Assembly (NCBI GenBank): GCA_016214125.1
Contig: JACRPC010000011.1
Span: forward strand, 1-64,000
Origin: Rhodospirillales bacterium
Lineage (GTDB): Bacteria > Pseudomonadota > Alphaproteobacteria > Rhodospirillales > WMHbin7
DNA: 64,000 nt
Direction of reading: 5' to 3'
A program made the position numbers and the translations under genes. The notes beneath the pieces were generated by a model that saw only the letters and a program-made list of their open reading frames with translations, did no database searches and was not told where the DNA came from. Below are positions 1 through 64,000 of this stretch, in pieces (position 1 is the first letter of the stretch; every line of letters starts with the position of its first letter).

Positions 1-510
1 GGCCAGAGCCGCTTGCGTCGCCGGGGCCTTATCGACATCGATTTTGACGATTCGTCCGTTCGGTCCCGAACCCCGGATCGAGGCCAGATCAAGACCCCGC
101 TCGCGCGCCAAACGCCGCGCCAGGGGACTGGCGAAAATGCGCGCTCCCGGCTGGGTGGGTGCCGGAGTGGACGCGGCCGCGGGGGCCTGAGAAACCGGGG
201 CCTGAGAAACCGGGGCCGGCGAAGGCGGCGGCGCGCCGGCGGAGGCCGCCAAAGCGGGCATGGCCTCGCCCGGCGCCAAGAGCACGGCAACCACGCTGTT
301 GACCGCCACCTTCTCGGTGCCAGCGGCAATCAGAATTTTGCCCAGCAGGCCGTCATCGGCCGCCTCGACTTCCATGGTCGCCTTGTCGGTTTCGATCTCG
401 AACAGAAGATCGCCCGACTGAACCTTGTCGCCCTCGGCCTTCAGCCATTTCGCCAGCTTGCCCTCGGTCATGGTGGGCGAGAGGGCCGGCATGCGGATTT
501 CGATCGCCAT
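1..510 (-). CDS. Lipoyl-bearing E2 acyltransferase, N-terminal part (truncated by window edge)
   Basis: This is the dihydrolipoamide acyltransferase (E2) core of a 2-oxo-acid-dehydrogenase-type complex; the C-terminal catalytic domain lies beyond position 1. The 170 visible residues begin with a lipoyl domain (about 1-80) carrying the motif [12 protein letters not shown], whose lysine (about residue 43) is the lipoylation site. An Ala/Pro linker with a tandem APVSQ repeat follows, then a peripheral-subunit-binding domain (about 125-165: [26 protein letters not shown]). The ATG at 510 lies 7 bases after the VOC gene's stop, so the genes E1, VOC and E2 form one operon. No E3 gene is visible. 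Whether the substrate is pyruvate, acetoin, a branched-chain acid or an aromatic-derived diketone cannot be read from this domain; the neighbouring molybdoenzyme suggests an aromatic pathway. Confidence 0.93.
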
Positions 511-517
511 CGATGCC

Positions 518-1066
518 TCACTGTTCCGGATGGGCCGGGTGCCAAAGCCGAGCGGTGCCGTCCCGCTCATAGTCCTTGCCCTTGGGGAAGCTTACCAGTT
601 CGAGCTGCATGCCCCAAGGCGCAAGAAAATAGACCCAGCAGGAGCCGCCATTGGGTCCGCAGCCGGTGGGGCGGATGGTGGGCTCGCCCAACACCCGCAC
701 GCCCTGGCTTTTCAGATAAGCGACCGCCCGATCCATGTCGTCGACATAGAAGGCCAGATGATGGCCGCCGACATCGCTGTTCTTGGGCTGGGCGCGGTTC
801 TGGTCGGGCGCCTGATATTCGAAGATCTCGAAATTCGAGCCGTGCTTGCAGCGCAGGAATTTGAGCTTCTTCATTACCGTGCGGGGATGGACGTTCATAT
901 GGGTCTGCATCCAGTCGCCATCCGACTGGAACGGCCCCAATTCGTAGAAAGGCTCGCAGCCGATGACGTTGACGAAGAAATCAATCGCCTGATCGAGATC
1001 GGGCACGGTGAAGCCGATGTGATCGGTGCCCTTGAGGCCGGGCAGACCCTTGTTGTCGCCATTCAT
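518..1066 (-). CDS. VOC (glyoxalase/dioxygenase superfamily) protein
   Basis: A 182-residue vicinal-oxygen-chelate protein with two beta-alpha-beta-beta-beta modules. The usual four metal ligands are in place: His in TDHIGF, Glu in NFEIFEY, His in [11 protein letters not shown] and Glu in MQLELVSF. Family members include glyoxalase I, methylmalonyl-CoA epimerase, extradiol dioxygenases and isomerases, and the exact reaction cannot be told from sequence. The ATG at 1066 has an AGGAGGA ribosome site; the frame is open further upstream, but only over the end of the E1 gene. The gene lies 19 bases after E1 and 7 before E2. Insertion between the subunits of a dehydrogenase complex is unusual and suggests a role on the same substrate, for instance isomerising or hydrolysing the complex's substrate or product. 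Confidence 0.9.
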
Positions 1067-1085
1067 CGCATCCTCCTCCCCTTCC

Positions 1086-3278
1086 CTATTCCGCCGCCTT
1101 GGCCAGGCCGCCCTCGGCCAGCATGCGGGCGTAACCGGCCTTGATCTCGTCGGGGCCGGCGAACGCCACCCGTTCCAGCACCTTGGAGACGCTGGACGAG
1201 GCCTCGCCGCCATGCACGCGCAGAACCGGCGCGTCCAGCCAATCGAAGAAGCGGCGCTGGATTTCGTCGGCCAAGAGACCGCCATAAGAGCCGGTGAGCG
1301 GACCCTGCTCGATCACCAAGGCCCGGTTGGTCTTGCGGATGCTGGCGCCGATGGTCTCCCAATCGAGCCCGGCGCGGTCGAGCGAGCGCAGATCGATCAC
1401 CTCGGCGTCGACGCCCGAGTCCTCGGCCGCCTGGACCGCCTGCGGCGTCATGGCGAGGTAGGAAAGGGCGGTGAGCGCCCGGCCCGGCCTGGCCACCTTG
1501 GCCTTGCCCAAGGGAATGCAGTAATCGAAATCCTGGGTGGGCCCGATGCCGTCCGAATTGTAGAGCATGGTGCTTTCGATCACCAACACCGGGTCCTCGC
1601 AACGCAGCGCGCTGTTCATCAGCCCGACATAGTCGAAGGGATTGGAGGGCGCGACGATCCGCCAGCCCGGCCAGAGCGCGTAGAGCCCGGCCGGGTCCAT
1701 CGAATGCTGCGAGCCATAGCCGGTGCCGATCGCCACCTTGGTGCGCAGCACCAAGGGCACCCGCATGTCGCCACCGAACATGTGGCGGGCCTTGGCGATC
1801 TGGTTGAAGACCTGATCGGCGGCAACCAAGGTGAAATCGGGATACATCAGCTCGACCACCGGCCGGTAAGTGCCTTCCATCGCCACCCCGCCGGCCAGGC
1901 CGGTGAAGCCCTGCTCGCTGATCGGGGTGGGCAGGATGCGGTCGGGGAAGCGGGCGAACAGGCCCTTGGTGGCGCCGTTGGTGCCGCCCTTCAGGCGGTG
2001 AATGTCCTCGCCCAGGCAGAAGATGCGCTCGTCGGTCTCCATCCGCCTTGTCATCACCGCCGAGACGACATCGATGAATTTGACCGGCCCCACCGGGCCG
2101 CTCGCCGTCTCCGCTTCCTCGAAGCGGGCATCCTTGAATTCCGCCAGATCGCCGCGCACGCCCTGGTCGCGGAATTCCGGCTTCGGCCACAGCGCCGCCA
2201 CGATGCGCCGCTTGTTGCCGTCGGGCTCGGTCAAGTGCGCCGCCGCCGCCTTCATCGCCGCCTGGGCGCGGGCGCGCAAGCCCGCATCCTGCTCGGCGGT
2301 GAGGTGGTGCCTTGCGATCAGCTCGCGGGCCAGGCGAGCCAATGGATCGCGCTGGCGCCATTGCGCCTCTTCGTCCTTGGTGCGGTAGCCGAAGGCCGAG
2401 CCGGGCATGGGGCCGCTGTGATGGAGATAACGGTAAAGCTCGGCCTCGATGATCACCGGGCCTTGGCCGCTTTTCAAAATCACCAGCGCCTTCTCGGTCG
2501 CCAGCCGCACCGCCAAGGGGTCCATGCCATCCACCCGGAAGGCCGGAATGCCGAAGGCCAGGCCGCGCGCCGAAAGCCGCGTTTCCCGCGTCGCTTCGCT
2601 CACCGTCGTCGAGACGGCGTAGGCGTTGTTCTCGATGAAGAAGCAGATCGGCAGGCTCCACAGCGCCGCCAGATTCATCGATTCCGGCACCGCGCCGATG
2701 TTGGCGGCGCCGTCGCCCAGATAGGTGAAGACCACCGCGCCCTGGCCCTGGCGCTTCTTCGCCCAGGCGACGCCGTTGGCCAAGGGCACGCCGCCGCCGA
2801 CGATGGCGTTGGTGCCCAGCGCGCCGGCTTCCGCCCAGCGCAGATGCATCGAGCCGCCCCGGCCTTTGCAGTAGCCGGGCGAGAGCCCCATGATCTCGGC
2901 CAGCGAACGGGTGAGGAAATCCTGCACTGCGTCGCCGGGCGCCGACTTCAGGGGATCGTCGCCGGCCTTGGCAAGATAGGCCAGGCCCTTGGCGAGGAAT
3001 TGGTGATGGCCGCGATGCGAGCCGGTCACTTGATCGCCCGGCCCCAGAAGATCGATCGAGCCGACCGCGCCGCCCTCCTGGCCGATCGAGGTGTGGGCAG
3101 GACCATGCACCAACCCTTCGCCTTCCAGTTCCAGCACCGATTCCTCGAAGGCGCGGATCAGATGCAGCCGGTCGAGCATGCGCAGCCCGACCAAGGGATC
3201 GAGCGCATCCCAATCCTTGGGCGTGGTGCGGATGTCCTGCCAAGGCACTTCAGGGGTCAGGGCGACGATCTTGGGCAT
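1086..3278 (-). CDS. Fused alpha/beta E1 thiamine-diphosphate dehydrogenase (PDH/acetoin/BCKDH type)
   Basis: A single 730-residue chain joins the E1 alpha and E1 beta subunits of a 2-oxo-acid or acetoin dehydrogenase. The alpha half (about 1-370) has GSHRGHHQF, GKGRGGSMHL and the thiamine-diphosphate motif GDGAANIG...N with ENNAYAVST. The beta half (about 385-730) has FCLGEDIHRLKGGTNGATKG, PISEQGFTGLAGGVAMEG and the transketolase C-terminal domain with EQGPLTGSYGG. The complex decarboxylates or cleaves a keto compound and passes the acyl group to the E2 lipoyl arm. I place the start at ATG 3278, which has GGAGG 8 bases upstream; a GTG two codons earlier is too close to that site. Precedent: in Azoarcus anaerobius a PDH-like complex (BqdLMS, recalled from the literature) cleaves hydroxybenzoquinone in resorcinol degradation. 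The transhydroxylase-like genes nearby make a similar role worth testing. Confidence 0.92.
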   Translation of the reverse strand: MPKIVALTPEVPWQDIRTTPKDWDALDPLVGLRMLDRLHLIRAFEESVLELEGEGLVHGPAHTSIGQEGGAVGSIDLLGPGDQVTGSHRGHHQFLAKGLAYLAKAGDDPLKSAPGDAVQDFLTRSLAEIMGLSPGYCKGRGGSMHLRWAEAGALGTNAIVGGGVPLANGVAWAKKRQGQGAVVFTYLGDGAANIGAVPESMNLAALWSLPICFFIENNAYAVSTTVSEATRETRLSARGLAFGIPAFRVDGMDPLAVRLATEKALVILKSGQGPVIIEAELYRYLHHSGPMPGSAFGYRTKDEEAQWRQRDPLARLARELIARHHLTAEQDAGLRARAQAAMKAAAAHLTEPDGNKRRIVAALWPKPEFRDQGVRGDLAEFKDARFEEAETASGPVGPVKFIDVVSAVMTRRMETDERIFCLGEDIHRLKGGTNGATKGLFARFPDRILPTPISEQGFTGLAGGVAMEGTYRPVVELMYPDFTLVAADQVFNQIAKARHMFGGDMRVPLVLRTKVAIGTGYGSQHSMDPAGLYALWPGWRIVAPSNPFDYVGLMNSALRCEDPVLVIESTMLYNSDGIGPTQDFDYCIPLGKAKVARPGRALTALSYLAMTPQAVQAAEDSGVDAEVIDLRSLDRAGLDWETIGASIRKTNRALVIEQGPLTGSYGGLLADEIQRRFFDWLDAPVLRVHGGEASSSVSKVLERVAFAGPDEIKAGYARMLAEGGLAKAAE

Positions 3279-3428
3279 GGGCACTTCCTCCGGAACCGTT
3301 CGGCTTTGGCAGGTTGTTCAAGCCTCGTGCCAGCCGTTCAAGGTTGCAATTCTTTGATTTTACGAAGCTTATCGGTATTTGCCGCCCTTCGCCAGAGCGG
3401 TCGACTGTCGCAAAATGAGACAGATTGG

Positions 3429-4412
3429 TCAAGGCGGTCGAACACGCAGCCTTGCGGTCTTGGCCGACAGGCGCTCGATCGTCTCCACCAACTCCTCGAT
3501 CATTGCCGCCTTTTCGGCGGTGGCGATCACCACCAGCCGGCTTTGGCGATCGGCGCTCGGCCACCGATCAAGGGTGATCGGATCGTGCAGCAAAGTCTGG
3601 GCGGCCTGGAGGACCAGCGGGCGATCCGGCGCCTCCGCCAAACAGACGATCCCTTTGACCCGCAGGAGATCGGGACCGAGATTCTGCTCGAGCGCCGCCA
3701 GGATGCGATCGACGGTGGCCTGGGGAATCGGCTGGTCGCGGGTGATCGTGACGGCGCGGATGCGCGGATCGTGATGGTGATGGTCCTCGGCCGCATCGGC
3801 CAGCGGCCGGCCGATGATGTCGAACATGAGCGACGGATCGAGCCGAGCGGCATCGATCACCAGAGCCGCCGGATTGAGCCCGGCCAGCCGGCCGCGCAAG
3901 GCAGCCACCGTATCGGGAGCGGCGAGATCGGTCTTGGTGATCACCAGCCGGTCGGTCAACGCCGCCTGCTCGGCCGCAACCGGATGAGCGTCGAGCGTCG
4001 CCCAGCCGTTGACCGCATCGACGGTGGCGATGATGCCGTCGAGATGATAGCGCCCGCTCACCACCGGCTCGGCCAGGATCACCTTGATGAGCGCCTTGGG
4101 ATCGGCCAGGCCCGAAGTTTCGATCGCCAGGCGGCGAAAGGGCGGCAATTTGCCGGCCGCCCGGCGCACCGCCAGATCGACCAGGGTGTCGACCAGATTG
4201 CCGCGCACCTGGCAGCACAGACAGCCGCCTTCCAGCAGCACCACCGTATCGTCGGCTTGTTCGATCAGATGGTGATCGAGCCCGATGGCGCCGAATTCGT
4301 TCACCACCACGGCGGTGTGGGCGGCGCGTTGGTCCTTGAGCAGGCGGTTGAGCAGCGTCGTCTTGCCGCTGCCCAAAAAGCCGGTGATCAGGCTTACCGG
4401 GATGCGGGCCAA
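3429..4412 (-). CDS. CobW/COG0523-family GTPase (metal chaperone-like)
   Basis: A 327-residue G3E-family P-loop GTPase. It begins with Walker A GFLGSGKTT, followed by the conserved EGGCLCC (CxCC metal site), ETSGLADP, the guanine-specificity motif ITKTD and a histidine run (EDHHHHDPR), then the CobW C-terminal domain. Such proteins insert or deliver metals to target enzymes. The start is taken as TTG 4412 (MARIPVSLITG), because no ATG or GTG precedes the P-loop in this frame and the frame upstream only overlaps the dehydrogenase gene. It follows the hydroxyisobutyrate-dehydrogenase-like gene by 53 bases and probably belongs to the same transcript. It may metallate one of the neighbouring metal enzymes (VOC, cupins); that is inference. 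Confidence 0.88.
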   Translation of the reverse strand: MARIPVSLITGFLGSGKTTLLNRLLKDQRAAHTAVVVNEFGAIGLDHHLIEQADDTVVLLEGGCLCCQVRGNLVDTLVDLAVRRAAGKLPPFRRLAIETSGLADPKALIKVILAEPVVSGRYHLDGIIATVDAVNGWATLDAHPVAAEQAALTDRLVITKTDLAAPDTVAALRGRLAGLNPAALVIDAARLDPSLMFDIIGRPLADAAEDHHHHDPRIRAVTITRDQPIPQATVDRILAALEQNLGPDLLRVKGIVCLAEAPDRPLVLQAAQTLLHDPITLDRWPSADRQSRLVVIATAEKAAMIEELVETIERLSAKTARLRVRPP

Positions 4413-4465
4413 GATCGTTGATCGCCTAGCTGCTGCACCCTGGGAACCCCGAAAGTCATTGGCCT

Positions 4466-5368
4466 CTAGTCCTTGGGTTTGGCGCGGGCAGAAAGGCCCG
4501 CCAGATCTTCCATCAGGGTGACGTAGGAGAAGAAATCCTTCTCGCCCCGCCCCATCGCCACCAGGGCGCCCATGAACTGGCGGACCATGGCGGTCACCGG
4601 CATCGGCACGTTGGCGGCCCGCGCCGTTTCCAGGGCCAGATCGAAATCCTTGACCATCTGGGCGGCGGTGAAGGCGGGGGCGAAGTCGCGATTCTTCAGC
4701 ATCTCGGCCTTGTAGCCGGTCAAGGGCGAGGCGACGACGCTGGCGTTGATGATGTCGATCATTTGGCGCCACTCCATGCCGCCGCCTTCGCCGAAGGCCA
4801 GGGCCTCGCCGATGGTGGCGGCGGTGACGCCGATCATCAGATTGATGGCGAGCTTGAGATGGCGGGCTTCCTCGGCCGGGCCGACATGGTGGATCGCCTT
4901 GCCCATCGCCTCGAAGATCGGCCTGTGGGCCTCGAAGACCGGCTTGGGGCCGGAAACGAAGATGGTGAGCGCCCCTTTCGAGGCCAGCATGGTGCTGCCT
5001 GAAACCGGCGCCCGCAGATAGGAGGCGCCGGCGCCATTGATCCAACCCGCCACTTCGGCCGAGGCGGCCGGCGAGACCGTGCTCATGTCGATGTAGAGCG
5101 CACCCTTCTTGATGCCCGCCTTGACCGCCGCCCCCACCTCGCGCAGCGCCGGATCGTCGGAGATCATCGAGATGACGACATCGGATTGCGCCGCCAATTC
5201 GGTCATACCACCGGCGGCCTTGGCGCCGGCCTCGACCAGGGGTTTGAGTTTGCCGGCGGTGCGGTTGTAGACGACCAGCGGATAGCCGGCCGCCTGCACC
5301 TGCTGGGCCATCGGGGTGCCGATCTTGCCCAGGCCGATCCACCCCACGGTGGGTTTCGTTGCGCTCAT
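4466..5368 (-). CDS. 3-hydroxyisobutyrate dehydrogenase-family NAD(P)-dependent oxidoreductase
   Basis: A 300-residue beta-hydroxyacid dehydrogenase. The Rossmann motif GLGKIGTPMA sits at the N-terminus, the substrate-binding DMSTVSPAASAEV and APVSGS follow, and the catalytic lysine lies in LKLAINLM (about residue 170). The family oxidises 3-hydroxy acids (3-hydroxyisobutyrate, tartronate semialdehyde, 4-hydroxybutyrate) or reduces short aldehydes. The ATG at 5368 directly abuts the stop of the upstream M24-type gene at 5370, which shows translational coupling. Within this island it could act on a ring-cleavage product, but the substrate is unknown. Confidence 0.9.
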   Translation of the reverse strand: MSATKPTVGWIGLGKIGTPMAQQVQAAGYPLVVYNRTAGKLKPLVEAGAKAAGGMTELAAQSDVVISMISDDPALREVGAAVKAGIKKGALYIDMSTVSPAASAEVAGWINGAGASYLRAPVSGSTMLASKGALTIFVSGPKPVFEAHRPIFEAMGKAIHHVGPAEEARHLKLAINLMIGVTAATIGEALAFGEGGGMEWRQMIDIINASVVASPLTGYKAEMLKNRDFAPAFTAAQMVKDFDLALETARAANVPMPVTAMVRQFMGALVAMGRGEKDFFSYVTLMEDLAGLSARAKPKD

Positions 5369-5369
5369 C

Positions 5370-6623
5370 TCAGAACACGTCGCAGCCGGGCAGACCGCAG
5401 GAGATCAGCCGGTCCGAGGGGAAGCAGGTGATGACCTGGCAGCCGTCCTTGGTGACGACGACCTCTTCTTCGATGCGCGCCGCGCCCGAACCGTCGGCGG
5501 CGCCCTTCCAGCATTCGACGGCGAACACCATGCCCTCTTTCAGCACCGTGTTCTGGCCCTGGAAGCGCTTGGTGAAGATCGGCCGTTCCCAAAGCGACAG
5601 GCCGATGCCGTGGCCGTATTGCAGCAAGAAGGCCTCTTCCTCGTCCTTGTAGCCGAATTCCTGGGCGTTGGGCCAAACCGCCGCCACCTGATCGACGGTG
5701 ACGCCGGGGCGAATGACGTCGATCGCCGCGCTCACCCATTTCGAGCAGGTCTCGTAGGCCTCGATCTGGTGCTTGTTGGGCTCGCCGCAGATGAAGGTGC
5801 GGTAATAGCAGGTGTGGTAGCCGTTGTAGGAATGCATGATGTCGAGGAACACCATGTCGCCCGGCTGGATGATGCGGTCCGAGAAGGTGTGCGAATGCGG
5901 CTTGCCGCGCGGGCCGGCCACCGAATTGACGCACTCGACGCGCTCCGATCCCAGCCGGAACAGGCGATCATGGGCGATCGCCACCAATTCGTTCTCGCGC
6001 GTGCCGGGGCGGATGGCCCGCGAAATATCGACATAGGTGGCGTCGACCATGCCGGCCGCCAGCTTCAACAGCTCGATCTCGTCGGGGGTCTTGATCTCGC
6101 GGGCATCCAGCATCGCCTGCTGGCCGTCAACGATCTCGATCCCCTGCCTCTCCAGCGCCCGCAGCATCGGCAGTTCCAGCCCGTCGATACCCAGCGGTTC
6201 CTTGTCGATGCCGTAATGGACCAGCATCTGTTTGATTTGTTTGGCGAAGTCTTCCTCGACGCGCATCCGGGGCGGCAAGGCACCCTGCATGATGCTGATC
6301 GGCGCGGCGACGCGATCAGCGATCCAAGGCGAACTGATGCGCTTGGCGGGCGGCGCCGGGTCCCACAGGAAGGGCAGGCCGTCGCGCGGGCAAAGCGCAT
6401 AGCGGTCGAACTTGTCGCGCGCCCATTCGCCGATGTGGGTGCCGGTGACGTAGCGGATGTTGTCGAAATTGAAGCACAGCACGCCGCCCAGCCCGGCCTG
6501 CCGGATCGCCGCCTGGGCGCGTTCGAAGCGCTCGCGGTTGAGCCGGGCGAAATCGATGCCCTGCTCCCAATCCTTGGCCATCGTGCCCCAGGCCGCCGTC
6601 GAATGCGGTCGATTGTACTTCAT
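5370..6623 (-). CDS. M24-family 'pita-bread' hydrolase with degenerate metal site (creatinase/prolidase-like)
   Basis: A 417-residue protein with the creatinase N-terminal domain and the M24 pita-bread catalytic fold. In true metallopeptidases of this family the first metal motif reads DxGxxxxGYxSDxTRT. Here it is LDIMHSYNGYHTCYYRTF, so the second Asp is Cys. The motif GHGIGLxxHE has become GHGIGLSLWE, while the later Glu residues in FAVECW and ARIEEEV remain. The metal centre is therefore probably incomplete, as in creatinase, which works without metal. A non-peptidase hydrolase or lyase role in the catabolic pathway is more likely than a Xaa-Pro aminopeptidase. The ATG at 6623 has AGGAGG 5 bases upstream. 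First gene of the minus-strand operon, divergent from lysR. Confidence 0.85.
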   Translation of the reverse strand: MKYNRPHSTAAWGTMAKDWEQGIDFARLNRERFERAQAAIRQAGLGGVLCFNFDNIRYVTGTHIGEWARDKFDRYALCPRDGLPFLWDPAPPAKRISSPWIADRVAAPISIMQGALPPRMRVEEDFAKQIKQMLVHYGIDKEPLGIDGLELPMLRALERQGIEIVDGQQAMLDAREIKTPDEIELLKLAAGMVDATYVDISRAIRPGTRENELVAIAHDRLFRLGSERVECVNSVAGPRGKPHSHTFSDRIIQPGDMVFLDIMHSYNGYHTCYYRTFICGEPNKHQIEAYETCSKWVSAAIDVIRPGVTVDQVAAVWPNAQEFGYKDEEEAFLLQYGHGIGLSLWERPIFTKRFQGQNTVLKEGMVFAVECWKGAADGSGAARIEEEVVVTKDGCQVITCFPSDRLISCGLPGCDVF

Positions 6624-6954
6624 TCGATCCTCCTTCTCGTCGGGCCACCTGAAAAGCGGTGGCCCTGTTTCGCCGATCCTGCCACAGCTTCGGCCGAACC
6701 GGAATTGCCCGATTGCCGCTTGCACGGCCTTGTCCGGGCGAGCAAGCTCCATGCCAAGAGCCTCGCCCGGGCGGAGGCCCGAAAGACCACCATCATGGCC
6801 CGTCCTTTCGATAATGGTGGGGCGAGACGCCCGATACAACTGTATCAATATGACATGGGGCCACCGCCCCGCCCCGATCCCGCGTCCGGGATTGGCGTTC
6901 CCCGCCAAGCCGGGATAGCATCAGGCGGATTTTCGCGGATTTTCCGGAGCCCCG
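6624..6954. promoter_or_regulatory. Divergent control region between the M24 gene and lysR
   Basis: This 331-base stretch holds no convincing gene. It contains three inverted repeats: 6642-6665 (8-base arms GGGCCACC/GGTGGCCC, 8-base loop, in the leader of the minus-strand operon just before its ribosome site), 6734-6770 (9-base arms CCGGGCGAG/CTCGCCCGG) and the AT-rich palindrome 6833-6846. The AT-rich part around 6830-6860 is the likeliest place for the two opposed promoters. Confidence 0.6.
6833..6846. promoter_or_regulatory. Candidate LysR operator (perfect palindrome)
   Basis: GATACA-AC-TGTATC is a perfect 6-base inverted repeat with a 2-base centre, and it embeds the T-N11-A pattern (6835 to 6847) typical of LysR-type binding boxes. 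It lies 109 bases before the lysR ATG, in the shared divergent region. Confidence 0.6.
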
Positions 6955-7872
6955 ATGAAACTCAGCCAGTTGCGTCATCTGGTGGCGGTCGCCGAGGCCG
7001 GCACTGTCCGCCAGGCGGCCAAGAACCTCAATCTGTCGCAATCCTCGGTGACCAAGAGCATCCAACAGCTCGAGGCCGAGCTGGGGGTCGCGCTCTTGAT
7101 CCGGGGCTCGCACGGCGTCACCCCGACCCCGGCCGGTCTGGTGCTGATCGGCCGGGCCAAGGCCATCGAGGCGGAACTGCGCCACGCCCGCAACGACATC
7201 GACGCCGTCCAGGGCGCCAAATCGGGGGAAATTCGGGTGTCGGCCTCGCCCTCGGTGGCCATGCTGCTCTTGCCCAAGGCGATCGGCGCCTTCCGCCGCG
7301 CCCGCCCCCTGGTCAGCTTCGCCATCGAGGAAGGAGTCTATCCCGATGTGCTGCCGGCCTTGCGCCGGGGCGAGCTTGATTTCGCCATCTGCCTGGTGCC
7401 GGAAGCGCCGCGCGACGACGAACTGGTCTTCGAGACCCTGGTCAAGGATCGGCTGGTGCCGGCGGTGCGGGCCGACCATCCACTGACCCGCAAGGGACGC
7501 CTGACCCTGGCCGATCTCCTGGACCGCGATTGGGTAGTCTACCGGCGCACCCGCACCGGCCGCGACGTGGTCGAACAGACCTTCCGCGCCAACAAGCTGG
7601 CGCCACCGGCGCGCACGCTGGAATGCGCCTCCTTCGCCGGCGCCCTGGCGCTGGTCGAGCAGGGCGATTTCATCACCTTGGTCCCCACCCAGCTCTTCGC
7701 CGAGCGCCCCCGGCGGCCGGCGCTGGTGCCGCTCAAGCTCGATTCGCCGATGCCGCCCTGGAACGTGGCAGCGATCAGCCGCGCCCGTCATTTTCTGTCG
7801 CCGGTCTGCCAAGCCTTCCTCGACGAATTGCATCGCACCGCGCAAAAGATTAAAACATCCGCCGGGCGCTGA
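6955..7872 (+). CDS. LysR-family transcriptional regulator
   Basis: A 305-residue LysR protein with the winged helix-turn-helix at about residues 1-60 (KLSQLRHLVAVAEAGTVRQA, SVTKSIQQLEAELG) and a periplasmic-binding-like effector domain from about 90. LysR regulators usually control the divergent operon and respond to a pathway compound. Here that means the M24/dehydrogenase/E1/E2 operon, and perhaps the molybdoenzyme operon that starts 122 bases downstream on the same strand. A palindromic box in the divergent region fits autoregulation. The ATG at 6955 follows CGGAGCCCCG. Confidence 0.92.
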   Translation: MKLSQLRHLVAVAEAGTVRQAAKNLNLSQSSVTKSIQQLEAELGVALLIRGSHGVTPTPAGLVLIGRAKAIEAELRHARNDIDAVQGAKSGEIRVSASPSVAMLLLPKAIGAFRRARPLVSFAIEEGVYPDVLPALRRGELDFAICLVPEAPRDDELVFETLVKDRLVPAVRADHPLTRKGRLTLADLLDRDWVVYRRTRTGRDVVEQTFRANKLAPPARTLECASFAGALALVEQGDFITLVPTQLFAERPRRPALVPLKLDSPMPPWNVAAISRARHFLSPVCQAFLDELHRTAQKIKTSAGR

Positions 7873-7890
7873 TTCGGGCGTTCGCCGAAT
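7872..7890. repeat. Inverted repeat overlapping the lysR stop codon
   Basis: ATTCGG and CCGAAT form 6-base arms around a 7-base loop. There is no T-run, so it is a weak terminator at best; it could instead be an operator for the following molybdoenzyme operon. Confidence 0.35.
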
Positions 7891-7994
7891 TCGATCAATT
7901 CGCTTAGGAATGGCATCAATCGGCGATCGCCGGCCGGCTAGAATGGCACCCGTCCCTTGAAAGACTTGGCCAGCCGGACAGGCGGAGGATCGGA

Positions 7995-10900
7995 ATGCGC
8001 GCGGGCGAACTGAAACTGTCAATCTTGCTCTTCGGCTTGGCGCAGGCCTTGCGCTTCAACGCCCGGTGCCATCCCCAATTCGCCCAACGCTTCAAGGAAC
8101 GCAATCTGGTCGCCCAGATCCGCACCATGGATCGCCGGGTCGGGCGCTGGTACGAATTCAAGGACGGCAAACTGAACTCGGGCCGGGGCCTGCACGCCAA
8201 ACCCGACATGAGCATCGTCTTCACCACCGCCCAGCGCGCCGCGGATCTGCTGACGCCGCCCATCAACCAGCTTGAGCAGATCGAGGCGATCAAGAACTTC
8301 AACCTGATGATGGACGGGCCCGAGGACGTCACCCTTTGGTTCACCCAGACGGTGATGATGATGCCGACGCTGGGCTGGGACTACGGCATCGACCAGCCCG
8401 ACGGCACCCGGCGCTTCGTCTCGCACACCAATGGCGGGCCGCTCTTCGTCTACGTCAAGGACGGCAAGATCGTGCGCATGACGCCGATCGAATTCACCGA
8501 CGAGGATGCGCCCTCGTGGGTCATCAAGGCGCGCGGCCGCAGCTTCACGCCGCCGCGCAAGGCCACCATCGCGCCGCACACCCAATGCCAGAAGACGACG
8601 CTCTATTCGCCCGACCGCCTGCTCTATCCGATGAAGCGGGTCGATTTCGATCCCAACGGCAACCGCAACTGCCAGAACCGGGGCGTCTCGGGCTATGAGC
8701 GGATAAGCTGGGACGAGGCGCTGGGCATCGTCGCATCCGAAATCAAGCGGGTGAAGCGCGATTTCGGCCAGGGCGCCATCATGCTCAACCACGGTTCGCA
8801 CCACACCTGGGGCAACATCGGCTATTACCTGAGCGCCGCCTACAAGCTGTTCAACGCCATCGGCCACACCCACGTCATCCACAATCCGGATAGCTGGGAA
8901 GGCTGGTATTGGGGCGCCACCCACCATTTCGGCTACAGCATGCGGCTGGGCCAGACCGAGACCTATTCCTGCGTCGAGGATCTCCTCAAGGAGGCCGAGA
9001 TGGTGGTCTTCTGGTCGGCCGATCCCGAGGCGACCAGCGGCTCCTACGCCGCCTTCGAGGGCACCTCGCGCCGGATGTGGCTGAAGGAATTGGGGATCGA
9101 AATCGTCCACATCGATCCCTACTACAACCACACCGCCGGCCTGTTGGGCGGCAAATGGCTGGCGCCCAAGCCCGGCACCGACGCCGCGCTCGCCATGGCG
9201 ATCGCCCAGGTCTGGATGGCCGAAGGGCTTTACGACAAGGACTATGTCGCCAAGCGTTGCGTCGGCTTCGACGTCTGGGCCGACTACATCATGGGCAAGG
9301 AAGACGGCGTTGCGAAAACGCCGGAGTGGCAGGAATCGGAGACCGGCATTCCGGCGCGCGAGGTGCGCGCGCTGGCCCGCCAATGGGGCAAGAAGAAGAC
9401 CTATCTCGGCGCCGGCGGCTGGGGCAACGGCCATGGCGGCGCCTGCCGTTCGGCCACCGGCATCCAGTGGGCGCGGGCCTTGGCCTGCCTGATGGCGATG
9501 CAGGGCATGGGCCGGCCGGGCGTCAATTATGGCCATCTGCAATGGGGCACGCCGATCGACGTGCGTTTCTATTTTCCCGGCTATGCCGACGGCGGCATGT
9601 CGGGCGATCTCGAAGGCACCGGCATCGCCATCAATCTCTACCAACGCATGCCGCAATTGCCGTCGTTCAACCCCACCGCCCAGAAGATTCCGCGCCTGCG
9701 CATTCCCGAAGCGATCCTGGAAGGCAAGGCCGAGGGCTATCCCTGGAACGGCAAGACCATCGAAGGCCAGTTCCAGAAATTCTCCTACCCGCAGGCCGGG
9801 CACGCGCTGGTGCAGATGATCTACAAGTATGGCGGCGCCTCGATCGGCACGATGACCGACACCAACCGCTATGTGAAGGCCTATCGCACCGACAAGCTGC
9901 CCTTCGTCGTCAACCAGTCGATCTGGTTCGAGGGCGAGGCCAAGTTCGCCGACATCCTGTTGCCCGCCTGCACCCAGTTCGAGCGCTGGGACATCAGCGA
10001 GTTCGGCGGCACCGGCGGTTACGCGCTGCACGGCCAGACCCAGATGAATCACCGCGTCGCCCTCGTTCAGCACAAATGCATCGAGCCTTTGGGCGAATCG
10101 AAATCGGACTACCAGATCTTCCTCGAATTGGCCCAACGCCTGGGCCTCTCGGCCTATTTCTCCGAGGGCATGACCGAGCTCAATTGGGTCAAGCGCTGCT
10201 TCGACGCCTCCGACCTGCCCAAGCACATTTCCTGGAAGGAGTTCTTGAAGCGCGGCTATTTCGTCATTCCGCCCCTGGAAGAGGAACGGCGCGATCCGGT
10301 GGCGATGCGCTGGTTCTACGAAGGCCGCAAGAAGGACGTGCCCGAACCGCACCCGCTGCCCGGCGATTACACCGAAACCTTCCTGGAGGGTCTGCAGACC
10401 CAATCGGGCAAGTTCGAGTTCGAATGCTCGAGCCTTAAGCGCTTCGACGCCAACGATCCCGAACGGCCGCCGATCGTCAAATACCTGGCCTCGTGGGAAG
10501 GGCCGCAGGCCAAGGAGCTTTACGACCGCTATCCCCTGCAGTTGATCTCGCCCCATCCGCGCTTCAGCTACCACACCATGAGCGACGGCAAGGACAGCGC
10601 GGTCAACGACATCCGCGAACACCGGATGCGGGTGAACGGCTACGATTACTGGGTGATCCGCATCAACGCCGACGACGGTCGGGCGCGTGGCCTCAAGGAA
10701 GGCGACCTCATCCGCATGTTCAACGATCGCGGCGCTGTGGTGGGGGCGGCGCATCTCACCCAACGCCTGCCGCGTGGCGTCGTCCACTCCTACGAATCCT
10801 CGGCGGTCTACGATCCGGCCGGCGAGCCCGGCTATTCGGTCGATCGCGGCGGCTGCGTCAATCAGCTCACGCCCCGGCGCTCGATCGCCGCCAAGGTCAC

Positions 10901-11000
10901 CGGCACGGCGGCCAATTCCTGTCTGGTCGAGATCGAACCTTGGGATGGCAAGGGCGAGCTAAGGCCCAAGACCCAGCCCGCCAGCGCGGCGAGGGCCTAG
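7995..11000 (+). CDS. Transhydroxylase-like molybdopterin enzyme, large subunit, with N-terminal SCP2-like domain
   Basis: A 1001-residue DMSO-reductase-superfamily protein. Residues about 165-1000 match the pyrogallol-phloroglucinol transhydroxylase/resorcinol hydroxylase branch. There is no N-terminal Fe-S cysteine motif, which is right for this branch. His269, Tyr277, Asp299, Ser300 and Trp301 have exactly the spacing of the Pelobacter acidigallici active site as I recall it (His144, Tyr152, Asp174, Ser175 as molybdenum ligand, Trp176). Subtracting about 125 residues gives the family's usual length. The additional N-terminal 125 residues ([18 protein letters not shown]-like [21 protein letters not shown]) resemble an SCP2 hydrophobic-ligand domain. 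Expected role: moving or adding hydroxyl groups on a phenolic ring in the cytoplasm; no Tat signal is seen. ATG 7995 has GGAGG upstream. Partner subunit directly follows. Confidence 0.87.
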
Positions 11001-11002
11001 CC

Positions 11003-11848
11003 ATGAGCAAGTGGAACCTGATCATCGACGTCGCCAAGTGCTTCAATTGCAATCTGTGCGCCTTGGCCTGCCACGACGAGTATTACGACAACGACTTCCC
11101 CGGCGTCGCCGCCTCGATGCCAAGGCGCGGCCATCGCTGGATCGAGATTCACCAGAAGGAGCGCGGCCAGTATCCGATGGTCGATGTCGTCTATTTGCCG
11201 GTCACCTGCAACCACTGCGACGAGCCGCCCTGCCAGAAGGCGGCGACCAACGGCGCGGTGACCAAACGGGCCGACGGCATCGTCCTTATCGATCCGGTGA
11301 AGGCGAAGGGCCAAGAGGCCATCGCCGAGGCCTGCCCCTACAAGGCGGTGTTCTGGAACGACGAGACGAACATCCCGCAAATCTGGCCCTTCGACGCCCA
11401 TCTGCTCGATTCCGGCTGGACCAAGACCCGCGGCACCCAGGTTTGCCCGACTCAGGCGATGCGCTCGGTCAAGCTCGACGACAGGGCGATGCGCGACCTG
11501 GCCACCCAAGAGAAGCTGGAGCCGCTGCACCCCGAATTCGGCACCAAGCCGCGCGTCTGGTACAAGAATCTGGCGCGCTGGCAGAAGGCCCTGGTCGGCG
11601 GCACGGTGGCCGGCCCCATCAAGGGCGTGGTCGAATGCGTGGCCGGCGCCCGCGTTTCGCTCGAGCGCGAAGGCCAGAAGCTGGGCGAGGCGCTCACCGA
11701 CACCTTCGGTGATTTCCGCCTCGACGGCCTCGACCTTGCGGGCGGCTATCGCCTGTCGGTTTCGGCCCCGGGCTTTGCCGACCAGGCGGTGGCCTTCGAT
11801 CTCACCGACAGCACCTATCTCGGAACCATCACCCTGGTCGGGCGCTAG
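11003..11848 (+). CDS. Transhydroxylase-like small subunit: three-cluster ferredoxin with C-terminal beta-barrel domain
   Basis: A 281-residue electron-transfer subunit, close to the 275 residues of the Pelobacter transhydroxylase beta chain. Cysteine groups CFNCNLCALAC, CNHCDEPPC, CPYKAV and CPTQAM can hold three [4Fe-4S] clusters. Residues about 195-281 (VAGPIKGVVECVAGARVSLE, DTFGDFRLDGL, GYRLSVSAPGF) form a Cna-B/transthyretin-like beta-sandwich. That domain is a hallmark of this subunit family and is absent from ordinary ferredoxin subunits of DMSO reductase. The start ATG 11003 lies 2 bases after the large-subunit stop, so the two are translationally coupled. Confidence 0.88.
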   Translation: MSKWNLIIDVAKCFNCNLCALACHDEYYDNDFPGVAASMPRRGHRWIEIHQKERGQYPMVDVVYLPVTCNHCDEPPCQKAATNGAVTKRADGIVLIDPVKAKGQEAIAEACPYKAVFWNDETNIPQIWPFDAHLLDSGWTKTRGTQVCPTQAMRSVKLDDRAMRDLATQEKLEPLHPEFGTKPRVWYKNLARWQKALVGGTVAGPIKGVVECVAGARVSLEREGQKLGEALTDTFGDFRLDGLDLAGGYRLSVSAPGFADQAVAFDLTDSTYLGTITLVGR

Positions 11849-11885
11849 CGCGCCCGGCCCAGCCCAAGGAAAAGGAGCGGTATCG

Positions 11886-12305
11886 ATGGCCTACATCTTC
11901 CATCAGGACGAATTGCCCAAGCTGGTTTCGGTGGTGCCGGGACGCGAGCGGGTCTTCTTCGTCAGCAAGGAGCTGACCCAAATCGACGACATGCTGGCCG
12001 GCATCATGCGCTACGCCAAGGGCGCCTCGTCGCCCTATCACTTTCACAAGAACTGCGAACACTTCTATTTCATCATCGAAGGCGACGCGACGGTGGAAAC
12101 GCCCGACGGCGTTACCGACATCGAGCCCGGCACCATGGTCTTCATCCCGGCCGAGGAGAAGCACCGCCTGCGCGCCCCCAAGGACACACCGCTCTTCTAT
12201 TTCGAATTCCAGGCGCCCAACCGCTTCCAGACCACCATTCTCGACGGCACGCCCGACGATCTGCGCTGGGAGAAGGTGGACGGCAAGATCTGGATTCAAA
12301 GCTAG
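11886..12305 (+). CDS. Small single-domain cupin, first of a pair
   Basis: A 139-residue cupin with the first metal motif SPYHFHKNCEHFYFIIEGD and the second motif PGTMVFIPAEEKHRL, so His, His, Glu and His metal ligands are present. Such proteins act as isomerases, decarboxylases, dioxygenases or plain binding proteins. ATG 11886 has AAGGAGCGG upstream and lies 37 bases after the ferredoxin subunit. The position suggests action on the product of the molybdoenzyme; the reaction is unknown. Confidence 0.85.
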   Translation: MAYIFHQDELPKLVSVVPGRERVFFVSKELTQIDDMLAGIMRYAKGASSPYHFHKNCEHFYFIIEGDATVETPDGVTDIEPGTMVFIPAEEKHRLRAPKDTPLFYFEFQAPNRFQTTILDGTPDDLRWEKVDGKIWIQS

Positions 12306-12326
12306 CGCCGGCAAGGGAGAAACGCC

Positions 12327-12677
12327 ATGAGCACCACCTTCATCGACACCGGCAAGCTGCCGCGCGTTGCCCTGCCCGCCGGTCAGGGCGCGATGACCGA
12401 AATTCTCAACCGCGATCTGTGCGGCGCCAAGAACGTCGTCGGCACCCTGCGCTGGCTCGACACGAGCGACAGCTTCGCCGCCGAGGCCAAGGCCGACACC
12501 CATCAGCTTCTCTATTTCATGGAGGGCGACGGCACCATCACCCTGGAAGGCAAGGATTACGACGTCGCCAAGGGTGCCGGCATCTATCTCGGCCCGAAGG
12601 AGACCGCCCGCATCCGCCCGCGCGGCAAGGGCGGCGTCAAGCTCTTCCATCTCGTGGTGCCGAAAATCAAGGACTAA
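12327..12677 (+). CDS. Small cupin-fold protein, second of a pair
   Basis: A 116-residue cupin-like protein (THQLLYFMEGDGTITLEGKD, GAGIYLGPKETARI). The first motif keeps a single His and the canonical HxH is missing, so a classical metal site is unlikely. It may be a catalytically altered partner of the preceding cupin, for example as a heterodimer. The ATG at 12327 follows AAGGGAGAAACGCC, 21 bases after the first cupin's stop, in the same operon. Confidence 0.8.
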   Translation: MSTTFIDTGKLPRVALPAGQGAMTEILNRDLCGAKNVVGTLRWLDTSDSFAAEAKADTHQLLYFMEGDGTITLEGKDYDVAKGAGIYLGPKETARIRPRGKGGVKLFHLVVPKIKD

Positions 12678-12695
12678 CCCCCCACCCCCTCGCGC

Positions 12696-12728
12696 CCCTT
12701 CGCTGGCCGTGCTACATCTGGCGAAGGG
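12696..12728. repeat. Hairpin between the second cupin and the kinase gene
   Basis: Arms CCCTTCGC (12696-12703) and GCGAAGGG (12721-12728) pair perfectly around a 17-base loop. No T-run follows, so it may slow or partly end transcription, or control kinase translation, rather than act as a strong terminator. Confidence 0.45.
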
Positions 12729-12752
12729 ACTTTGGGGGCAATCGGCGTGTCA

Positions 12753-15125
12753 ATGTGGTCCTGGCTGCGCAAATTCGGCCTGCAAGGGCGGGTGCTGGTC
12801 ACCACCGTCGTGGTGTTCGGCATCTCGGTCGCCGCGGCCTTGTTCGCCTTCCAGGTCATCGTCAACGAAACGATCATCCAACTCGGCATGCGGATCGCCG
12901 AGAAGCAGGTGCTGTTCGATCGCGCCCGCAGCCTGCAGCCGCTGTTGCGCGAAGTGGCGCTGGCGCAAAAGCTGGCGCAAGAACCCAGCATCCTGGCTTG
13001 GGCGAAGAACGAGGCCGACCCACGCCTTTGCCAGCAAGGCCTTGAGGAACTGGAAGGCTTTCGCCGCGTCTTTCACGACAAGAGCTATTTCTTCGTCAAT
13101 CACGCCTCGGGCAATTACTACTTCAACAACCGCGAAAGCCAATACACCGGGCAGGAATTGCGCTACGCCATCGAGTCCGGCAACCCGCGCGATAGCTGGT
13201 ATTTCGCAACCATCCAAACCAATCTCGATTGCCTGCTGAACGTCGATTACGACGAGCCTCTGAAAGTCACCAAGGTCTGGATCAACTGCCCGGTGCGCGG
13301 CGACGGCCGTATTCTCGGCCTGATCGGCACCGGCATCGAACTCACCGATTTCATCCGCGATGTGGTCGACATCAAGCAGGCCGGGGTCGAGAACATCTTC
13401 GTCGATCCCTCGGGCGCCATCCAGGCGCACCGCGATCCGGCTTTGATCGACTACAACACGTTGGCCAAGGGCATCGAGCAGCGCCGCACCATCTATCAGC
13501 TTCTCGACAGCGGGCGCGACCGCGAATCCTTTCGCGCCCTGCTCGATTCCCTGCGCGACGGGAAACTGACGGTGGCCACCCGTTTCCTGTCGATCGGCGG
13601 GCGGCGCCATTTGGCGGGGGTGGCGTTCCTGGATGGCATGGGCTGGTACAACGTCACCTTGATGGATCTCGACGTCTTGATCGGCTCGGGCCATTTCACG
13701 CCGATCGCCATCCTTCTTGCCGGCGCCCTGCTGCTCACTTTGATCGCGGTCGCCTTCCTGGTCCACCGTTTCCTTCTCGTCCGCCTCCAGCGGCTGGCCG
13801 GCGCGGTCGAGCGCCTGAAGACCGGGGATTATGCCCCGCCGCCCGTCGATCCCGACAGCGACGAAATCGGCCGCCTCTCGCAGGGCTTCCGGCTGATGGC
13901 GGAGCGGGTGGCCAACCACACCCAAACCCTGGAATCGGAAGTGGCGCGGCGTACCGCCGATCTGGCGCGCGAGGTCGAGGAACGCCGGGCGGCCGAAGAG
14001 CGGGTGCGCGACAGCGAACGCCATCTGCGCGCCATCCTCGATGCCGCGCCCTTTCCGATGCTGGTGTCCCGCCTGAACGATGGCGTCTTGCTGTTCCTCA
14101 ACGGGCCGGCGCATGCCCTGTTGGGCCTGGCGCCGGGAGCCGGCCCCGGCCATCGCACCGTCGATTTCTACGCCAACCCGGATGAGCGACAAGAGCTGGT
14201 GCGCCGGCTTTATGACACCGGCATGGTGCTGGGCACCGAGTTGCGCCTGCGCCGGCCCGATGGCCGTCAATTGTGGGCCCTGCTTTCGGCGGTGCGTTTC
14301 CGCTACGGCGCCGAGGATGCGGTGATCATCTGCGCCAACGACATTTCGGCCCGCAAGGAGCTGGAGCGGGCGCTGCGCGAAGCCCGCGACCGTTCCGACG
14401 AGGCGCTGACCGCCCAAAAGCGAATCCTTGAGGAGCAGCGCAAGTTCGTCGCCATGTTGTCGCACGAATTCCGCTCGCCCCTGGCGGCGATCAAGATCGC
14501 GGCGGAAATGGCCATGATGAACGCCGCCGAACTTCCCGAGAAGACGGCGGATCGCTTAACCCGGATCGGCGAGCGCGCCCAGCATCTCTACAAGATGGTC
14601 GATGTCTTCCTGGCCTCGGAAGCCCTGGAGCATGGCCAATTGGCGGTGAAGCGCGAAGCCCTGGCGCTAGGCGATTTTCTTCGGGGCGTCGTCGAACGTT
14701 CGCCGATACCCGACGCCGTCCAACGCGTCGCGATCGCCGTTTCGCCGCCCGAGGCCGCTTTCGATCTCGATGACGAGCTGTTCGGCGCCGCGCTCGCCAA
14801 TCTGATCGAGAACGCCTTGCGCTATTCGCCGCCCGCCTCGCCGGTTGCCGTCGAGGCCGCCCTCAAGGACGATGGCTTAACGATCGTCGTTCGCGACCAA
14901 GGCCGCGGCATGAGCGCCGAGGAAATCGAGCGTGTCGGCACCCAATATTTCCGCGCCAAATCGGCCGAAGGCACCAAGGGCGCTGGGCTTGGGCTTGCCA
15001 TCGCCTGCAAGGTCGTTGCCGCCCATGGCGGGCGGATCGACATTGCCAGTCAGGTGGGCCAGGGCACCACCATGACCGTCCGCCTTCCCTACGCCGGCGC
15101 CCCTTCGGAACCGGCCCCCAGATAG
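12753..15125 (+). CDS. Membrane sensor histidine kinase (Cache-HAMP-PAS-HisKA-HATPase)
   Basis: An orphan sensor kinase of about 790 residues. Order: transmembrane helix (about 13-35), a periplasmic double-Cache-like region (KSYFFVNHASGNYYFNN, WINCPVRGDGRILGLIGTGI), a second helix (about 313-335), HAMP (336-390), PAS (about 430-545), HisKA with phospho-acceptor His near residue 570 (MLSHEFRSPLAAIKI), and HATPase (NLIENALRYSP, DQGRGM, GAGLGLAIACKVV). Cache domains bind small extracellular ligands, so it probably senses the island's substrate. No response regulator is adjacent. The start is uncertain: ATG 12753, GTG 12747 (better spaced from GGGGG) or TTG 12732. The 3' end overlaps the convergent livF-type gene by 37 bases. 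Confidence 0.88.
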   Translation: MWSWLRKFGLQGRVLVTTVVVFGISVAAALFAFQVIVNETIIQLGMRIAEKQVLFDRARSLQPLLREVALAQKLAQEPSILAWAKNEADPRLCQQGLEELEGFRRVFHDKSYFFVNHASGNYYFNNRESQYTGQELRYAIESGNPRDSWYFATIQTNLDCLLNVDYDEPLKVTKVWINCPVRGDGRILGLIGTGIELTDFIRDVVDIKQAGVENIFVDPSGAIQAHRDPALIDYNTLAKGIEQRRTIYQLLDSGRDRESFRALLDSLRDGKLTVATRFLSIGGRRHLAGVAFLDGMGWYNVTLMDLDVLIGSGHFTPIAILLAGALLLTLIAVAFLVHRFLLVRLQRLAGAVERLKTGDYAPPPVDPDSDEIGRLSQGFRLMAERVANHTQTLESEVARRTADLAREVEERRAAEERVRDSERHLRAILDAAPFPMLVSRLNDGVLLFLNGPAHALLGLAPGAGPGHRTVDFYANPDERQELVRRLYDTGMVLGTELRLRRPDGRQLWALLSAVRFRYGAEDAVIICANDISARKELERALREARDRSDEALTAQKRILEEQRKFVAMLSHEFRSPLAAIKIAAEMAMMNAAELPEKTADRLTRIGERAQHLYKMVDVFLASEALEHGQLAVKREALALGDFLRGVVERSPIPDAVQRVAIAVSPPEAAFDLDDELFGAALANLIENALRYSPPASPVAVEAALKDDGLTIVVRDQGRGMSAEEIERVGTQYFRAKSAEGTKGAGLGLAIACKVVAAHGGRIDIASQVGQGTTMTVRLPYAGAPSEPAPR

Positions 15126-15814
15126 GCGCGCCGGATGTGCGGCTGGGCCAGCAGCTCGGCCGGCGAGCCTTGGGCAACGATCCGCCCCTCCTCCAGCACA
15201 TAGGCGCGGCGGGCGATCTCCATCGCCATGGCGACGTTCTGCTCGACCAGCAGCACCGCCACGCCATCTTGGTTGATGGCGCGAATGACGGCGAACATCT
15301 CCAGCACCACCGAGGGCGCCAGACCCAGGGACGGCTCGTCGAGAAGAAGCAAGTTGGGCTTGGCCATCAGGGCACGGCCGATCGCCACCATCTGCTGCTG
15401 ACCGCCCGACAGCGTGCCCGCCGGCGAATCCAAACGCTGGCCGAGAACGGGAAAGATCGCCAACACTTTCTCAAGAGTCTCGGCCCGGCGGACCTTGGCC
15501 TGGCGTCGATAGCTTCCCAATTCAAGATTCTCGCGCACCGTCATCGACACGAACAGGCGGCGGCCCTCGGGCACCAGGGCGATGCCCTGATCGCAAAACT
15601 GATGCCGACCAAGCCGGTTGAGTTCCCGCCCGTCCATCGCCAGTCGGCCGCCGGCAATCGGATTGATGCCGGCGATGGCGTTGATCAGCGTGGTCTTGCC
15701 GGCACCGTTGGGGCCGACCACGCACACCAACTCGCCGGTGCCAATGGCCAGCGACACGTCCCAAAGCGCGGTGGCGGCGCCATAGGCGACCCGAAGGCCC
15801 TCGACCTCAAGCAT
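15089..15814 (-). CDS. Branched-chain amino acid-type ABC transporter ATPase (LivF-like)
   Basis: A 241-residue ATPase of the HAAT uptake family: Walker A GPNGAGKTT, signature LSGGQQQM, Walker B LLLLDEPSLGLAP, and the LivF-typical VPEGRRLFVSMTVRENL. ATG 15814 is preferred over an upstream TTG, with GGGAAG 7 bases before it. It overlaps the end of the permease-ATPase fusion by 8 bases. Systems of this family carry amino acids, urea, amides or aromatic acids; the island context favours an aromatic or phenolic compound. Confidence 0.93.
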   Translation of the reverse strand: MLEVEGLRVAYGAATALWDVSLAIGTGELVCVVGPNGAGKTTLINAIAGINPIAGGRLAMDGRELNRLGRHQFCDQGIALVPEGRRLFVSMTVRENLELGSYRRQAKVRRAETLEKVLAIFPVLGQRLDSPAGTLSGGQQQMVAIGRALMAKPNLLLLDEPSLGLAPSVVLEMFAVIRAINQDGVAVLLVEQNVAMAMEIARRAYVLEEGRIVAQGSPAELLAQPHIRRAYLGAGSEGAPA

Positions 15815-17555
15815 GTTGCGGCTTCCCAAGATAGGCGGTGACCACCTCGGGCCGGTTCATCACCTCGGCCGGCAGGCCCTCGGCAATCACCTTGCCGTGA
15901 TTGAGGACGACGATGCGGTCGGTCAGCTCCATCACGGCGCGCATGACGTGCTCGACGAAGACGATGGTGGCGCCCTGGTCGCGGATTTGGCGAATGGTGC
16001 GGATGGCGTGGTCGATTTCCGACGGCGTGAGGCCCGACAGCACCTCGTCGAGCAGCAGCAGGCTGGGGCGCGCCGCCAGGGCGCGGGCCAGTTCCAGGAA
16101 TTTGCGCTGATGCAGATTGAGGTCCTCGGGCAGCGCCTGGGCCTTATCGGTAAGTCCGGTGAATTCGAGCCAGCGCCCGGCCTCGGCCCGCGCCGCCTGG
16201 GCGTCCAGCGCCTCGCGGCCGAAACGGGCGGTGAGCGCGACATTGGTTTCCACCGACATATGCGCAAAGGGGCGCGGGATCTGGTAGGTGCGGGCGATGC
16301 CGGTCCGGGCGATCTCGTTGGCTTCCAGGCCCGCCAGATCGCGGCCGGCAAAAACGATCCTCCCGGCGTCGCGCCGGTAATGGCCGCTCACCAGATTGAT
16401 CAAGGTCGATTTGCCCGACCCGTTCGGACCGACCAGGCCCAAAATCTCGCCCGGGCGGACTTCGAGATCGACGCCATCGACCGCCCGCACGCCCTTGAAG
16501 GCCTTCGCCAGGCCGCTGACCGAAAGCAATGGGCCATCCGACGCCACCGACGGGCCAGGCCGCAAGGGGGCCGGATCGGCGGCAACCGGCTTGGCATCGG
16601 CGGCCGGTTTCGCCGTCTTGGGGCGCTTCTTGCCGATCAGGCGGCCCAACAGCCCCTCGGGCATGAACAGAATCACCACGATCAGGATCAACCCCACCGC
16701 CGCCCGCCCGGCCACCGGATAATTGCCCGCCGTGAAGGCGTAGAGCAGACCGGTGATCACCGAGGCACCGACCGCCGGCCCCAGCCAGTGGCGCGAGCCG
16801 CCCAGCACGCTCATCAGCACCACGTTGAGCGGCACGATGATCGAAAAGGTTTCCCCCACCGTGACGTAGGAAATGAACAAGGCGTGCAGGCCGCCCGCCA
16901 TCCCGGCCAAGGCGCAGGAAATGGCGAAGGCGATGATCTTGTAGCGGAAGGTGGGCACGCCCAGCACCTCGGCCACGTCCTCGTCGTCATGGATGGCAAA
17001 CAGACCCAACCCCAGCTTGGCCCGGTAAATGGCATACGCGATCGCCAGCGTGCCCACCGCCATCGCCAGGGCTAGCAGGTAGAAGGTGGAGGACGGACGC
17101 GCCAGAAGCGAGGGCACGGCGACGCCGCTCAACAGCACGCCCTGGCCGCCATCGATCTTGGTGTTGAGCACCACGGTCGCCAGCACGAAGGTGACCGCCA
17201 GGGTGAGCAGGGCAAACAGCTCGCCGCGCAGCCGATCCATGCGGAAGACGACGGTGCCGATCGCCACGCCAAGAAGGGCGGCGACCAAGGCGCAGGCCGG
17301 CAGGGTCCACAGGAAGGGCCAGTCGAATTTGGTGGCGAGCGTGGCGGTGGTGTACATGCCGGCGCCGAAAAAAGCGCCATGGCCAAAGGAGAAGTACCCC
17401 GAATAGCCGCTTAGGATGTTCCACGAGGTCGCCAGCACGATCCAGAAGCACATCAGGTAAAGGAAGGATTCGTAGAAGGCCGGCAATTGGAGGAACGGCA
17501 CCGCCGCAAAGGCCAGTCCACCGATCGCGATCCATCCGAAAACGGGGATTTTCAT
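15807..17555 (-). CDS. Fused Liv-type permease and ATPase (LivM-LivG fusion)
   Basis: A 582-residue protein in which a LivM-type permease (about 1-310, eight or more hydrophobic segments, [20 protein letters not shown]) is joined through a Lys/Ala/Pro linker (about 310-345) to a LivG-type ATPase. The ATPase has [20 protein letters not shown], the signature region [35 protein letters not shown] and a switch histidine in VEHVM. The signature motif LSGGQ is altered to LNLHQ, as is common in LivG. The fusion fixes stoichiometry between one membrane half and one ATPase half. It lies 1 base from the LivH-type gene. Confidence 0.92.
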
Positions 17556-17556
17556 G

Positions 17557-18411
17557 CTAGGTCCGCTTCCCCCGGACCAGCAGGACCAGGATCAAGAGCG
17601 AGAACGACACCAAGGGCGCCCAGGCCGGAGCAATGACCGCCATGGTCAGGGCTTCGCTGATGCCGATCACCGCCCCGGCGATCAAAGGCCCCAGCGGATT
17701 GCCAAGCCCGCCGATCATCACGGCGGCAAAGACGACGCCGATCCAGGCGTAGATCTGGGCCGGCGCCAGGGTGTAGCTGAGCGCCAGGCAGACGCCGGCC
17801 ACCCCGGCGCAGCCGGCGGAAAAGCCCGACAGCATCAGGGCCAGACGGCGTTCGTTGACGCCGAAGGCGGCGGCGATCGGCCCATCCTCGGCGGCGGCGC
17901 GCATCGCCTTGCCGAGATCGGTGTGGCGCAGAATCGCCCAGGTGCCGATCGAGAGCAGCGCCGCCATCACCAGGGTGAGGAATTCGGTGAAGGGAATGTA
18001 GAAGGCACCCAGCTTGTACTTCATCGTTCCGTAATGGGTTTCCATCCGCCGGTAATCGGCGGTCCAGATGCCCTGGATCAGGCTCTCGATGATGACGGTC
18101 AGGCCGAAAGTGACGAGAAGCGAATTGAAGGGGGTGATGGCGAAGCGCGCCAACAGGGCGTGCATGCCGACGCCGAACAGGAAGAAGGCCGGTGCGACGA
18201 TGAACAGGGTAAGCAGCGGATCGAGGCCGCCGACGCTGGTCAATTGGTAGGTCAGGTAGGCCCCAAGGAAGGCCAGGGCGAAGTGCGCCAGATTGATCTG
18301 GCGCAACATGCCCCAGGACAGGCTGAGGCCAAGCCCGAGGAGACCGTAGAGGGCGCCGATGAAAATCCCCGACAGGACCGCTTGGCCCAGCAGCGTCGGA
18401 CTTGGCATCAT
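17557..18411 (-). CDS. Branched-chain amino acid-type ABC transporter permease (LivH-like)
   Basis: A 284-residue inner-membrane permease with about eight hydrophobic helices. Typical LivH motifs are GALYGLLGLGLSLSWGMLRQ near the N-terminus, the loop RAAAEDGPIAAAFGVNERR, and AWIGVVFAAVMIGGLGNPLG. It forms the second membrane half with the fused permease-ATPase. The gene is 21 bases after the binding-protein gene and 1 base before the fusion gene. Confidence 0.92.
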   Translation of the reverse strand: MMPSPTLLGQAVLSGIFIGALYGLLGLGLSLSWGMLRQINLAHFALAFLGAYLTYQLTSVGGLDPLLTLFIVAPAFFLFGVGMHALLARFAITPFNSLLVTFGLTVIIESLIQGIWTADYRRMETHYGTMKYKLGAFYIPFTEFLTLVMAALLSIGTWAILRHTDLGKAMRAAAEDGPIAAAFGVNERRLALMLSGFSAGCAGVAGVCLALSYTLAPAQIYAWIGVVFAAVMIGGLGNPLGPLIAGAVIGISEALTMAVIAPAWAPLVSFSLLILVLLVRGKRT

Positions 18412-18432
18412 CGGCGCCCCCGGATCAGACGA

Positions 18433-19635
18433 TCACGGTACGATCAGTTTGGCGCCCGGCGCCGCCCAGTCCTTGGGCCACACCGTCACCCACTGACCGT
18501 TCTGCACCTGCTTCACCTTCATCAAATCGTCGCCAAAATTGTTCTGGCGATCGAAGCGCAGCTTGCCCTGGATGGTGTCGACCTGGTTCTTCTTCAGCCA
18601 GTCGCTCATCGCCTTGTCGTCAAGGCCCTTGGTGGCGTTGACGGCGGCGGTCAGCACCTGCCAGGCCGAATAGGAGGCGGCGGCCTGGGTTTCCACGGCG
18701 GTGTCGGGCAGGTTGGCCTTGGCGGCACGGTCGTTGTAGATCTTGACGAACTCGGCCGCCACCGCGTTGCTGGTGAAGGGCGCGTGCTGCTCGAAGATCG
18801 AGGCGGCCAGCGCGTTCTGGGTGTCGGGCGACTTGGCCATCGGGCCCGGCGCCGGATACATGTGGAACTGCATGGGCGGCGTGTAGTCGATCTTCTTCAT
18901 CGCCTCGGCCAGCATGTTGCCCTCAAGGCCGATGGCGCCCACCCAGACGAAGTCGGGCTTGGCGTCCTTGACCCGGCTGGCGATCGGACCGTAATCGCGG
19001 TTGCCGAACTCCCACTCCAGGAACAGCACTTCCTGAAAGCCGCGTTGTTTGGCCACCGCCCGCGCGCCTTCCGACATGTAGAAGACCGAGGGGAACTTGC
19101 TGGTGACGACGGCGATGGTCTTCATCGGCTTGCCGGTGGCGGCCAAGGCGTCGAAGACGGTGTTGGGCACGGTGGTCTCGGGATTGGCGCCCACCGACCA
19201 GGCCGGGAACTGCATGTCGTACTTGGCCAGGTTGGGAATACCCAGCGTGTGATGGACGAGAATCTTGTTGTAGCGCTGGGCCACGCCCATCGCCGCCACG
19301 ATGTTGCCGGTGGCGTAGGGCCCGAGCAGAAGATCGACCTTGTCGACGGTGATCAACTGCTCGTAGATGGTGCGGGCGACGTCGGGCTTCGACTGGTCGT
19401 CCTTGACGATCCATTCCACCTTGCGGCCCAAGAGGCCGCCCTTGGCGTTCAACTGCTCGACATAGATCTCGCCCACCAGCTTGTGGATGAGCGCGGTGGC
19501 CGAGAGGGGGCCGGTGAGCGCCAGGGTGCTGCCGATGCGGATCGGCTGCGTCGATTGCGCGTTGGCCGGCTGAGCCAGGCCGAGCCCGACCAGAAGGCCA
19601 AGCGCGGCGCCGGCAAGACGGGTAACGAGTTTCAT
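18433..19635 (-). CDS. Periplasmic substrate-binding protein of the Liv-type importer
   Basis: A 400-residue type I periplasmic binding protein with a Sec signal peptide (hydrophobic core GAALGLLVGLGLA, cleavage after QPANA). The family signature IRIGSTLALTGPLSATA comes next and DDQSKPDVARTIYEQLI is within lobe 1. It captures the ligand and docks on the LivH/LivM-type membrane pair encoded immediately downstream. ATG 19635 follows AAGGAAACCTCC. Ligand class unknown; location points to the compound degraded by the surrounding enzymes. Confidence 0.92.
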   Translation of the reverse strand: MKLVTRLAGAALGLLVGLGLAQPANAQSTQPIRIGSTLALTGPLSATALIHKLVGEIYVEQLNAKGGLLGRKVEWIVKDDQSKPDVARTIYEQLITVDKVDLLLGPYATGNIVAAMGVAQRYNKILVHHTLGIPNLAKYDMQFPAWSVGANPETTVPNTVFDALAATGKPMKTIAVVTSKFPSVFYMSEGARAVAKQRGFQEVLFLEWEFGNRDYGPIASRVKDAKPDFVWVGAIGLEGNMLAEAMKKIDYTPPMQFHMYPAPGPMAKSPDTQNALAASIFEQHAPFTSNAVAAEFVKIYNDRAAKANLPDTAVETQAAASYSAWQVLTAAVNATKGLDDKAMSDWLKKNQVDTIQGKLRFDRQNNFGDDLMKVKQVQNGQWVTVWPKDWAAPGAKLIVP

Positions 19636-19686
19636 GGAGGTTTCCTTTCGCGAAGGGTTGGCGCGAGGTTTTGATTGCGAAAAAGG

Positions 19687-20388
19687 CTAGAGCAACAGCC
19701 AGCCGCCGTCGACGGGCAGGTTGATGCCGTTGACCGAGCCGTTGTCCAACAGAAAGATCGCGGCGTTGGCGACGTCCTCGGTGGTCGACAGGCGGCCGAT
19801 CGGCGTGCGGACGCGCACCCGCTCCAGCACCTCGGGCGGCTTGCCGCTCCAGGCCGGGGTGTCGCCGACGATGCCGGGATGGATGGCGTTGACGCGGATC
19901 GGCGCCAATTCCACCGCCAGCGTGCGGATCATGCTGCTCACCCCGCCATTGACCGTGGTCACCGTGGTCGAGCCGGGATAGGGCCGCTCCTTGGCAAGGC
20001 CGCCGAACAGCAGGATCGCCGAATCGTTGGACAGCCGGGGCACCAGCGTGTGAATGGCCTCGGTGTAGCCGACCATCTTCAGAGTGACCAGCCGGGTGGC
20101 GCGCTCGATGTTGAAATTCTTCACCGTGTTGTCGTCGCGCTCGATGGCGGCCAGGACCAGATTCTTGACCGGACCGACGCCGGCCAGGGCGCCGGCGATC
20201 GCGCTTGGCACCGCCAGATCAAGGCCCAGGCCCTTGACGTTGCCCCCGATCTTGGCGGCGATGCCTTGGGTGCGCGCCGCATCGCGGCCGGTGATGATCA
20301 CCTCGCCGCCGCGCTTGGCCAGAATTTCCGCCATCCGAAGGCCGATTCCCGACGTTCCGCCGACGATGATCGAGCAACCTTGTGACAT
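19687..20388 (-). CDS. Short-chain dehydrogenase/reductase
   Basis: A 233-residue SDR. The cofactor motif is VGGTSGIGLRMAE (TGxxxGIG variant), and the NNAG motif is replaced by LVLAAIERDD. The usual catalytic YxxxK is missing: the matching region reads TTVTTVNGGVSSMIRTLAVE. It is therefore an atypical SDR whose catalytic Tyr/Lys pair is not evident, perhaps acting on an unusual substrate or having lost activity. It sits between the binding-protein gene (51 bases) and the bicupin gene (56 bases) in the same direction. Confidence 0.85.
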   Translation of the reverse strand: MSQGCSIIVGGTSGIGLRMAEILAKRGGEVIITGRDAARTQGIAAKIGGNVKGLGLDLAVPSAIAGALAGVGPVKNLVLAAIERDDNTVKNFNIERATRLVTLKMVGYTEAIHTLVPRLSNDSAILLFGGLAKERPYPGSTTVTTVNGGVSSMIRTLAVELAPIRVNAIHPGIVGDTPAWSGKPPEVLERVRVRTPIGRLSTTEDVANAAIFLLDNGSVNGINLPVDGGWLLL

Positions 20389-20444
20389 GCTGTTCTTCCT
20401 TTCCTGTTTGAAGGTTGGCGTTGCCGGGACGGCGTCGCGCCGCC

Positions 20445-21347
20445 CTACTGCCCCGCTTGAGCCAGTTTCTCGCCCAGATACTCCCAGTCGCGGCTGAAGC
20501 GGTAAGAATGCTGCGCCGGCGGCTGGGGCGATTGGGTTTCCAGCCAGCGCACCGTGCCCTCGCTGGTGTTGTAGAAGGCGTGGACGCAGCCGACCCCGGT
20601 CCAGAACAAATCGCCCGCCTTCAGCGTGTAGCGTTGGTCGCCGGCGGTGGCCTCGACCTCGCCTTCCAGAATGTAATAGGCCTCTTCCAGCGGATGGTCG
20701 TGCGGATGGGCGACGCCGCCCGGCTGGTATTCGACCATGAACATGGTGTGCAGTTGGGCGCCCAGGCGCTGATCGACCAGCATCTTGACGGCGATGCCGC
20801 TGTAGGCCAACAGCGCGGTCGCCATGCTGGCGGAAACCTTGGGGGCGTCGGGGCGGGCGCCGATCTTCAGCTTGTCGACCTGGATGTCGTCATCGACCAT
20901 GCGGAACAGATGGCGCGAGCGCGGATCGCGAATGTCGATCGGCGCCAGCTTGCTGGCCGCCGGCGGCCCCAGAAAGAAGGTGTCGGCGGGTTCGCCCTCG
21001 ACCCTGGGAATCGGCGTCAGCATGTCGATCCAGCGCGCCTTGCCCTTGGCGCTGCCCAGCCAGGCGTGCGGCACGCCCAGGGGAATCAGGCCGCAGGCGC
21101 CGGGCAGAAGCGTGGTGCCCTGGCCGTCGATGATGACGGTCGGCTCGCCCTCCAGCACATAGAAGCTTTCCTCGTAGGACTGAACGTGAGTGTCGACATG
21201 CCCGCCGGCCTCCAAGGCGCACAGGCCAAGTCCGGTGTGCACCGAACCGCAGGTGCGATCGACCAGGGGGGCGCGGTAAAAGCCGACGCTGTGGCCGTCA
21301 TCGGCCAAAGCGGGACGAATGTCCTGGGCGCGCAGGACGCGATGCAT
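20445..21347 (-). CDS. Bicupin (gentisate/hydroxynaphthoate dioxygenase-like)
   Basis: A 300-residue two-domain cupin. The first domain has GHVDTHVQSYEESFYVLEGE with GVPHAWL; the second has a canonical iron-type motif PHDHPLEEAYYILEGE and GCVHAFYN. Bicupins of this shape include gentisate 1,2-dioxygenase and salicylate dioxygenase, which open aromatic rings with oxygen, but also non-dioxygenase proteins such as ureidoglycine aminohydrolase. ATG 21347 is chosen because GGGAGG stands upstream; the TTG ten codons earlier has no such site. First gene of the minus-strand SDR/ABC group and divergent from the XRE-cupin regulator. Confidence 0.82.
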   Translation of the reverse strand: MHRVLRAQDIRPALADDGHSVGFYRAPLVDRTCGSVHTGLGLCALEAGGHVDTHVQSYEESFYVLEGEPTVIIDGQGTTLLPGACGLIPLGVPHAWLGSAKGKARWIDMLTPIPRVEGEPADTFFLGPPAASKLAPIDIRDPRSRHLFRMVDDDIQVDKLKIGARPDAPKVSASMATALLAYSGIAVKMLVDQRLGAQLHTMFMVEYQPGGVAHPHDHPLEEAYYILEGEVEATAGDQRYTLKAGDLFWTGVGCVHAFYNTSEGTVRWLETQSPQPPAQHSYRFSRDWEYLGEKLAQAGQ

Positions 21348-21406
21348 CGTGACCAACCTCCCGGTCTTCGCCTTCAAGCGGCGTCTGTTCAGTTTCCATA
21401 AACGCT

Positions 21407-21426
21407 ACTGGACTCGTCTGTCCAGT
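21407..21426. promoter_or_regulatory. Candidate operator between bicupin and XRE-cupin genes
   Basis: ACTGGAC (21407-21413) and GTCCAGT (21420-21426) are perfect 7-base inverted arms with the 6-base spacer TCGTCT. The repeat lies in the 127-base divergent region and is the best candidate site for the XRE-cupin regulator, able to control both directions. Confidence 0.6.
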
Positions 21427-21474
21427 GTCAAGTAACATTTCCCCCATCGGCACCCTTTGGGAGAGATGCGAACG

Positions 21475-22179
21475 ATGCCCGCCCGAAACAAGGCCGCCGC
21501 CCCTCCGCCCTCGGCATCGCACCCCTCGTCGCGCTGCCTGGGCGCCCGGTTACGCGGCGCCCGTGAGCAGGCAGGCCAAAGCGTGCGCGGTCTGGCGCGC
21601 GCCATCGACGTTTCGCCCAGTCTGATCTCGCAAATCGAGCACGGCAAGGTGACGCCCTCGGTGGGCACCATCTACGCGCTCGCCAACGAATTGGGGTTGT
21701 CGGTGGATTCCCTGTTCCGCGACGCCGAGGCGCCGGGCGCTCTCAAGCAACCCACCGTCGTCAAGCGCCGGGCGGCGGTGCCGCCCGTTTCCGACGGCCA
21801 GGTACAGCGGCGCCAGGGCCGCAAGGCGATAAAGTTGGCCTCGGGCGTGCGCTGGGAGAGGCTTACCCCCCATCCCGATCCCGATCTCGAATTCCTTTAT
21901 GTCGTCTACGACGTCGGCGGCGAATCCTGCCCGCCCGACGCCCTCATCCGCCATGGCGGCCAGGAATACGCCTATGTCCTAAGCGGGCGCCTGGGTCTGG
22001 TGGTCGGCTTCGAGGAGTATGATCTGGGGCCGGGCGATTCCATCGTCTTCGACGCCCAGAAGCCGCATCGGCTGTGGGCGATCGGCAACAAGCCGGCGGA
22101 AGCGGTCTGGGTGGTCTTGAACCGCCACGCCGATTCCCGCGCCAAGGCGCCGGCGAGCCGGAGTCGAACGGCGCGGTAA
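21475..22179 (+). CDS. XRE-family regulator with C-terminal cupin sensor domain
   Basis: A 234-residue regulator. Residues about 20-80 are a Cro/CI helix-turn-helix (LRGAREQAGQSVRGLARAID, SPSLISQIEHGKVTPSVGT). Residues about 150-225 form a cupin (GGQEYAYVLSGRLGLVVGFE, LGPGDSIVFDAQKPHRLWA) that normally binds a small ligand. Start: ATG 21475, with GGGAGAG 9 bases upstream; ATG 21466 and TTG 21457 are in frame but poorly spaced. It is divergent from the bicupin-SDR-ABC group, which it probably regulates. Its stop is 1 base from the end of convergent clpA. Confidence 0.9.
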   Translation: MPARNKAAAPPPSASHPSSRCLGARLRGAREQAGQSVRGLARAIDVSPSLISQIEHGKVTPSVGTIYALANELGLSVDSLFRDAEAPGALKQPTVVKRRAAVPPVSDGQVQRRQGRKAIKLASGVRWERLTPHPDPDLEFLYVVYDVGGESCPPDALIRHGGQEYAYVLSGRLGLVVGFEEYDLGPGDSIVFDAQKPHRLWAIGNKPAEAVWVVLNRHADSRAKAPASRSRTAR

Positions 22180-22180
22180 G

Positions 22181-24478
22181 CTACTCGACCAAGGCCGGCA
22201 GTTTGTCTTCGCGCGCCGCCGGCAGGGATTCCGGATAGGTGAAGACGAGCTTGTCGTCCTTGACTTCGATGCGGACCAGCCCGCCCTTGGCCAAACGGCC
22301 GAACAGCAATTCCTCGGCCAGCGGCTTCTTGATGTGCTCCTGGATGGTGCGCGACAAGGGCCGGGCGCCATAGAGCCGGTCGAACCCCTTCTTGGCCAGC
22401 CAGGCCCGAGCGGCATCGGTCAATTCGATCGCCACCTGGCGGTCGGAAAGCTGGACCTCGAGCTGCATGATGAACTTGTCGACCACGCGCGCCACCACCT
22501 CGGGCGCCAGATTGGCGAAGGTGATGATGGCGTCCAGCCGGTTGCGGAATTCCGGGGTGAAGAGGCGGATGATCGCCTCGGCGTCGTCGCCTTCGCGCAT
22601 CTCGCGTTCGAAGCCGATCGCCGGCTTGGCCAGATCGGCGGCGCCGGCGTTGGTGGTCATGATCAGAATCACGTTGCGGAAATCGACGCTCTTGCCGTTG
22701 TGATCGGTGAGCTTGCCGTGATCCATCACCTGCAAGAGCAGGCTGAAGATGTCGGGATGCGCCTTTTCGATCTCGTCCAGAAGCAGCACGGTGTGCGGAT
22801 GCTGGTCGATGGCGTCGGTCAAGAGCCCGCCCTGATCGAATCCGACATAGCCGGGCGGCGCGCCGATCAGACGCGACACCGAATGGCGCTCCATATATTC
22901 CGACATGTCGAAACGGGTCAGTTCGATGCCCAAATGGTGGGCGAGCTGGCGCGCCACCTCGGTCTTGCCGACGCCGGTCGGGCCGGCGAACAGGTAGGAG
23001 CCGATCGGCTTCTCGGCCTCGCGCAGGCCGGCGCGGGCCAGCTTGATGGCGCTGGCCAGGGCGTCGATCGCCTTGTCCTGGCCGAAGACCAGGGTCTTCA
23101 GGTCGCGATCGAGCGTGCGCAGGATTTCGGCGTCGTCGGACGAGACGCTCTTGGGCGGGATGCGGGCGATCTTCGCCACCACCTCCTCGATGTCCTTCAC
23201 CGTCACCGTGCGCCGGCGCTTGCTCTCCGGCAGCAGCATGCGCGCCGCGCCAACCTCGTCGATGACGTCGATCGCCTTGTCGGGCAGCTTGCGGTCGTGG
23301 ATGTAACGCGCCGCCAGTTCGACCGCCGCCTTCAGGGCCTCGGGCGCGTAGCGCACGCCGTGATGGGCCTCGTAATAGGGCTTGAGCCCTTTGAGGATCT
23401 TGACCGAATCGGGGATCGAGGGCTCGTTGATGTCGATCTTCTGGAAGCGGCGCACCAGGGCGCGGTCCTTCTCGAAGTGGGTGCGGAATTCCTTGTAGGT
23501 GGTCGAGCCGATGCAGCGCAGATGGCCGGCTTGCAGCGCTGGCTTCAACAGATTCGAAGCGTCCATCGAGCCGCCCGAGGTGGCACCGGCGCCGATCACC
23601 GTGTGAATCTCGTCGATGAACAGGATGGCGCCCGGCGTGGCTTCCAGCTCGGCCACCACCGCCTTCAGCCGCTCCTCGAAATCGCCGCGATAGCGGGTGC
23701 CGGCCAGGAGCGAACCCATGTCAAGGGCGTAGACCACCGATTGGCGCAGCACCTCGGGCACCTCGCCCTTGACGATGCGCCGCGCCAGGCCTTCGGCGAT
23801 CGCCGTCTTGCCCACCCCGGGATCGCCGACATAAAGCGGATTGTTCTTAGTGCGGCGGCAAAGAATCTGGATGGTGCGTTCGATTTCGTTCTCGCGGCCG
23901 ATCAGGGGGTCGATCTTGCCCTGCTCGGCCTTCTTGTTGAGATTGACGCAGTAATTGGCCAGCGCCTGATCGCCCTTCTTCACCACTTTCTCGGCCTGGG
24001 CGTCCTCGTCGGCGCCGCTCACCGGCCGGCTGGCGGCGCGGCCGGGCGCCTTGGCGATGCCGTGGGCGATGTAGTTGACGGCGTCGAGTCGGCTCATCTC
24101 CTGGCCCTGCAGGAAATAGACGGCGTGCGATTCGCGCTCGGAAAAGAGGGCGACCAGAACGTTGGCGCCGGTCACTTCCTCGCGCCCCGACGACTGGACG
24201 TGGATGGCGGCGCGCTGGATCACCCGCTGGAAGCCGGCGGTCGGCTTGGGATCGGTGCTTTCCTTCAAGACCAGATCGGCGAAGGATTCTTCGAGAAAGA
24301 CGGCAACCTCGCGCTTCAGGCGCTCGACGTCGACGTTGCAGGCCTTGAAGACGGCGATCGAATCGGGATCGTCGGTGAGCGCCAAGAGCAAATGCTCGAG
24401 CGTCACATATTCGTGGCGGCGCTGGGCGGCCAGGGCGAGGGCGCGGCGCAGGCTTTGTTCCAGATGGCGCGACAGCAT
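22181..24478 (-). CDS. clpA: ATP-dependent Clp protease ATP-binding subunit ClpA
   Basis: A 765-residue AAA+ unfoldase that feeds substrates to ClpP. It has a Clp N-domain (about 1-145), a first AAA module with GDPGVGKTAIAEGLA and FIDEIHTVIGAG, a second AAA module with GPTGVGKTEVARQLA and LLLDEIEKAHPD, and a basic C-terminus. No long middle coiled-coil is present, which separates it from ClpB. The length equals the usual ClpA. The gene follows clpS by 28 bases, the standard pair, since ClpS steers N-degron substrates to ClpA. Confidence 0.97.
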   Translation of the reverse strand: MLSRHLEQSLRRALALAAQRRHEYVTLEHLLLALTDDPDSIAVFKACNVDVERLKREVAVFLEESFADLVLKESTDPKPTAGFQRVIQRAAIHVQSSGREEVTGANVLVALFSERESHAVYFLQGQEMSRLDAVNYIAHGIAKAPGRAASRPVSGADEDAQAEKVVKKGDQALANYCVNLNKKAEQGKIDPLIGRENEIERTIQILCRRTKNNPLYVGDPGVGKTAIAEGLARRIVKGEVPEVLRQSVVYALDMGSLLAGTRYRGDFEERLKAVVAELEATPGAILFIDEIHTVIGAGATSGGSMDASNLLKPALQAGHLRCIGSTTYKEFRTHFEKDRALVRRFQKIDINEPSIPDSVKILKGLKPYYEAHHGVRYAPEALKAAVELAARYIHDRKLPDKAIDVIDEVGAARMLLPESKRRRTVTVKDIEEVVAKIARIPPKSVSSDDAEILRTLDRDLKTLVFGQDKAIDALASAIKLARAGLREAEKPIGSYLFAGPTGVGKTEVARQLAHHLGIELTRFDMSEYMERHSVSRLIGAPPGYVGFDQGGLLTDAIDQHPHTVLLLDEIEKAHPDIFSLLLQVMDHGKLTDHNGKSVDFRNVILIMTTNAGAADLAKPAIGFEREMREGDDAEAIIRLFTPEFRNRLDAIITFANLAPEVVARVVDKFIMQLEVQLSDRQVAIELTDAARAWLAKKGFDRLYGARPLSRTIQEHIKKPLAEELLFGRLAKGGLVRIEVKDDKLVFTYPESLPAAREDKLPALVE

Positions 24479-24506
24479 GCCGTTCTCCTTGCCGCCGGTG
24501 GCGGCG

Positions 24507-24833
24507 TTATTCCTTTTCGATCGTGCATTGCAGGGGATGCTGGTGCTGACGCGCCATGTCCATCACCTGGGTCACTTTGGTCTCCGCCACTTCGTAGGTG
24601 TAGACGCCGCACAGTCCCACGCCCCGCTGATGGACGTGCAGCATGATCGTGGTGGCCTCTTCGTGGCTCTTGTTGAAGAAACGTTCGAGCACATGCACCA
24701 CGAACTCCATCGGCGTGAAGTCGTCGTTCAGCATCAGCACCTTGTACATCGACGGTTTCTTGGTCTTCGGGCGAGTCTTGATGACCACGCCGCTCGTTGG
24801 GCCGTCGTCGGTGCGCCGGTCGTTGCCGCTCAT
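24507..24833 (-). CDS. clpS: ATP-dependent Clp protease adaptor ClpS
   Basis: A 108-residue adaptor. The core reads [20 protein letters not shown] with the conserved NDD(F)TPM hydrophobic pocket and the [17 protein letters not shown] segment typical of ClpS. It binds N-terminal degron residues and delivers proteins to ClpA. ATG 24833 is chosen over an upstream TTG because GGGAGAGA is well spaced. The upstream region reads CCTTATATT on the minus strand at about 24884-24892 and could be a -10 element. Confidence 0.96.
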
Positions 24834-24993
24834 CGTCTCTCCCAAATGGGTCCCCGATTAGTCTGCCGGACAGGAATTAATATAAGGTTCCCGGCCCCTT
24901 CCGAAAAGCCCCCCGAAGGGAATGGCATTCGGTTCGGGCTGGGCGGGGCGTTTCCGGAGTGGTAAAACATTCTCGGTCTTTTCAGGGGAGTAT

Positions 24994-27138
24994 ATGAAAC
25001 AGGTCGTCCAGAGCGCCCGAACCGGCAAGCTGGCCCTCAAGGAGGTGCCGGCGCCCATGGCCCGCGCCGGCCACCTTCTGGTGCGGGTGCGGGCCTCGGT
25101 GCTGTCGGCCGGCACCGAGCGGATGGTGGTCGAATTCGCCCAGAAGAGTCTGGCTGGCAAGGCGAAAGCTCGCCCCGACCTGGTGCGCAAGGTGGTCGAC
25201 AAGGCCAGGCGCGACGGGGTGGCCGCCACCTTCAAGGCGGTGATGGCCCGGCTCGACGAGCCGCTTCCGCTCGGCTATTCGGCCGCCGGCACGGTGGAAG
25301 AGTTGGGCGCCGGGCTGGAAGGCCGTTTCCGGGTCGGCCAACGAGTGGCGATCGCCGGCGCCGGGCTGGCCAACCACGCCGAATTCGATGTGGTGCCGGC
25401 CAATCTGGTCGCCGCCTTGCCCGACGACGTGTCCTTCGAAGAAGGCGCCTTCGCCACCCTGGCCGCCATCGCCTTGCATGGCGCGCGCAATCTGGGCGCG
25501 GGGTTGGGCGATGTGGTGGCGGTTCTGGGCGTCGGGCTGGTCGGGCAAATCGCCGTCCAACTGCTCGCCCTGGCCGGGGCGCGGGTGCTGGCGCTCGATT
25601 ACGATCCCCGGCGCCTGGATTTGGCCCGCAAGATGGGCGCCGAACGGACCTGGAACCTTGCCGAGCCCGAGGGACTTGAAGGCGCGGTCGGTGCGCTTTC
25701 GGGCGGATTGGGCTGCGACGGCATTCTGATCTGTGCTGCCACCGATTCGTCGGAGCCCCTGGAACTGGCGGCCCGCATCGCCCGCGACCGGGCCCGGGTC
25801 TCGCTTCTGGGCAAGACCGGCACCGAATTCCCCTTCGCCGCCTATATGAAGAAGGAATTGTCGATCGTGGTCTCGCGCTCCTACGGGCCGGGGCGCTACG
25901 ATGAGGATTTCGAAGGGCGCGGCGTCAAATATCCGGAAGGCTTCGTGCGCTGGACCGAAACCGCCAATCTGGCCGAGTGCGCCCGCCTCATGCGCCCGTC
26001 GCTTGCCCGCCGGCTCGACATGGCGGCGCTGGTCAGCCATCGCTTCCCCTTTGCCCAAGCCGAGGCGGCCTACGATCTGGTTCTGGAAGGGCGCGAACCC
26101 CATCTGGGCGTGGTGCTGACCTATCCCGAGGATTCCGCCAGGGCGACCGCGATTCCCGCCGCCCGCCCCAACCCAGCCAAGAGCGGCTTGGCGTTGGGCG
26201 TCATCGGCGCCGGCGCCTACGCCCGCACCGTTCTGTTGCCGCTGCTCAAGGGCATGGCCGGCCTTCGCCTGGCCGGCCTCGCCACCCAGCGCGGCATGAC
26301 CGCCGAACACGCCCGGGCCCAGTTCGGCTTTGCCCAGGCGACCACCGACGCGGCGCTGTTGTTCGACGATCCCCGGATCGACGCCCTGCTGATCGCCACC
26401 CGCCACGCCAGCCACGCCGATTTCACGGCGCGCGCCTTGGCAGCCGGCAAAGCGGTGCTGGTGGAAAAGCCCCTGGCCCTTTCCGAAGACGAGATCAACG
26501 CCGTCGTCGCCGCCCGGCTGGCTTCGAAGGCGTTCTTCATGGTCGGGTTCAACCGCCGCTTCGCGCCTTTGGCAATCGCGCTTCGGGATCAGTTGGCCCG
26601 CCATGCCGGACCGAAGACCCTGGCGATCCGGGTCAATGCCGGACCGCTGGCCCAGGGCAGTTGGATCGCGGCCGCCGAAGGCGGCGGGCGCATCCTGGGC
26701 GAGGCCTGCCATTTCGTCGATCTCGCCCGCTTTCTGGTGGGGGCGCCGATCCAGTCGGTCCAGGCCGAAGGAGGGCGGGGCGAAGCCGACGAACTGGCCG
26801 CCAATCTCGCCTTCGCCGACGGCAGCCTGGCCAGCCTGGTCTACACGGCGCAGGGCGATCCGGCCTACGCCAAGGAGCGGATCGAGGCCTTCGCCGGCGG
26901 CGCCGCCTTCAATCTCGACAATTTTCTTGCCTTGTCGACCACCGAAGGCGGACGGACGAAAACCCGCCGACCCTCGGGCGGTCAGGACAAGGGCCAGCGG
27001 GCGATGCTGGAAGCCTTTGTGGCGGCGGCGAAGACCGGCGGACCGGCCCCAATCGACGAGGCGGAAACCATCGAGACCAGCCGGGCGACCCTGGCCCTGA
27101 TGGAATCGATCCGCACCGGAAAACGGATCGCCGTCTGA
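24994..27138 (+). CDS. Bi-domain oxidoreductase: zinc-alcohol-dehydrogenase-like plus Gfo/Idh/MocA domains
   Basis: A 714-residue fusion. Residues about 1-380 are a medium-chain dehydrogenase/reductase (SAGTERMVVEF, PLPLGYSAAGTVEELG, nucleotide motif VLGVGLVGQ) without the usual zinc-ligand cysteines. Residues about 395-714 are a Gfo/Idh/MocA oxidoreductase (VIGAGAYART, VEKPLALSEDEI with the catalytic EKP lysine, GEACHFVDL). The architecture is known from many bacteria, often in polysaccharide or sugar-modification loci; no sugar genes are adjacent here. ATG 24994 follows AGGGGAG. The stop at 27138 directly meets the end of the convergent gene. Confidence 0.9.
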   Translation: MKQVVQSARTGKLALKEVPAPMARAGHLLVRVRASVLSAGTERMVVEFAQKSLAGKAKARPDLVRKVVDKARRDGVAATFKAVMARLDEPLPLGYSAAGTVEELGAGLEGRFRVGQRVAIAGAGLANHAEFDVVPANLVAALPDDVSFEEGAFATLAAIALHGARNLGAGLGDVVAVLGVGLVGQIAVQLLALAGARVLALDYDPRRLDLARKMGAERTWNLAEPEGLEGAVGALSGGLGCDGILICAATDSSEPLELAARIARDRARVSLLGKTGTEFPFAAYMKKELSIVVSRSYGPGRYDEDFEGRGVKYPEGFVRWTETANLAECARLMRPSLARRLDMAALVSHRFPFAQAEAAYDLVLEGREPHLGVVLTYPEDSARATAIPAARPNPAKSGLALGVIGAGAYARTVLLPLLKGMAGLRLAGLATQRGMTAEHARAQFGFAQATTDAALLFDDPRIDALLIATRHASHADFTARALAAGKAVLVEKPLALSEDEINAVVAARLASKAFFMVGFNRRFAPLAIALRDQLARHAGPKTLAIRVNAGPLAQGSWIAAAEGGGRILGEACHFVDLARFLVGAPIQSVQAEGGRGEADELAANLAFADGSLASLVYTAQGDPAYAKERIEAFAGGAAFNLDNFLALSTTEGGRTKTRRPSGGQDKGQRAMLEAFVAAAKTGGPAPIDEAETIETSRATLALMESIRTGKRIAV

Positions 27139-27663
27139 TCAGCCGCCGTCGCTTTCGATCTCGGCTTCCATCTCGGTCTTGCGCTCTTCCAGCTCCTTCT
27201 TCATCCGGCGGATCTTGAGATCGAGATCGTCGATCGCCGTCAGCATCTTGGTCCGCTCCTCGGCCATGTGGCGCGCCACCGCGAAGCGGATCGCCCATTC
27301 GGCGCCGATCGCCAGCAGCACCAGGCCGGCGATGCCGGTGAGAACGGCCGCCACCGGCCCGTAATTGCGATCGATCGCCACCGTGGTGGCCCAAAATCCC
27401 ACCGTCACCATGCAGACCGCCACCACCAGGGCCATGCGGCGCTTGGTGCGCTCTTCCTCGAATTTGACGTAACGGGCGGCGCGGATGGCCTGGGCGATTT
27501 CTTCTTTGGCCATCGCCTGCCAGGAGCGGAAACTGACGCCCTTTTTCTTGCCGGTGTTGGCGGTCTTGCCTTCACGGATGAAGCGTTCGAGTTCGCGCAC
27601 GACGATTTCGGCCCGCTGTTCGGGCGAAGGCGTGCGGGTTTCGGAATCGGCGCCGTTGCTCAT
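27139..27663 (-). CDS. Membrane protein with two helices and a C-terminal coiled coil, function unknown
   Basis: A 174-residue protein I do not recognise. It has a charged cytoplasmic N-terminus (EQRAEIVVRELERFIREGK), two adjoining hydrophobic segments at about residues 76-98 and 103-123, and a C-terminal heptad-rich stretch (ERTKMLTAIDDLDLKIRRMK) rich in Lys and Glu. It is convergent with the bi-domain oxidoreductase and divergent from the CoA-transferase gene. The topology suggests an inner-membrane anchor with both ends in the cytoplasm. Codon use matches the neighbours, so it is a genuine gene. Confidence 0.75.
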   Translation of the reverse strand: MSNGADSETRTPSPEQRAEIVVRELERFIREGKTANTGKKKGVSFRSWQAMAKEEIAQAIRAARYVKFEEERTKRRMALVVAVCMVTVGFWATTVAIDRNYGPVAAVLTGIAGLVLLAIGAEWAIRFAVARHMAEERTKMLTAIDDLDLKIRRMKKELEERKTEMEAEIESDGG

Positions 27664-27761
27664 GGTGCGGAGTCTGGCCTCGAATCGTCAGGCGTTGTAT
27701 GCTGCGGCAAAACGCCTTCCCGAACAAGTGTTTGGCGTAATTGCGGCATAGGGGTTGCGAC

Positions 27762-29687
27762 ATGCGCGACAAGATCGTCTCGGCCGAGGACGCGGTAAGG
27801 CTGATCCGCGACGGCGACGCGTTCTGCAATTCGGGCTTCGTCGGCAACGGCACGCCCGACGCGCTCTTGGCCGCCCTGGCCGAACGCTACCTCAAGACCG
27901 GCAGCCCCAAGGGCCTCACCCTTCTCTTCGCCGCTGGCCAGGGCGACGGCAAGGAGCGCGGCCTCAACCGCCTGGGCCATGAGGGCCTGCTGAAGCGGGT
28001 GGTGGGCGGCCATTGGGGTCTGATCCCCAAGGTCGCCAAGCTGGCGCTGGAGAACAAGATCGAGGCCTACAATCTGCCTCAGGGCGTCATCTCGCACCTT
28101 TACCGCGACATCGCCGCCGGCAAGCCCGGCGTCATCACCAAGGTGGGGCTGCACACCTTCGTCGATCCCAGGCTCGAGGGCGGCAAGATCAACGCCGTCA
28201 CCACCGAGGACCTGGTGCGCCGGATCGACCTCGACGGCCAGGAATGGCTGTTCTACAAGGCCTTCCCCCTGAACATCGCCTTCGTGCGCGGCACCACCGC
28301 CGATCCCGACGGCAACATCGGCATGGAGCGGGAATCCCTCCTGCTCGACAATCTCGCCATGGCGATGGCGGTACGCAATTCCGGCGGCATCGTCATCGCC
28401 CAGGTCGAGCGGCTGGCGGCGCGCGGCTCGCTGCGCTCGCGCCAGGTGGCGATCCCCGGCATCCTGGTCGATTGCGTGGTGGTGGCGCCGCCCGAACTGC
28501 ACATGCAAACCTACGCCACCCAATACAGCCCGGCCTTCGCCGGCGAGATCGTGGTGCCGCTCGACCGGATGGCGCCGATGGAACTGGACGAGCGCAAGAT
28601 CATCGCTAGGCGCGCCGCGATGGAACTGCCGGCCAACGCGGTGGTCAATCTCGGCATCGGCATGCCCGAAGGCGTGGCCGAGATCGCCAACGAGGAACGC
28701 ATTCTCGACCAGATCACGCTCACCACCGAACCCGGCGTGGTGGGCGGCGTGCCGGCCGGCGGGCTCGATTTCGGCGCCGCCGTCAACACCGACGCGGTGA
28801 TCGCCCAGAATCAGCAGTTCGATTTCTACGACGGCGGCGGGCTCGACATCGCCTGCCTGGGCATGGCCCAAGCCGACGCCCAGGGCAACGTCAATGTCAG
28901 CCGCTTCGGCCATCGCCTGGCCGGGGCCGGCGGCTTCATCAACATAAGCCAGAACGCCCGCAGCCTGGTCTTCGCCGGCACCTTCACCTCGGGCGGGCTG
29001 GCGATCGCCACCGGCGACGGCGCCTTGCGCATCGCTCATGAGGGGCAGGCGCGCAAATTTCTAAGCCGGGTCGATCAGATCACCTTCTCGGGGGCCTTTG
29101 CCACCCAGCAGGGCCAGCGGGTGCTCTACGTCACCGAGCGTTGTGTCTTCCGCCTGGTCCCCGACGGCCTTCTGCTGGCCGAGGTGGCGCCCGGCATCGA
29201 CATCGACAAGGACATCCTGGCCCATATGGGCTTCCGCCCCCTGATCGACCGGCCGGCGCCGATGGACGAGCGCCTCTTCAAACCGGGACCGATGAACCTT
29301 AGGGCCGGCCTGACCCGCCTGGCGCTCGACCAGCGCATCGCCTACGACGCCGCCGCCAACACCCTGTTCCTCAATTTCGAGGGGCTGGCGGTGAAAAACA
29401 CCGCTGACGTCGAAGCGATCCGCGCCGCCGTCGAGGGCCGGGTCAAGCCGTTGGGCCGGCGGGTGACGGTCATCGTCAATTACGACAATTTCAACCTCGA
29501 TGACGGCGTCGCCGACGCCTACGCCGCCATGGCCCAAGCAATGGTCGAACGCCATTACGAGCGCGTCTCGCGCTACACCACCAGCGCCTTCATGCGCCTG
29601 AAGCTGGGCCAGGCGCTGGCGGCGCGCCAATTGGCCCCCCACATCTTCGAGACCGAAACCGAGGCCAAGGCCTTTCTGGGCCGGTAA
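27762..29687 (+). CDS. Acyl-CoA:acetate/3-ketoacid CoA-transferase, fused subunits
   Basis: A 641-residue family I CoA-transferase with alpha- and beta-type halves in one chain. The first half has [19 protein letters not shown]. The second has [19 protein letters not shown] and the catalytic-glutamate motif [14 protein letters not shown], followed by [20 protein letters not shown]. The enzyme swaps CoA between acetate, acetoacetate or propionate and other acids through a glutamyl-CoA intermediate. About 110 C-terminal residues ([37 protein letters not shown]) extend beyond the core fold. ATG 27762 is the start; the 98-base region before it is shared with a divergent gene. Confidence 0.92.
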
Positions 29688-29692
29688 AGACT

Positions 29693-29721
29693 CTTGCATC
29701 GCCGCCCGGCCTGCCCCATAT
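29693..29721 (+). promoter_or_regulatory. Sigma-32-type heat-shock promoter before htpG
   Basis: CTTGCAT (29693-29699) and CCCCATAT (29714-29721), separated by 14 bases, closely match the enterobacterial RpoH consensus (CTTGAAA, CCCCATNT). Transcription would start near 29729, about 38 bases before the htpG ATG. Confidence 0.7.
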
Positions 29722-29766
29722 CAAGACCCCGAATTCATCTTGTCTTGGGGATAGGGGTTGCCGCCA

Positions 29767-31629
29767 ATGACCGAAACGCCGCACAAATTCCAGGCGGAAG
29801 TGAGCAAGCTGCTCGACATCGTCGCGCACTCGCTTTACAGCCATAAGGAAATCTTCCTGCGGGAACTGATTTCCAACGCCTCCGACGCCTGCGACCGGCT
29901 GCGCTATGCCGCGCTCACCCAGGCCGATCTGATGGCCGATGGCGCCGACCTGACCGTCACCATCACCCCCGACAAGAAAGCACGCACCCTGACCATCGCC
30001 GATTCCGGCATCGGCATGAATCAGGGCGACCTGATCGAGAATCTGGGCACCATCGCCCGCTCGGGCACCGCCGAATTCATGACCCGTCTCTCGGGCGACG
30101 CCAAGAAGGACGTCTCGCTGATCGGCCAGTTCGGCGTCGGCTTCTATTCCGCCTTCATGGTCGCCGACCAGGTGGTGGTGATCAGCCGCAAGGCGGGCGA
30201 AAGCCTGGGCTGGCGCTGGAGTTCGGACGGGCGGGGCGAATTCACCGTCGACCCCCATCCCGGCGCGGCGCGCGGCGCCTGCCTGATCTTGCATCTCAAG
30301 GAGGGCGAGGACGAATTCCTGGAGCCGCACCGTCTGCGCCACATCGTCACCACCTATTCCGACCACATCGCCATTCCGGTGGTGCTGAAGGATGGCGACA
30401 AGCGCGAAACCCTGAACGCTGCCTCGGCCTTGTGGACTCGGTCGAAATCCGACATCACCCCCGAGCAGTACAAGGAGTTCTATCACCATGTCGGCCACGC
30501 CTTCGACGATCCGTGGCTGACGCTGCATTACCGGGCGGAAGGGGCGATCGAATACACCGGCCTCCTGTTCATCCCCACGGTCAAGCCGTTCGATCTCTTT
30601 CATCCCGACCGCAAGAACCATGTGAAGCTCTATGTGAAGCGGGTCTTCATCGCCGACGATGGTGCCGGCCTGCTGCCGCCCTATCTGCGCTTCCTCAAAG
30701 GGGTGGTCGACAGCGCCGACCTGCCGCTCAACATCAGCCGCGAAATGCTCCAGCACAATCCGGTGCTAGCCAAGATCCGTTCCGGACTGGTGAAGCGGAT
30801 TCTGAGCGAATTGGCCAAGAAGGCCCAGGAGGCCCCAGAGGACTACCTCGCCTTCTGGGCCAATTTCGGCGCCGTCTTGAAGGAAGGGCTCTACGAAGAC
30901 GCCGAAAAGAAGGACGAGATCCTGGAGCTCTGCCGCTTCGCCGCCACCGGCCACGACCGGCCGATCAGCCTGGCGCAGTACGTGGCGGGAATGCGCGAGG
31001 GCCAGACCGCCATCTACACCATCACCGGCGACAGCGCCGAGGCTGCCCTGCGTAGCCCGCAGCTCGAAGGCTTCAAGGCGCGCGGCCTTGCCGTGCTGCT
31101 GCTCACCGATCCAATCGACGAATTCTGGGTCCGCGCCATCGGCGTCTACAAGGACAAGCCCTTCAAGGCGGTCACCGAGGCCGGCGCCGATCTCGATTCG
31201 CTGGCCCGCACCGACCAGGCCGAAAGCGAAAAGCCCGATGCCGAGCGCGATCGCAAGATCGTCGATCTGGTGCGGGTGATGAAAGAGGCGCTGGGGGATT
31301 CGGTCAAGGATGTGCGGCGTTCGGAACGCCTGACCGAAAGCCCGGTCTGTCTGGTGGCGGACGAAGGCGAGATGAGCCTGCATCTCGAGCGGCTGATGCG
31401 CCAGCACCGCCAGATGGCGACCGCGATTCCCCGCATCCTCGAAATCAATCCCGGCCATCCGCTGATCGCCAAGCTGGCCGAGCGGGCCCGCGAGGACGGG
31501 GCCGCCACGAACCTGGCCGACACCTGCCTGCTTCTGCTCGATCAGGCCCGACTGATCGAGGGCGAGACCCTTCCCGATCCGGCCGCCTTCGCCCGGCGTC
31601 TGAACGCCCTCATGCTCACGCTCGGCTGA
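29767..31629 (+). CDS. htpG: Molecular chaperone HtpG (Hsp90)
   Basis: A 620-residue bacterial Hsp90, full length. The N-terminal GHKL ATPase has FLRELISNASDACDRLRY, the ATP-lid motifs DSGIGM and GTIARSGT, and GQFGVGFYSAFMVAD. The middle domain has the catalytic-arginine segment LPLNISREMLQHN. The start is ATG 29767; a TTG three codons earlier lacks support. It acts as a cytoplasmic stress chaperone. A sigma-32-like promoter precedes it and a strong terminator follows, so it is a single-gene unit. Confidence 0.97.
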   Translation: MTETPHKFQAEVSKLLDIVAHSLYSHKEIFLRELISNASDACDRLRYAALTQADLMADGADLTVTITPDKKARTLTIADSGIGMNQGDLIENLGTIARSGTAEFMTRLSGDAKKDVSLIGQFGVGFYSAFMVADQVVVISRKAGESLGWRWSSDGRGEFTVDPHPGAARGACLILHLKEGEDEFLEPHRLRHIVTTYSDHIAIPVVLKDGDKRETLNAASALWTRSKSDITPEQYKEFYHHVGHAFDDPWLTLHYRAEGAIEYTGLLFIPTVKPFDLFHPDRKNHVKLYVKRVFIADDGAGLLPPYLRFLKGVVDSADLPLNISREMLQHNPVLAKIRSGLVKRILSELAKKAQEAPEDYLAFWANFGAVLKEGLYEDAEKKDEILELCRFAATGHDRPISLAQYVAGMREGQTAIYTITGDSAEAALRSPQLEGFKARGLAVLLLTDPIDEFWVRAIGVYKDKPFKAVTEAGADLDSLARTDQAESEKPDAERDRKIVDLVRVMKEALGDSVKDVRRSERLTESPVCLVADEGEMSLHLERLMRQHRQMATAIPRILEINPGHPLIAKLAERAREDGAATNLADTCLLLLDQARLIEGETLPDPAAFARRLNALMLTLG

Positions 31630-31656
31630 ATCGTCCGCTCTCCCAGGCTCCAAATG

Positions 31657-31685
31657 AAAAGGGCCGGTTTCCACCGGCCCTTTTT
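31657..31685 (+). terminator. Rho-independent terminator of htpG
   Basis: AAAAGGGCCGGT (31657-31668), loop TTCC, then ACCGGCCCTTTTT. The 12-base stem ends in a T-run. Confidence 0.9.
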
Positions 31686-31694
31686 CTTCGCCCC

Positions 31695-31728
31695 AAAAAA
31701 CGAGTCCAGGGACCTACGGTCCCTGGAC
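31695..31728 (-). terminator. Rho-independent terminator of the small histone-like gene
   Basis: Perfect 11-base arms GTCCAGGGACC (31704-31714) and GGTCCCTGGAC (31718-31728) around a 3-base loop. Read on the minus strand, the stem is followed by CTCGTTTTTTGG, so it ends transcription of the gene at 31755-31871. Confidence 0.85.
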
Positions 31729-31754
31729 CCACTTGGGAATCAACGCTGACTGCC

Positions 31755-31871
31755 TTACTTCTTCTTCGCGGCCTTCTTGGCGGGCTTAGCCTTCTTGGCG
31801 GCTTTCTTCTTCGGCTTCGCGGCGGTCTTCGTCGCAGCCTTGGCAGCAGCTTTGGTCTTGGTGATAGCCAT
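31755..31871 (-). CDS. Very small histone H1-like Lys/Ala-rich protein
   Basis: A 38-residue protein starting MAITKTKAAAKAAT and ending in repeated KKAAKK/KKAKPAKK blocks before KKK. It is almost wholly Lys, Ala, Thr and Pro, like the C-terminal tail of histone H1 and the AlgP/Hc-type bacterial proteins. Such proteins bind DNA or RNA electrostatically. Support for a real gene: ATG 31871 with GGAGAG upstream, its own strong terminator just downstream, and a 450-base AT-rich upstream region. A single mutation-prone repeat could vary its length. Role in nucleoid compaction is inferred. Confidence 0.8.
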   Translation of the reverse strand: MAITKTKAAAKAATKTAAKPKKKAAKKAKPAKKAAKKK

Positions 31872-32320
31872 CGGTTCTCTCTCCACTTATCGCGGTGATG
31901 TCCACCGCACGAAATACAATAAAACAAAATGCCATCTTTTCAACACAAAATAACACGACTCGAAAAATCCGATTCGGCCCTCGGCGGCGACGGCGCGGCC
32001 GCCATGCCGCTTCGATCCTGCGAAGGCCCATGAAATAAGGTTATCTTGTACGTTATTTGTAATTGCAAATAAATCGGCGCCCGGTCGGCATCCGGCGGTG
32101 ACCCGGCGCGATGGCAAGAGTTTTTTCGCCTTGACGGTCCCGACTCGGGCGGCGAGTCGCGAATCGAGTCTCGTGGCGAGTCGGACCCACGCCCTCCCGC
32201 CGCCCCCCGATTCTCCCCCGCGCCGCCCCCGGGGCTTTACCCTTTGTTAAGCGGGAGGGGCCGATACTGGCGGTCGGGAACGAGCCTTTCGCTCTCCCGT
32301 TTCTTGGAACCGAGTTGCCC
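31872..32320. promoter_or_regulatory. Large divergent control region between the histone-like gene and flgB
   Basis: This 449-base stretch holds no gene. Its left half is AT-rich and includes the inverted repeat TTATTTG-TAATTG-CAAATAA (32053-32072). Its right half holds the GANTC cluster and the inverted repeat CGACTCG-GGCGG-CGAGTCG (32141-32159). GCCGATAC at 32260-32267 resembles the -10 element of flagellar sigma-28 promoters, but no good -35 element stands at the right distance. Confidence 0.6.
32142..32213. promoter_or_regulatory. Cluster of six GANTC methylation sites upstream of the flagellar operon
   Basis: GANTC sites begin at 32142, 32154, 32161, 32166, 32178 and 32209; two more are at 31957 and 31971. 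GANTC is the target of the cell-cycle methyltransferase CcrM in alphaproteobacteria. A random sequence should show about one per 256 bases. Confidence 0.65.
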
Positions 32321-32725
32321 ATGGACTTCGACCAGTACACGCTGTTCACCATGATCAAGAGCCGGATGAACTGGGCCGGCCAGCGTCAGGAAGTGTTGGC
32401 GCGCAACATCGCCAACGCCGACACGCCGGCCTACAAGCCCCGCGATCTGGCCCCTCTCAATTTCAAGAAAGTGCTGCAGGACGCGGCGATGCCCGAGGTG
32501 GCGGTGACTGATCCCTCCCACCAGGCCGGGCTGCCGGTCAACACCAAGGCCTTTCGCGTCGACAAGCAGCGCAACATCTCGGAGACCGCGCCCAACGGCA
32601 ACGCGGTGACCTTGGAAGACGAGATGCTGAAGGTCGGCGACACCAAAGGCGCCTACGATCTGGCCGCCAACCTGTTTCAGAAGCACGTCAAGATGATGCG
32701 GACCGCCATCGGCGGCGGCCGCTAG
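32321..32725 (+). CDS. flgB: Flagellar basal-body rod protein FlgB
   Basis: A 134-residue proximal-rod protein. The family motif RQEVLARNIANADTPAYKPRD sits near the N-terminus and the C-terminal helix ends KHVKMMRTAI. It is exported by the flagellar type III system and builds the periplasmic rod together with FlgC and FliE. ATG 32321 is preferred over the TTG two codons earlier. First gene of the operon flgB-flgC-fliE-fliQ-fliR-flhB-cckA. Confidence 0.95.
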   Translation: MDFDQYTLFTMIKSRMNWAGQRQEVLARNIANADTPAYKPRDLAPLNFKKVLQDAAMPEVAVTDPSHQAGLPVNTKAFRVDKQRNISETAPNGNAVTLEDEMLKVGDTKGAYDLAANLFQKHVKMMRTAIGGGR

Positions 32726-32744
32726 ACCCTAGGGAAACCCCGTC

Positions 32745-33155
32745 ATGGACGATTTGCAAAAAAGCGCCAAGATTGCCGCCGCCGGCATGCAGGCCCAGAG
32801 CGTGCGCATGCGCGCCATCTCGGAGAACCTTGCCAACGCCGAATCCCTGCCGCGCTCGGCCGATGCCCTGCCCTACCGGCGCAAGGTGGTGACCTTCAAG
32901 AAGGTGCTCGACCGCGAATTGGGCGCCGAAACGGTCAAGGTCAACCGCATCACCGCCGACAAGGCCGATTTCGGCAAGAAGTTCGATCCTTCGCACCCGG
33001 CCGCCGACCGCGACGGCTATGTGCTCACCCCCAACGTCAATCCGCTGATCGAGTTGATGGACATGCGCGAGGCCCAGCGCAGCTACGAGGCCAACCTCAC
33101 CGCCATCAACAACGCCAAGGCGATGTTGCAGCGCACCGTCGAAATGCTGCGTTAA
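32745..33155 (+). CDS. flgC: Flagellar basal-body rod protein FlgC
   Basis: A 136-residue rod protein with the N-terminal motif MQAQSVRMRAISENLANAES and the C-terminal FlgC signature NVNPLIELMDMREAQRSYEA ending in TVEMLR. Part of the proximal rod, exported without a cleaved signal. ATG 32745 lies 19 bases after flgB with AGGGAAA upstream. Confidence 0.96.
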   Translation: MDDLQKSAKIAAAGMQAQSVRMRAISENLANAESLPRSADALPYRRKVVTFKKVLDRELGAETVKVNRITADKADFGKKFDPSHPAADRDGYVLTPNVNPLIELMDMREAQRSYEANLTAINNAKAMLQRTVEMLR

Positions 33156-33179
33156 CCCTATCGGGCGGCCGGCTCCCTA

Positions 33180-33196
33180 TATATAGAGTCTATATA
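33180..33196. repeat. AT-only-flanked 17-base perfect palindrome between flgC and fliE
   Basis: TATATAGAGTCTATATA is a perfect palindrome about a central G, in strong contrast to the GC-rich surroundings, and includes one GAGTC (GANTC) site. It may be an internal promoter/operator or an mRNA hairpin. Confidence 0.55.
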
Positions 33197-33228
33197 GAAA
33201 GAGTCGGCAGGGCCCCGGAGACCGGACC

Positions 33229-33543
33229 ATGGACGTCAAGCTCAACACCGCCATCCAGGCCTACGCCAACACCGCCAAAGCGGGCAGCGGCACCGGCGTG
33301 GCGGCACGCGACGGCGACAAGGAGGGCGACGATTTCGCCGGCCTGGTCCGCTCGACCGCCCAAAACGCCATCGGCGCCGTCAAGAACGCCGAGAAAATGA
33401 GCATGCAGGCGGTGGCCGGCAAGGCCGACCTGCAAGAAGTGGTGACCGCGGTGACCGCCGCCGAACTGACCTTGGAGACCGTGGTGGCGGTGCGCGACAA
33501 GGTGATCACCGCCTACAACGAAATCATGCGCATGCCGATCTGA
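33229..33543 (+). CDS. fliE: Flagellar hook-basal body complex protein FliE
   Basis: A 104-residue protein that joins the MS ring to the rod. The conserved C-terminal half reads KADLQEVVTAVTAAELTLET then VRDKVITAYNEIMRMPI, the FliE signature. The N-terminus is variable as usual. ATG 33229 follows GGGCCCCGGAG; the upstream spacer contains the AT-rich palindrome. Confidence 0.94.
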   Translation: MDVKLNTAIQAYANTAKAGSGTGVAARDGDKEGDDFAGLVRSTAQNAIGAVKNAEKMSMQAVAGKADLQEVVTAVTAAELTLETVVAVRDKVITAYNEIMRMPI

Positions 33544-33567
33544 GCGGCGGTCCGGGGACCACCCGCC

Positions 33568-33834
33568 ATGAACGAAGCCATGGTCATGGACATCATCCGC
33601 GACGGCATGATCGTCCTGATCAAGATTTCGGCGCCGCCGCTTTTGGGCGGCATGGCGATCGGCCTGGTCATTTCGCTTTTTCAGGCGCTGACCCAAATCC
33701 AGGAAATGACGCTCACCTTCGTGCCCAAGGTGCTGGTCGTCTTCGTTATCCTGATCCTGTTCATGCCCTTCATGCTGCACGAGGTCACCGACCTGTCGCA
33801 CCGGATTCTGGACCTCGTCGTCGGTCTCGGCTAG
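33568..33834 (+). CDS. fliQ: Flagellar export protein FliQ
   Basis: An 88-residue inner-membrane protein with two hydrophobic helices and the motif APPLLGGMAIGLVISLFQAL followed by TQIQEMTLTFVPK, the standard FliQ pattern. It is part of the FliPQR export gate. ATG 33568 lies 24 bases after fliE. FliP is not in this operon, so it must be encoded elsewhere. Confidence 0.96.
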   Translation: MNEAMVMDIIRDGMIVLIKISAPPLLGGMAIGLVISLFQALTQIQEMTLTFVPKVLVVFVILILFMPFMLHEVTDLSHRILDLVVGLG

Positions 33835-33843
33835 GGGGGGCAG

Positions 33844-34608
33844 GTGCTCGAAGCGCTGCTCACCCAGAAGATCTTCCATTTCTTCCTGGTGTTCGCGCGC
33901 GTCGGCTCGGCCTTGATGATGCTGCCCGGCATCAGCGGTCGTCACATTCCCGCCAACATCCGCCTTCTGGTGGCGATGGGGGTGGCCCTGGTCGCCACCC
34001 CCGCCCTGTCGCCCCAGCTTCCGTCGATGCCGGCCACCGTCGCCGGCCAGGCCATCTTGCTCATGGGTGAGATCGCCATCGGTCTGTTCTTCGGCATCCT
34101 AGCCGAGATCGTGTTGGCCTCGCTGCACATCGCCGGCACCCTGATCAGCCTGCAGGGTGGCTTTGCCAACGCGCTGATCTTCGACCCGATCACCGAACAG
34201 CAGGGCTCGGTGGTCACCGGCCTGCTCGACACCATCGCGGTGACGCTGATCCTGGTCACCGACGCCCATCACCTGTTCATCCGCGCCCTCATCGATTCCT
34301 ATTCCCTGTTCGCGCCGGGCCAGATACCCGAGGTTGGCGATTTCAACCAGGCCGTGGTCCGGCAGGTCTCGGCCAGCTTCCTCTTGGGCATCAAGCTGGC
34401 CTCGCCGTTCATCGTTTTTTCCCTGGTCGTCCAGTCGGCGATGGGCATCTTGTCGAAACTGGCGCCGCAGATGCAGGTCTTCTTCGTTCTCCTGCCGCTG
34501 CAGATCCTGATCACCATCGCGCTGTTCGCCATCACCCTGCCCAGCCTGATGCTGTGGTTCCTTCGCCACTACGAATCGGTCTTCCAGGCCTTCCTGGTGC
34601 CGGGCTAG
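33844..34608 (+). CDS. fliR: Flagellar export protein FliR
   Basis: A 254-residue inner-membrane protein with six or more hydrophobic helices: FARVGSALMMLPGISGRHIP, EIVLASLHIAGTLISLQGGF and FNPITEQQ-like FDPITEQQGSV are FliR landmarks. It completes the FliPQR gate and contacts FlhB. Translation starts at GTG 33844, 9 bases after fliQ, with GGGGGGCAG upstream. Confidence 0.95.
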   Translation: MLEALLTQKIFHFFLVFARVGSALMMLPGISGRHIPANIRLLVAMGVALVATPALSPQLPSMPATVAGQAILLMGEIAIGLFFGILAEIVLASLHIAGTLISLQGGFANALIFDPITEQQGSVVTGLLDTIAVTLILVTDAHHLFIRALIDSYSLFAPGQIPEVGDFNQAVVRQVSASFLLGIKLASPFIVFSLVVQSAMGILSKLAPQMQVFFVLLPLQILITIALFAITLPSLMLWFLRHYESVFQAFLVPG

Positions 34609-34617
34609 GATGGGGCC

Positions 34618-35688
34618 ATGGCCGACGAAGACGCCGACGAATCCCAAAAAACAGAACAGCCCTCCGGGCGAAAACTTGGCCGTGCCCGCACCGAGGGCAA
34701 CGTGCCGATGTCGCAAGAGGTCAAGATCTGGCTCATGCTTCTTGGCACCACGGTCATCGTCGGCTGGCTGGGCAGCCGGATGGCGGTCAATCTCCTGCCG
34801 ACCCTTACCCGTTTCGTCGAGAGTCCGCACACCATGGCCGTCGATCCGGCGGCGCTGCAGCGCCTGTTCGTCGGCCTGGCAATCGAAATCGGCCTGGTGC
34901 TGCTGATCCCCTTCAGCTTCCTGTTCCTCCTGGGCGTGCTTGGCACCATTGGGCAAGTCGGCTTCCTTTGGGTCGGCAAGCGCCTGCTGCCCGACTTTTC
35001 CAAACTCAATCCGCTGGCCGGGCTCAAGCGGCTGTTCTCGCCGATGTCGCTGATCGAATTCTTGAAGGCGACGATCAAGCTTGTCGTGGTCGGCACCATC
35101 CTGTGGACGATCGTCGAGCCCCGCCAGGCGAGTCTGCCGCAGATGGTCGAACTCGACCCCTTGCAAATGCTGGGTGTGATCCGCGAGGTCGTCTTCACTC
35201 TGGCCGCCACCACCTTGGGCGTCTACACCTTCGTCGCCGGCGCCGACTATGTCTACCAGCGCTGGACCTTCATGAAACGCCTGCGGATGACCAAGCAGGA
35301 GGTGAAGGACGAGAACAAGGAGACCGAGGGCGATCCCAAGATCAAGGCCAAGCTGGCCAGCCTGCGCATGCAGCGCGCCCGGGCCCGGATGATGGCGGCG
35401 GTGCCCAAGGCGACGGTGGTGGTGACCAACCCCACCCACTACGCGATCGCCCTTCATTACGACATGGAGACCATGCCGGCGCCCCAGGTGGTCGCCAAGG
35501 GCGTCGACTTCCTGGCGCTGCGCATCCGCGAATTGGCCGAAGCGCACGAGGTGCCCCTGGTCGAAAACCCGCCCCTGGCGCGGGCACTCTACGCCGCGGT
35601 CGAGGTCGATGAAACCATTCCCCCCGAACATTACAAGGCGGTTGCCGAAGTCATCGGCTATGTCATGCGTCTCAAGAAAAAACTCTGA
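34618..35688 (+). CDS. flhB: Flagellar export switch protein FlhB
   Basis: A 356-residue protein with four transmembrane helices and a cytoplasmic domain. It starts with the typical DESQKTEQPSGRKLGRARTE and carries the autocleavage site NPTH in VVVTNPTHYAIALHYD (about residues 271-274), which switches export from hook to filament substrates. ATG 34618 lies 9 bases after fliR. The last 29 bases overlap the presumed start of the cckA-like gene. Confidence 0.96.
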   Translation: MADEDADESQKTEQPSGRKLGRARTEGNVPMSQEVKIWLMLLGTTVIVGWLGSRMAVNLLPTLTRFVESPHTMAVDPAALQRLFVGLAIEIGLVLLIPFSFLFLLGVLGTIGQVGFLWVGKRLLPDFSKLNPLAGLKRLFSPMSLIEFLKATIKLVVVGTILWTIVEPRQASLPQMVELDPLQMLGVIREVVFTLAATTLGVYTFVAGADYVYQRWTFMKRLRMTKQEVKDENKETEGDPKIKAKLASLRMQRARARMMAAVPKATVVVTNPTHYAIALHYDMETMPAPQVVAKGVDFLALRIRELAEAHEVPLVENPPLARALYAAVEVDETIPPEHYKAVAEVIGYVMRLKKKL

Positions 35689-38062
35689 CCGGCTGCGCGC
35701 CGGCCTGGCGCTCGCGGTTCCCGGCCTGGCGCTGGGGACCGCCGCCGGCGCTCTGCTGTTCGGCGAGCATCCGCTGCGCATCGCCGCCGCGGCGGCCGGG
35801 CTGGCGGCGGTGGCCGCCTTGGCCCTGCTGGCCGACGAGCGCCGGGCGCGCCGCCGCGCCGAGGATCGCTTGGCCCGCCTCGATCTGGCGGTCGGGCGGC
35901 TGGGTCTGGCGTTTTCGGTGGTCGACGCCGCCGGCCGGGTCGTCGAGGCCAACGAGTCCGCCCGCGCCCTGTTCGGCGAGGCCAGCCCGGCCGCGCTGAT
36001 CGACGGCCCGCAACTCGACGAGGCCGCCCGGGAATCCCTGGCCCGGCTGGCCGCCCAGGCCGCCAACGGCCGCGACGGCGCCGATACCGTGCTCCTCATC
36101 CGCCCCAACGGCCGGCGCGATCTGTTCGACATGACCGCCCGCCCGCTGCCGGGCGGCGACGGGGCGGTGCTGTGGCTGGCCGAGGAATCGACGGCGCGCC
36201 ACGCCATTGCGGCTGCCTTGCGCGACGATCTCGATCGCCTGGGCGATCTCCTCGATGCCCTTCCGGTGGGAGTGGCGGCGATCGACCGGCGGGGCCGGAT
36301 TGAACGGGTCAACCGCCGGCTGGCCGCGCTGCTCGAACTTCCCGCCGCCGCGCTGGAGAACGAGCCGGCCGACCGACTCCTGAGCGAGGGCGTGCTGCCC
36401 AGCGCCGGCGCCGTCGATGTCCGGCTGCGGGCGCCCGAGGGCCGGGTCGGCGTGCGGGCCCGGATTCTGGCCAGCCCGGTCGGCAACGACCAGACCGTCC
36501 TGGTGGCGCTGCCCGATTCGGCGGCCGCCCGCGACGGCCTGCGCTTCGCCGCCCAAGGACTCGAACGGGTGTTCGAGGAAGCGCCGGTCGGCATCGCCAT
36601 CGTCGATACCGAGGGCACGGTGCGGGCCGTCAACCGCGCCTTCGCCGCCCTGATGGGTCTGCCGGGGGAAACCATGATCGGCCAGCCGCTATCGCAGCGT
36701 CTGGCGCCCGAGGACCGGGCCGACGTCGCCACCCAGTTTTCCAAACTGGTGATGGGGGCGGCGAAGGCCATCCATCTCGACGTCCGGCTGCAAGGCGCCC
36801 GCGAAATCGCCGCCACCTTGTTCGCCAACGCCCTGCCGGCCAACGAGACCGAGGGCGGGCTGGAGGCGATCGCCCTTTACCTGATCGACACCACCGAGCA
36901 GAAGAATCTGGAAGTTCAGTTTGCGCAAGCGCAGAAGATGCAGGCGATGGGCCAACTTGCCGGCGGCATCGCCCACGATTTCAACAACCTGCTGACGGCG
37001 ATGATCGGTTTTTGCGATCTGCTCTTGCAGCGCCACGGCCAGGGCGATCCCTCCTTCGCCGACATCATGCAGGTCAAGCAGAACGCCAACCGGGCGGCCA
37101 ATCTGGTCCGCCAACTTCTGGCCTTCTCCCGCCGCCAGACCTTGAAGCCGCGTCTGGTCAACGTCACCGACGCCCTGGTCGAGCTCTCGCATCTGCTGCG
37201 CCGCCTGATGGGGGAAACCATCGAACTCGACCTTCGGCATGGCGGCGATCTGGGTCTGGTGCGCGTCGATCCCGGCCAGTTCGACCAGGTGATCATCAAC
37301 CTGGCGGTCAACGCGCGTGACGCCATGCCGGGCGGCGGCCAGCTTGCGATCCGCACCGGCACGGCGCGTTTCGAGCGCCCCACCCAGCGCGGGGCCGAAC
37401 TCATTCCCGCCGGCGAATACGTGCTGATCGAGGTCTCCGACACCGGCACCGGCATTCCCAAGGAAGTCATCGGCCGTATCTTCGAACCCTTCTTCTCGAC
37501 CAAGGCGGTGGGGGCCGGCACCGGGCTTGGCCTGTCGACCGTCTACGGCATCTTGCGCCAGACCGACGGATTCATCCTGGTCGACAGCGCGCCCGGCCAG
37601 GGCTCGACCTTCACCATCGTGCTGCCGCGCTATCCGGCGGGTGATGCTGCCCAACCGCCGGCCTTGGGCTCGGCGCCCGGCGACGAACCGGCGGCGGCGC
37701 CGGCCGGCGGCGGCACCATCCTTCTGGTCGAGGACGAAGATGCGGTGCGGCTGTTCGCCTGCCGCGCCCTCAAGAACAAGGGCTATCGGGTGATCGAGGC
37801 CAAGAACGGCGAGGCGGCGCTGGAGCTGGTCAACAGCGAGCCGATCGACCTCATGATCACCGACGTCGTCATGCCCGGCATGGATGGCATCACGCTCACC
37901 CGCCTGGTTCGGGTCGAGCACCCCGCCCTTAAAGTGGTGCTGATTTCCGGCTATGCCGAGGATACCGCCCGGGGCGCCCTGGCCGATCTGCCCGACGTCC
38001 ATTTTCTGCCCAAGCCGTTTAGTCTGAAACAGCTCGCCCATGCCGTGAAAGCGGCGCTGTAG
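35660..38062 (+). CDS. cckA: CckA-like hybrid histidine kinase/response regulator
   Basis: A roughly 800-residue cell-cycle kinase. Two N-terminal hydrophobic segments are followed by PAS modules (about 85-180, 195-290 and 310-425). The HisKA motif GGIAHDFNNLLTAMIGFCDL has the acceptor His near 438, followed by HATPase (NLAVNARDAM, DTGTGIPKEV, GAGTGLGLSTVYGI). The C-terminal receiver has ILLVEDEDAVR, its phospho-acceptor Asp near 735 in MITDVVMPGMDG, and FLPKPFSLKQL. In alphaproteobacteria CckA drives phosphorylation of CtrA and controls flagellar and cell-cycle genes. Being co-transcribed with flagellar export genes and followed by recA fits that identity. The start (ATG 35660, inside flhB) is the first ATG giving both hydrophobic segments. 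Confidence 0.87.
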   Translation: MSCVSRKNSDRLRAGLALAVPGLALGTAAGALLFGEHPLRIAAAAAGLAAVAALALLADERRARRRAEDRLARLDLAVGRLGLAFSVVDAAGRVVEANESARALFGEASPAALIDGPQLDEAARESLARLAAQAANGRDGADTVLLIRPNGRRDLFDMTARPLPGGDGAVLWLAEESTARHAIAAALRDDLDRLGDLLDALPVGVAAIDRRGRIERVNRRLAALLELPAAALENEPADRLLSEGVLPSAGAVDVRLRAPEGRVGVRARILASPVGNDQTVLVALPDSAAARDGLRFAAQGLERVFEEAPVGIAIVDTEGTVRAVNRAFAALMGLPGETMIGQPLSQRLAPEDRADVATQFSKLVMGAAKAIHLDVRLQGAREIAATLFANALPANETEGGLEAIALYLIDTTEQKNLEVQFAQAQKMQAMGQLAGGIAHDFNNLLTAMIGFCDLLLQRHGQGDPSFADIMQVKQNANRAANLVRQLLAFSRRQTLKPRLVNVTDALVELSHLLRRLMGETIELDLRHGGDLGLVRVDPGQFDQVIINLAVNARDAMPGGGQLAIRTGTARFERPTQRGAELIPAGEYVLIEVSDTGTGIPKEVIGRIFEPFFSTKAVGAGTGLGLSTVYGILRQTDGFILVDSAPGQGSTFTIVLPRYPAGDAAQPPALGSAPGDEPAAAPAGGGTILLVEDEDAVRLFACRALKNKGYRVIEAKNGEAALELVNSEPIDLMITDVVMPGMDGITLTRLVRVEHPALKVVLISGYAEDTARGALADLPDVHFLPKPFSLKQLAHAVKAAL

Positions 38063-38132
38063 AATCGGGATTTAAGGCGAACGTTAACGAACAAACACAC
38101 CAAGATCGTTATAAAACAACGCCTTATATGTT

Positions 38133-38160
38133 TTGCTTGCGTTCTGGAACATTCTATGTA
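38133..38160 (+). promoter_or_regulatory. recA promoter with LexA-like element between -35 and -10
   Basis: TTGCTT (38133-38138) and TATGTA (38155-38160) are 16 bases apart. GTTCTGGAACATTC (38141-38154) fills the spacer. It contains the palindrome GTTC-TG-GAAC and a GTTC-N6-ATTC repeat, near to but not the canonical alphaproteobacterial GTTC-N7-GTTC SOS box. Confidence 0.55.
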
Positions 38161-38210
38161 CGATGCGTGCATTGCAACCGATCCCGCATCTATGGAATAA
38201 GGGGAACGTC

Positions 38211-39290
38211 ATGAGCCAGACCGCGCTTCGCTTGGTGGAAAAGGACAACATGGACAAACAAAAGGCTTTGGACGCGGCGGTAAGCCAGATCGAACGCGCC
38301 TTCGGCAAGGGCTCGATCATGCGGCTGGGCCAGAAATCGGGCTCGGTCGAGGTCGACGTGATCTCCACCGGCTCGCTCGGCCTTGATCTCGCCTTGGGGA
38401 TCGGCGGTTTGCCGCGCGGACGGGTGGTCGAAATCTATGGCCCGGAAAGCTCGGGCAAGACCACCTTGGCGCTGCACGTCATCGCCGAGGCCCAGAAGAA
38501 GAGCGGCGCCTGCGCCTTCATCGACGCTGAACACGCGCTCGATCCGGTCTACGCCCGCAAGCTCGGCGTCAATCTCGACGATCTGCTGATCTCGCAGCCC
38601 GATTCCGGCGAACAGGCGCTGGAGATCGCCGACACGCTGGTCCGCTCGGGCGCCGTCGACGTGCTGGTGGTCGATTCGGTCGCCGCCCTGGTGCCGCGCG
38701 CCGAACTGGAAGGCGAGATGGGCGACGCCCATGTCGGCCTGCACGCCCGCCTGATGAGCCAGGCCTTGCGCAAGCTCACCGCCTCGGTGTCGAAATCGAA
38801 CACCATGATCATCTTCATCAACCAGATCCGGATGAAGATCGGCGTCATGTTCGGCAATCCCGAGACCACCACGGGCGGCAACGCGCTGAAATTCTACGCC
38901 TCGGTCCGCCTGGAAATCCGTCGCATCGGCGCCATCAAGGAACGCGACGAGGTGGTGGGAAATCAGACCCGGATCAAGGTGGTAAAGAACAAGCTGGCGC
39001 CGCCCTTTAGAGTGGTCGATTTCGACATCATGTATGGCGAGGGCGTCTCCAAGCCGGGCGAACTGATCGATCTTGGCCAGAAGGCCGGGCTGGTCGAGAA
39101 GTCGGGCTCCTGGTTCTCCTACAGCGGCACCCGCATTGGCCAGGGCCGCGAGAACGCCAAGCAATATCTGCGCGACAATCCCAAGGTGGCGGCCGAGATC
39201 GAGGCCCAGTTGCGCGCCAACGCCGCCCAGGTTTCCGAGGCTCTGGCCGGCGGCCCTGGCGATCAGGACGGCCAGACGGTGGAAGACTGA
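38211..39290 (+). CDS. recA: Recombinase RecA
   Basis: A 359-residue RecA, full length. Walker A is [14 protein letters not shown] and the L1/L2 DNA-binding regions include [19 protein letters not shown], followed by [20 protein letters not shown]. It catalyses strand exchange and activates LexA self-cleavage. ATG 38211 follows AAGGGGAACGTC; the frame is open further upstream but without a homologous sequence. It has its own promoter region (38063-38210) and a strong terminator, so it is a separate unit after cckA. Confidence 0.99.
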
Positions 39291-39319
39291 TCGTTTCCGG
39301 CGTGCCTCTCCACGCGACG

Positions 39320-39349
39320 GGGGCGGTTCCTTCGGGAACCGCCCCTTTT
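39320..39349 (+). terminator. Rho-independent terminator of recA
   Basis: GGGGCGGTTCC (39320-39330), loop TTCG, GGAACCGCCCC (39335-39345), then TTTT. The 11-base stem is perfect. It may also serve the convergent gene ending at 39373. Confidence 0.92.
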
Positions 39350-39372
39350 GCGTTCGACCGCTGGAATCAGCG

Positions 39373-40413
39373 TTAGGAAGCCTTCGCGCCGTTCTTGGCC
39401 TCTGGCCGAGCGGCGGCCAACGCCTCCTCGAGCGCCCTGGCGGCATCGAGGATTCGGGCGTTTTCCGGCCGAACCGCCGATCGGCCGCCATCCACCAATT
39501 GGCGGTCGAGGAAGGCGGCGTAGCCGTTCAACAGCACCACCGGATCGGCGATCGGCCGATCAGCGCGCACGCGGACGTAATTCAAGCGCTCGGCCTTGCG
39601 CCGCAGGGCATCGATCAGGGCCAGACCGTTCTTCAGCTCGCGGATATGGCCGACCAGATCGAGATTCTGGTAGATGCGGCAAAACAGCTCCTCGACCAGG
39701 AACGGCTTGTTGAGGAAATCGCTGGCGCCGTTCTTCATGAAGCGGGCCGAGAGAAGATCGTTGCCATAGGCCGATAGCCCGATCACCGCCAACTCGTCGC
39801 GCCGGAATTTGCTCCGGATCTGCTTGACGAACTGGGCGCCGTTGACCTCGGGCATGTGATAGTCGGTGATCACCAGGCGGATGGCGGGATCGCTCTCCAG
39901 CGTCTTCATCGCCTGGGTGGCGCTGGCCGCCTCGACCACCAGGAAGCGGTGCCGCTCGAGTAGCTCACGGGTGTGCATCCGCGCCACTTTGGAATCATCG
40001 ACCAGCAGCACCTTGACGCCGCCGTTGCGATGCAGCCGGCCCAGAAGCTCGATCAGATAATCAAGATTGGCCGGATTGTCTTTGGTGACGTAATCGACGA
40101 TGTTCTTCGCCTGCACGTATTCGCGCGTCTCGTCGGTATAGGTGGCGGTGAAGACGATCGCCGGAATGCGCTCGACCAGGATGTAATCCACCACCTCACC
40201 GTCCGGAGCGTCGGGCAGGTTGAGATCGACCAGGGCGGCCAGGATGCCGCCGCGATGCTGCTGCACCAGGCGCACCGCATCGGCGTAGCTGGGCGCCATC
40301 AGCGTCTCGAAGCCAAGCCGGCTCTCGATGCCGTTCTTCAAGAGGTTGGCGAAGAACTTGCTGTCTTCGACAACCAACACCTTGGCAGCCCCGTTATCGG
40401 ACCGATCGTCCAT
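39373..40413 (-). CDS. Tandem double-receiver response regulator without output domain
   Basis: A 346-residue protein made of two receiver domains. The first (about 13-135) has KVLVVEDSKFF and acceptor Asp in LVDLNLPDAPDG, with the switch Thr in VFTATY. The second (about 138-265) has KVLLVDDSKVA and ITDYHMPEVNG, and its Lys in FLNKPF. The first domain's Lys lies in YVTKDN. The last 80 residues are helical with no recognisable DNA-binding, GGDEF or EAL domain. It could be a phospho-relay adaptor or a PleD/CpdR-like scaffold. ATG 40413 has GAGG upstream. It is divergent from alaS. Confidence 0.85.
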   Translation of the reverse strand: MDDRSDNGAAKVLVVEDSKFFANLLKNGIESRLGFETLMAPSYADAVRLVQQHRGGILAALVDLNLPDAPDGEVVDYILVERIPAIVFTATYTDETREYVQAKNIVDYVTKDNPANLDYLIELLGRLHRNGGVKVLLVDDSKVARMHTRELLERHRFLVVEAASATQAMKTLESDPAIRLVITDYHMPEVNGAQFVKQIRSKFRRDELAVIGLSAYGNDLLSARFMKNGASDFLNKPFLVEELFCRIYQNLDLVGHIRELKNGLALIDALRRKAERLNYVRVRADRPIADPVVLLNGYAAFLDRQLVDGGRSAVRPENARILDAARALEEALAAARPEAKNGAKAS

Positions 40414-40727
40414 CGGCGCCTCGTCCCTGTTGATCGATATGGCAGGCCTGGTTCGGCCCTTTCCTTGACGCAAAGCGACTCTTACATATTCCAATATACT
40501 TGCAACCGATTTGATTGCGCTTAGAAAGTCTTTTTTATTTCATTAAATTAACGTGGCCTTGGGACAGGGCCCGGCCAAACGCCGATCCGCCGCCGATCGG
40601 GTTGGGCGCAACCAACGCCTTGGCCTGGACAGCCCCGCCCCTCCCCTTCCTTTACAGGGCGCGGGCGCTCGGGCTACAAACTTCCGGCCAGCACCAAGAC
40701 CGGCAAGACCAGAGGGATCGAGTCCGC
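40414..40727. promoter_or_regulatory. Divergent region between the double-receiver gene and alaS
   Basis: In this 314-base stretch I see no gene. An AT-rich core (40480-40555) holds the short palindrome ATATT-CC-AATAT (40486-40497), and TTGACG (40465-40470) could be a -35 element. The last 170 bases before alaS are GC-rich leader without a structure that I recognise. Confidence 0.5.
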
Positions 40728-43382
<2,655 letters not shown>

Positions 43383-43437
43383 CCGCCCAAAGGGTTGCGG
43401 GCCGGCCCAGCTTGGGTTAGGGTCCGGCCCCGAAAGC

Positions 43438-43527
43438 GGAGGGGTGGCAGAGCGGTTGAATGCACCGCACTCGAAATGCGGCGTACTCGCAAGGGTACCG
43501 GGAGTTCGAATCTCCCCCCCTCCGCCA
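43438..43527 (+). tRNA. tRNA-Ser(CGA)
   Basis: A 90-base class II tRNA. Acceptor GGAGGGG pairs with CCCCTCC and is followed by discriminator G and encoded CCA. The anticodon stem CCGCA/TGCGG encloses the loop CTCGAAA with anticodon CGA at 43472-43474 (reads UCG). A long variable arm and the T-arm GGGAG-TTCGAAT-CTCCC are present. Confidence 0.97.
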
Positions 43528-43714
43528 ATCTTCTTTCGGAAACGGTTCTCTGCCTGTGGGCACCGGGGTGAAACCCAGGCGCGCTACGCCGTTCTCGCGT
43601 CACAGCCGTTGACCGAGTTGGACGCCGGAGAGCGATTTCACTGACAGCATCCTTTCTCTCCTCTGCGATATTCTCCATAGGGTGTTGACTGCGAACCGGA
43701 TCAAGGTACGGGTT

Positions 43715-43752
43715 TGTGGGGCGGGTGAGTGCACTGTCACCGGACCCCCACA
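43715..43752. repeat. Nested inverted repeat between tRNA-Ser and the HNH-type gene
   Basis: Outer arms TGTGGGG (43715-43721) and CCCCACA (43746-43752) enclose inner arms GGTGA (43724-43728) and TCACC (43737-43741). It could be a terminator for the tRNA or a recombination-related structure. The remainder of the 250-base gap shows nothing recognisable. Confidence 0.4.
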
Positions 43753-43780
43753 GAGATACTAAGCCGATTCTTTGGGGGTT

Positions 43781-44665
43781 GTGTTGACGCATGGGCCGAC
43801 AAAGATCGCGTCTAAGGGCATCTGCATCTATTGCGGTGCTGAGGGTGTTCGCTTGACGGATGAACACATAGTGCCGCTCTCGCTCGGCGGCCAACACATA
43901 ATCCTGAAAGCAAGTTGTGATGCTTGCGCAGACATAACAAAGCGTTTCGAGCAGGATGTCGCACGGGGTTTATGGGGTGATGCGCGTATAAGCTACAATG
44001 CCCCCAGTCGCCGAAAAAAGAAACGGCCAACACATTTTGCTCTTGGCGAGATAATTGTGCCGTACAGCCAATATCCCGCGCCAATGGTCTTCTACAGTAT
44101 GACACGCGCGGGATTGCTCGAGGGCATGCCTGAGGCTGTTGATCTGTCGCCTTTGTGGACGCTTGTGGCTCTGTCAGATCACGAAAGAAATATGGCGTTC
44201 GAGCAAAAACATGGCGCGCCACTGACAGCCAAGTTCAGGCACGTGCCAGATAGCTTTGCGCGGCTCCTGGCGAAGATCGGATACGGGCAGGTGCTATGCT
44301 CACTCGATCCAGGCGAGTTCCGACCGATCTGCGTTCCTTACATTCTGGGCAAGAAAAATCCGTCTTTCGTGGTGGGTGGCTCCGCCCTAATCACTGAGCC
44401 AAATGCCGATGTGGGTTACATGCTTGCAACAACATGCTTCGGAACGTCGGATAAGATCATGCTGATCGCAACTATTCGCCTGTTTGCAAACAACTCTTCT
44501 CCCACTTATCATGTAGTCGTGGGCGACGTTACTGGTCGGTTAAATGTTGCGACAGCTTTGGAAAAGCTGGGCGGCATTGAAGTTCAGCAGATTGACAGTG
44601 CGAGGTGTGAGAGCGGAATTCATTGGTCGCCAGCGTGCTGGCCGCTTCCTTTCTGGCGTCGATGA
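43781..44665 (+). CDS. HNH-endonuclease-like protein of foreign composition
   Basis: About 294 residues. The N-terminus has CIYCGAEGVRLTDEHIVPLS followed by CDACADI: two CxxC pairs flank a DEHIVP core, the pattern of a zinc-stabilised HNH nuclease. The remaining 230 residues are unrecognised. Codon use and base composition are clearly less GC-rich than in all neighbours, it stands alone, and it lies downstream of tRNA-Ser, a frequent integration site; transfer is likely. No integrase is in the window. The start is uncertain (TTG 43772, GTG 43781 or TTG 43784; no ATG). It may be a defence nuclease or a remnant of a lost island. Confidence 0.6.
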   Translation: MLTHGPTKIASKGICIYCGAEGVRLTDEHIVPLSLGGQHIILKASCDACADITKRFEQDVARGLWGDARISYNAPSRRKKKRPTHFALGEIIVPYSQYPAPMVFYSMTRAGLLEGMPEAVDLSPLWTLVALSDHERNMAFEQKHGAPLTAKFRHVPDSFARLLAKIGYGQVLCSLDPGEFRPICVPYILGKKNPSFVVGGSALITEPNADVGYMLATTCFGTSDKIMLIATIRLFANNSSPTYHVVVGDVTGRLNVATALEKLGGIEVQQIDSARCESGIHWSPACWPLPFWRR

Positions 44666-44864
44666 CGTTTGGAATTACGGTAACAGTGCATTTGTTTCAA
44701 GGGAGCTACCCGTTTGAGGGCGTCTGCGGCAGAGGTAACATATTGATTTCAAACGAGAGAAGGTTCGCCGGCAGCCCCCTCCGCCCCGCCAACGCACACA
44801 CCTTGTCGGCCGATCATTTTTCGGGCAGGGTGGCCGCCTCGCAACCGGCCGGTCACCCCAAAAC

Positions 44865-46064
44865 ATGTCCCGCGAAACCTCCCGCGATTCCTCCGTGCGC
44901 AACGTGATCGTGCTTTGCGTCTGCCAGGCCCTGTCGATGAGCGGCGCGGTGCTGGTGTTTGCCGTGGTGGCCCTGGCCGGCAAGACGCTGGCGCCAACGC
45001 CCGAGCTGGTCACCGTGCCGCTCGCCATCCAGTTCTTTTCCATGATGGTCGCCACGGTGCCGGCGTCGCTGATCATGGGGCGGATCGGACGGCGCCTGGG
45101 CTTCACGCTGGGCCAGGCGATCGGCCTTCTGGCGGCGCTGGTTTCCGCTCTGGCGATGATCTGGGGGAATTTCTGGCTTCTGGCGCTCTCCGCCATCGGC
45201 ATCGGCATCCACAGCGCCTTCTACCAGTATCTGCGTTTCGCCGCCGCCGAAACGGCGAGCCCCGCCTTTCGGCCGCGCGCCATTTCCTACGTCATGGCGG
45301 GCGGCGTGGCCTCAGCCTTCATCGGACCCGAGCTGGCCAATCAGACCGCCGAAATCTTGGCGCCGGCCTTGTTCGCCGGCTCCTATCTGGCTTTGGGCGG
45401 CCTTTGCCTGCTCAACATCCTGGCCCTGCAATTCGTGCGGATTCCGCTCCCGGTCAAGCTGGCGCGCGGCGAAACCGGCCGGGGGCTGGTGGCCATCGCA
45501 CGCCAGCCGCGTTTCGTGGTGGCGGTGCTGGCCGCCTTGACCGGCTACGGCGTCATGAATTTGGTGATGGTGGCCACGCCGCTCGCCATGGTCGGCTGCG
45601 GCTTCACGTTCGGCGATTCCACCGACGTGCTGCGCTGGCATGTGCTGGGCATGTTCGTGCCCAGCTTTTTCACCGGCCATCTCATTCGCCGCTTCGGGGT
45701 GATGCGGATTATCACCGCGGGCGCGCTTCTGCTGATCGCCAGCATGGCGATCAACCTGGCCGGCATCGCCTATTGGAATTTCATGGTGGCGCTGACCTGC
45801 CTGGGAATCGGCTGGAATTTCACCTTCATCGGCGGCACCACGCTTCTGACCGAAACCCATCGACCCGAGGAAGGTGCCAAGACCCAGGCCCTGAACGACC
45901 TCCTGGTTTTCACCACCACCGCCATCACCAGCTTCGCCTCGGGCTTCGTTCAGTTGGCCCTGGGCTGGCAGACGGTGAACGCCCTGTCGATCTTCCCGGT
46001 GCTGATCACCCTGGCCGCCGTGCTGGCCGTCACGCGGAGCGAGGCGCGCCGCCGCGCCGCCTGA
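44865..46064 (+). CDS. Major facilitator superfamily transporter
   Basis: A 399-residue membrane protein with about twelve hydrophobic helices and the MFS loop motif MGRIGRRLGFTLGQAIG between helices 2 and 3. The C-terminal half contains GHLIRRFGVMRIITAGALLL, a second copy of that motif. It resembles drug/metabolite exporters of the YcaD/MdfA style; the substrate is unknown. ATG 44865 follows the low-GC spacer. Its end is convergent with the thioredoxin-like gene. Confidence 0.88.
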   Translation: MSRETSRDSSVRNVIVLCVCQALSMSGAVLVFAVVALAGKTLAPTPELVTVPLAIQFFSMMVATVPASLIMGRIGRRLGFTLGQAIGLLAALVSALAMIWGNFWLLALSAIGIGIHSAFYQYLRFAAAETASPAFRPRAISYVMAGGVASAFIGPELANQTAEILAPALFAGSYLALGGLCLLNILALQFVRIPLPVKLARGETGRGLVAIARQPRFVVAVLAALTGYGVMNLVMVATPLAMVGCGFTFGDSTDVLRWHVLGMFVPSFFTGHLIRRFGVMRIITAGALLLIASMAINLAGIAYWNFMVALTCLGIGWNFTFIGGTTLLTETHRPEEGAKTQALNDLLVFTTTAITSFASGFVQLALGWQTVNALSIFPVLITLAAVLAVTRSEARRRAA

Positions 46065-46083
46065 CCCCCGTCAGCACCCGCCG

Positions 46084-46566
46084 TCAGCGCCCGCCCGCCT
46101 TCGCCACCCAGGCGCGAAGGGCCGCTTCCTCGGGGGTGCCGCTTTTCGCCGTCACCCGCCCGTCGGCCTCGACGAAATAGGCGCGCGGCAATTCGCCCGA
46201 CCAACCGGGATCGATCTCGTAGCGCAGGCGCCGCGCCGGGGTAACCCCGAATTGCCAGGCCTCGGCCTGGCTTGGCGCATAACGTTCGAACAGGCGCCGC
46301 ACGGCCTCGCCTTCCTCGGGTCCGTCGGTGGCGATCAACACCAGATCGACGTCGCGCCGCTCGCCCAGCACCTTGCGCCACAGGGCCATCTCGCCCAGGC
46401 AGGGCGCGCAGCTCACCGACCAGAGCACGATCGCATGCGGCCGACCCTGGCGCTGGGCGCGCAGCGCCGCATAGTCGCCGCCTTCCAGGGCTTTCATGTC
46501 CACCGCCTGGGCCGCACCGAGACCGCCCAGCAGGACCAGCAACGCCCCCAGAAGCCGCCCGCTCAT
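46084..46566 (-). CDS. Periplasmic thioredoxin-like protein (TlpA/ResA type)
   Basis: A 160-residue protein with a signal peptide (LLGALLVLLGGLGAAQA) and a thioredoxin fold whose active site reads LWSVSCAPCLGEM, a CxxC with Ala-Pro inside. A cis-Pro segment is seen in GELPRAYFVE. It probably reduces or transfers disulfides in the periplasm, for example on cytochrome or copper proteins. Its start overlaps the stop of the upstream gene by four bases (ATGA), so it is coupled to it. Confidence 0.85.
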   Translation of the reverse strand: MSGRLLGALLVLLGGLGAAQAVDMKALEGGDYAALRAQRQGRPHAIVLWSVSCAPCLGEMALWRKVLGERRDVDLVLIATDGPEEGEAVRRLFERYAPSQAEAWQFGVTPARRLRYEIDPGWSGELPRAYFVEADGRVTAKSGTPEEAALRAWVAKAGGR

Positions 46567-47804
46567 GGCCGGCCCTCAAGCGCGACCAGGCGATAGCCTT
46601 CCGGCTGCGAAAGCCAGGAGGCGTAGGCCCGCCCGCCCCGAACGAGCAACTGGGGATGATCGGCTTCGGCGCCGCCCTGGGCGGCCGTTGTTGGCGCCGA
46701 CCAGCTTTGCCCGCCATCGGCCGAGCGCATGGCCTTGAGCGCCGTCGCCTGGCCGTCGAACTCGATCCAGACCAGCCAAAGCGCCGGGCCGGCCGCCGCC
46801 AGCGCCGGATGCGACGCCTGACGGGCGCGATCGCCGAACGCCATCGGCCGGCCGATCGTTTGGCCGCCATCGTGGCTTTGGGTGTAGAACAGCCCCTGGC
46901 CGGCGGTGCCATCATCGAACCAGGCCATGTGATAGACGCCGGCCGGATCGATGGCGAGCGCCGGGCCGTGATGCGGGCAGGCGTCGGTATGCCATTCGTC
47001 GAAACTCACTCGCCGGATCGGCCCCGCCGTTTCGGCATCGAGAAAGGTGGTGAGCGCGTGGTCGCGCAGATCGGCGCCGAAGACATGCCGCCACAGCAGC
47101 GCCCGCCTTCCCTGTCGGTCATGGGCGATGGCGAGGCGGCAGCATTCGCAACTGTTGTCGACGATCTTGCGGTTGGGCGAAAAGCGGGCGCCGCGATCGG
47201 TCGAGACCGCCAGATAGAGGGCGGCGCCGGGATAGGGGCGTCCGGCGGCCACGGCCGGCGCGATGTCGCGTTTGTCGATCCAGAGCACGGCCAGCGTGCC
47301 GTCGGGCGCCACGTCGAGAGTATCGAAGCGATGGCCGATTTCCTCGCGATTGTCGTTGACGATCGCCGGCGGCGAAAAGGTGGCGCCGCCGTCGAGCGAA
47401 CGGCTGAAGCGGATATGGCCGGTGAACGGTTTCGCCAGCCGCTCCGTGTAGCTGACATAGAGTGCGCCGTCGGCGCCGGCCGCCATCTTCGGCCGGCCAT
47501 CGCCGTTATTGTCGATGGTCTGACGCTCGGGATTGATGGTGCGCGCCGCATCGAAGCTTGCCCCACCGTCGGCGGAAGCCGCGACATAGACCCGCCCCGC
47601 CTGCTCCCAGGCCAGCCACAGCCGGCCCTGCGGATCGAGGGCGGGCGTCGCCACCTTGGCGCAATGGGGGTTGGGGTTGGGATTCGCGCACTGGGGATGC
47701 TTGGGCGCCTCCGGCTTGGGCTTGTGGGAATGCTGGGCCTGCGCTGCGCCAAGCGGCAACGTTACCAATAACAACACGGCCACAAAGGACTTGAAAAACG
47801 GCAT
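46563..47804 (-). CDS. Secreted BNR/sialidase-fold beta-propeller protein with Cys/His motifs
   Basis: A 413-residue exported protein: signal peptide (SFVAVLLLVTLPLGAAQA), then HSHKPKPEAPKHPQC and a beta-propeller with Asp-box repeats (SADGGASFD, SLDGGATFS, STDRGARFS, SHDGGQTIG, SADGGQSWS). Sialidase catalytic residues (Arg triad, nucleophilic Tyr) are not apparent, so enzyme activity is doubtful. It has unusual Cys/His groups: DNSCECCRLA, HTDACPHHGPA and the N-terminal His/Cys tail. These could bind copper or be substrates of the thioredoxin-like protein encoded by the coupled next gene. ATG 47804 is chosen for the signal peptide. Confidence 0.75.
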   Translation of the reverse strand: MPFFKSFVAVLLLVTLPLGAAQAQHSHKPKPEAPKHPQCANPNPNPHCAKVATPALDPQGRLWLAWEQAGRVYVAASADGGASFDAARTINPERQTIDNNGDGRPKMAAGADGALYVSYTERLAKPFTGHIRFSRSLDGGATFSPPAIVNDNREEIGHRFDTLDVAPDGTLAVLWIDKRDIAPAVAAGRPYPGAALYLAVSTDRGARFSPNRKIVDNSCECCRLAIAHDRQGRRALLWRHVFGADLRDHALTTFLDAETAGPIRRVSFDEWHTDACPHHGPALAIDPAGVYHMAWFDDGTAGQGLFYTQSHDGGQTIGRPMAFGDRARQASHPALAAAGPALWLVWIEFDGQATALKAMRSADGGQSWSAPTTAAQGGAEADHPQLLVRGGRAYASWLSQPEGYRLVALEGRP

Positions 47805-47880
47805 GGATTGACCTCGATCGCAGAAGGGTAAAGCCGGCGAGCCCAAAGGGGTCCTCGCCGTGAGAACCGAATTCACGGGA

Positions 47881-48249
47881 TCAGGTCGGAGATGGTGGCG
47901 CGCGCGGTGGAGCGTGGGAATGATCGGAACGGACCGGCCCAGCCTCGTCCCAAGCGAAGGAAAACGCCATCCCCCTCGCCTGGGGGACGTATCGCGGCGC
48001 CAGCGCCAAGGCGGGCAGCAGGGACGCGGTTGGCGGACAAAGCGGGCAGCAATCGTGATCCGCCGCCGGGTTGGGAGCACCGGGCGCGCCGCCATGCGCT
48101 TGGCAAAGATCGGCCGGCGCCAAGAATCCGCCGGCCGGCGACGCGGCCTTGGGCATCGACAAGGCCGACAGATTGACCAGCACCGCCAGAACGCCCAAGG
48201 CGCCCGCCAAGCGGCCGACCAATCCGGAACGGCAACGACCCACGATCAT
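47881..48249 (-). CDS. DUF2946-like small membrane protein with CxxC motif
   Basis: A 122-residue protein with an N-terminal hydrophobic helix (LAGALGVLAVLVNLSALS), the motif ADHDCCPLCPPTASLL and a His-containing tail (DHSHAPP). The DCCPLC pattern is characteristic of DUF2946 proteins, often encoded near copper-handling genes. It precedes the propeller and thioredoxin-like genes in the same direction by 76 bases. A metal-trafficking role is inferred from motif and context only. Confidence 0.65.
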   Translation of the reverse strand: MIVGRCRSGLVGRLAGALGVLAVLVNLSALSMPKAASPAGGFLAPADLCQAHGGAPGAPNPAADHDCCPLCPPTASLLPALALAPRYVPQARGMAFSFAWDEAGPVRSDHSHAPPRAPPSPT

Positions 48250-48344
48250 CGCGCAAGGATAAGGGAGCCGGCCCGGCCTTACAAGCGGGCTTGGCGGCCA
48301 ATACTTCCCGGCTTGTCCGGCCCATCTTGACCCGACGCGCGCCT

Positions 48345-48365
48345 ATTGTTATGGACGATAACATT
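48345..48365. promoter_or_regulatory. MarR-type operator before the crotonase gene
   Basis: TGTTAT (48347-48352) and ATAACA (48358-48363) are 6-base inverted arms around GGACG. The first 11 bases, ATTGTTATGGA, recur exactly before the acyl-CoA synthetase gene at 49791. Confidence 0.7.
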
Positions 48366-48385
48366 CTGCCCGAAGGGAACCCGTC

Positions 48386-49216
48386 ATGATGGCCACCCGC
48401 CCCAGCCGCACCCGGCGCGTCCGCTTGCCCGGCTCGCTCGTCGTCCGCCGCCGGGGCGCCATCCTCACCGTCCGCCTGGCCCGGCCGCACAAGCACAACG
48501 CGCTCGACGAGCCGACGGTGGTCGGGCTGCACGATCTTTTCGAATCCCTTCCCCCGGCGGTCAAGGCGGTGGTGATCCACGCCGAGGGGCCCAGCTTCTG
48601 CGCCGGTCTCGATCTCACCGAACTTACCGAACGCTCGGTCATCGAGGGCTTCGCCCATTCGCGCCTCTGGCACTGGGCCTTCGAGCCGATACAATTCTCG
48701 CCCGCCCCGGTGATCGCCGTCCTGCACGGTGCCGTCATCGGCGGCGGCCTCGAGCTGGCTTGCGCCGCCCATCTGCGGGTGGCCGAGCGCTCGGCCTTCT
48801 ACGGCCTGCCCGAGGGCCAGCGCGGCATCTTCGTCGGCGGGGGCGGCTCGGTGCGTCTGCCGCGCCTGATCGGCGCCGCCCAGATGACCGACATGATGCT
48901 GACCGGGCGGCGCCTGACCGCCCAAGAAGGCCAGGCCTTGGGCCTTACCCAATATCTGGTCGAGGATGGGGCCGGTCTGGCCAAGGGCCTCGACCTTGCC
49001 CGATGCGTCGCCGCCAACGCGGCGATGACCAATTTCGCGGTCATCCACGCCCTGCCCTACATCGCCGACATGCCCGCCGCCAGCGGCTATCTCACCGAAG
49101 CGCTGGTGGCCGGGATCGCCCAGGGCAACCGCGAGGCCAAGGACCGCCTGAAATCCTTCATCGCCAAGAACCGCAAGAAAAAGGCGGCCGCCCGCCGTCC
49201 CAAAAAAAAGGCCTAA
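48386..49216 (+). CDS. Crotonase/enoyl-CoA hydratase-family enzyme
   Basis: A 276-residue crotonase. The oxyanion-hole segments HAEGPSFCAGLDL and AVIGGGLELA are present. Both catalytic glutamates of enoyl-CoA hydratase are retained (GGGLELAC and YGLPEGQRG). Feruloyl-CoA hydratase/lyase, by contrast, typically keeps only the second, so a hydratase reaction is favoured over the retro-aldol lyase. The C-terminus is strongly basic (KNRKKKAAARRPKKKA), an odd extension. It lies beside an acyl-CoA synthetase, a MarR regulator and an SDR, which suggests side-chain degradation of hydroxycinnamates. Two adjoining ATGs (48386, 48389) are possible. Confidence 0.88.
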   Translation: MMATRPSRTRRVRLPGSLVVRRRGAILTVRLARPHKHNALDEPTVVGLHDLFESLPPAVKAVVIHAEGPSFCAGLDLTELTERSVIEGFAHSRLWHWAFEPIQFSPAPVIAVLHGAVIGGGLELACAAHLRVAERSAFYGLPEGQRGIFVGGGGSVRLPRLIGAAQMTDMMLTGRRLTAQEGQALGLTQYLVEDGAGLAKGLDLARCVAANAAMTNFAVIHALPYIADMPAASGYLTEALVAGIAQGNREAKDRLKSFIAKNRKKKAAARRPKKKA

Positions 49217-49695
49217 ACCGATAGCCGTTCCAAGAGCTCTAGAAGGTGCCGGCGGCCGGCGGCGCCCAGCTTTCGGGCGATGTGGCTCTCGTGCCGGCGG
49301 TTGAGGCGGCGAAGCGTCTTCAAAGCCGCCTGCCCCTTGTCGGTGAGGTGAAGCGCGTAGGAGCGCCGATCGCCCCTCGAGGGCGCGCGCCGGATCAGAC
49401 CCCTGGCCTCCAACTCGTCGAGCAGGACGACGAAATTGGCCCGCTTCAAATGGAGCGCCTGGGCGATTGCCGACTGGGTCCGGCCGGGATTGGTGGCAAT
49501 CACGGTCAAGACCGAGAATTGGGTGGGCCTAAGCTGGGTGGCGCGAAAGGTGGCGATGAAATCGAGATAGACGGCGGCGGTGGCCCGGCGCAGCCGGTAG
49601 CCGACCATGTCGGACAGCGCCGAGACATCAACCGGCCCGGCCGGCGCCGGCCGTCGAGGGCGTTGGGGCGGCGTGCGCCGCGTGGTCCGGGTCAT
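49213..49695 (-). CDS. MarR-family transcriptional regulator
   Basis: A 160-residue winged-helix regulator. The DNA-binding part reads RPTQFSVLTVIATNPGRTQS, IAQALHLKRANFVVLLDELE and the wing APSRGDRRSYALHLTDKG. MarR proteins next to hydroxycinnamoyl-CoA synthetases (CouR, FerR types) are released by the CoA thioester product. Its gene ends 4 bases inside the convergent crotonase gene and starts divergently from the synthetase, whose promoter region has the matching operator. Confidence 0.92.
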   Translation of the reverse strand: MTRTTRRTPPQRPRRPAPAGPVDVSALSDMVGYRLRRATAAVYLDFIATFRATQLRPTQFSVLTVIATNPGRTQSAIAQALHLKRANFVVLLDELEARGLIRRAPSRGDRRSYALHLTDKGQAALKTLRRLNRRHESHIARKLGAAGRRHLLELLERLSV

Positions 49696-49790
49696 CGCTC
49701 GTCTAGCCGCCTATCGTGGACACCGCATCGGCGCCATTATGGCGGCGCCCCGCCGCCCGCGCAAGGCGGCGGAGCGATTGACGACCCTCG

Positions 49791-49809
49791 ATTGTTATGG
49801 AACATTACA
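49791..49809. promoter_or_regulatory. MarR-type operator in the marR/acyl-CoA synthetase divergent region
   Basis: The site starts with ATTGTTATGGA, identical to the half-site at 48345. TGTTATGGAACATTACA (49793-49809) is an imperfect palindrome with TGT..ACA ends. It is placed to control both divergent genes. Confidence 0.7.
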
Positions 49810-49826
49810 GATCGGGAGCAACGTCA

Positions 49827-51698
49827 ATGACCGATCCGACTACGGCCTATTGGACCGAGCGCGCGGATTACGATCTCACCCAGACGGTGATCGATCGCAA
49901 GGCCGACGGCACCCTTACGCTGACCTCGCCCTACCCGCTCGGCCGCTATCCCGAACGGTTGACCGAGCCGCTTCTCCATTGGGCCCGCGTGGCGGGCACG
50001 CGCGCTTTCATGGCCGAGCGCGGCCCCGACGGCGCCTGGCGCGCCCTAAGCTACGCCCAGGCCTTAAACGACGCCCGCGCCATCGGCCAGGCCCTGCTCG
50101 ATCGCGGCCTGGGGCCCGAGCGGCCGATCGCCATCCTGTCGGGCAACGATCTCGACCATGCGCGTCTGGCGCTGGCGGCGATGCATGTCGGCGTTCCCTT
50201 CGTGCCGATTTCGCCGGCCTACTCGCTGCTCTCGGCCAAATTCACACGCCTTCATCACATCCTCGATCTGATCCGGCCGGGCCTGATCTACGTCGCCCAG
50301 GGCGCGCCCTACGCCAAGGCCATCGAGGCCTGTGCGCCCGCCGGCTGCGAGATCGTGGTCGGCGACGCGGCGCCGGGGCCGCTAACCCAGGCCACCGCCT
50401 TTTCCCGCCTGGCGGCGGTTCGTCCGGGCCCGCCGGTGGACGCCGCCTATGCGGGCGTGGGCGCGACCACCATCGCCAAATTCCTGTTCACTTCGGGTTC
50501 GTCGGGGGTGCCCAAGGGCGTCATCACCACGCACGGCATGCTGGCCGCCAACCAGCGCATGGCGCGGCTGGCTTTCGCCCAGGCGCTCGATCGGCCGCCG
50601 CTCTTGGTCGATTGGCTGCCCTGGAACCACACCTTCGGCGGCAGCTTCAATTTCGGCCTCACCTTGTTCAACGGCGGCACGCTTTACATTGACGCCGGCA
50701 AGCCGCTGCCCGACCGCATCGGCGAGACGGTGCGCAATCTCAAGGCGCTTTCGCCCACCCTCTATTTCAACGTGCCCGCCGGCTTCGAGGCGCTGATCCG
50801 CTTCTTCAAGGAGGATGCCGATCTGCGCCGCACCTTCTTCAAGGACCTTCAGGTGATGTTTTATGCCGGCGCCAGCCTACTCGAGCCGGTGTGGAACGAA
50901 TTGCGGGCCCTGTCCTTGGCGGAGACCGGCCGGCCGATTCCGATGCTGACCAGCCTGGGCGCCACCGAAACCGCGCCCTTGGCCACCTTTTCCAGCGCCA
51001 AGGTCGATCGCGCCGGCAATGTCGGTCTACCGGCGCCCGGCATGACCATGAAGCTGGTGCCGATCGAGGGCCGGCTGGAAGGCCGCCTGCACGGCCCCAC
51101 CATCACGCCCGGCTATTGGCGCCAACCCGAACTCACCCAAGCCGCCTTCGACGAGGACGGCTTTTACAAATTGGGCGATGCGGTGCGCTTTGCCGATCCC
51201 GCCGATGCGTCGCGCGGCCTGGCCTTCGACGGCCGCATCGCCGAGGACTTCAAGCTGGCGACCGGCACCTGGGTCAGCGTGCACGCCGTGCGTGCCCAAT
51301 TCATCGCCGCCTTCAAGCCGCTGGTGATGGATGTGGTGATCGCCGGCCACGACCGCGACGATCTGCGGGTGCTGGCCTTCCCCAACATCGAGGCCTGCCG
51401 CGCGCTTGCCGCCGATCTCGGCCACAACGCCACGCCCGCCCTTATCCTCGCCCACCCCAAAGTCCGCCAAGCCTTCCAGGGCCATCTCGAGGCGCTCAAC
51501 CGCCAAGCCACCGGCGCCTCCAACCGCATCGTCGCCCTCCTGGTCGAGGAGCAGCCGCTGTCGATCGACCATGGCGAAGTGACCGACAAGGGCTCGGTCA
51601 ATCAGCGCGCCGTGCGCGAGAACCGCGCCGACCGGGTGCGGGAACTTTACGCCGAACCGCCTTTGGCCCGGCTTCTTCTGGTCGACAAGGGGGCGTGA
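49827..51698 (+). CDS. Acyl-CoA synthetase, feruloyl/hydroxycinnamoyl-CoA synthetase-like
   Basis: A 623-residue AMP-forming ligase. The P-loop-like motif is FLFTSGSSGVPKGVITTHG (a variant of TSGTTGxPKG), then LPWNHTFGGSFNF, the adenylate-binding SLGATETAPLA and FKLATGTWVSV in the C-terminal part. The TWVSV pattern with the preceding LAFDGRIAEDFKLA is typical of the feruloyl-CoA synthase group. It activates aromatic acids to CoA thioesters. ATG 49827 is the start. The stop overlaps the next gene's start by one base. Confidence 0.9.
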   Translation: MTDPTTAYWTERADYDLTQTVIDRKADGTLTLTSPYPLGRYPERLTEPLLHWARVAGTRAFMAERGPDGAWRALSYAQALNDARAIGQALLDRGLGPERPIAILSGNDLDHARLALAAMHVGVPFVPISPAYSLLSAKFTRLHHILDLIRPGLIYVAQGAPYAKAIEACAPAGCEIVVGDAAPGPLTQATAFSRLAAVRPGPPVDAAYAGVGATTIAKFLFTSGSSGVPKGVITTHGMLAANQRMARLAFAQALDRPPLLVDWLPWNHTFGGSFNFGLTLFNGGTLYIDAGKPLPDRIGETVRNLKALSPTLYFNVPAGFEALIRFFKEDADLRRTFFKDLQVMFYAGASLLEPVWNELRALSLAETGRPIPMLTSLGATETAPLATFSSAKVDRAGNVGLPAPGMTMKLVPIEGRLEGRLHGPTITPGYWRQPELTQAAFDEDGFYKLGDAVRFADPADASRGLAFDGRIAEDFKLATGTWVSVHAVRAQFIAAFKPLVMDVVIAGHDRDDLRVLAFPNIEACRALAADLGHNATPALILAHPKVRQAFQGHLEALNRQATGASNRIVALLVEEQPLSIDHGEVTDKGSVNQRAVRENRADRVRELYAEPPLARLLLVDKGA

Positions 51699-52459
51699 TG
51701 GAGATCGCCGGCCAGACCGCGATCGTCACCGGCGCCGCCCAGGGCTTGGGCGCCGCGGTCGCCGCCCTGTTCGCCGAGGAAGGCGCCAAAGTGGCGCTCG
51801 TCGACCGCAACGCCGAGGCGTTGGCGAGCCAGGCCAAAGCGATCGGCGGCTTCGCCCAATGCTGCGACGTGGCCGATCCGACCGGCGCCGCCGACGCCGT
51901 CGCCGCCATTGTCCGCCAGTTGGGGCCACCGCGGGTGCTGGTCAATTGCGCCGGCATCGCTCCGGCCAAGCGGGTGCTGGGCCGCGAGGGGCCGATGGAC
52001 CTTGCCGCCTTCGATACTGTGGTGCGCGTCAATCTGATCGGTACTTTCAACATGCTGCGCCTGGCCGCCGCCGCCATGAGCGCCGCGCCCCCGCTCGACG
52101 ACGACGAGCGCGGCGTCATCATCTCCACCGCCTCGGTCGCCGCCTTCGAGGGCCAGGTGGGCCAGGCCGCCTATTCCGCCTCGAAGGGCGGCGTGGTCGC
52201 CATGACCTTGCCCATCGCCCGCGAACTGGCGCAATTCGGCATCCGGGTGCTGGCGATCGCGCCCGGCATTTTCGAAACCCCCCTTCTGCAAACCCTGCCG
52301 CCCGAGGCGCAAGCGGCGCTGGGCGCCTCGATCCCCTTCCCGCGGCGCTTCGCCAAACCCCGGGAATTCGCCGATCTGGTCTTGCACATGGTGCGAAATC
52401 GGGCGCTCAACGGCGAGGTGGTCCGGCTCGACGGCGCGCTCCGCTTGCCGCCGCGCTGA
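51698..52459 (+). CDS. SDR, 3-hydroxyacyl-CoA dehydrogenase type II-like
   Basis: A 253-residue classical SDR: cofactor motif TGAAQGLG, NCAGIAP, Ser in ISTASVAAFEGQ, and catalytic YSASK, with the C-terminal APGIFETPLL of HSD17B10-like enzymes. These oxidise 3-hydroxyacyl-CoA. Its ATG overlaps the synthetase stop (TGATG). With the crotonase it supplies the hydration and oxidation steps of a beta-oxidative route for aromatic side chains. Confidence 0.9.
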   Translation: MEIAGQTAIVTGAAQGLGAAVAALFAEEGAKVALVDRNAEALASQAKAIGGFAQCCDVADPTGAADAVAAIVRQLGPPRVLVNCAGIAPAKRVLGREGPMDLAAFDTVVRVNLIGTFNMLRLAAAAMSAAPPLDDDERGVIISTASVAAFEGQVGQAAYSASKGGVVAMTLPIARELAQFGIRVLAIAPGIFETPLLQTLPPEAQAALGASIPFPRRFAKPREFADLVLHMVRNRALNGEVVRLDGALRLPPR

Positions 52460-52506
52460 AAAAGCGGTTATGAATCGTTTCAACGCAATCTGAACGGGAG
52501 GTTCGC

Positions 52507-53652
52507 ATGCAACGTCTGGCTCTCTTCGCCACCGCCGCTGCTTTCACCGCGGCGCTGGGATTGGCCCAACCGGCCAAGGCCGCCGATCTCACCATCGGTC
52601 TCACCATGGGCGTCACCGGCCCCACCGCCTCGATCGGCGGCTTCTACAAGCGGGTCTATGACAACATGCCCGACACGCTGGGCGGCCAGAAGGTAAAGTA
52701 CGTCTTCCTGGACGACGCCGGCGATCCCTCGAAGGCGGTGCAGAACTTCCGCAAATTCGCCGAAGAGGAAAAGGTCGACGTGGTGCTGGGACCCTCGAAC
52801 ACGCCGCCCTGCCTGGCCGTCGCCGCCGCCGCCAACGAACTCAAGGTGGCGCAGGTCTGCCTCTCGCCGGTCGAAGTGACCGACGACAAGCGCCCCTACG
52901 TCTTCACGGTGCCGCAATCGGTGCCGGTGATGACCAGCGTCTTGGCCGAACACATGAAGGCGAAAGGCGTGAAGACGCTGGCCTTCATCGGCTTCGCCGA
53001 CGGCTGGGGCGATCTGTGCTGGAAGGCGATGGAGAAACAGGCCGCCGACAGCGGCATCCAGATCGTCGCCCATGAGCGTTACAACCGCACCGACACCTCG
53101 GTCACCTCGCAGATCCTGAAGATCGTCGCCGCCAAACCCGACGCGGTCTTCGTCGGCGCCACCGCCACCCCGGCCACCCTGCCGCACATCGCCCTTAAGG
53201 AGCGCGGCTTCGCCGGCAACATCTATCACTCGCACGGCGTCATCGGGCCCGACTTCATCCGCAACGGCGGCAAGGCGGTGGAAGGGGCGTTCGCCACTTC
53301 GGGACCGCTGATCGTCGCCAACGATCTGCCCGATTCCAACCCGATCAAGAAAGTGGCGCTCGATTTCTTCAAGACCTTCGAAGCCAACTATCCCCAAGTG
53401 CGCAATGGCTTTGCCGGCTACGCCTACGATTCGCTCCTCATGGTCCAGGCGGCGCTGCCCAGCGCGCTCGCCAAGGCCAAGCCGGGCACACCGGAATTTC
53501 GCGCCGCCCTGCGCGAAGGGCTCGAGAACATCAAGAATCTGGTCGGCACCCACGCCATCTACAATATGAACGCCGGCAACCATAACGGCGTCGACGAACG
53601 GTCGCGCGTGTTGGTCACCGTCAAGGACGGCGCCTTCACGCTGGCGAAGTAA
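52507..53652 (+). CDS. Liv-type periplasmic binding protein, probably for an aromatic acid
   Basis: A 381-residue type I binding protein with signal peptide (LFATAAAFTAALGLAQPAKA) and ADLTIGLTMGVTGPTASIGG. Lobe signatures include NTPPCLAVAAAANELKVAQV and FADGWGD. Related proteins (for example CouP of Rhodopseudomonas) bind hydroxycinnamates. It lies 47 bases after the SDR with AACGGGAGG before ATG 52507. No permease or ATPase follows, so it must use a transporter encoded elsewhere, possibly the Liv set at 15-18 kb. Confidence 0.9.
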   Translation: MQRLALFATAAAFTAALGLAQPAKAADLTIGLTMGVTGPTASIGGFYKRVYDNMPDTLGGQKVKYVFLDDAGDPSKAVQNFRKFAEEEKVDVVLGPSNTPPCLAVAAAANELKVAQVCLSPVEVTDDKRPYVFTVPQSVPVMTSVLAEHMKAKGVKTLAFIGFADGWGDLCWKAMEKQAADSGIQIVAHERYNRTDTSVTSQILKIVAAKPDAVFVGATATPATLPHIALKERGFAGNIYHSHGVIGPDFIRNGGKAVEGAFATSGPLIVANDLPDSNPIKKVALDFFKTFEANYPQVRNGFAGYAYDSLLMVQAALPSALAKAKPGTPEFRAALREGLENIKNLVGTHAIYNMNAGNHNGVDERSRVLVTVKDGAFTLAK

Positions 53653-53660
53653 GCGGTACG

Positions 53661-53690
53661 CCGGCGGTTCGGTTTCGGCCGAGCCGCCGG
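53661..53690 (+). terminator. Strong hairpin after the binding-protein gene
   Basis: CCGGCGGTTCGG (53661-53672) and CCGAGCCGCCGG (53679-53690) pair over 12 positions with one G-U, loop TTTCGG. A T-run is lacking, so termination strength is unclear. Confidence 0.55.
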
Positions 53691-53708
53691 TCGTTCCCGG
53701 GTCGAACC

Positions 53709-54482
53709 ATGCGCTTGCGCCCCTTCTCGGTCGCTCTTCTTCTCGCCTCGTTTGCGGCGACGTCCCCCGCCACCGCCGACGAGCTGCGGGTGCTTTCAGC
53801 CGGCGCCTTTCGCAAGGTCGTCGACGCGATGGCGCCGATCTATCAGCGCCAAACGGGCCATAAGCTGGCGATCGACAACGGCACCGTCGGCCAGCTCAGC
53901 GCCCGGATCGAGAAGGGCGAGGCTTTCGATCTGCTAATCGTCTCCCCCGAAGCCGTCGCCCGCTTGGGCGAAAAGGGCTTCGTCGTCGCCGAGCGGATGA
54001 AACCGCTGGCGCGGGTCGGGGTGGGGGTGATGGTGCGCGACGGCGCCGCCAAGCCCGACATCGCCAGCGTCGAAAGCTTCAAGGCGGCGCTCTTGGCGGC
54101 CCCCACCATTGCCTACATCGACCCGAAAAGCGGCGGGTCGAGCGGTGTCTATATCGCCGGCCTGCTCCAACGGCTGGGCATCGCCGAGGCCGTCGCGCCC
54201 AAGGCCAAACTCAAGCAGGGCGGCTATGTCGCCGATCTTCTGCTCAAGGGCGAGGCCGAATTGGGGCTGCATCAGATCAGCGAGATCGTGCCGGTGAAGG
54301 GCGTCACCCTGGTCGGTCCGCTGCCGCCGGCCATCCAGAATTACACCGTCTATGCCGGCGCGCCCTCGACCAAAGCCGGCAACGCCCAGGCGGTTCAGGC
54401 GCTGCTCGATCTGCTGGCCGGTCCGGACGTGGCGGCGGCGCTGGCGCCGATGGGCATGGAACGCGCCCCGCCCTCGCCTTGA
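53709..54482 (+). CDS. ModA-type periplasmic substrate-binding protein
   Basis: A 257-residue type II binding protein with signal peptide (FSVALLLASFAATSPATA) and the molybdate-protein-like opening ELRVLSAGAFRKVVDAMAPI, GTVGQLSARIEKGEAFDLLI and PKSGGSSGVYIAGLLQRLGI. No permease or ATPase accompanies it. Many lone proteins of this type bind other ligands, so a molybdate function is not established. It is interesting because a molybdoenzyme is encoded in the same window. Confidence 0.8.
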   Translation: MRLRPFSVALLLASFAATSPATADELRVLSAGAFRKVVDAMAPIYQRQTGHKLAIDNGTVGQLSARIEKGEAFDLLIVSPEAVARLGEKGFVVAERMKPLARVGVGVMVRDGAAKPDIASVESFKAALLAAPTIAYIDPKSGGSSGVYIAGLLQRLGIAEAVAPKAKLKQGGYVADLLLKGEAELGLHQISEIVPVKGVTLVGPLPPAIQNYTVYAGAPSTKAGNAQAVQALLDLLAGPDVAAALAPMGMERAPPSP

Positions 54483-54492
54483 CTCCCCGTTC

Positions 54493-55365
54493 CTACGGCA
54501 GCGTGTAGAAGGCGGGCATCGCCATCGACACCGCGTTTTCCTGCGGCAGGGCGCTCACCGCCTTGCTTTGCAGACCCATCTGATAGACGACCAAGCCGCG
54601 CGATTCGGGCACGCCGGGATCGTTGCGGCGAACCTGATAGTAGACCTCGTAGCCCTGACTCTTGACGATCTCGGCCCGCGCCAGCATCAGACCAAGCTGT
54701 TTCAATTCGGCCGAGGGCGCCTGATAAGGCCGATGATCGGCGACGCCCACCACCAGAAGCGGCGTGTTCTTGTAGGTCGCCAGGGCCTCTTTCAGTTCGG
54801 CCAATTGCGCCTCGCTGGGCTCGAAGGAGCCGATGGCGAAGGGGCCGATGCGGACGATCTCCTTGAGCAGCAGCCGCTGGCCGGTGAGGCCGGAGAATTC
54901 CTTCGCCAGCTCGTCCTTGATCCGCTGATTGTCCTGGCCGAGCGCCGCCACCTGATCGCGCAGCTTCTTGACCTGCGCTTTCAGCGCCTGCACGTCCTTT
55001 TCCGCCTTCGCCAACCGACCCGCCAGGGATTGGCAACCCTCGGCGCCGCAAGCCTGGGCCTGCGCCGCCAACTGGTCGCGGCCCTCCTCGGCCGCCTTCA
55101 AGACCTCCTTGAGGCGCTGCATTTCGCCTTCGGCTTGCGCCGGCGCCAACGCCGCCCCGGCGGGCGCGGACCCACCCTTTAGGTTACGCAACTGCTCGGC
55201 CAGACTCTTGCAGCCGGCTTCGCTGCAATTGGCCATGTCGCGCTGCAATCCGACAATCTTTTGATAGCCAAAGAACCCGCCGCCGGCGAGCAGCGCGATC
55301 AGAATCGCCACGATGGCATAAAGAACGGGGTTGGGTTTGGTCGCTGGCGGTGGCATCGGGTTCAT
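54493..55365 (-). CDS. Membrane-anchored coiled-coil protein with duplicated CxxxxC motif and OmpA-like C-terminus
   Basis: A 290-residue protein I cannot name. One transmembrane helix (PVLYAIVAILIALLAGGGFF) anchors it. Two near-identical segments follow, NCSEAGCKSLAEQL and ACGAEGCQSLAGRL, separated by about 60 residues. A long Ala/Lys/Gln-rich coiled coil comes next, then residues about 175-290 reminiscent of a degenerate OmpA peptidoglycan-binding domain (LLVVGVADHRPYQAPSAELK, ARAEIVKSQGY). The paired cysteines may form disulfides between coiled coils in the periplasm. Similar layouts occur in MotB-like or envelope-spanning proteins. ATG 55365 is selected for the membrane helix. Confidence 0.72.
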   Translation of the reverse strand: MNPMPPPATKPNPVLYAIVAILIALLAGGGFFGYQKIVGLQRDMANCSEAGCKSLAEQLRNLKGGSAPAGAALAPAQAEGEMQRLKEVLKAAEEGRDQLAAQAQACGAEGCQSLAGRLAKAEKDVQALKAQVKKLRDQVAALGQDNQRIKDELAKEFSGLTGQRLLLKEIVRIGPFAIGSFEPSEAQLAELKEALATYKNTPLLVVGVADHRPYQAPSAELKQLGLMLARAEIVKSQGYEVYYQVRRNDPGVPESRGLVVYQMGLQSKAVSALPQENAVSMAMPAFYTLP

Positions 55366-55526
55366 GGTCGTCGTCCTATCTGGATCAAGCGAGCAAGCCC
55401 CGCCGCCCCATCGGGACGCCAAAGCCTGCCGCCCAAATGACCTTACTCATTATATCGGGATTGGCGCCCCGCCAACAATCGCCGTTTCTCATGCCGGCCA
55501 TGCGGGGCGGGCGGGCCGATCGGACA

Positions 55527-55554
55527 TTGACATTGTAAACTGTTTGTTTACAGT
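55527..55554 (+). promoter_or_regulatory. higBA promoter with overlapping operator
   Basis: TTGACA (55527-55532) and TACAGT (55549-55554) are 16 bases apart. The inverted repeat TGTAAAC-TGTTT-GTTTACA (55534-55552) fills the space between them, a classical site for HigA autorepression. Transcription would begin near or at the higB GTG. Confidence 0.75.
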
Positions 55555-55560
55555 AACGGG

Positions 55561-55836
55561 GTGATCCGAAGTTGGCGGCATAAGGGGCTGAAGGAGCTGT
55601 TCGAGACCGGAGCCAGCCGCCGCGTGGCGCCTGGATTGCGGGACCGCATCGTGCGTCGCCTCGACCGCCTCGATGTCGCGGTTGTTCCAAGCGAGATGAA
55701 CGTGCCCGGGTTCGATTTCCATTCGTTGAGAGGCAAGCCCCTGCGCTACACGGTGCATGTCAACGGCCCCTGGTGCATCACCTTCGCCTGGGACGGCCAG
55801 GATGCCCTTGATGTCGATCTTGAGCAGTACCATTGA
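55561..55836 (+). CDS. higB: HigB-type toxin (RelE/ParE fold, mRNA interferase)
   Basis: A 91-residue protein with the HigB pattern: WRHKGLKELFETG near the start, RRLDRLDVAVVPSEMNVPG, FHSLRGKPLRYTVHVNGPW and CITFAWDGQDALDVDLEQYH at the end. Toxins of this family cleave mRNA at the ribosome. It starts with GTG 55561 directly after the promoter, with no leader space for a normal ribosome site. The toxin precedes the antitoxin by 13 bases, the reversed order typical of higBA. Confidence 0.93.
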   Translation: MIRSWRHKGLKELFETGASRRVAPGLRDRIVRRLDRLDVAVVPSEMNVPGFDFHSLRGKPLRYTVHVNGPWCITFAWDGQDALDVDLEQYH

Positions 55837-55849
55837 ATAAGGAAAGCCG

Positions 55850-56146
55850 ATGCCGAAACCTCGCATTCCCACCCATCCCGGAGCGCTGTTGCGCGAAGAC
55901 ATCCTGCCCGCCATGAAACTGAGCGTCACCGCCGCCGCCCGGGCCCTGGGCGTCTCGCGCCAGATGCTGCACAAGATTTTGGCCGAGATGGCGCCGGTGA
56001 CGCCGGAAATGGCGGTGCGCCTGGGCGCCCTTGTCGGCGACGGTCCGGAGGTATGGTCCCGGATGCAAGCCGCCCACGACGTCGCCAAGGCCCGCATCGC
56101 GCTCGCCGACGAGATCAAACGCATTCGCGCCCTCCGGGCGGCCTAA
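55850..56146 (+). CDS. higA: HigA-type antitoxin (XRE-family)
   Basis: A 98-residue antitoxin with the HigA opening [20 protein letters not shown], a helix-turn-helix ([20 protein letters not shown]) and the tail [17 protein letters not shown]. It neutralises HigB and represses the pair through the inverted repeat upstream. ATG 55850 follows AAGGAAAGCCG. Confidence 0.94.
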
Positions 56147-56252
56147 GGGACGAAGCCCAGCCCTCACCCCCCGGCTTGACAGCCGGCCGATTCCCCTTAC
56201 TCTCCCGCCTTTCGCTTCCCATATAACCGTTTTTGACGCACGGATTCCCAGC

Positions 56253-58181
56253 ATGGTCGCCATCACACTGCCCGACGGCAGCGTCCGCACCTTCGAAGGC
56301 TCCCCCAACGGGGCCGAGATCGCCCAGGCGATCGGCGCCGGCTTGGCCAAATCGGCCTTGGCGATGACGCTTGACGGCACGCTTTGCGACCTCTCGACCC
56401 CAATCACCCGCGACGCCAAGGTGGCGATCGTCACCGCCAAGAGCGTCGAGGCGCTCGAGCTCATGCGCCACGACGCCGCCCACGTCATGGCCCAGGCGGT
56501 GCAGGAGCTGTATCCCGGCACCCAAGTCACCATCGGCCCGGCGATCGAAAACGGCTTCTATTACGATTTCGCCCGCGATACCCCCTTCACGCTCGACGAT
56601 CTGCCCAAGATCGAGGCCCGCATGAAAGAGATCGTGGCCCGCGATCTGCCGATCGTGCGCGAGGAATGGCCGCGCGCCAAGGCGATCGAGCATTTCAAGA
56701 AGATCGGCGAGTTCTACAAGGCCGAGCTGATCGGGGCCATTCCGGCCGGCGAGGTGGTCACCATCTACCGCCAGGGCGATTGGCTCGATCTGTGCCGGGG
56801 GCCGCATCTGCCCTCGACGGGCAAGCTCGGCACCGCCTTCAAATTGATGAAGGTGGCCGGCGCCTATTGGCGGGGCGATTCCAAGAACGCCATGCTGTCG
56901 CGCATCTACGGCACCGCCTGGGCCAACGAGAAGGATCTGGCCGCCTACCTCACCATGCTCGAAGAGGCCGAGAAGCGCGACCACCGCCGGCTCGGCCGCG
57001 AGATGGATCTCTTTCACTTCCAGGAAGAGGCGCCGGGCGCCGCCTTTTGGCATCCCAAGGGCTGGACGGTCTTCCGCACCCTGGTCGACTACATGCGCCG
57101 GCGCCAGGAAGCGGCCGGCTATGTCGAGATCAACACCCCCGAGGTGATGGACCGCGCGCTCTGGGTGACCAGCGGCCATTGGGACACCTTCCGCGAAAAC
57201 ATGTTCTTCACCCAGACCGAGGACGAGCGCGTCTTCGCCATCAAGCCGATGAACTGCCCGGGCGGCATCCAGGTCTTCAAGCAGGGCATCAAGAGCTACC
57301 GCGACCTGCCGCTGCGCATGGCCGAATTCGGCAAGGTGCATCGCTACGAGCCGTCGGGCGCGCTGCACGGGCTGATGCGGGTGCGCGCCTTCACCCAGGA
57401 CGACGCCCACATCTTCTGCACGCTCGACGAGATGGAGGCCGAGTGCCGCCAGGTGGTCGAACTCATCCTCGACATCTACAAGGATTTCGGCTTCGACAGC
57501 GTGCGGATCAAATTCTCCGACCGGCCGGCCAAGCGGATCGGCGACGACGCCACCTGGGACAAGCTGGAAGCGGCGCTCAAGGGCGCGCTCGACCATATGG
57601 GCCATCCCTACACGCTCAATCCGGGCGAGGGCGCCTTTTACGGCCCCAAGCTCGAATTCGTGCTGCGCGACGCCATCGGCCGCGATTGGCAATGCGGCAC
57701 CCTTCAGGTCGACATGAACCTGACCGAGCGCTTCGACGTCAATTACGTCGCCCCCGACGGCGCCAAGCACCGGCCGGTGATGCTGCACCGGGCGCTGTTC
57801 GGTTCGCTCGAACGCTTCACCGGCATCCTGATCGAGCATTACGCCGGCCGCCTGCCCGCCTGGCTGGCGCCGGTGCAGGCCGTGGTGGCGACGATTACCC
57901 AAGAGGGCGACGATTTCGCCCGCGAGGTCGAGACGGCCCTGCGCCGGGCGGGTCTTCGGGTCGAAGCGGATCGGCGCAACGAGAAGATCGATCTCAAGGT
58001 GCGCGAACATTCGCTGAAAAAGGTTCCCGCAATCCTGGTGGTGGGCAAGCGCGAGGCGGAAAACCGCACCGTCGCCCTACGAAGGCTGGGGGGCGCCAAG
58101 CAAGAAATTCTTGCGCTCGATCAAGCGATCGCTACACTGGCCCGGGAAGCGTTGCCCCCCGACCGGGTGGGCACGCCCTAG
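56253..58181 (+). CDS. thrS: Threonine-tRNA ligase
   Basis: A 642-residue threonyl-tRNA synthetase: N-terminal TGS domain ([20 protein letters not shown]), editing domain with [11 protein letters not shown], catalytic core with [20 protein letters not shown] (zinc Cys), [20 protein letters not shown] and [12 protein letters not shown], and the anticodon-binding domain. ATG 56253 begins the TGS domain. It is followed by infC, the order conserved in many bacteria. Confidence 0.98.
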
Positions 58182-58187
58182 CGTGGG

Positions 58188-58225
58188 GCGGCGCGCGGAC
58201 CCTTTAGGGTCGTTTGGCGCGCCGC
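58188..58225 (+). promoter_or_regulatory. Nested hairpin in the thrS-infC spacer
   Basis: GCGGCGCGC (58188-58196) pairs with GCGCGCCGC (58217-58225). Inside, GACCC (58198-58202) pairs with GGGTC (58207-58211) around TTTA. It lies 19 bases before the infC ribosome site and could be a leader structure, an attenuator or a processing site. Confidence 0.55.
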
Positions 58226-58253
58226 TTGTGTCTTTCTCAATCCAGGGAGGTTT

Positions 58254-58793
58254 TTGATAGTCAAGCCGCCAACGCCGACGCCGCCCAATCGCGAGGGCCC
58301 GCGCGTCAACGACGAGATCGAGGCGCGATCCATCCGCCTCATCGACGAACATGGGACGATGATCGGGGTCGTCCCCACCCGTGACGGACTGGTCCGCGCT
58401 GAGGAAGCCGGCCTCGACCTGGTCGAGGTGTCGCCGGGCGCCGAGCCGCCTGTGTGCAAAATTCTCGATTACGGCAAGTTCAAGTACGAGGCTCAGAAGA
58501 AAAAGAACGAGGCTCGGAAAAAACAGAAGGTCATCGAGATCAAGGAAATCAAGCTCCGTCCCAACATCGACGAGAACGACTACCAGGTGAAGATGCGCTC
58601 GATGCGCAAGTTCCTGGACGAAGGCGACAAGGTCAAGGTGACGTTGCGCTTTCGCGGCCGCGAATTGGCCCATCTCGACATCGGCGCCAAGGTGCTGGAA
58701 CGGGTGAAGGAAGAGCTGGATCCGGTGAGCAAGGTCGAGCAATTCCCCAAGATGGAAGGCCGCCAGATGGTGATGGTGATCGCACCGCGCTGA
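58254..58793 (+). CDS. infC: Translation initiation factor IF-3, non-ATG start
   Basis: A 179-residue IF-3 with the family landmarks [59 protein letters not shown] and [16 protein letters not shown]. No ATG, GTG or CTG exists before the conserved RVNDEI. The candidates are TTG 58254, only 3 bases after AGGGAGG, and ATA 58257, with a normal 6-base spacing. Rare infC starts (AUU in E. coli) allow IF-3 to repress its own translation, and such control is plausible here. Confidence 0.96.
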
Positions 58794-58820
58794 GAGGCCG
58801 CTTCGCCAAACTTCGCTATC

Positions 58821-58847
58821 CCGGCCGCCGGTCGCCCCGGCGGCCGG
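58821..58847 (+). terminator. GC-rich hairpin after infC
   Basis: CCGGCCGCCGG (58821-58831), loop TCGCC, CCGGCGGCCGG (58837-58847): a perfect 11-base stem without a T-run. Confidence 0.55.
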
Positions 58848-58922
58848 TGGCGTTTGGGAGAGGCGCTTTCCGTGCCCGGTCCGAATGTCTTAGGATGCCC
58901 CGAACCACCTTCTCGGAAACCA

Positions 58923-60170
58923 ATGTCGGACGACCCCCTTCCTTCCACCTTCCAGGGCCGGGCGCTCGAAGCCGCCGATTGGGCCCGGGCCGCCGGCTAC
59001 GCCTGTCGCGGCGTCGATCTTTCCGACCGCTTCCCGCCGGCGCTTGCCCAAGCCGCCCTGCCCTATGTCTGGAACCGGGTGCGCCAGGACGCCCAGGCGC
59101 GGGCCGCCCGCGGCTTTGCGGTGGCCTGCGCCAAGCCCGCCTATCTCGTGGTCGAGAACGGGCCGGTGCTCACCCAGCATCTGTTCTCGATCGCCGACGA
59201 TCTCAACACCGAGGAAATCGAATGGCTGCCGGTCAGCACCGGCGCCGGCAGCGGATTCGACGGTCGGGTGCGCGCGGTCTGGGACCTGGCCGATCAGCGC
59301 TTTCCCTTCGATCGCGGCCTGCTCGATCTTCCCGTCACTCCGGTCGCGGCGCCGCATCTCTATTTGCGCAATCACGTCAATTTCGGCCATTTCGTCCTCG
59401 ATTTCCTGGCCTCGCTGTTCACCGCCGAACATCTCTTTCCCGATCTGGCCCGGCTGCCGATCGCGCTCAACCTTCGCCTCGACGAACATCGAACCTTGCT
59501 CAATGCCTTCGGCATTCCCGATGAGCGCCTTAACCTGTTCCAGCCGCCCCCAGATCAACGAGCGCTTTTTCGCTTCGACGAACTTCACGTCCCTTCAAGC
59601 GGGCGCGGCCCGCTGGGTTGTGCCCTGATCGCCGAGCGCGCCGCCCGGGCCGTTCCGGCCGAGCCGGGCCATCGCCGCCTGTTTCTGTCGCGCCGACGCT
59701 TCATGCCCCGGCATCGAATCGCCAATCAGGACGAGGTGGAAGCGCTCCTGCGCGAGCGCGGCTTCGAAGCGCTGCTGCCGGAAACGCTCGATCCGCTCGA
59801 TCTGCTGACCCAGGTCCGCCAGGCCGAGATGGTGGCGCTGCCTTTCGGCGCCGGACTTGGCAATCTGGCGATGACCCAACCCCACTGCGCGATCATCCTG
59901 ATGGTGCCCGAATTCTTCGCCGCCGACCGTTACGACAGCGCGCTGTTGAGCGGCCAGCGCCGCTTCCTGCTGCCTTTCTTCGATCGGCTGTGGTTCGTGG
60001 CCGGCCAGCCGGCCCCGGGCGTGCCGCCGCCGATTGGCGCCGACGGCCGGCTTTCTTGGAATCTCGGCACGCTCAACGAACCTTATCTCTACAATCTGGG
60101 CGCGCTCGATCTGGCGATCCTGAAAGCCGAGAAGGCTTTAAGGACGTCGGCGGCCAAGACCGACCTCTGA
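58923..60170 (+). CDS. GT61-family (DUF563-like) glycosyltransferase
   Basis: A 415-residue cytoplasmic protein resembling glycosyltransferase family 61. Landmarks are the central HVNFGHFVLDFLASLFTAEH, the C-terminal RRLFLSRRRFMPRHRIANQD and PFGAGLGNLAMTQPHCAIIL. These correspond to the conserved R-x-x-x-S-R and GxxLxNxxF-like motifs of the family. It would transfer a sugar to a polysaccharide or glycan; the acceptor is unknown. ATG 58923 is taken because the upstream frame covers the infC hairpin. It has no sugar-gene neighbours. Confidence 0.75.
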   Translation: MSDDPLPSTFQGRALEAADWARAAGYACRGVDLSDRFPPALAQAALPYVWNRVRQDAQARAARGFAVACAKPAYLVVENGPVLTQHLFSIADDLNTEEIEWLPVSTGAGSGFDGRVRAVWDLADQRFPFDRGLLDLPVTPVAAPHLYLRNHVNFGHFVLDFLASLFTAEHLFPDLARLPIALNLRLDEHRTLLNAFGIPDERLNLFQPPPDQRALFRFDELHVPSSGRGPLGCALIAERAARAVPAEPGHRRLFLSRRRFMPRHRIANQDEVEALLRERGFEALLPETLDPLDLLTQVRQAEMVALPFGAGLGNLAMTQPHCAIILMVPEFFAADRYDSALLSGQRRFLLPFFDRLWFVAGQPAPGVPPPIGADGRLSWNLGTLNEPYLYNLGALDLAILKAEKALRTSAAKTDL

Positions 60171-60302
60171 GGCGAGCGCTTGGAAATTTCGGAAGTTGTT
60201 CGGCGCCATCGAAGCGGGCGGAAACTCAATGCCCAATCGCAGAGATCGCTCCCGAAACTCCTTGCGCCGTACATGCAGTTCTTCTAAATTAATAGCTTCC
60301 AT
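60138..60302 (-). CDS. Possible 54-residue protein on the opposite strand
   Basis: A short open frame starting MEAINLEELHVRRKEFRERS, with AGGGA 8 bases before the ATG. The stretch is less GC-rich than its surroundings, and no gene on the plus strand covers most of it (60171-60342). It overlaps the end of the glycosyltransferase gene by 33 bases. I do not recognise a family. Confidence 0.3.
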   Translation of the reverse strand: MEAINLEELHVRRKEFRERSLRLGIEFPPASMAPNNFRNFQALASEVGLGRRRP

Positions 60303-60342
60303 CGTCGTTTCCCTGACATCCCGTTTTGACCAGGCTTTCGCC

Positions 60343-60708
60343 ATGCTCGGCTCCTCGGCTTCCCAGCCCTCCGCCTCGACCGATTCCATCCGCCTGATCG
60401 ATTGCGACACGCTCCAACACTGGCAAGACGAGAATCGGGTGGTGCTGGTCGATGTGCGCGAGGCGACGGAATACCAGGCCGGCCATATCGCCGGCTCCAC
60501 CCTGGTGCCCTTGTCGCGCTTCGATCCGGGGGCCATTCCCGCCATTCCCGCCGGCCATCATCTGGTGATCCATTGCCGCAGCGGCCATCGCTGCGGCGTG
60601 GCGGCGGCGCTCTTGCTGGCGGCCGGCTATTCCGGTCCGGTGCATCGCCTGGAAGGCGGCATTCTCGCTTGGGCGTCGCGGGGCTTGCCGATCGTCGGCG
60701 GCGGCTGA
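60343..60708 (+). CDS. Rhodanese-like sulfurtransferase
   Basis: A 121-residue single-domain rhodanese: SIRLIDCDTLQHWQDENRVV, VDVREATEYQAGHIAGS and the active-site loop HCRSGHRCGV with the sulfur-carrying Cys. It moves sulfane sulfur between thiols. It heads a run of sulfur-linked genes (TauE-type permease, TIGR02186, fccAB), which suggests a role in handling sulfur from sulfide oxidation. ATG 60343 is the only start compatible with the domain. Confidence 0.9.
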   Translation: MLGSSASQPSASTDSIRLIDCDTLQHWQDENRVVLVDVREATEYQAGHIAGSTLVPLSRFDPGAIPAIPAGHHLVIHCRSGHRCGVAAALLLAAGYSGPVHRLEGGILAWASRGLPIVGGG

Positions 60709-60731
60709 GCGGCGCCGGAAGGGGAACGGGG

Positions 60732-61655
60732 ATGCAAATCTACCTGCCGATCGCCGAGATGAGCATCAACATCCTGGTCCTGCTCGGGCTGGGCGGCGGG
60801 GTCGGATTCCTTTCCGGCGTTTTCGGGGTCGGTGGCGGCTTTCTGATGACGCCGCTCCTGATCTTCTTGGGCGTGCCGCCGGCGGTGGCGGTGGGCACCG
60901 AAGCCAACCAGATCGTCGCCTCGTCGGTGTCGGGCGTGCTGGCGCATTGGCGGCGCGGCAATGTCGACGTCATGATGGGCCTCGTCCTTTTGGCCGGCGG
61001 CATCGTCGGCTCCACCTTCGGCGTCTGGCTGTTCAAGATTCTGCGCGGGCTGGGCCAGATCGATTTGGTGATTTCGCTCGCCTATGTGGTGGTTCTGGGC
61101 ATCATCGGCTGGCTGATGCTGATCGAGAGCGTGCAGACGATACGCCAAAGCCGCCGGCCGGCCGGCGCGCCCCGGCGCAAGCTGCACCAGCACACCTGGG
61201 TGCACGGCCTGCCCTTCAAGATGCGCTTCCGCAAGTCGCGCCTTTACATCAGCGCCCTGCTGCCGCTGGCGATCGGCGTCCTGGTCGGCATCCTGGCGGC
61301 CCTGATGGGCGTCGGCGGCGGCTTCATCGTCGTGCCGGCGATGATCTATCTTCTGGGCATGCCGACCTCGGTGGTGGTGGGCACCAGCCTGTTCCAGATC
61401 ATCTTCGTCACCGCCAACACCACCTTCTTGCAAGCGACGATGAACCAGACGGTCGACGTGCTGCTGGCGGTGCTCCTGCTGGTCGGAGGCGTGATCGGCG
61501 CCCAGATCGGCGCCCGGGCGGGCGCCAAACTCAAGGGCGAGCAGTTGCGCGGCCTGTTGGCGCTGATCATCCTTGGCGTCTGCACCAAGCTGCTCGTCGA
61601 TCTGCTCGTTACCCCCACCGATCTCTATTCGCTGGGCGGCGGGGTCGCCCACTAA
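60732..61655 (+). CDS. TauE/SafE (TSUP)-family sulfite/sulfonate permease-like protein
   Basis: A 307-residue membrane protein with two repeats of the TSUP motif: GFLSGVFGVGGGFLMTPLLI in the first half and GILAALMGVGGGFIVVPAMI in the second. A cytoplasmic loop rich in Arg and His joins the halves. Family members move sulfite, sulfonates or thiosulfate. ATG 60732 lies 23 bases after the rhodanese. It overlaps the following TIGR02186-type gene by one base (TAATG). Confidence 0.9.
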   Translation: MQIYLPIAEMSINILVLLGLGGGVGFLSGVFGVGGGFLMTPLLIFLGVPPAVAVGTEANQIVASSVSGVLAHWRRGNVDVMMGLVLLAGGIVGSTFGVWLFKILRGLGQIDLVISLAYVVVLGIIGWLMLIESVQTIRQSRRPAGAPRRKLHQHTWVHGLPFKMRFRKSRLYISALLPLAIGVLVGILAALMGVGGGFIVVPAMIYLLGMPTSVVVGTSLFQIIFVTANTTFLQATMNQTVDVLLAVLLLVGGVIGAQIGARAGAKLKGEQLRGLLALIILGVCTKLLVDLLVTPTDLYSLGGGVAH

Positions 61656-62383
61656 TGCCGGCCGGACTGATCCTGGCGGTCCTGCTGCTCTTTCTCCGCC
61701 CCGCCTCGGCCCAGGAAGAGCCGCTGGTCGCCGACCTCTCCAAGCATCTGGTGGCGATCACCGCCGGCTTTTCCGGCACCGACGTGTTGCTGTTCGGCGC
61801 CACCGACGGGCCGGGCGATGTCATCGTGGTGGTGCGCGGCCCCGAAAAGGCGGAACTGGTGCGGAAGAAAGCGCGCACCGCCGGCATCTGGATCAACCGC
61901 GAGGAGCGGCGCTTTACCGACGCGCCGCAATTCTACCACATCGCCGCCACCCGGCCTTTGGAGGAGATGGCGGTCAAGGGCGGCGATTTCCAACGCCACC
62001 AGATCGGGCTCGCCAATCTCAAGCTTACCGCGCAAGGCGGCGAGGTGGGCGAATTCCGCGCCGCGCTCATCCGCCTGAAGCAGAATCAAGGCGTCTTTTC
62101 CGACGAAGTCGAGCCGATCAACGTCTTGGGCAACCGGCTGTTCCGAACCGAGATGCATTTTCCGGCCAACGTTCCGGTCGGCACCTATCGGGTCGAGGTC
62201 TATCTGGTGCGCGAACGCCAAGTGGTGAGCGCCCAGATGACGCCGCTCATCATCGGCAAGATCGGGCTGGGCGCCGATCTATACGACTTTGCCCATTACC
62301 AGGCCGCGCTGTACGGCATCGCCGCCATCTTGATCGCCGTTGCCGCGGGCTGGCTGGCCAGCGTCGCCTTCCGCAAGCGCTGA
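61655..62383 (+). CDS. TIGR02186-family periplasmic protein with C-terminal membrane anchor
   Basis: A 242-residue protein: signal peptide (LILAVLLLFLRPASA), then EPLVADLSKHLVAITAGFSG, VIVVVRGPEKAELVRKKART, GIWINREERRFTDAPQFYHI, and a C-terminal hydrophobic helix (YGIAAILIAVAAGWLASVAF) that holds it in the inner membrane facing the periplasm. The family is found almost always beside TauE-type permeases in alphaproteobacteria; its job is unknown. Translation is coupled to the permease. Confidence 0.88.
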   Translation: MPAGLILAVLLLFLRPASAQEEPLVADLSKHLVAITAGFSGTDVLLFGATDGPGDVIVVVRGPEKAELVRKKARTAGIWINREERRFTDAPQFYHIAATRPLEEMAVKGGDFQRHQIGLANLKLTAQGGEVGEFRAALIRLKQNQGVFSDEVEPINVLGNRLFRTEMHFPANVPVGTYRVEVYLVRERQVVSAQMTPLIIGKIGLGADLYDFAHYQAALYGIAAILIAVAAGWLASVAFRKR

Positions 62384-62431
62384 CCTGCAACAATCTGGCA
62401 AATCACGTCTTTTTCCCTTTTATCAGCAATC

Positions 62432-62458
62432 CAAAATTTTGCTGTGAAATTCGAATTT
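62432..62458. promoter_or_regulatory. AT-rich palindromes upstream of fccA
   Basis: CAAAATTTTG (62432-62441) and AAATTCGAATTT (62447-62458) are perfect palindromes in a conspicuously AT-rich 170-base gap, about 95 bases before fccA. The sequence AATTTTGC recurs at both. They are candidate operators for the sulfide-oxidation genes. Confidence 0.5.
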
Positions 62459-62552
62459 TGCATGTTAGTGTTGCCAGCCTGGCCGATTGCGCAACATTGT
62501 TGCGCGATTGGACCTGCGGGGAAAAACAACGATCCAAAGGAGGGTTCGATCC

Positions 62553-63137
62553 ATGACAGCGCTTCGGATATTGGCGGCAGCGTTGGCGGTCGCCCTGGTA
62601 CCGGCAAGCGGGGCATTGGCCCAGGGCGTTAGCCCGGCCACCTTGTCCGAGGCTTGCGCCGGCTGCCACGGTTCCGACGGCACCACGCACGGCGCCGCGC
62701 CGACCATCGCCAACTTGAAGGAAGAGTATTTCGTCACCACCATGCAGGAATACAAGTCGGGCAAACGCGCCGCGACGGTGATGGGCCGGATCGCCAAAGG
62801 CTATTCGGATGACGAGATCAAGGCGATGGCGAAATATTTCGACGCCAAGCCCTTTGGTCGCAACCCGCAGAAGTTCGACGACGCCAAGGCGAAGACCGGC
62901 GCCGGCCTGCATAAGAAATACTGCGACTCCTGCCACGAGGAGAACGGCCGCAAATCGGACGGTATCGGCGTTCTGGCCGGCCAGGCCGCCGGCTATCTCG
63001 CCTACTCGATGGCCGACTTCAAGTCGGGCAAGCGCGAGATGGAAAAGCGCAAGAAGCAGAAGGTCGATGCCCTCTTCGAGGAGCAGGGTCCGGCCGGCGT
63101 GGACGCCCTCGTCCACTATTACGCCAGCCAGAAGTGA
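62553..63137 (+). CDS. fccA: Diheme cytochrome c, flavocytochrome c sulfide dehydrogenase subunit
   Basis: A 194-residue periplasmic cytochrome with signal peptide ([17 protein letters not shown]) and two heme-binding sites, CAGCH (about residue 36) and CDSCH (about residue 125). The two halves are homologous class I cytochrome folds. Followed 17 bases later by the flavoprotein subunit, it is the electron-accepting half of flavocytochrome c. ATG 62553 has AAAGGAGGG upstream. Confidence 0.9.
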
Positions 63138-63154
63138 TCGGGGAGGACCAAGAC

Positions 63155-64000
63155 ATGTTTCGCACCAATCGTCGCGATTTTCTCAAGGTGTCGGGCGCCG
63201 CTTTGGCCGCCGGCACCGTCATCGGCATGCCGCACGTCGCCAAGGCGGCGGGTGGCAAAGTTGTGGTGGTGGGCGGCGGCCCGGCCGGCGCCACGGCGGC
63301 CCGTTATCTCAAGCGCGCCGACGCCACGCTCGACGTCACCCTGATCGAGGCCAACGACAGCTACCACACCTGCTTCATGAGCAACGAGGCGATCGGCGGC
63401 GAGCGCACCGTCGAATCGCTCAAGGTGGGCTTTGACGGCCTGAAGAAGGCCGGCATCAAGGTCGTCAAGGACATGGTCACCGGCATCGACGGCGCCGGCA
63501 AGAAGGTCACCACCCAGGGCGGCCAGACCTTCGCCTACGACCGCTGCATCATGGCGCCCGGCATCGACTTCAATTACGGCTCGATCGATGGCTATTCGGC
63601 CCAGGCGGCCGAGACCATCCCGCACGCCTGGAAGGCCGGCCCGCAGACCACGCTCTTGCGCAAGCAGTTGGAAGCCATGCCGGACGGCGGCGTGGTGCTG
63701 ATGGCCGCACCGCCCAATCCCTACCGCTGCCCGCCCGGTCCCTACGAGCGCGCCAGCATGATCGCCCACTATCTGAAGGCCAAGAAACCGAAGTCGAAGA
63801 TCATCATCCTCGACCCCAAGGACGCCTTCTCCAAGCAGGGCCTGTTCATCAAGGCCTGGACCGAGCTTTACGGTTACGGCACCCCCAACGCCCTGATCGA
63901 ATGGGTGCCCGGCGCCAAGAACGGCAAGATGACCAAAGTCGACGTCAAGGGCATGCAGCTCGAAGGCGATTTCGACAAGCACAAGGGCGCTGTCATCAAC
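63155..64000 (+). CDS. fccB: Flavocytochrome c sulfide dehydrogenase flavoprotein subunit (truncated by window edge)
   Basis: The first 282 residues are visible. A Tat signal ([20 protein letters not shown]) is followed by the FAD motif [32 protein letters not shown] contains the cysteine that binds FAD covalently in the Allochromatium enzyme (YTCYLSNEVIGG). The redox-active cysteine region follows ([18 protein letters not shown]). The enzyme oxidises sulfide to polysulfide in the periplasm and passes electrons to FccA. Both diagnostic cysteines seen so far are intact, so it is presumably functional. Confidence 0.93.

Follow-up and report, generated by a model that had tools for sequence, protein, structure and literature searches.

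What does a molybdoenzyme do with an additional domain at its amino-terminus and a small subunit that has lost part of its iron-sulphur ligands? The question is raised by a gene pair in a stretch of 64,000 nucleotides from a Rhodospirillales bacterium (contig JACRPC010000011.1, positions 1 to 64,000; the window). The large subunit (LS; 7995–11000, 1001 amino acids, ATG start) and the small Fe-S subunit (SS; 11003–11848, 281 amino acids) are encoded on the forward strand, with two bases between the LS stop and the SS start. Few enzymes are known that hydroxylate phenol rings without O2.

Family and active site of the large subunit

The open reading frame of the LS encodes a Mo-bisPGD-type enzyme of the AhtL/PgtL (pyrogallol hydroxytransferase) group. 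It matches the Pfam family PF21423, the AhtL-like first domain, at 98.2 bits (cut-off 27), and also PF00384 and PF01568. In a sequence search, PgtL of Pelobacter acidigallici (4v4c_A) was matched at 1024 bits; it is also the closest solved relative in the VIA structure comparison, with a Z-score of 43.9, 838 aligned residues and 52% identity. DMSO and TMAO reductases reach Z-scores of only 28.6–33.5 and this identity was rejected, as was that of an S- or N-oxide reductase, for which the NCBIfam models match far under their cut-offs. In a tree rooted on one TorA row, the LS falls with PgtL, separate from the TMAO/DMSO reductases; one long unfused row (L211) is also outside the PgtL grouping, and a long-branch warning applies to that region. 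The transhydroxylase-type core proposed in the earlier note is thus supported by sequence match, structure comparison and trees. According to PMC10100899, the Ser-coordinating group contains RhLS of Azoarcus anaerobius as well as PgtL.

In the active-site stretch (8799–8897), His269, Tyr277, Asp299, Ser300 (of the Mo-ligand type) and Trp301 align with His144, Tyr152, Asp174, Ser175 and Trp176 of PgtL, all correctly given in the earlier note, and PgtL Tyr404 and Tyr560 are kept as well. The five residues are conserved in relatives both with and without the SCP2-like domain; therefore, they mark the family, not the substrate, and the idea that they prove pyrogallol to be the substrate was dropped. 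Among 57 large subunits of the lineage with the lost cluster ligands described below, two lack the Asp at PgtL position 174 and two the Tyr at position 152. The PgtL pocket residue Trp354 is not conserved, its place being taken by His480 in the window LS. In the family alignment, PgtL Trp387 corresponds to Gly513 (9531–9533); this position is Gly in 103 of 104 fused sequences, but Trp in 25 of 30 unfused ones.

The amino-terminal domain and the origin of the fusion

Unlike PgtL, the LS starts with an additional domain, comprising residues 1–132 (7995–8390), for which the earlier note had proposed an SCP2 fold. The AlphaFold2 model of these residues (pLDDT 88.7, pTM 0.81) bears this out at the level of predicted structure. 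In a Foldseek search with the model, ranks 1–38 are occupied without exception by SCP2 domains and the SCP2-like domains of alkylsulfatases, with UbiJ-type domains among the nearest folds. VIA-align places the same types in rows 1–29, with Z-scores of 8.2–12.7 over 98–120 aligned residues; the best row is 8af3 (Z 12.7, r.m.s.d. 2.5, 112 residues aligned) and the first different fold has a Z-score of 7.4. The predicted domain therefore resembles SCP2, UbiJ and the alkylsulfatases SdsA1 and Pisa1. It differs from SCP2 proteins in its low identity to them (10–16%), in falling under the Pfam cut-off and in being fused to the amino-terminus of a molybdoenzyme. In the alkylsulfatases, too, the SCP2-like domain is one part of a larger enzyme chain.

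The sequence searches were less forthcoming. The profile comparison proposed in the earlier note failed for the window sequence, which gives no match to Pfam SCP2 at E ≤ 1, nor was SCP2 found when LS residues 1–135 alone were searched against Pfam and NCBIfam. The gathering cut-off of PF02036 is not reached by the window domain, and the only match to this family in its own genome is another locus; 19 of 80 family members do match Pfam SCP2 at E ≤ 1 (best E 0.0016), below threshold. A profile search of the PDB with the 80-sequence domain alignment returned nothing significant (best E 0.22). Using hhalign, the domain profile gave no match to one set of stand-alone SCP2 sequences (A5, probability 0.3%) and a weak one to another (A6, probability 25%, 29 columns, E 7.7e-4); these two comparisons do not establish homology to stand-alone SCP2 by sequence profile.

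The earlier note knew of no described enzyme with the fusion, but it is not unique to the window: the domain is present in 79 of the 80 relatives' loci fetched, and in the sole exception (L067) the sequence is cut by the contig. No description of the fusion was found in the open-licence literature searched. For the core alignment, 40 rows were removed, 37 duplicates and the short L025, L146 and L162, the last being added again later as outgroup. Of the 104 fused rows, 45 went into a first tree together with 30 unfused rows; a second tree contained 22 of the 104 and 17 of the 30, and in it the named outgroup is not one side of a branch. The fused large subunits form one clade (support 100/100) with taxon labels from at least six phyla and no unfused row inside it, L067 (cut) and L163 (broken) having been left out. 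Its sister group consists of unfused rows, PgtL among them (support 93; 89/65 in the second tree). The fusion seems to have arisen once. Across 398 genomes of the phylum, PF21423 has at least two matches, the window's own and one below the cut-off, a lower bound with at most 16 candidates scored per genome, which gives no prevalence figure.

Loss of cluster ligands in the small subunit

The transhydroxylase reaction needs no net electrons, yet the enzyme carries an electron-transfer subunit. The window SS matches that subunit, PgtS (4v4c_B), with an E-value of 4.4e-64. Its expected length and its regulatory-like carboxy-terminal barrel were confirmed, the latter by PF13620 (36.3 bits, cut-off 32.3) and by the PgtS match, but the three Fe-S motifs reported before were not, since only nine of the 12 cluster cysteines that form three [4Fe-4S] sites in PgtS are kept. 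The changed positions are Trp128, Asp131 and Gly144; the remaining nine cysteines provide two complete [4Fe-4S] ligand sets, and Cys23 is kept. In the small-subunit alignment, Trp128 and Asp131 of a WPFD motif (11384–11395) replace PgtS Cys126 and Cys129. The same Trp and Asp pair occurs in 58 of 93 small subunits, the window included. In these, the ligand set 23/126/129/145 (PgtS numbering) has lost positions 126 and 129 in all 58, position 145 in 44 and position 23 in 35, while the other two sets are intact in 55, with Cys16 replaced by Ser in three.

The change from Cys to Trp and Asp maps to a single event on the LS tree. All 12 cysteines are kept in other fused enzymes, from 17 distinct loci; therefore, the fusion itself is not tied to the cut wire. 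A relative in Moorella (L030) is of this 12-cysteine type. The loss of the ligands is seen directly. By the cluster order and numbering of NarH-type subunits, the lost set would be the bridge between the remaining clusters, so that the lost [4Fe-4S] cluster would probably lie in the middle of the wire. A wire cut in this way in the window lineage suggests redox-neutral chemistry. The coordinated ligand loss provides natural variants for asking why a transhydroxylase carries an electron-transfer subunit.

An SS was initially not found in 14 loci. Two of them (L024 and L055) hold an SS start, with the fetched sequence breaking off inside the gene, and six (L018, L025, L026, L036, L054 and L056) end with the LS or at most 16 bases past it. 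With 352 and 773 bases remaining after the LS, L058 and L064 were not counted as lacking an SS, because other genes sometimes separate the two subunits. In the other four (L023, L027, L028 and L044), about 6 kb remain after the LS and no SS lies beside it.

Gene neighbourhoods and proposed function

Downstream of the SS, on the same strand, follow cupin A (11886–12305, PF07883), with relatives near the LS in Magnetospirillum SS-4 and others, and cupin B (12327–12677), assigned by Pfam and neighbourhood comparison. Upstream of the LS is a LysR-type regulator (6955–7872, forward strand, PF03466/PF00126); of 86 loci, 16 contain a member of its protein cluster. The reverse strand encodes an M24 peptidase-family protein (5370–6908, start uncertain, PF00557; relatives of 81–87% near the LS in L011, L012, L016, L019 and L037), a 3-hydroxyisobutyrate-dehydrogenase-like protein (4466–5368, PF03446 and PF14833) and a CobW-type GTPase (3429–4400, ends approximate, PF02492 and PF07683). 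Beyond these, also on the reverse strand, are a fused E1 alpha-beta protein of a 2-oxoacid-dehydrogenase-type complex (1086–3284, PF00676, PF02779 and PF02780; relatives of 68–74% near the LS in L002, L011, L012, L016 and L019), a VOC/glyoxalase-superfamily protein overlapping it (518–1285, start uncertain, PF13669) and an E2-type protein with lipoyl and E3-binding domains (1–591, cut by the contig end, PF00364 and PF02817), a relative of which is near the LS in L199.

The ring-cleavage sets beside fused genes vary, being of the phloroglucinol-pathway, homogentisate or extradiol type, with the 2-oxoacid-dehydrogenase/cupin block in the window. SDR, cyclase, 3HCDH and BKACE families are near the fused LS in L021, L022 and L077, a family-level likeness to the phloroglucinol cluster of Clostridium scatologenes, which uses the same four families according to PMC10470551; the set described there was not seen around the LS in the window. 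HgmA and fumarylacetoacetase are near the fused LS in L023, L026, L027, L028 and L044, and VOC, FAH and acyl-CoA synthetase with outer-membrane transport or OmpW proteins on Ensifer and Burkholderia plasmids. The gene surroundings vary greatly from clade to clade, and at most loci none of the named ring-cleavage sets is seen, making one common substrate unlikely.

We propose that LS–SS may be an oxygen-independent Mo (or W) enzyme that transfers hydroxyl groups on phenols. Its SCP2-like domain would most likely bind a phenol with a hydrophobic or bulky part and hand it to the active site, where the substrate site would be opened by the Trp-to-Gly change and altered at PgtL position 354. Capture of such a phenol is our inference, helped by the gene context and the near-fixed glycine in the fused clade. 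The hydroxylated product would then be ring-opened by products of adjoining genes; the likely candidates in the window are the cupins, dehydrogenase, M24-family protein and 2-oxoacid-dehydrogenase-type complex, whose association is observed and whose roles are putative. The ligand loss would fit a reaction in which hydroxyl groups are transferred and no net electrons pass to or from an external acceptor. To this reading as a whole, redox-neutral in the window lineage, we give an even chance. The fused subfamily, apparently of single origin and found beside both aerobic- and anaerobic-type ring-cleavage genes, would represent a large unassigned share of aromatic-compound turnover. A more tentative extension, which we hold somewhat less probable than its opposite, is that a widespread subfamily uses a fused lipid-binding domain for hydrophobic phenols and that, the hydroxyl transfer being internal and redox-neutral, a proteobacterial branch dismantled the wire stepwise, losing ligands and then, in one subgroup, the adjacent SS. 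If this is true, the purpose of the Fe-S clusters in transhydroxylases could be learned from these natural variants.

Alternatively, the enzyme might be a true hydroxylase like the resorcinol hydroxylase RhLS, taking oxygen from water and releasing two electrons to an acceptor by way of the SS; in the lineage of the window, these would go from the first cluster straight to a new partner. The retention of an SS with two intact ligand sets would be expected then, and RhL and PgtL are placed in one group (PMC10100899). A 2-oxoacid-dehydrogenase-type complex is near the LS in the window, with E1 relatives in five other loci and the E2 relative in L199; such a complex, resembling pyruvate dehydrogenase, is reportedly part of the resorcinol pathway of Azoarcus. 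The lost ligands would be, by NarH numbering, those bridging the remaining clusters, and four loci have no SS within about 6 kb, so that we regard a hydroxylase as possible but unlikely.

Redox-neutral transfer with the domain presenting the substrate also has to be weighed against other roles for the domain. One improbable option is that its ligand is a quinone or lipid instead of the substrate, the domain acting as electron partner or membrane anchor. The UbiJ-type neighbours in the fold comparison speak for it: in PMC9499169, the tail of ubiquinone intermediates is the proposed ligand of the UbiJ SCP2 domain, and a model of UbiJ-UbiK2 puts it at the membrane interface. The first helix also contains a moderately amphipathic stretch, with a largest Eisenberg moment of 0.37. 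Against this option, both the lineage that lost ligands and the group lacking an adjacent SS still have the domain, and the change of Trp387 to Gly goes along with the domain. We consider it more improbable still that the domain is purely structural, serving folding or oligomer contact in an enzyme for small polyphenols like PgtLS. Its conservation is below that of the entire LS (mean column identity of 50% across 80 sequences versus 69% across 60), and SCP2-less paralogues share stretches with fused LS in L195, L196, L197 and L199, but the fused clade is free of unfused rows and six domain residues (Arg51, Ala98, Lys100, Gly108, Thr119 and Gly131) are invariant in all 80 sequences.

The subunit pair and its N-terminal domain

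The large molybdenum-enzyme subunit (LS; 7995-11000, plus strand, 1001 aa) and the small Fe-S subunit (SS; 11003-11848, plus strand, 281 aa) are flanked at the 5' side by a LysR gene (6955-7872) and at the 3' side by two cupin genes (11886-12305 and 12327-12677). Residues 148-201 of LS match the Pfam family AhtL-like_1st (PF21423, 98 bits), with Molybdopterin and Molydop_binding domains C-terminal to it. The top solved relative (1024 bits, residues 140-986) is 4v4c_A, the large subunit of pyrogallol hydroxytransferase, from the pyrogallol-phloroglucinol transhydroxylase of Pelobacter acidigallici (subunits PgtL and PgtS); DMSO reductase comes second, with about 250 bits. The top match of SS is PgtS (4v4c_B, E 4.4e-64). 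Superposition of the AF2 model of the whole LS (pLDDT 82.7, pTM 0.87) onto 4v4c_A gave a Z of 43.9 and an rmsd of 1.9 for 838 residues with 52% identity, against a Z of 33.5 for the runner-up entry, bearing out the transhydroxylase-like enzyme proposed in the earlier note. Right after the cupin genes, the window contains a PAS/HAMP histidine kinase (12732-15125) and, on the opposite strand, a branched-chain-type ABC transporter set (15089-19635), possibly for sensing and uptake in the LS pathway.

PgtL does not have the N-terminal domain of LS. Residues 1-132 were modelled alone with AF2, using 80 aligned sequences as input (pLDDT 88.7, pTM 0.81). The top 38 Foldseek hits are all SCP2 proteins or the alkylsulfatase SCP2-like domain (best E 1.7e-5); so are the first 29 rows of VIA-align, where the SCP2 entry 8af3 aligns with Z 12.7 and rmsd 2.5 over 112 residues and the first different fold has a Z of 7.4. 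A Pfam match to SCP2, named as a check in the earlier note, did not materialise for the window domain (0 matches at E≤1). SCP2 is the commonest Pfam family among the 80 members (19 of 80 at E≤1, best 0.0016), and hhalign against stand-alone SCP2 sets was negative or weak; judged by sequence, the relation to SCP2 is faint. We therefore class residues 1-132 as a predicted SCP2-like fold rather than as belonging to PF02036.

Distribution and origin of the fusion

The fusion is present in 79 of 80 loci among the matches listed in a scan with one pattern drawn from the domain itself and thus neither complete nor neutral; the sole locus without it (L067) is cut by its contig end. As a check with a domain-free query, the core only was searched in 385 genomes of the class. 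At least nine match, the window's own included, all nine with frames of 993-1030 aa, and the other eight all match the domain profile. In the order, at least 30 of 199 genomes (own included) have a match at E≤1e-150; in three (G619, G596 and G511) the match starts at residue 139-141, the frames are 843-869 aa long and the domain is absent, while five further partial matches, starting further in, were left unclassed.

In a core-only tree of 76 rows, the 45 fused rows form one clade (SH-aLRT 100) requiring one change, and this clade is also found in a 39-row bootstrap tree (100/100). Its sister is made up of unfused rows, PgtL among them, with support of 93 in the 76-row tree and 89/65 in the 39-row tree; in the latter, PgtL clusters with four rows (85/84). 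The SCP2-like domain was therefore gained once in this sample. Phylum labels are available for 77 of 104 distinct fused cores, many of them from metagenome bins: Pseudomonadota 60, Chloroflexota 4, Actinomycetota 3, Thermodesulfobacteriota 3, Acidobacteriota 2, Bacillota 2, Myxococcota 2 and Bacteroidota 1; we place no weight on the assignment of L076 to Bacteroidota, of L021 and L022 (titled Deltaproteobacteria) to Myxococcota, or of L008 to Bordetella parapertussis. In L163, on a plasmid of Sinorhizobium terangae, the SCP2-like part (594-998) and the core (2501-5017) are about 1.5 kb apart in different frames; this is a broken gene. Two actinobacterial metagenome bins (L200 and L201, from G946 and G948) have the richest sets seen, with 16 and 13 AhtL-like large-subunit matches, and may be specialised polyphenol degraders.

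Active site and iron-sulfur ligands

In an alignment of 17 + 57 + 5 fused and 9 + 10 unfused sequences, PgtL residues His144, Ser175, Trp176 and Tyr404 never vary and Tyr152, Asp174 and Tyr560 hardly do. These residues mark the family and do not discriminate between substrates. Trp354 of PgtL is variable, being His480 in the window and Phe, Tyr, Leu, Val or once Trp in other fused enzymes. Trp387 is replaced by Gly513 (Gly in 103 of 104 fused, Trp in 25 of 30 unfused sequences) and Thr390 by Gln516 (102 of 104 fused; Thr in 19 of 30 unfused); His311, His372 and Tyr305 are further near-fixed differences of the fused clade. The large-to-small change at Gly513, between two active-site loops, fits a putative wider pocket.

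PgtS has 12 cluster cysteines, sorted into sets 13/16/19/149, 23/126/129/145 and 68/71/76/109. We infer these sets from the observed loss pattern and by analogy to NarH-type subunits. We aligned 93 small subunits, five being second reads of loci already included. Cys126 and Cys129 are kept in 35, which have all 12 cysteines; in each of the other 58, window included, they are Trp and Asp, leaving two cluster motifs in the window instead of the three noted earlier. Position 145 in the 58 is Gly (29), Cys (14), Ala (13), Pro (1) or Val (1), and position 23 is Cys in 23, window included; the other eight positions are intact, except Cys16 in three rows. The flanking residues align gap-free (IPQKCTFCAHLL in L030, IPQIWPFDAHLL in the window), so the loss is no alignment artefact. 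On an LS tree (FastTree, 114 rows) it maps to one change (support 99; 57 rows with the loss versus 19 with all cysteines). The fused rows with the loss are labelled Pseudomonadota (47), Bacteroidota (1) or not at all (9); the 17 fused rows with all cysteines carry seven phylum labels, one being Pseudomonadota (L039).

LS residue 278 (8826-8828), adjoining active-site Tyr277 on its C-terminal side, is the only LS site splitting the two groups at ≥90% on both sides, with Tyr in the lost-ligand and Trp in the full fused enzymes. In L062, L071 and L075, Ser also replaces Cys16 and leaves a second cluster short of a ligand, possibly a further decay of the electron wire. No SS was found in the roughly 6 kb remaining after LS in L023, L027, L028 and L044, where a P450-family gene lies directly 3' of LS. 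The genomes of L023 and L027 (G962 and G963) each have one clear SS, adjoining a further LS copy; in G962 this copy is fused, in G963 it is partial.

Proposed chemistry and gene neighbourhoods

The SCP2-like domain would hold a hydrophobic phenol and hydroxyl transfer would occur at the molybdenum, with redox-neutral chemistry in the lost-ligand branch. The nearest functional parallel to the domain is UbiJ, whose SCP2 domain is a proposed binder of the tail of ubiquinone intermediates (PMC9499169). RhL and PgtL have been described as hydroxylating enzymes within the Ser group (PMC10100899). The paper on catechol dehydroxylases separates pyrogallol hydroxytransferase from the enzymes it describes (PMC7028382). 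Two Chloroflexi papers report pyrogallol hydroxytransferases (PMC4959651, PMC3971608), their main texts lacking the words SCP2 and sterol. No description of an SCP2/sterol-binding and molybdopterin/transhydroxylase fusion was found in the accessible open-licence literature, a scope that leaves the absence of such reports unproven.

Open reading frames near LS were clustered over 86 loci and representatives annotated; stretch lengths are unequal, so absences carry little meaning. Nine loci contain two or more of the SDR, 3HCDH, cyclase and BKACE clusters, which correspond to the four enzyme families of phloroglucinol degradation in C. scatologenes (PMC10470551); in L021, L022 and L077 the complete set is near fused LS. 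Inspection by eye of L195, the larger Moorella locus, shows SDR-, BKACE-, 3HCDH- and cupin-like frames between a fused and an unfused LS-SS pair. Homogentisate dioxygenase with fumarylacetoacetase occurs at five of the 86 loci, and HpaB at three; in L023, L027, L028 and L044 the former two genes are upstream of fused LS. On plasmids of Ensifer, Burkholderia and Salipiger, genes for VOC and FAH proteins and for outer-membrane transport or OmpW proteins lie at most 9 kb from LS, joined in Ensifer and Burkholderia by an acyl-CoA synthetase gene; these sets suggest hydrophobic substrates.

The window's own gene set was compared with 27 other stretches or sets. Relatives of its E1 fusion, VOC and LysR proteins occur together near LS in L002, L011, L012, L016 and L019, and those of its M24 protein in L011, L012, L016, L019 and L037, not in L002; E1, VOC and M24 relatives were not found in the L007 and L020 stretches. 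Relatives of the E2, M24 and HIBADH types occur in L199 (Dehalococcoidia). As neighbourhoods differ, the substrates of the fused enzymes probably differ among loci; ring hydroxylation ahead of ring opening fits the readable contexts.

In L195, L196, L197 and L199 (and in L198, whose unfused copy is cut at the edge), a single contig carries both fused and unfused LS copies, each with its SS, about 20 kb or less apart, which suggests two successive hydroxyl-transfer steps. Near unfused copies, L156 (5816-8062) and L195 (2-1378) contain distant molybdenum-enzyme-like genes with a GCHGGCG motif, possibly a second molybdenum enzyme of the pathway.
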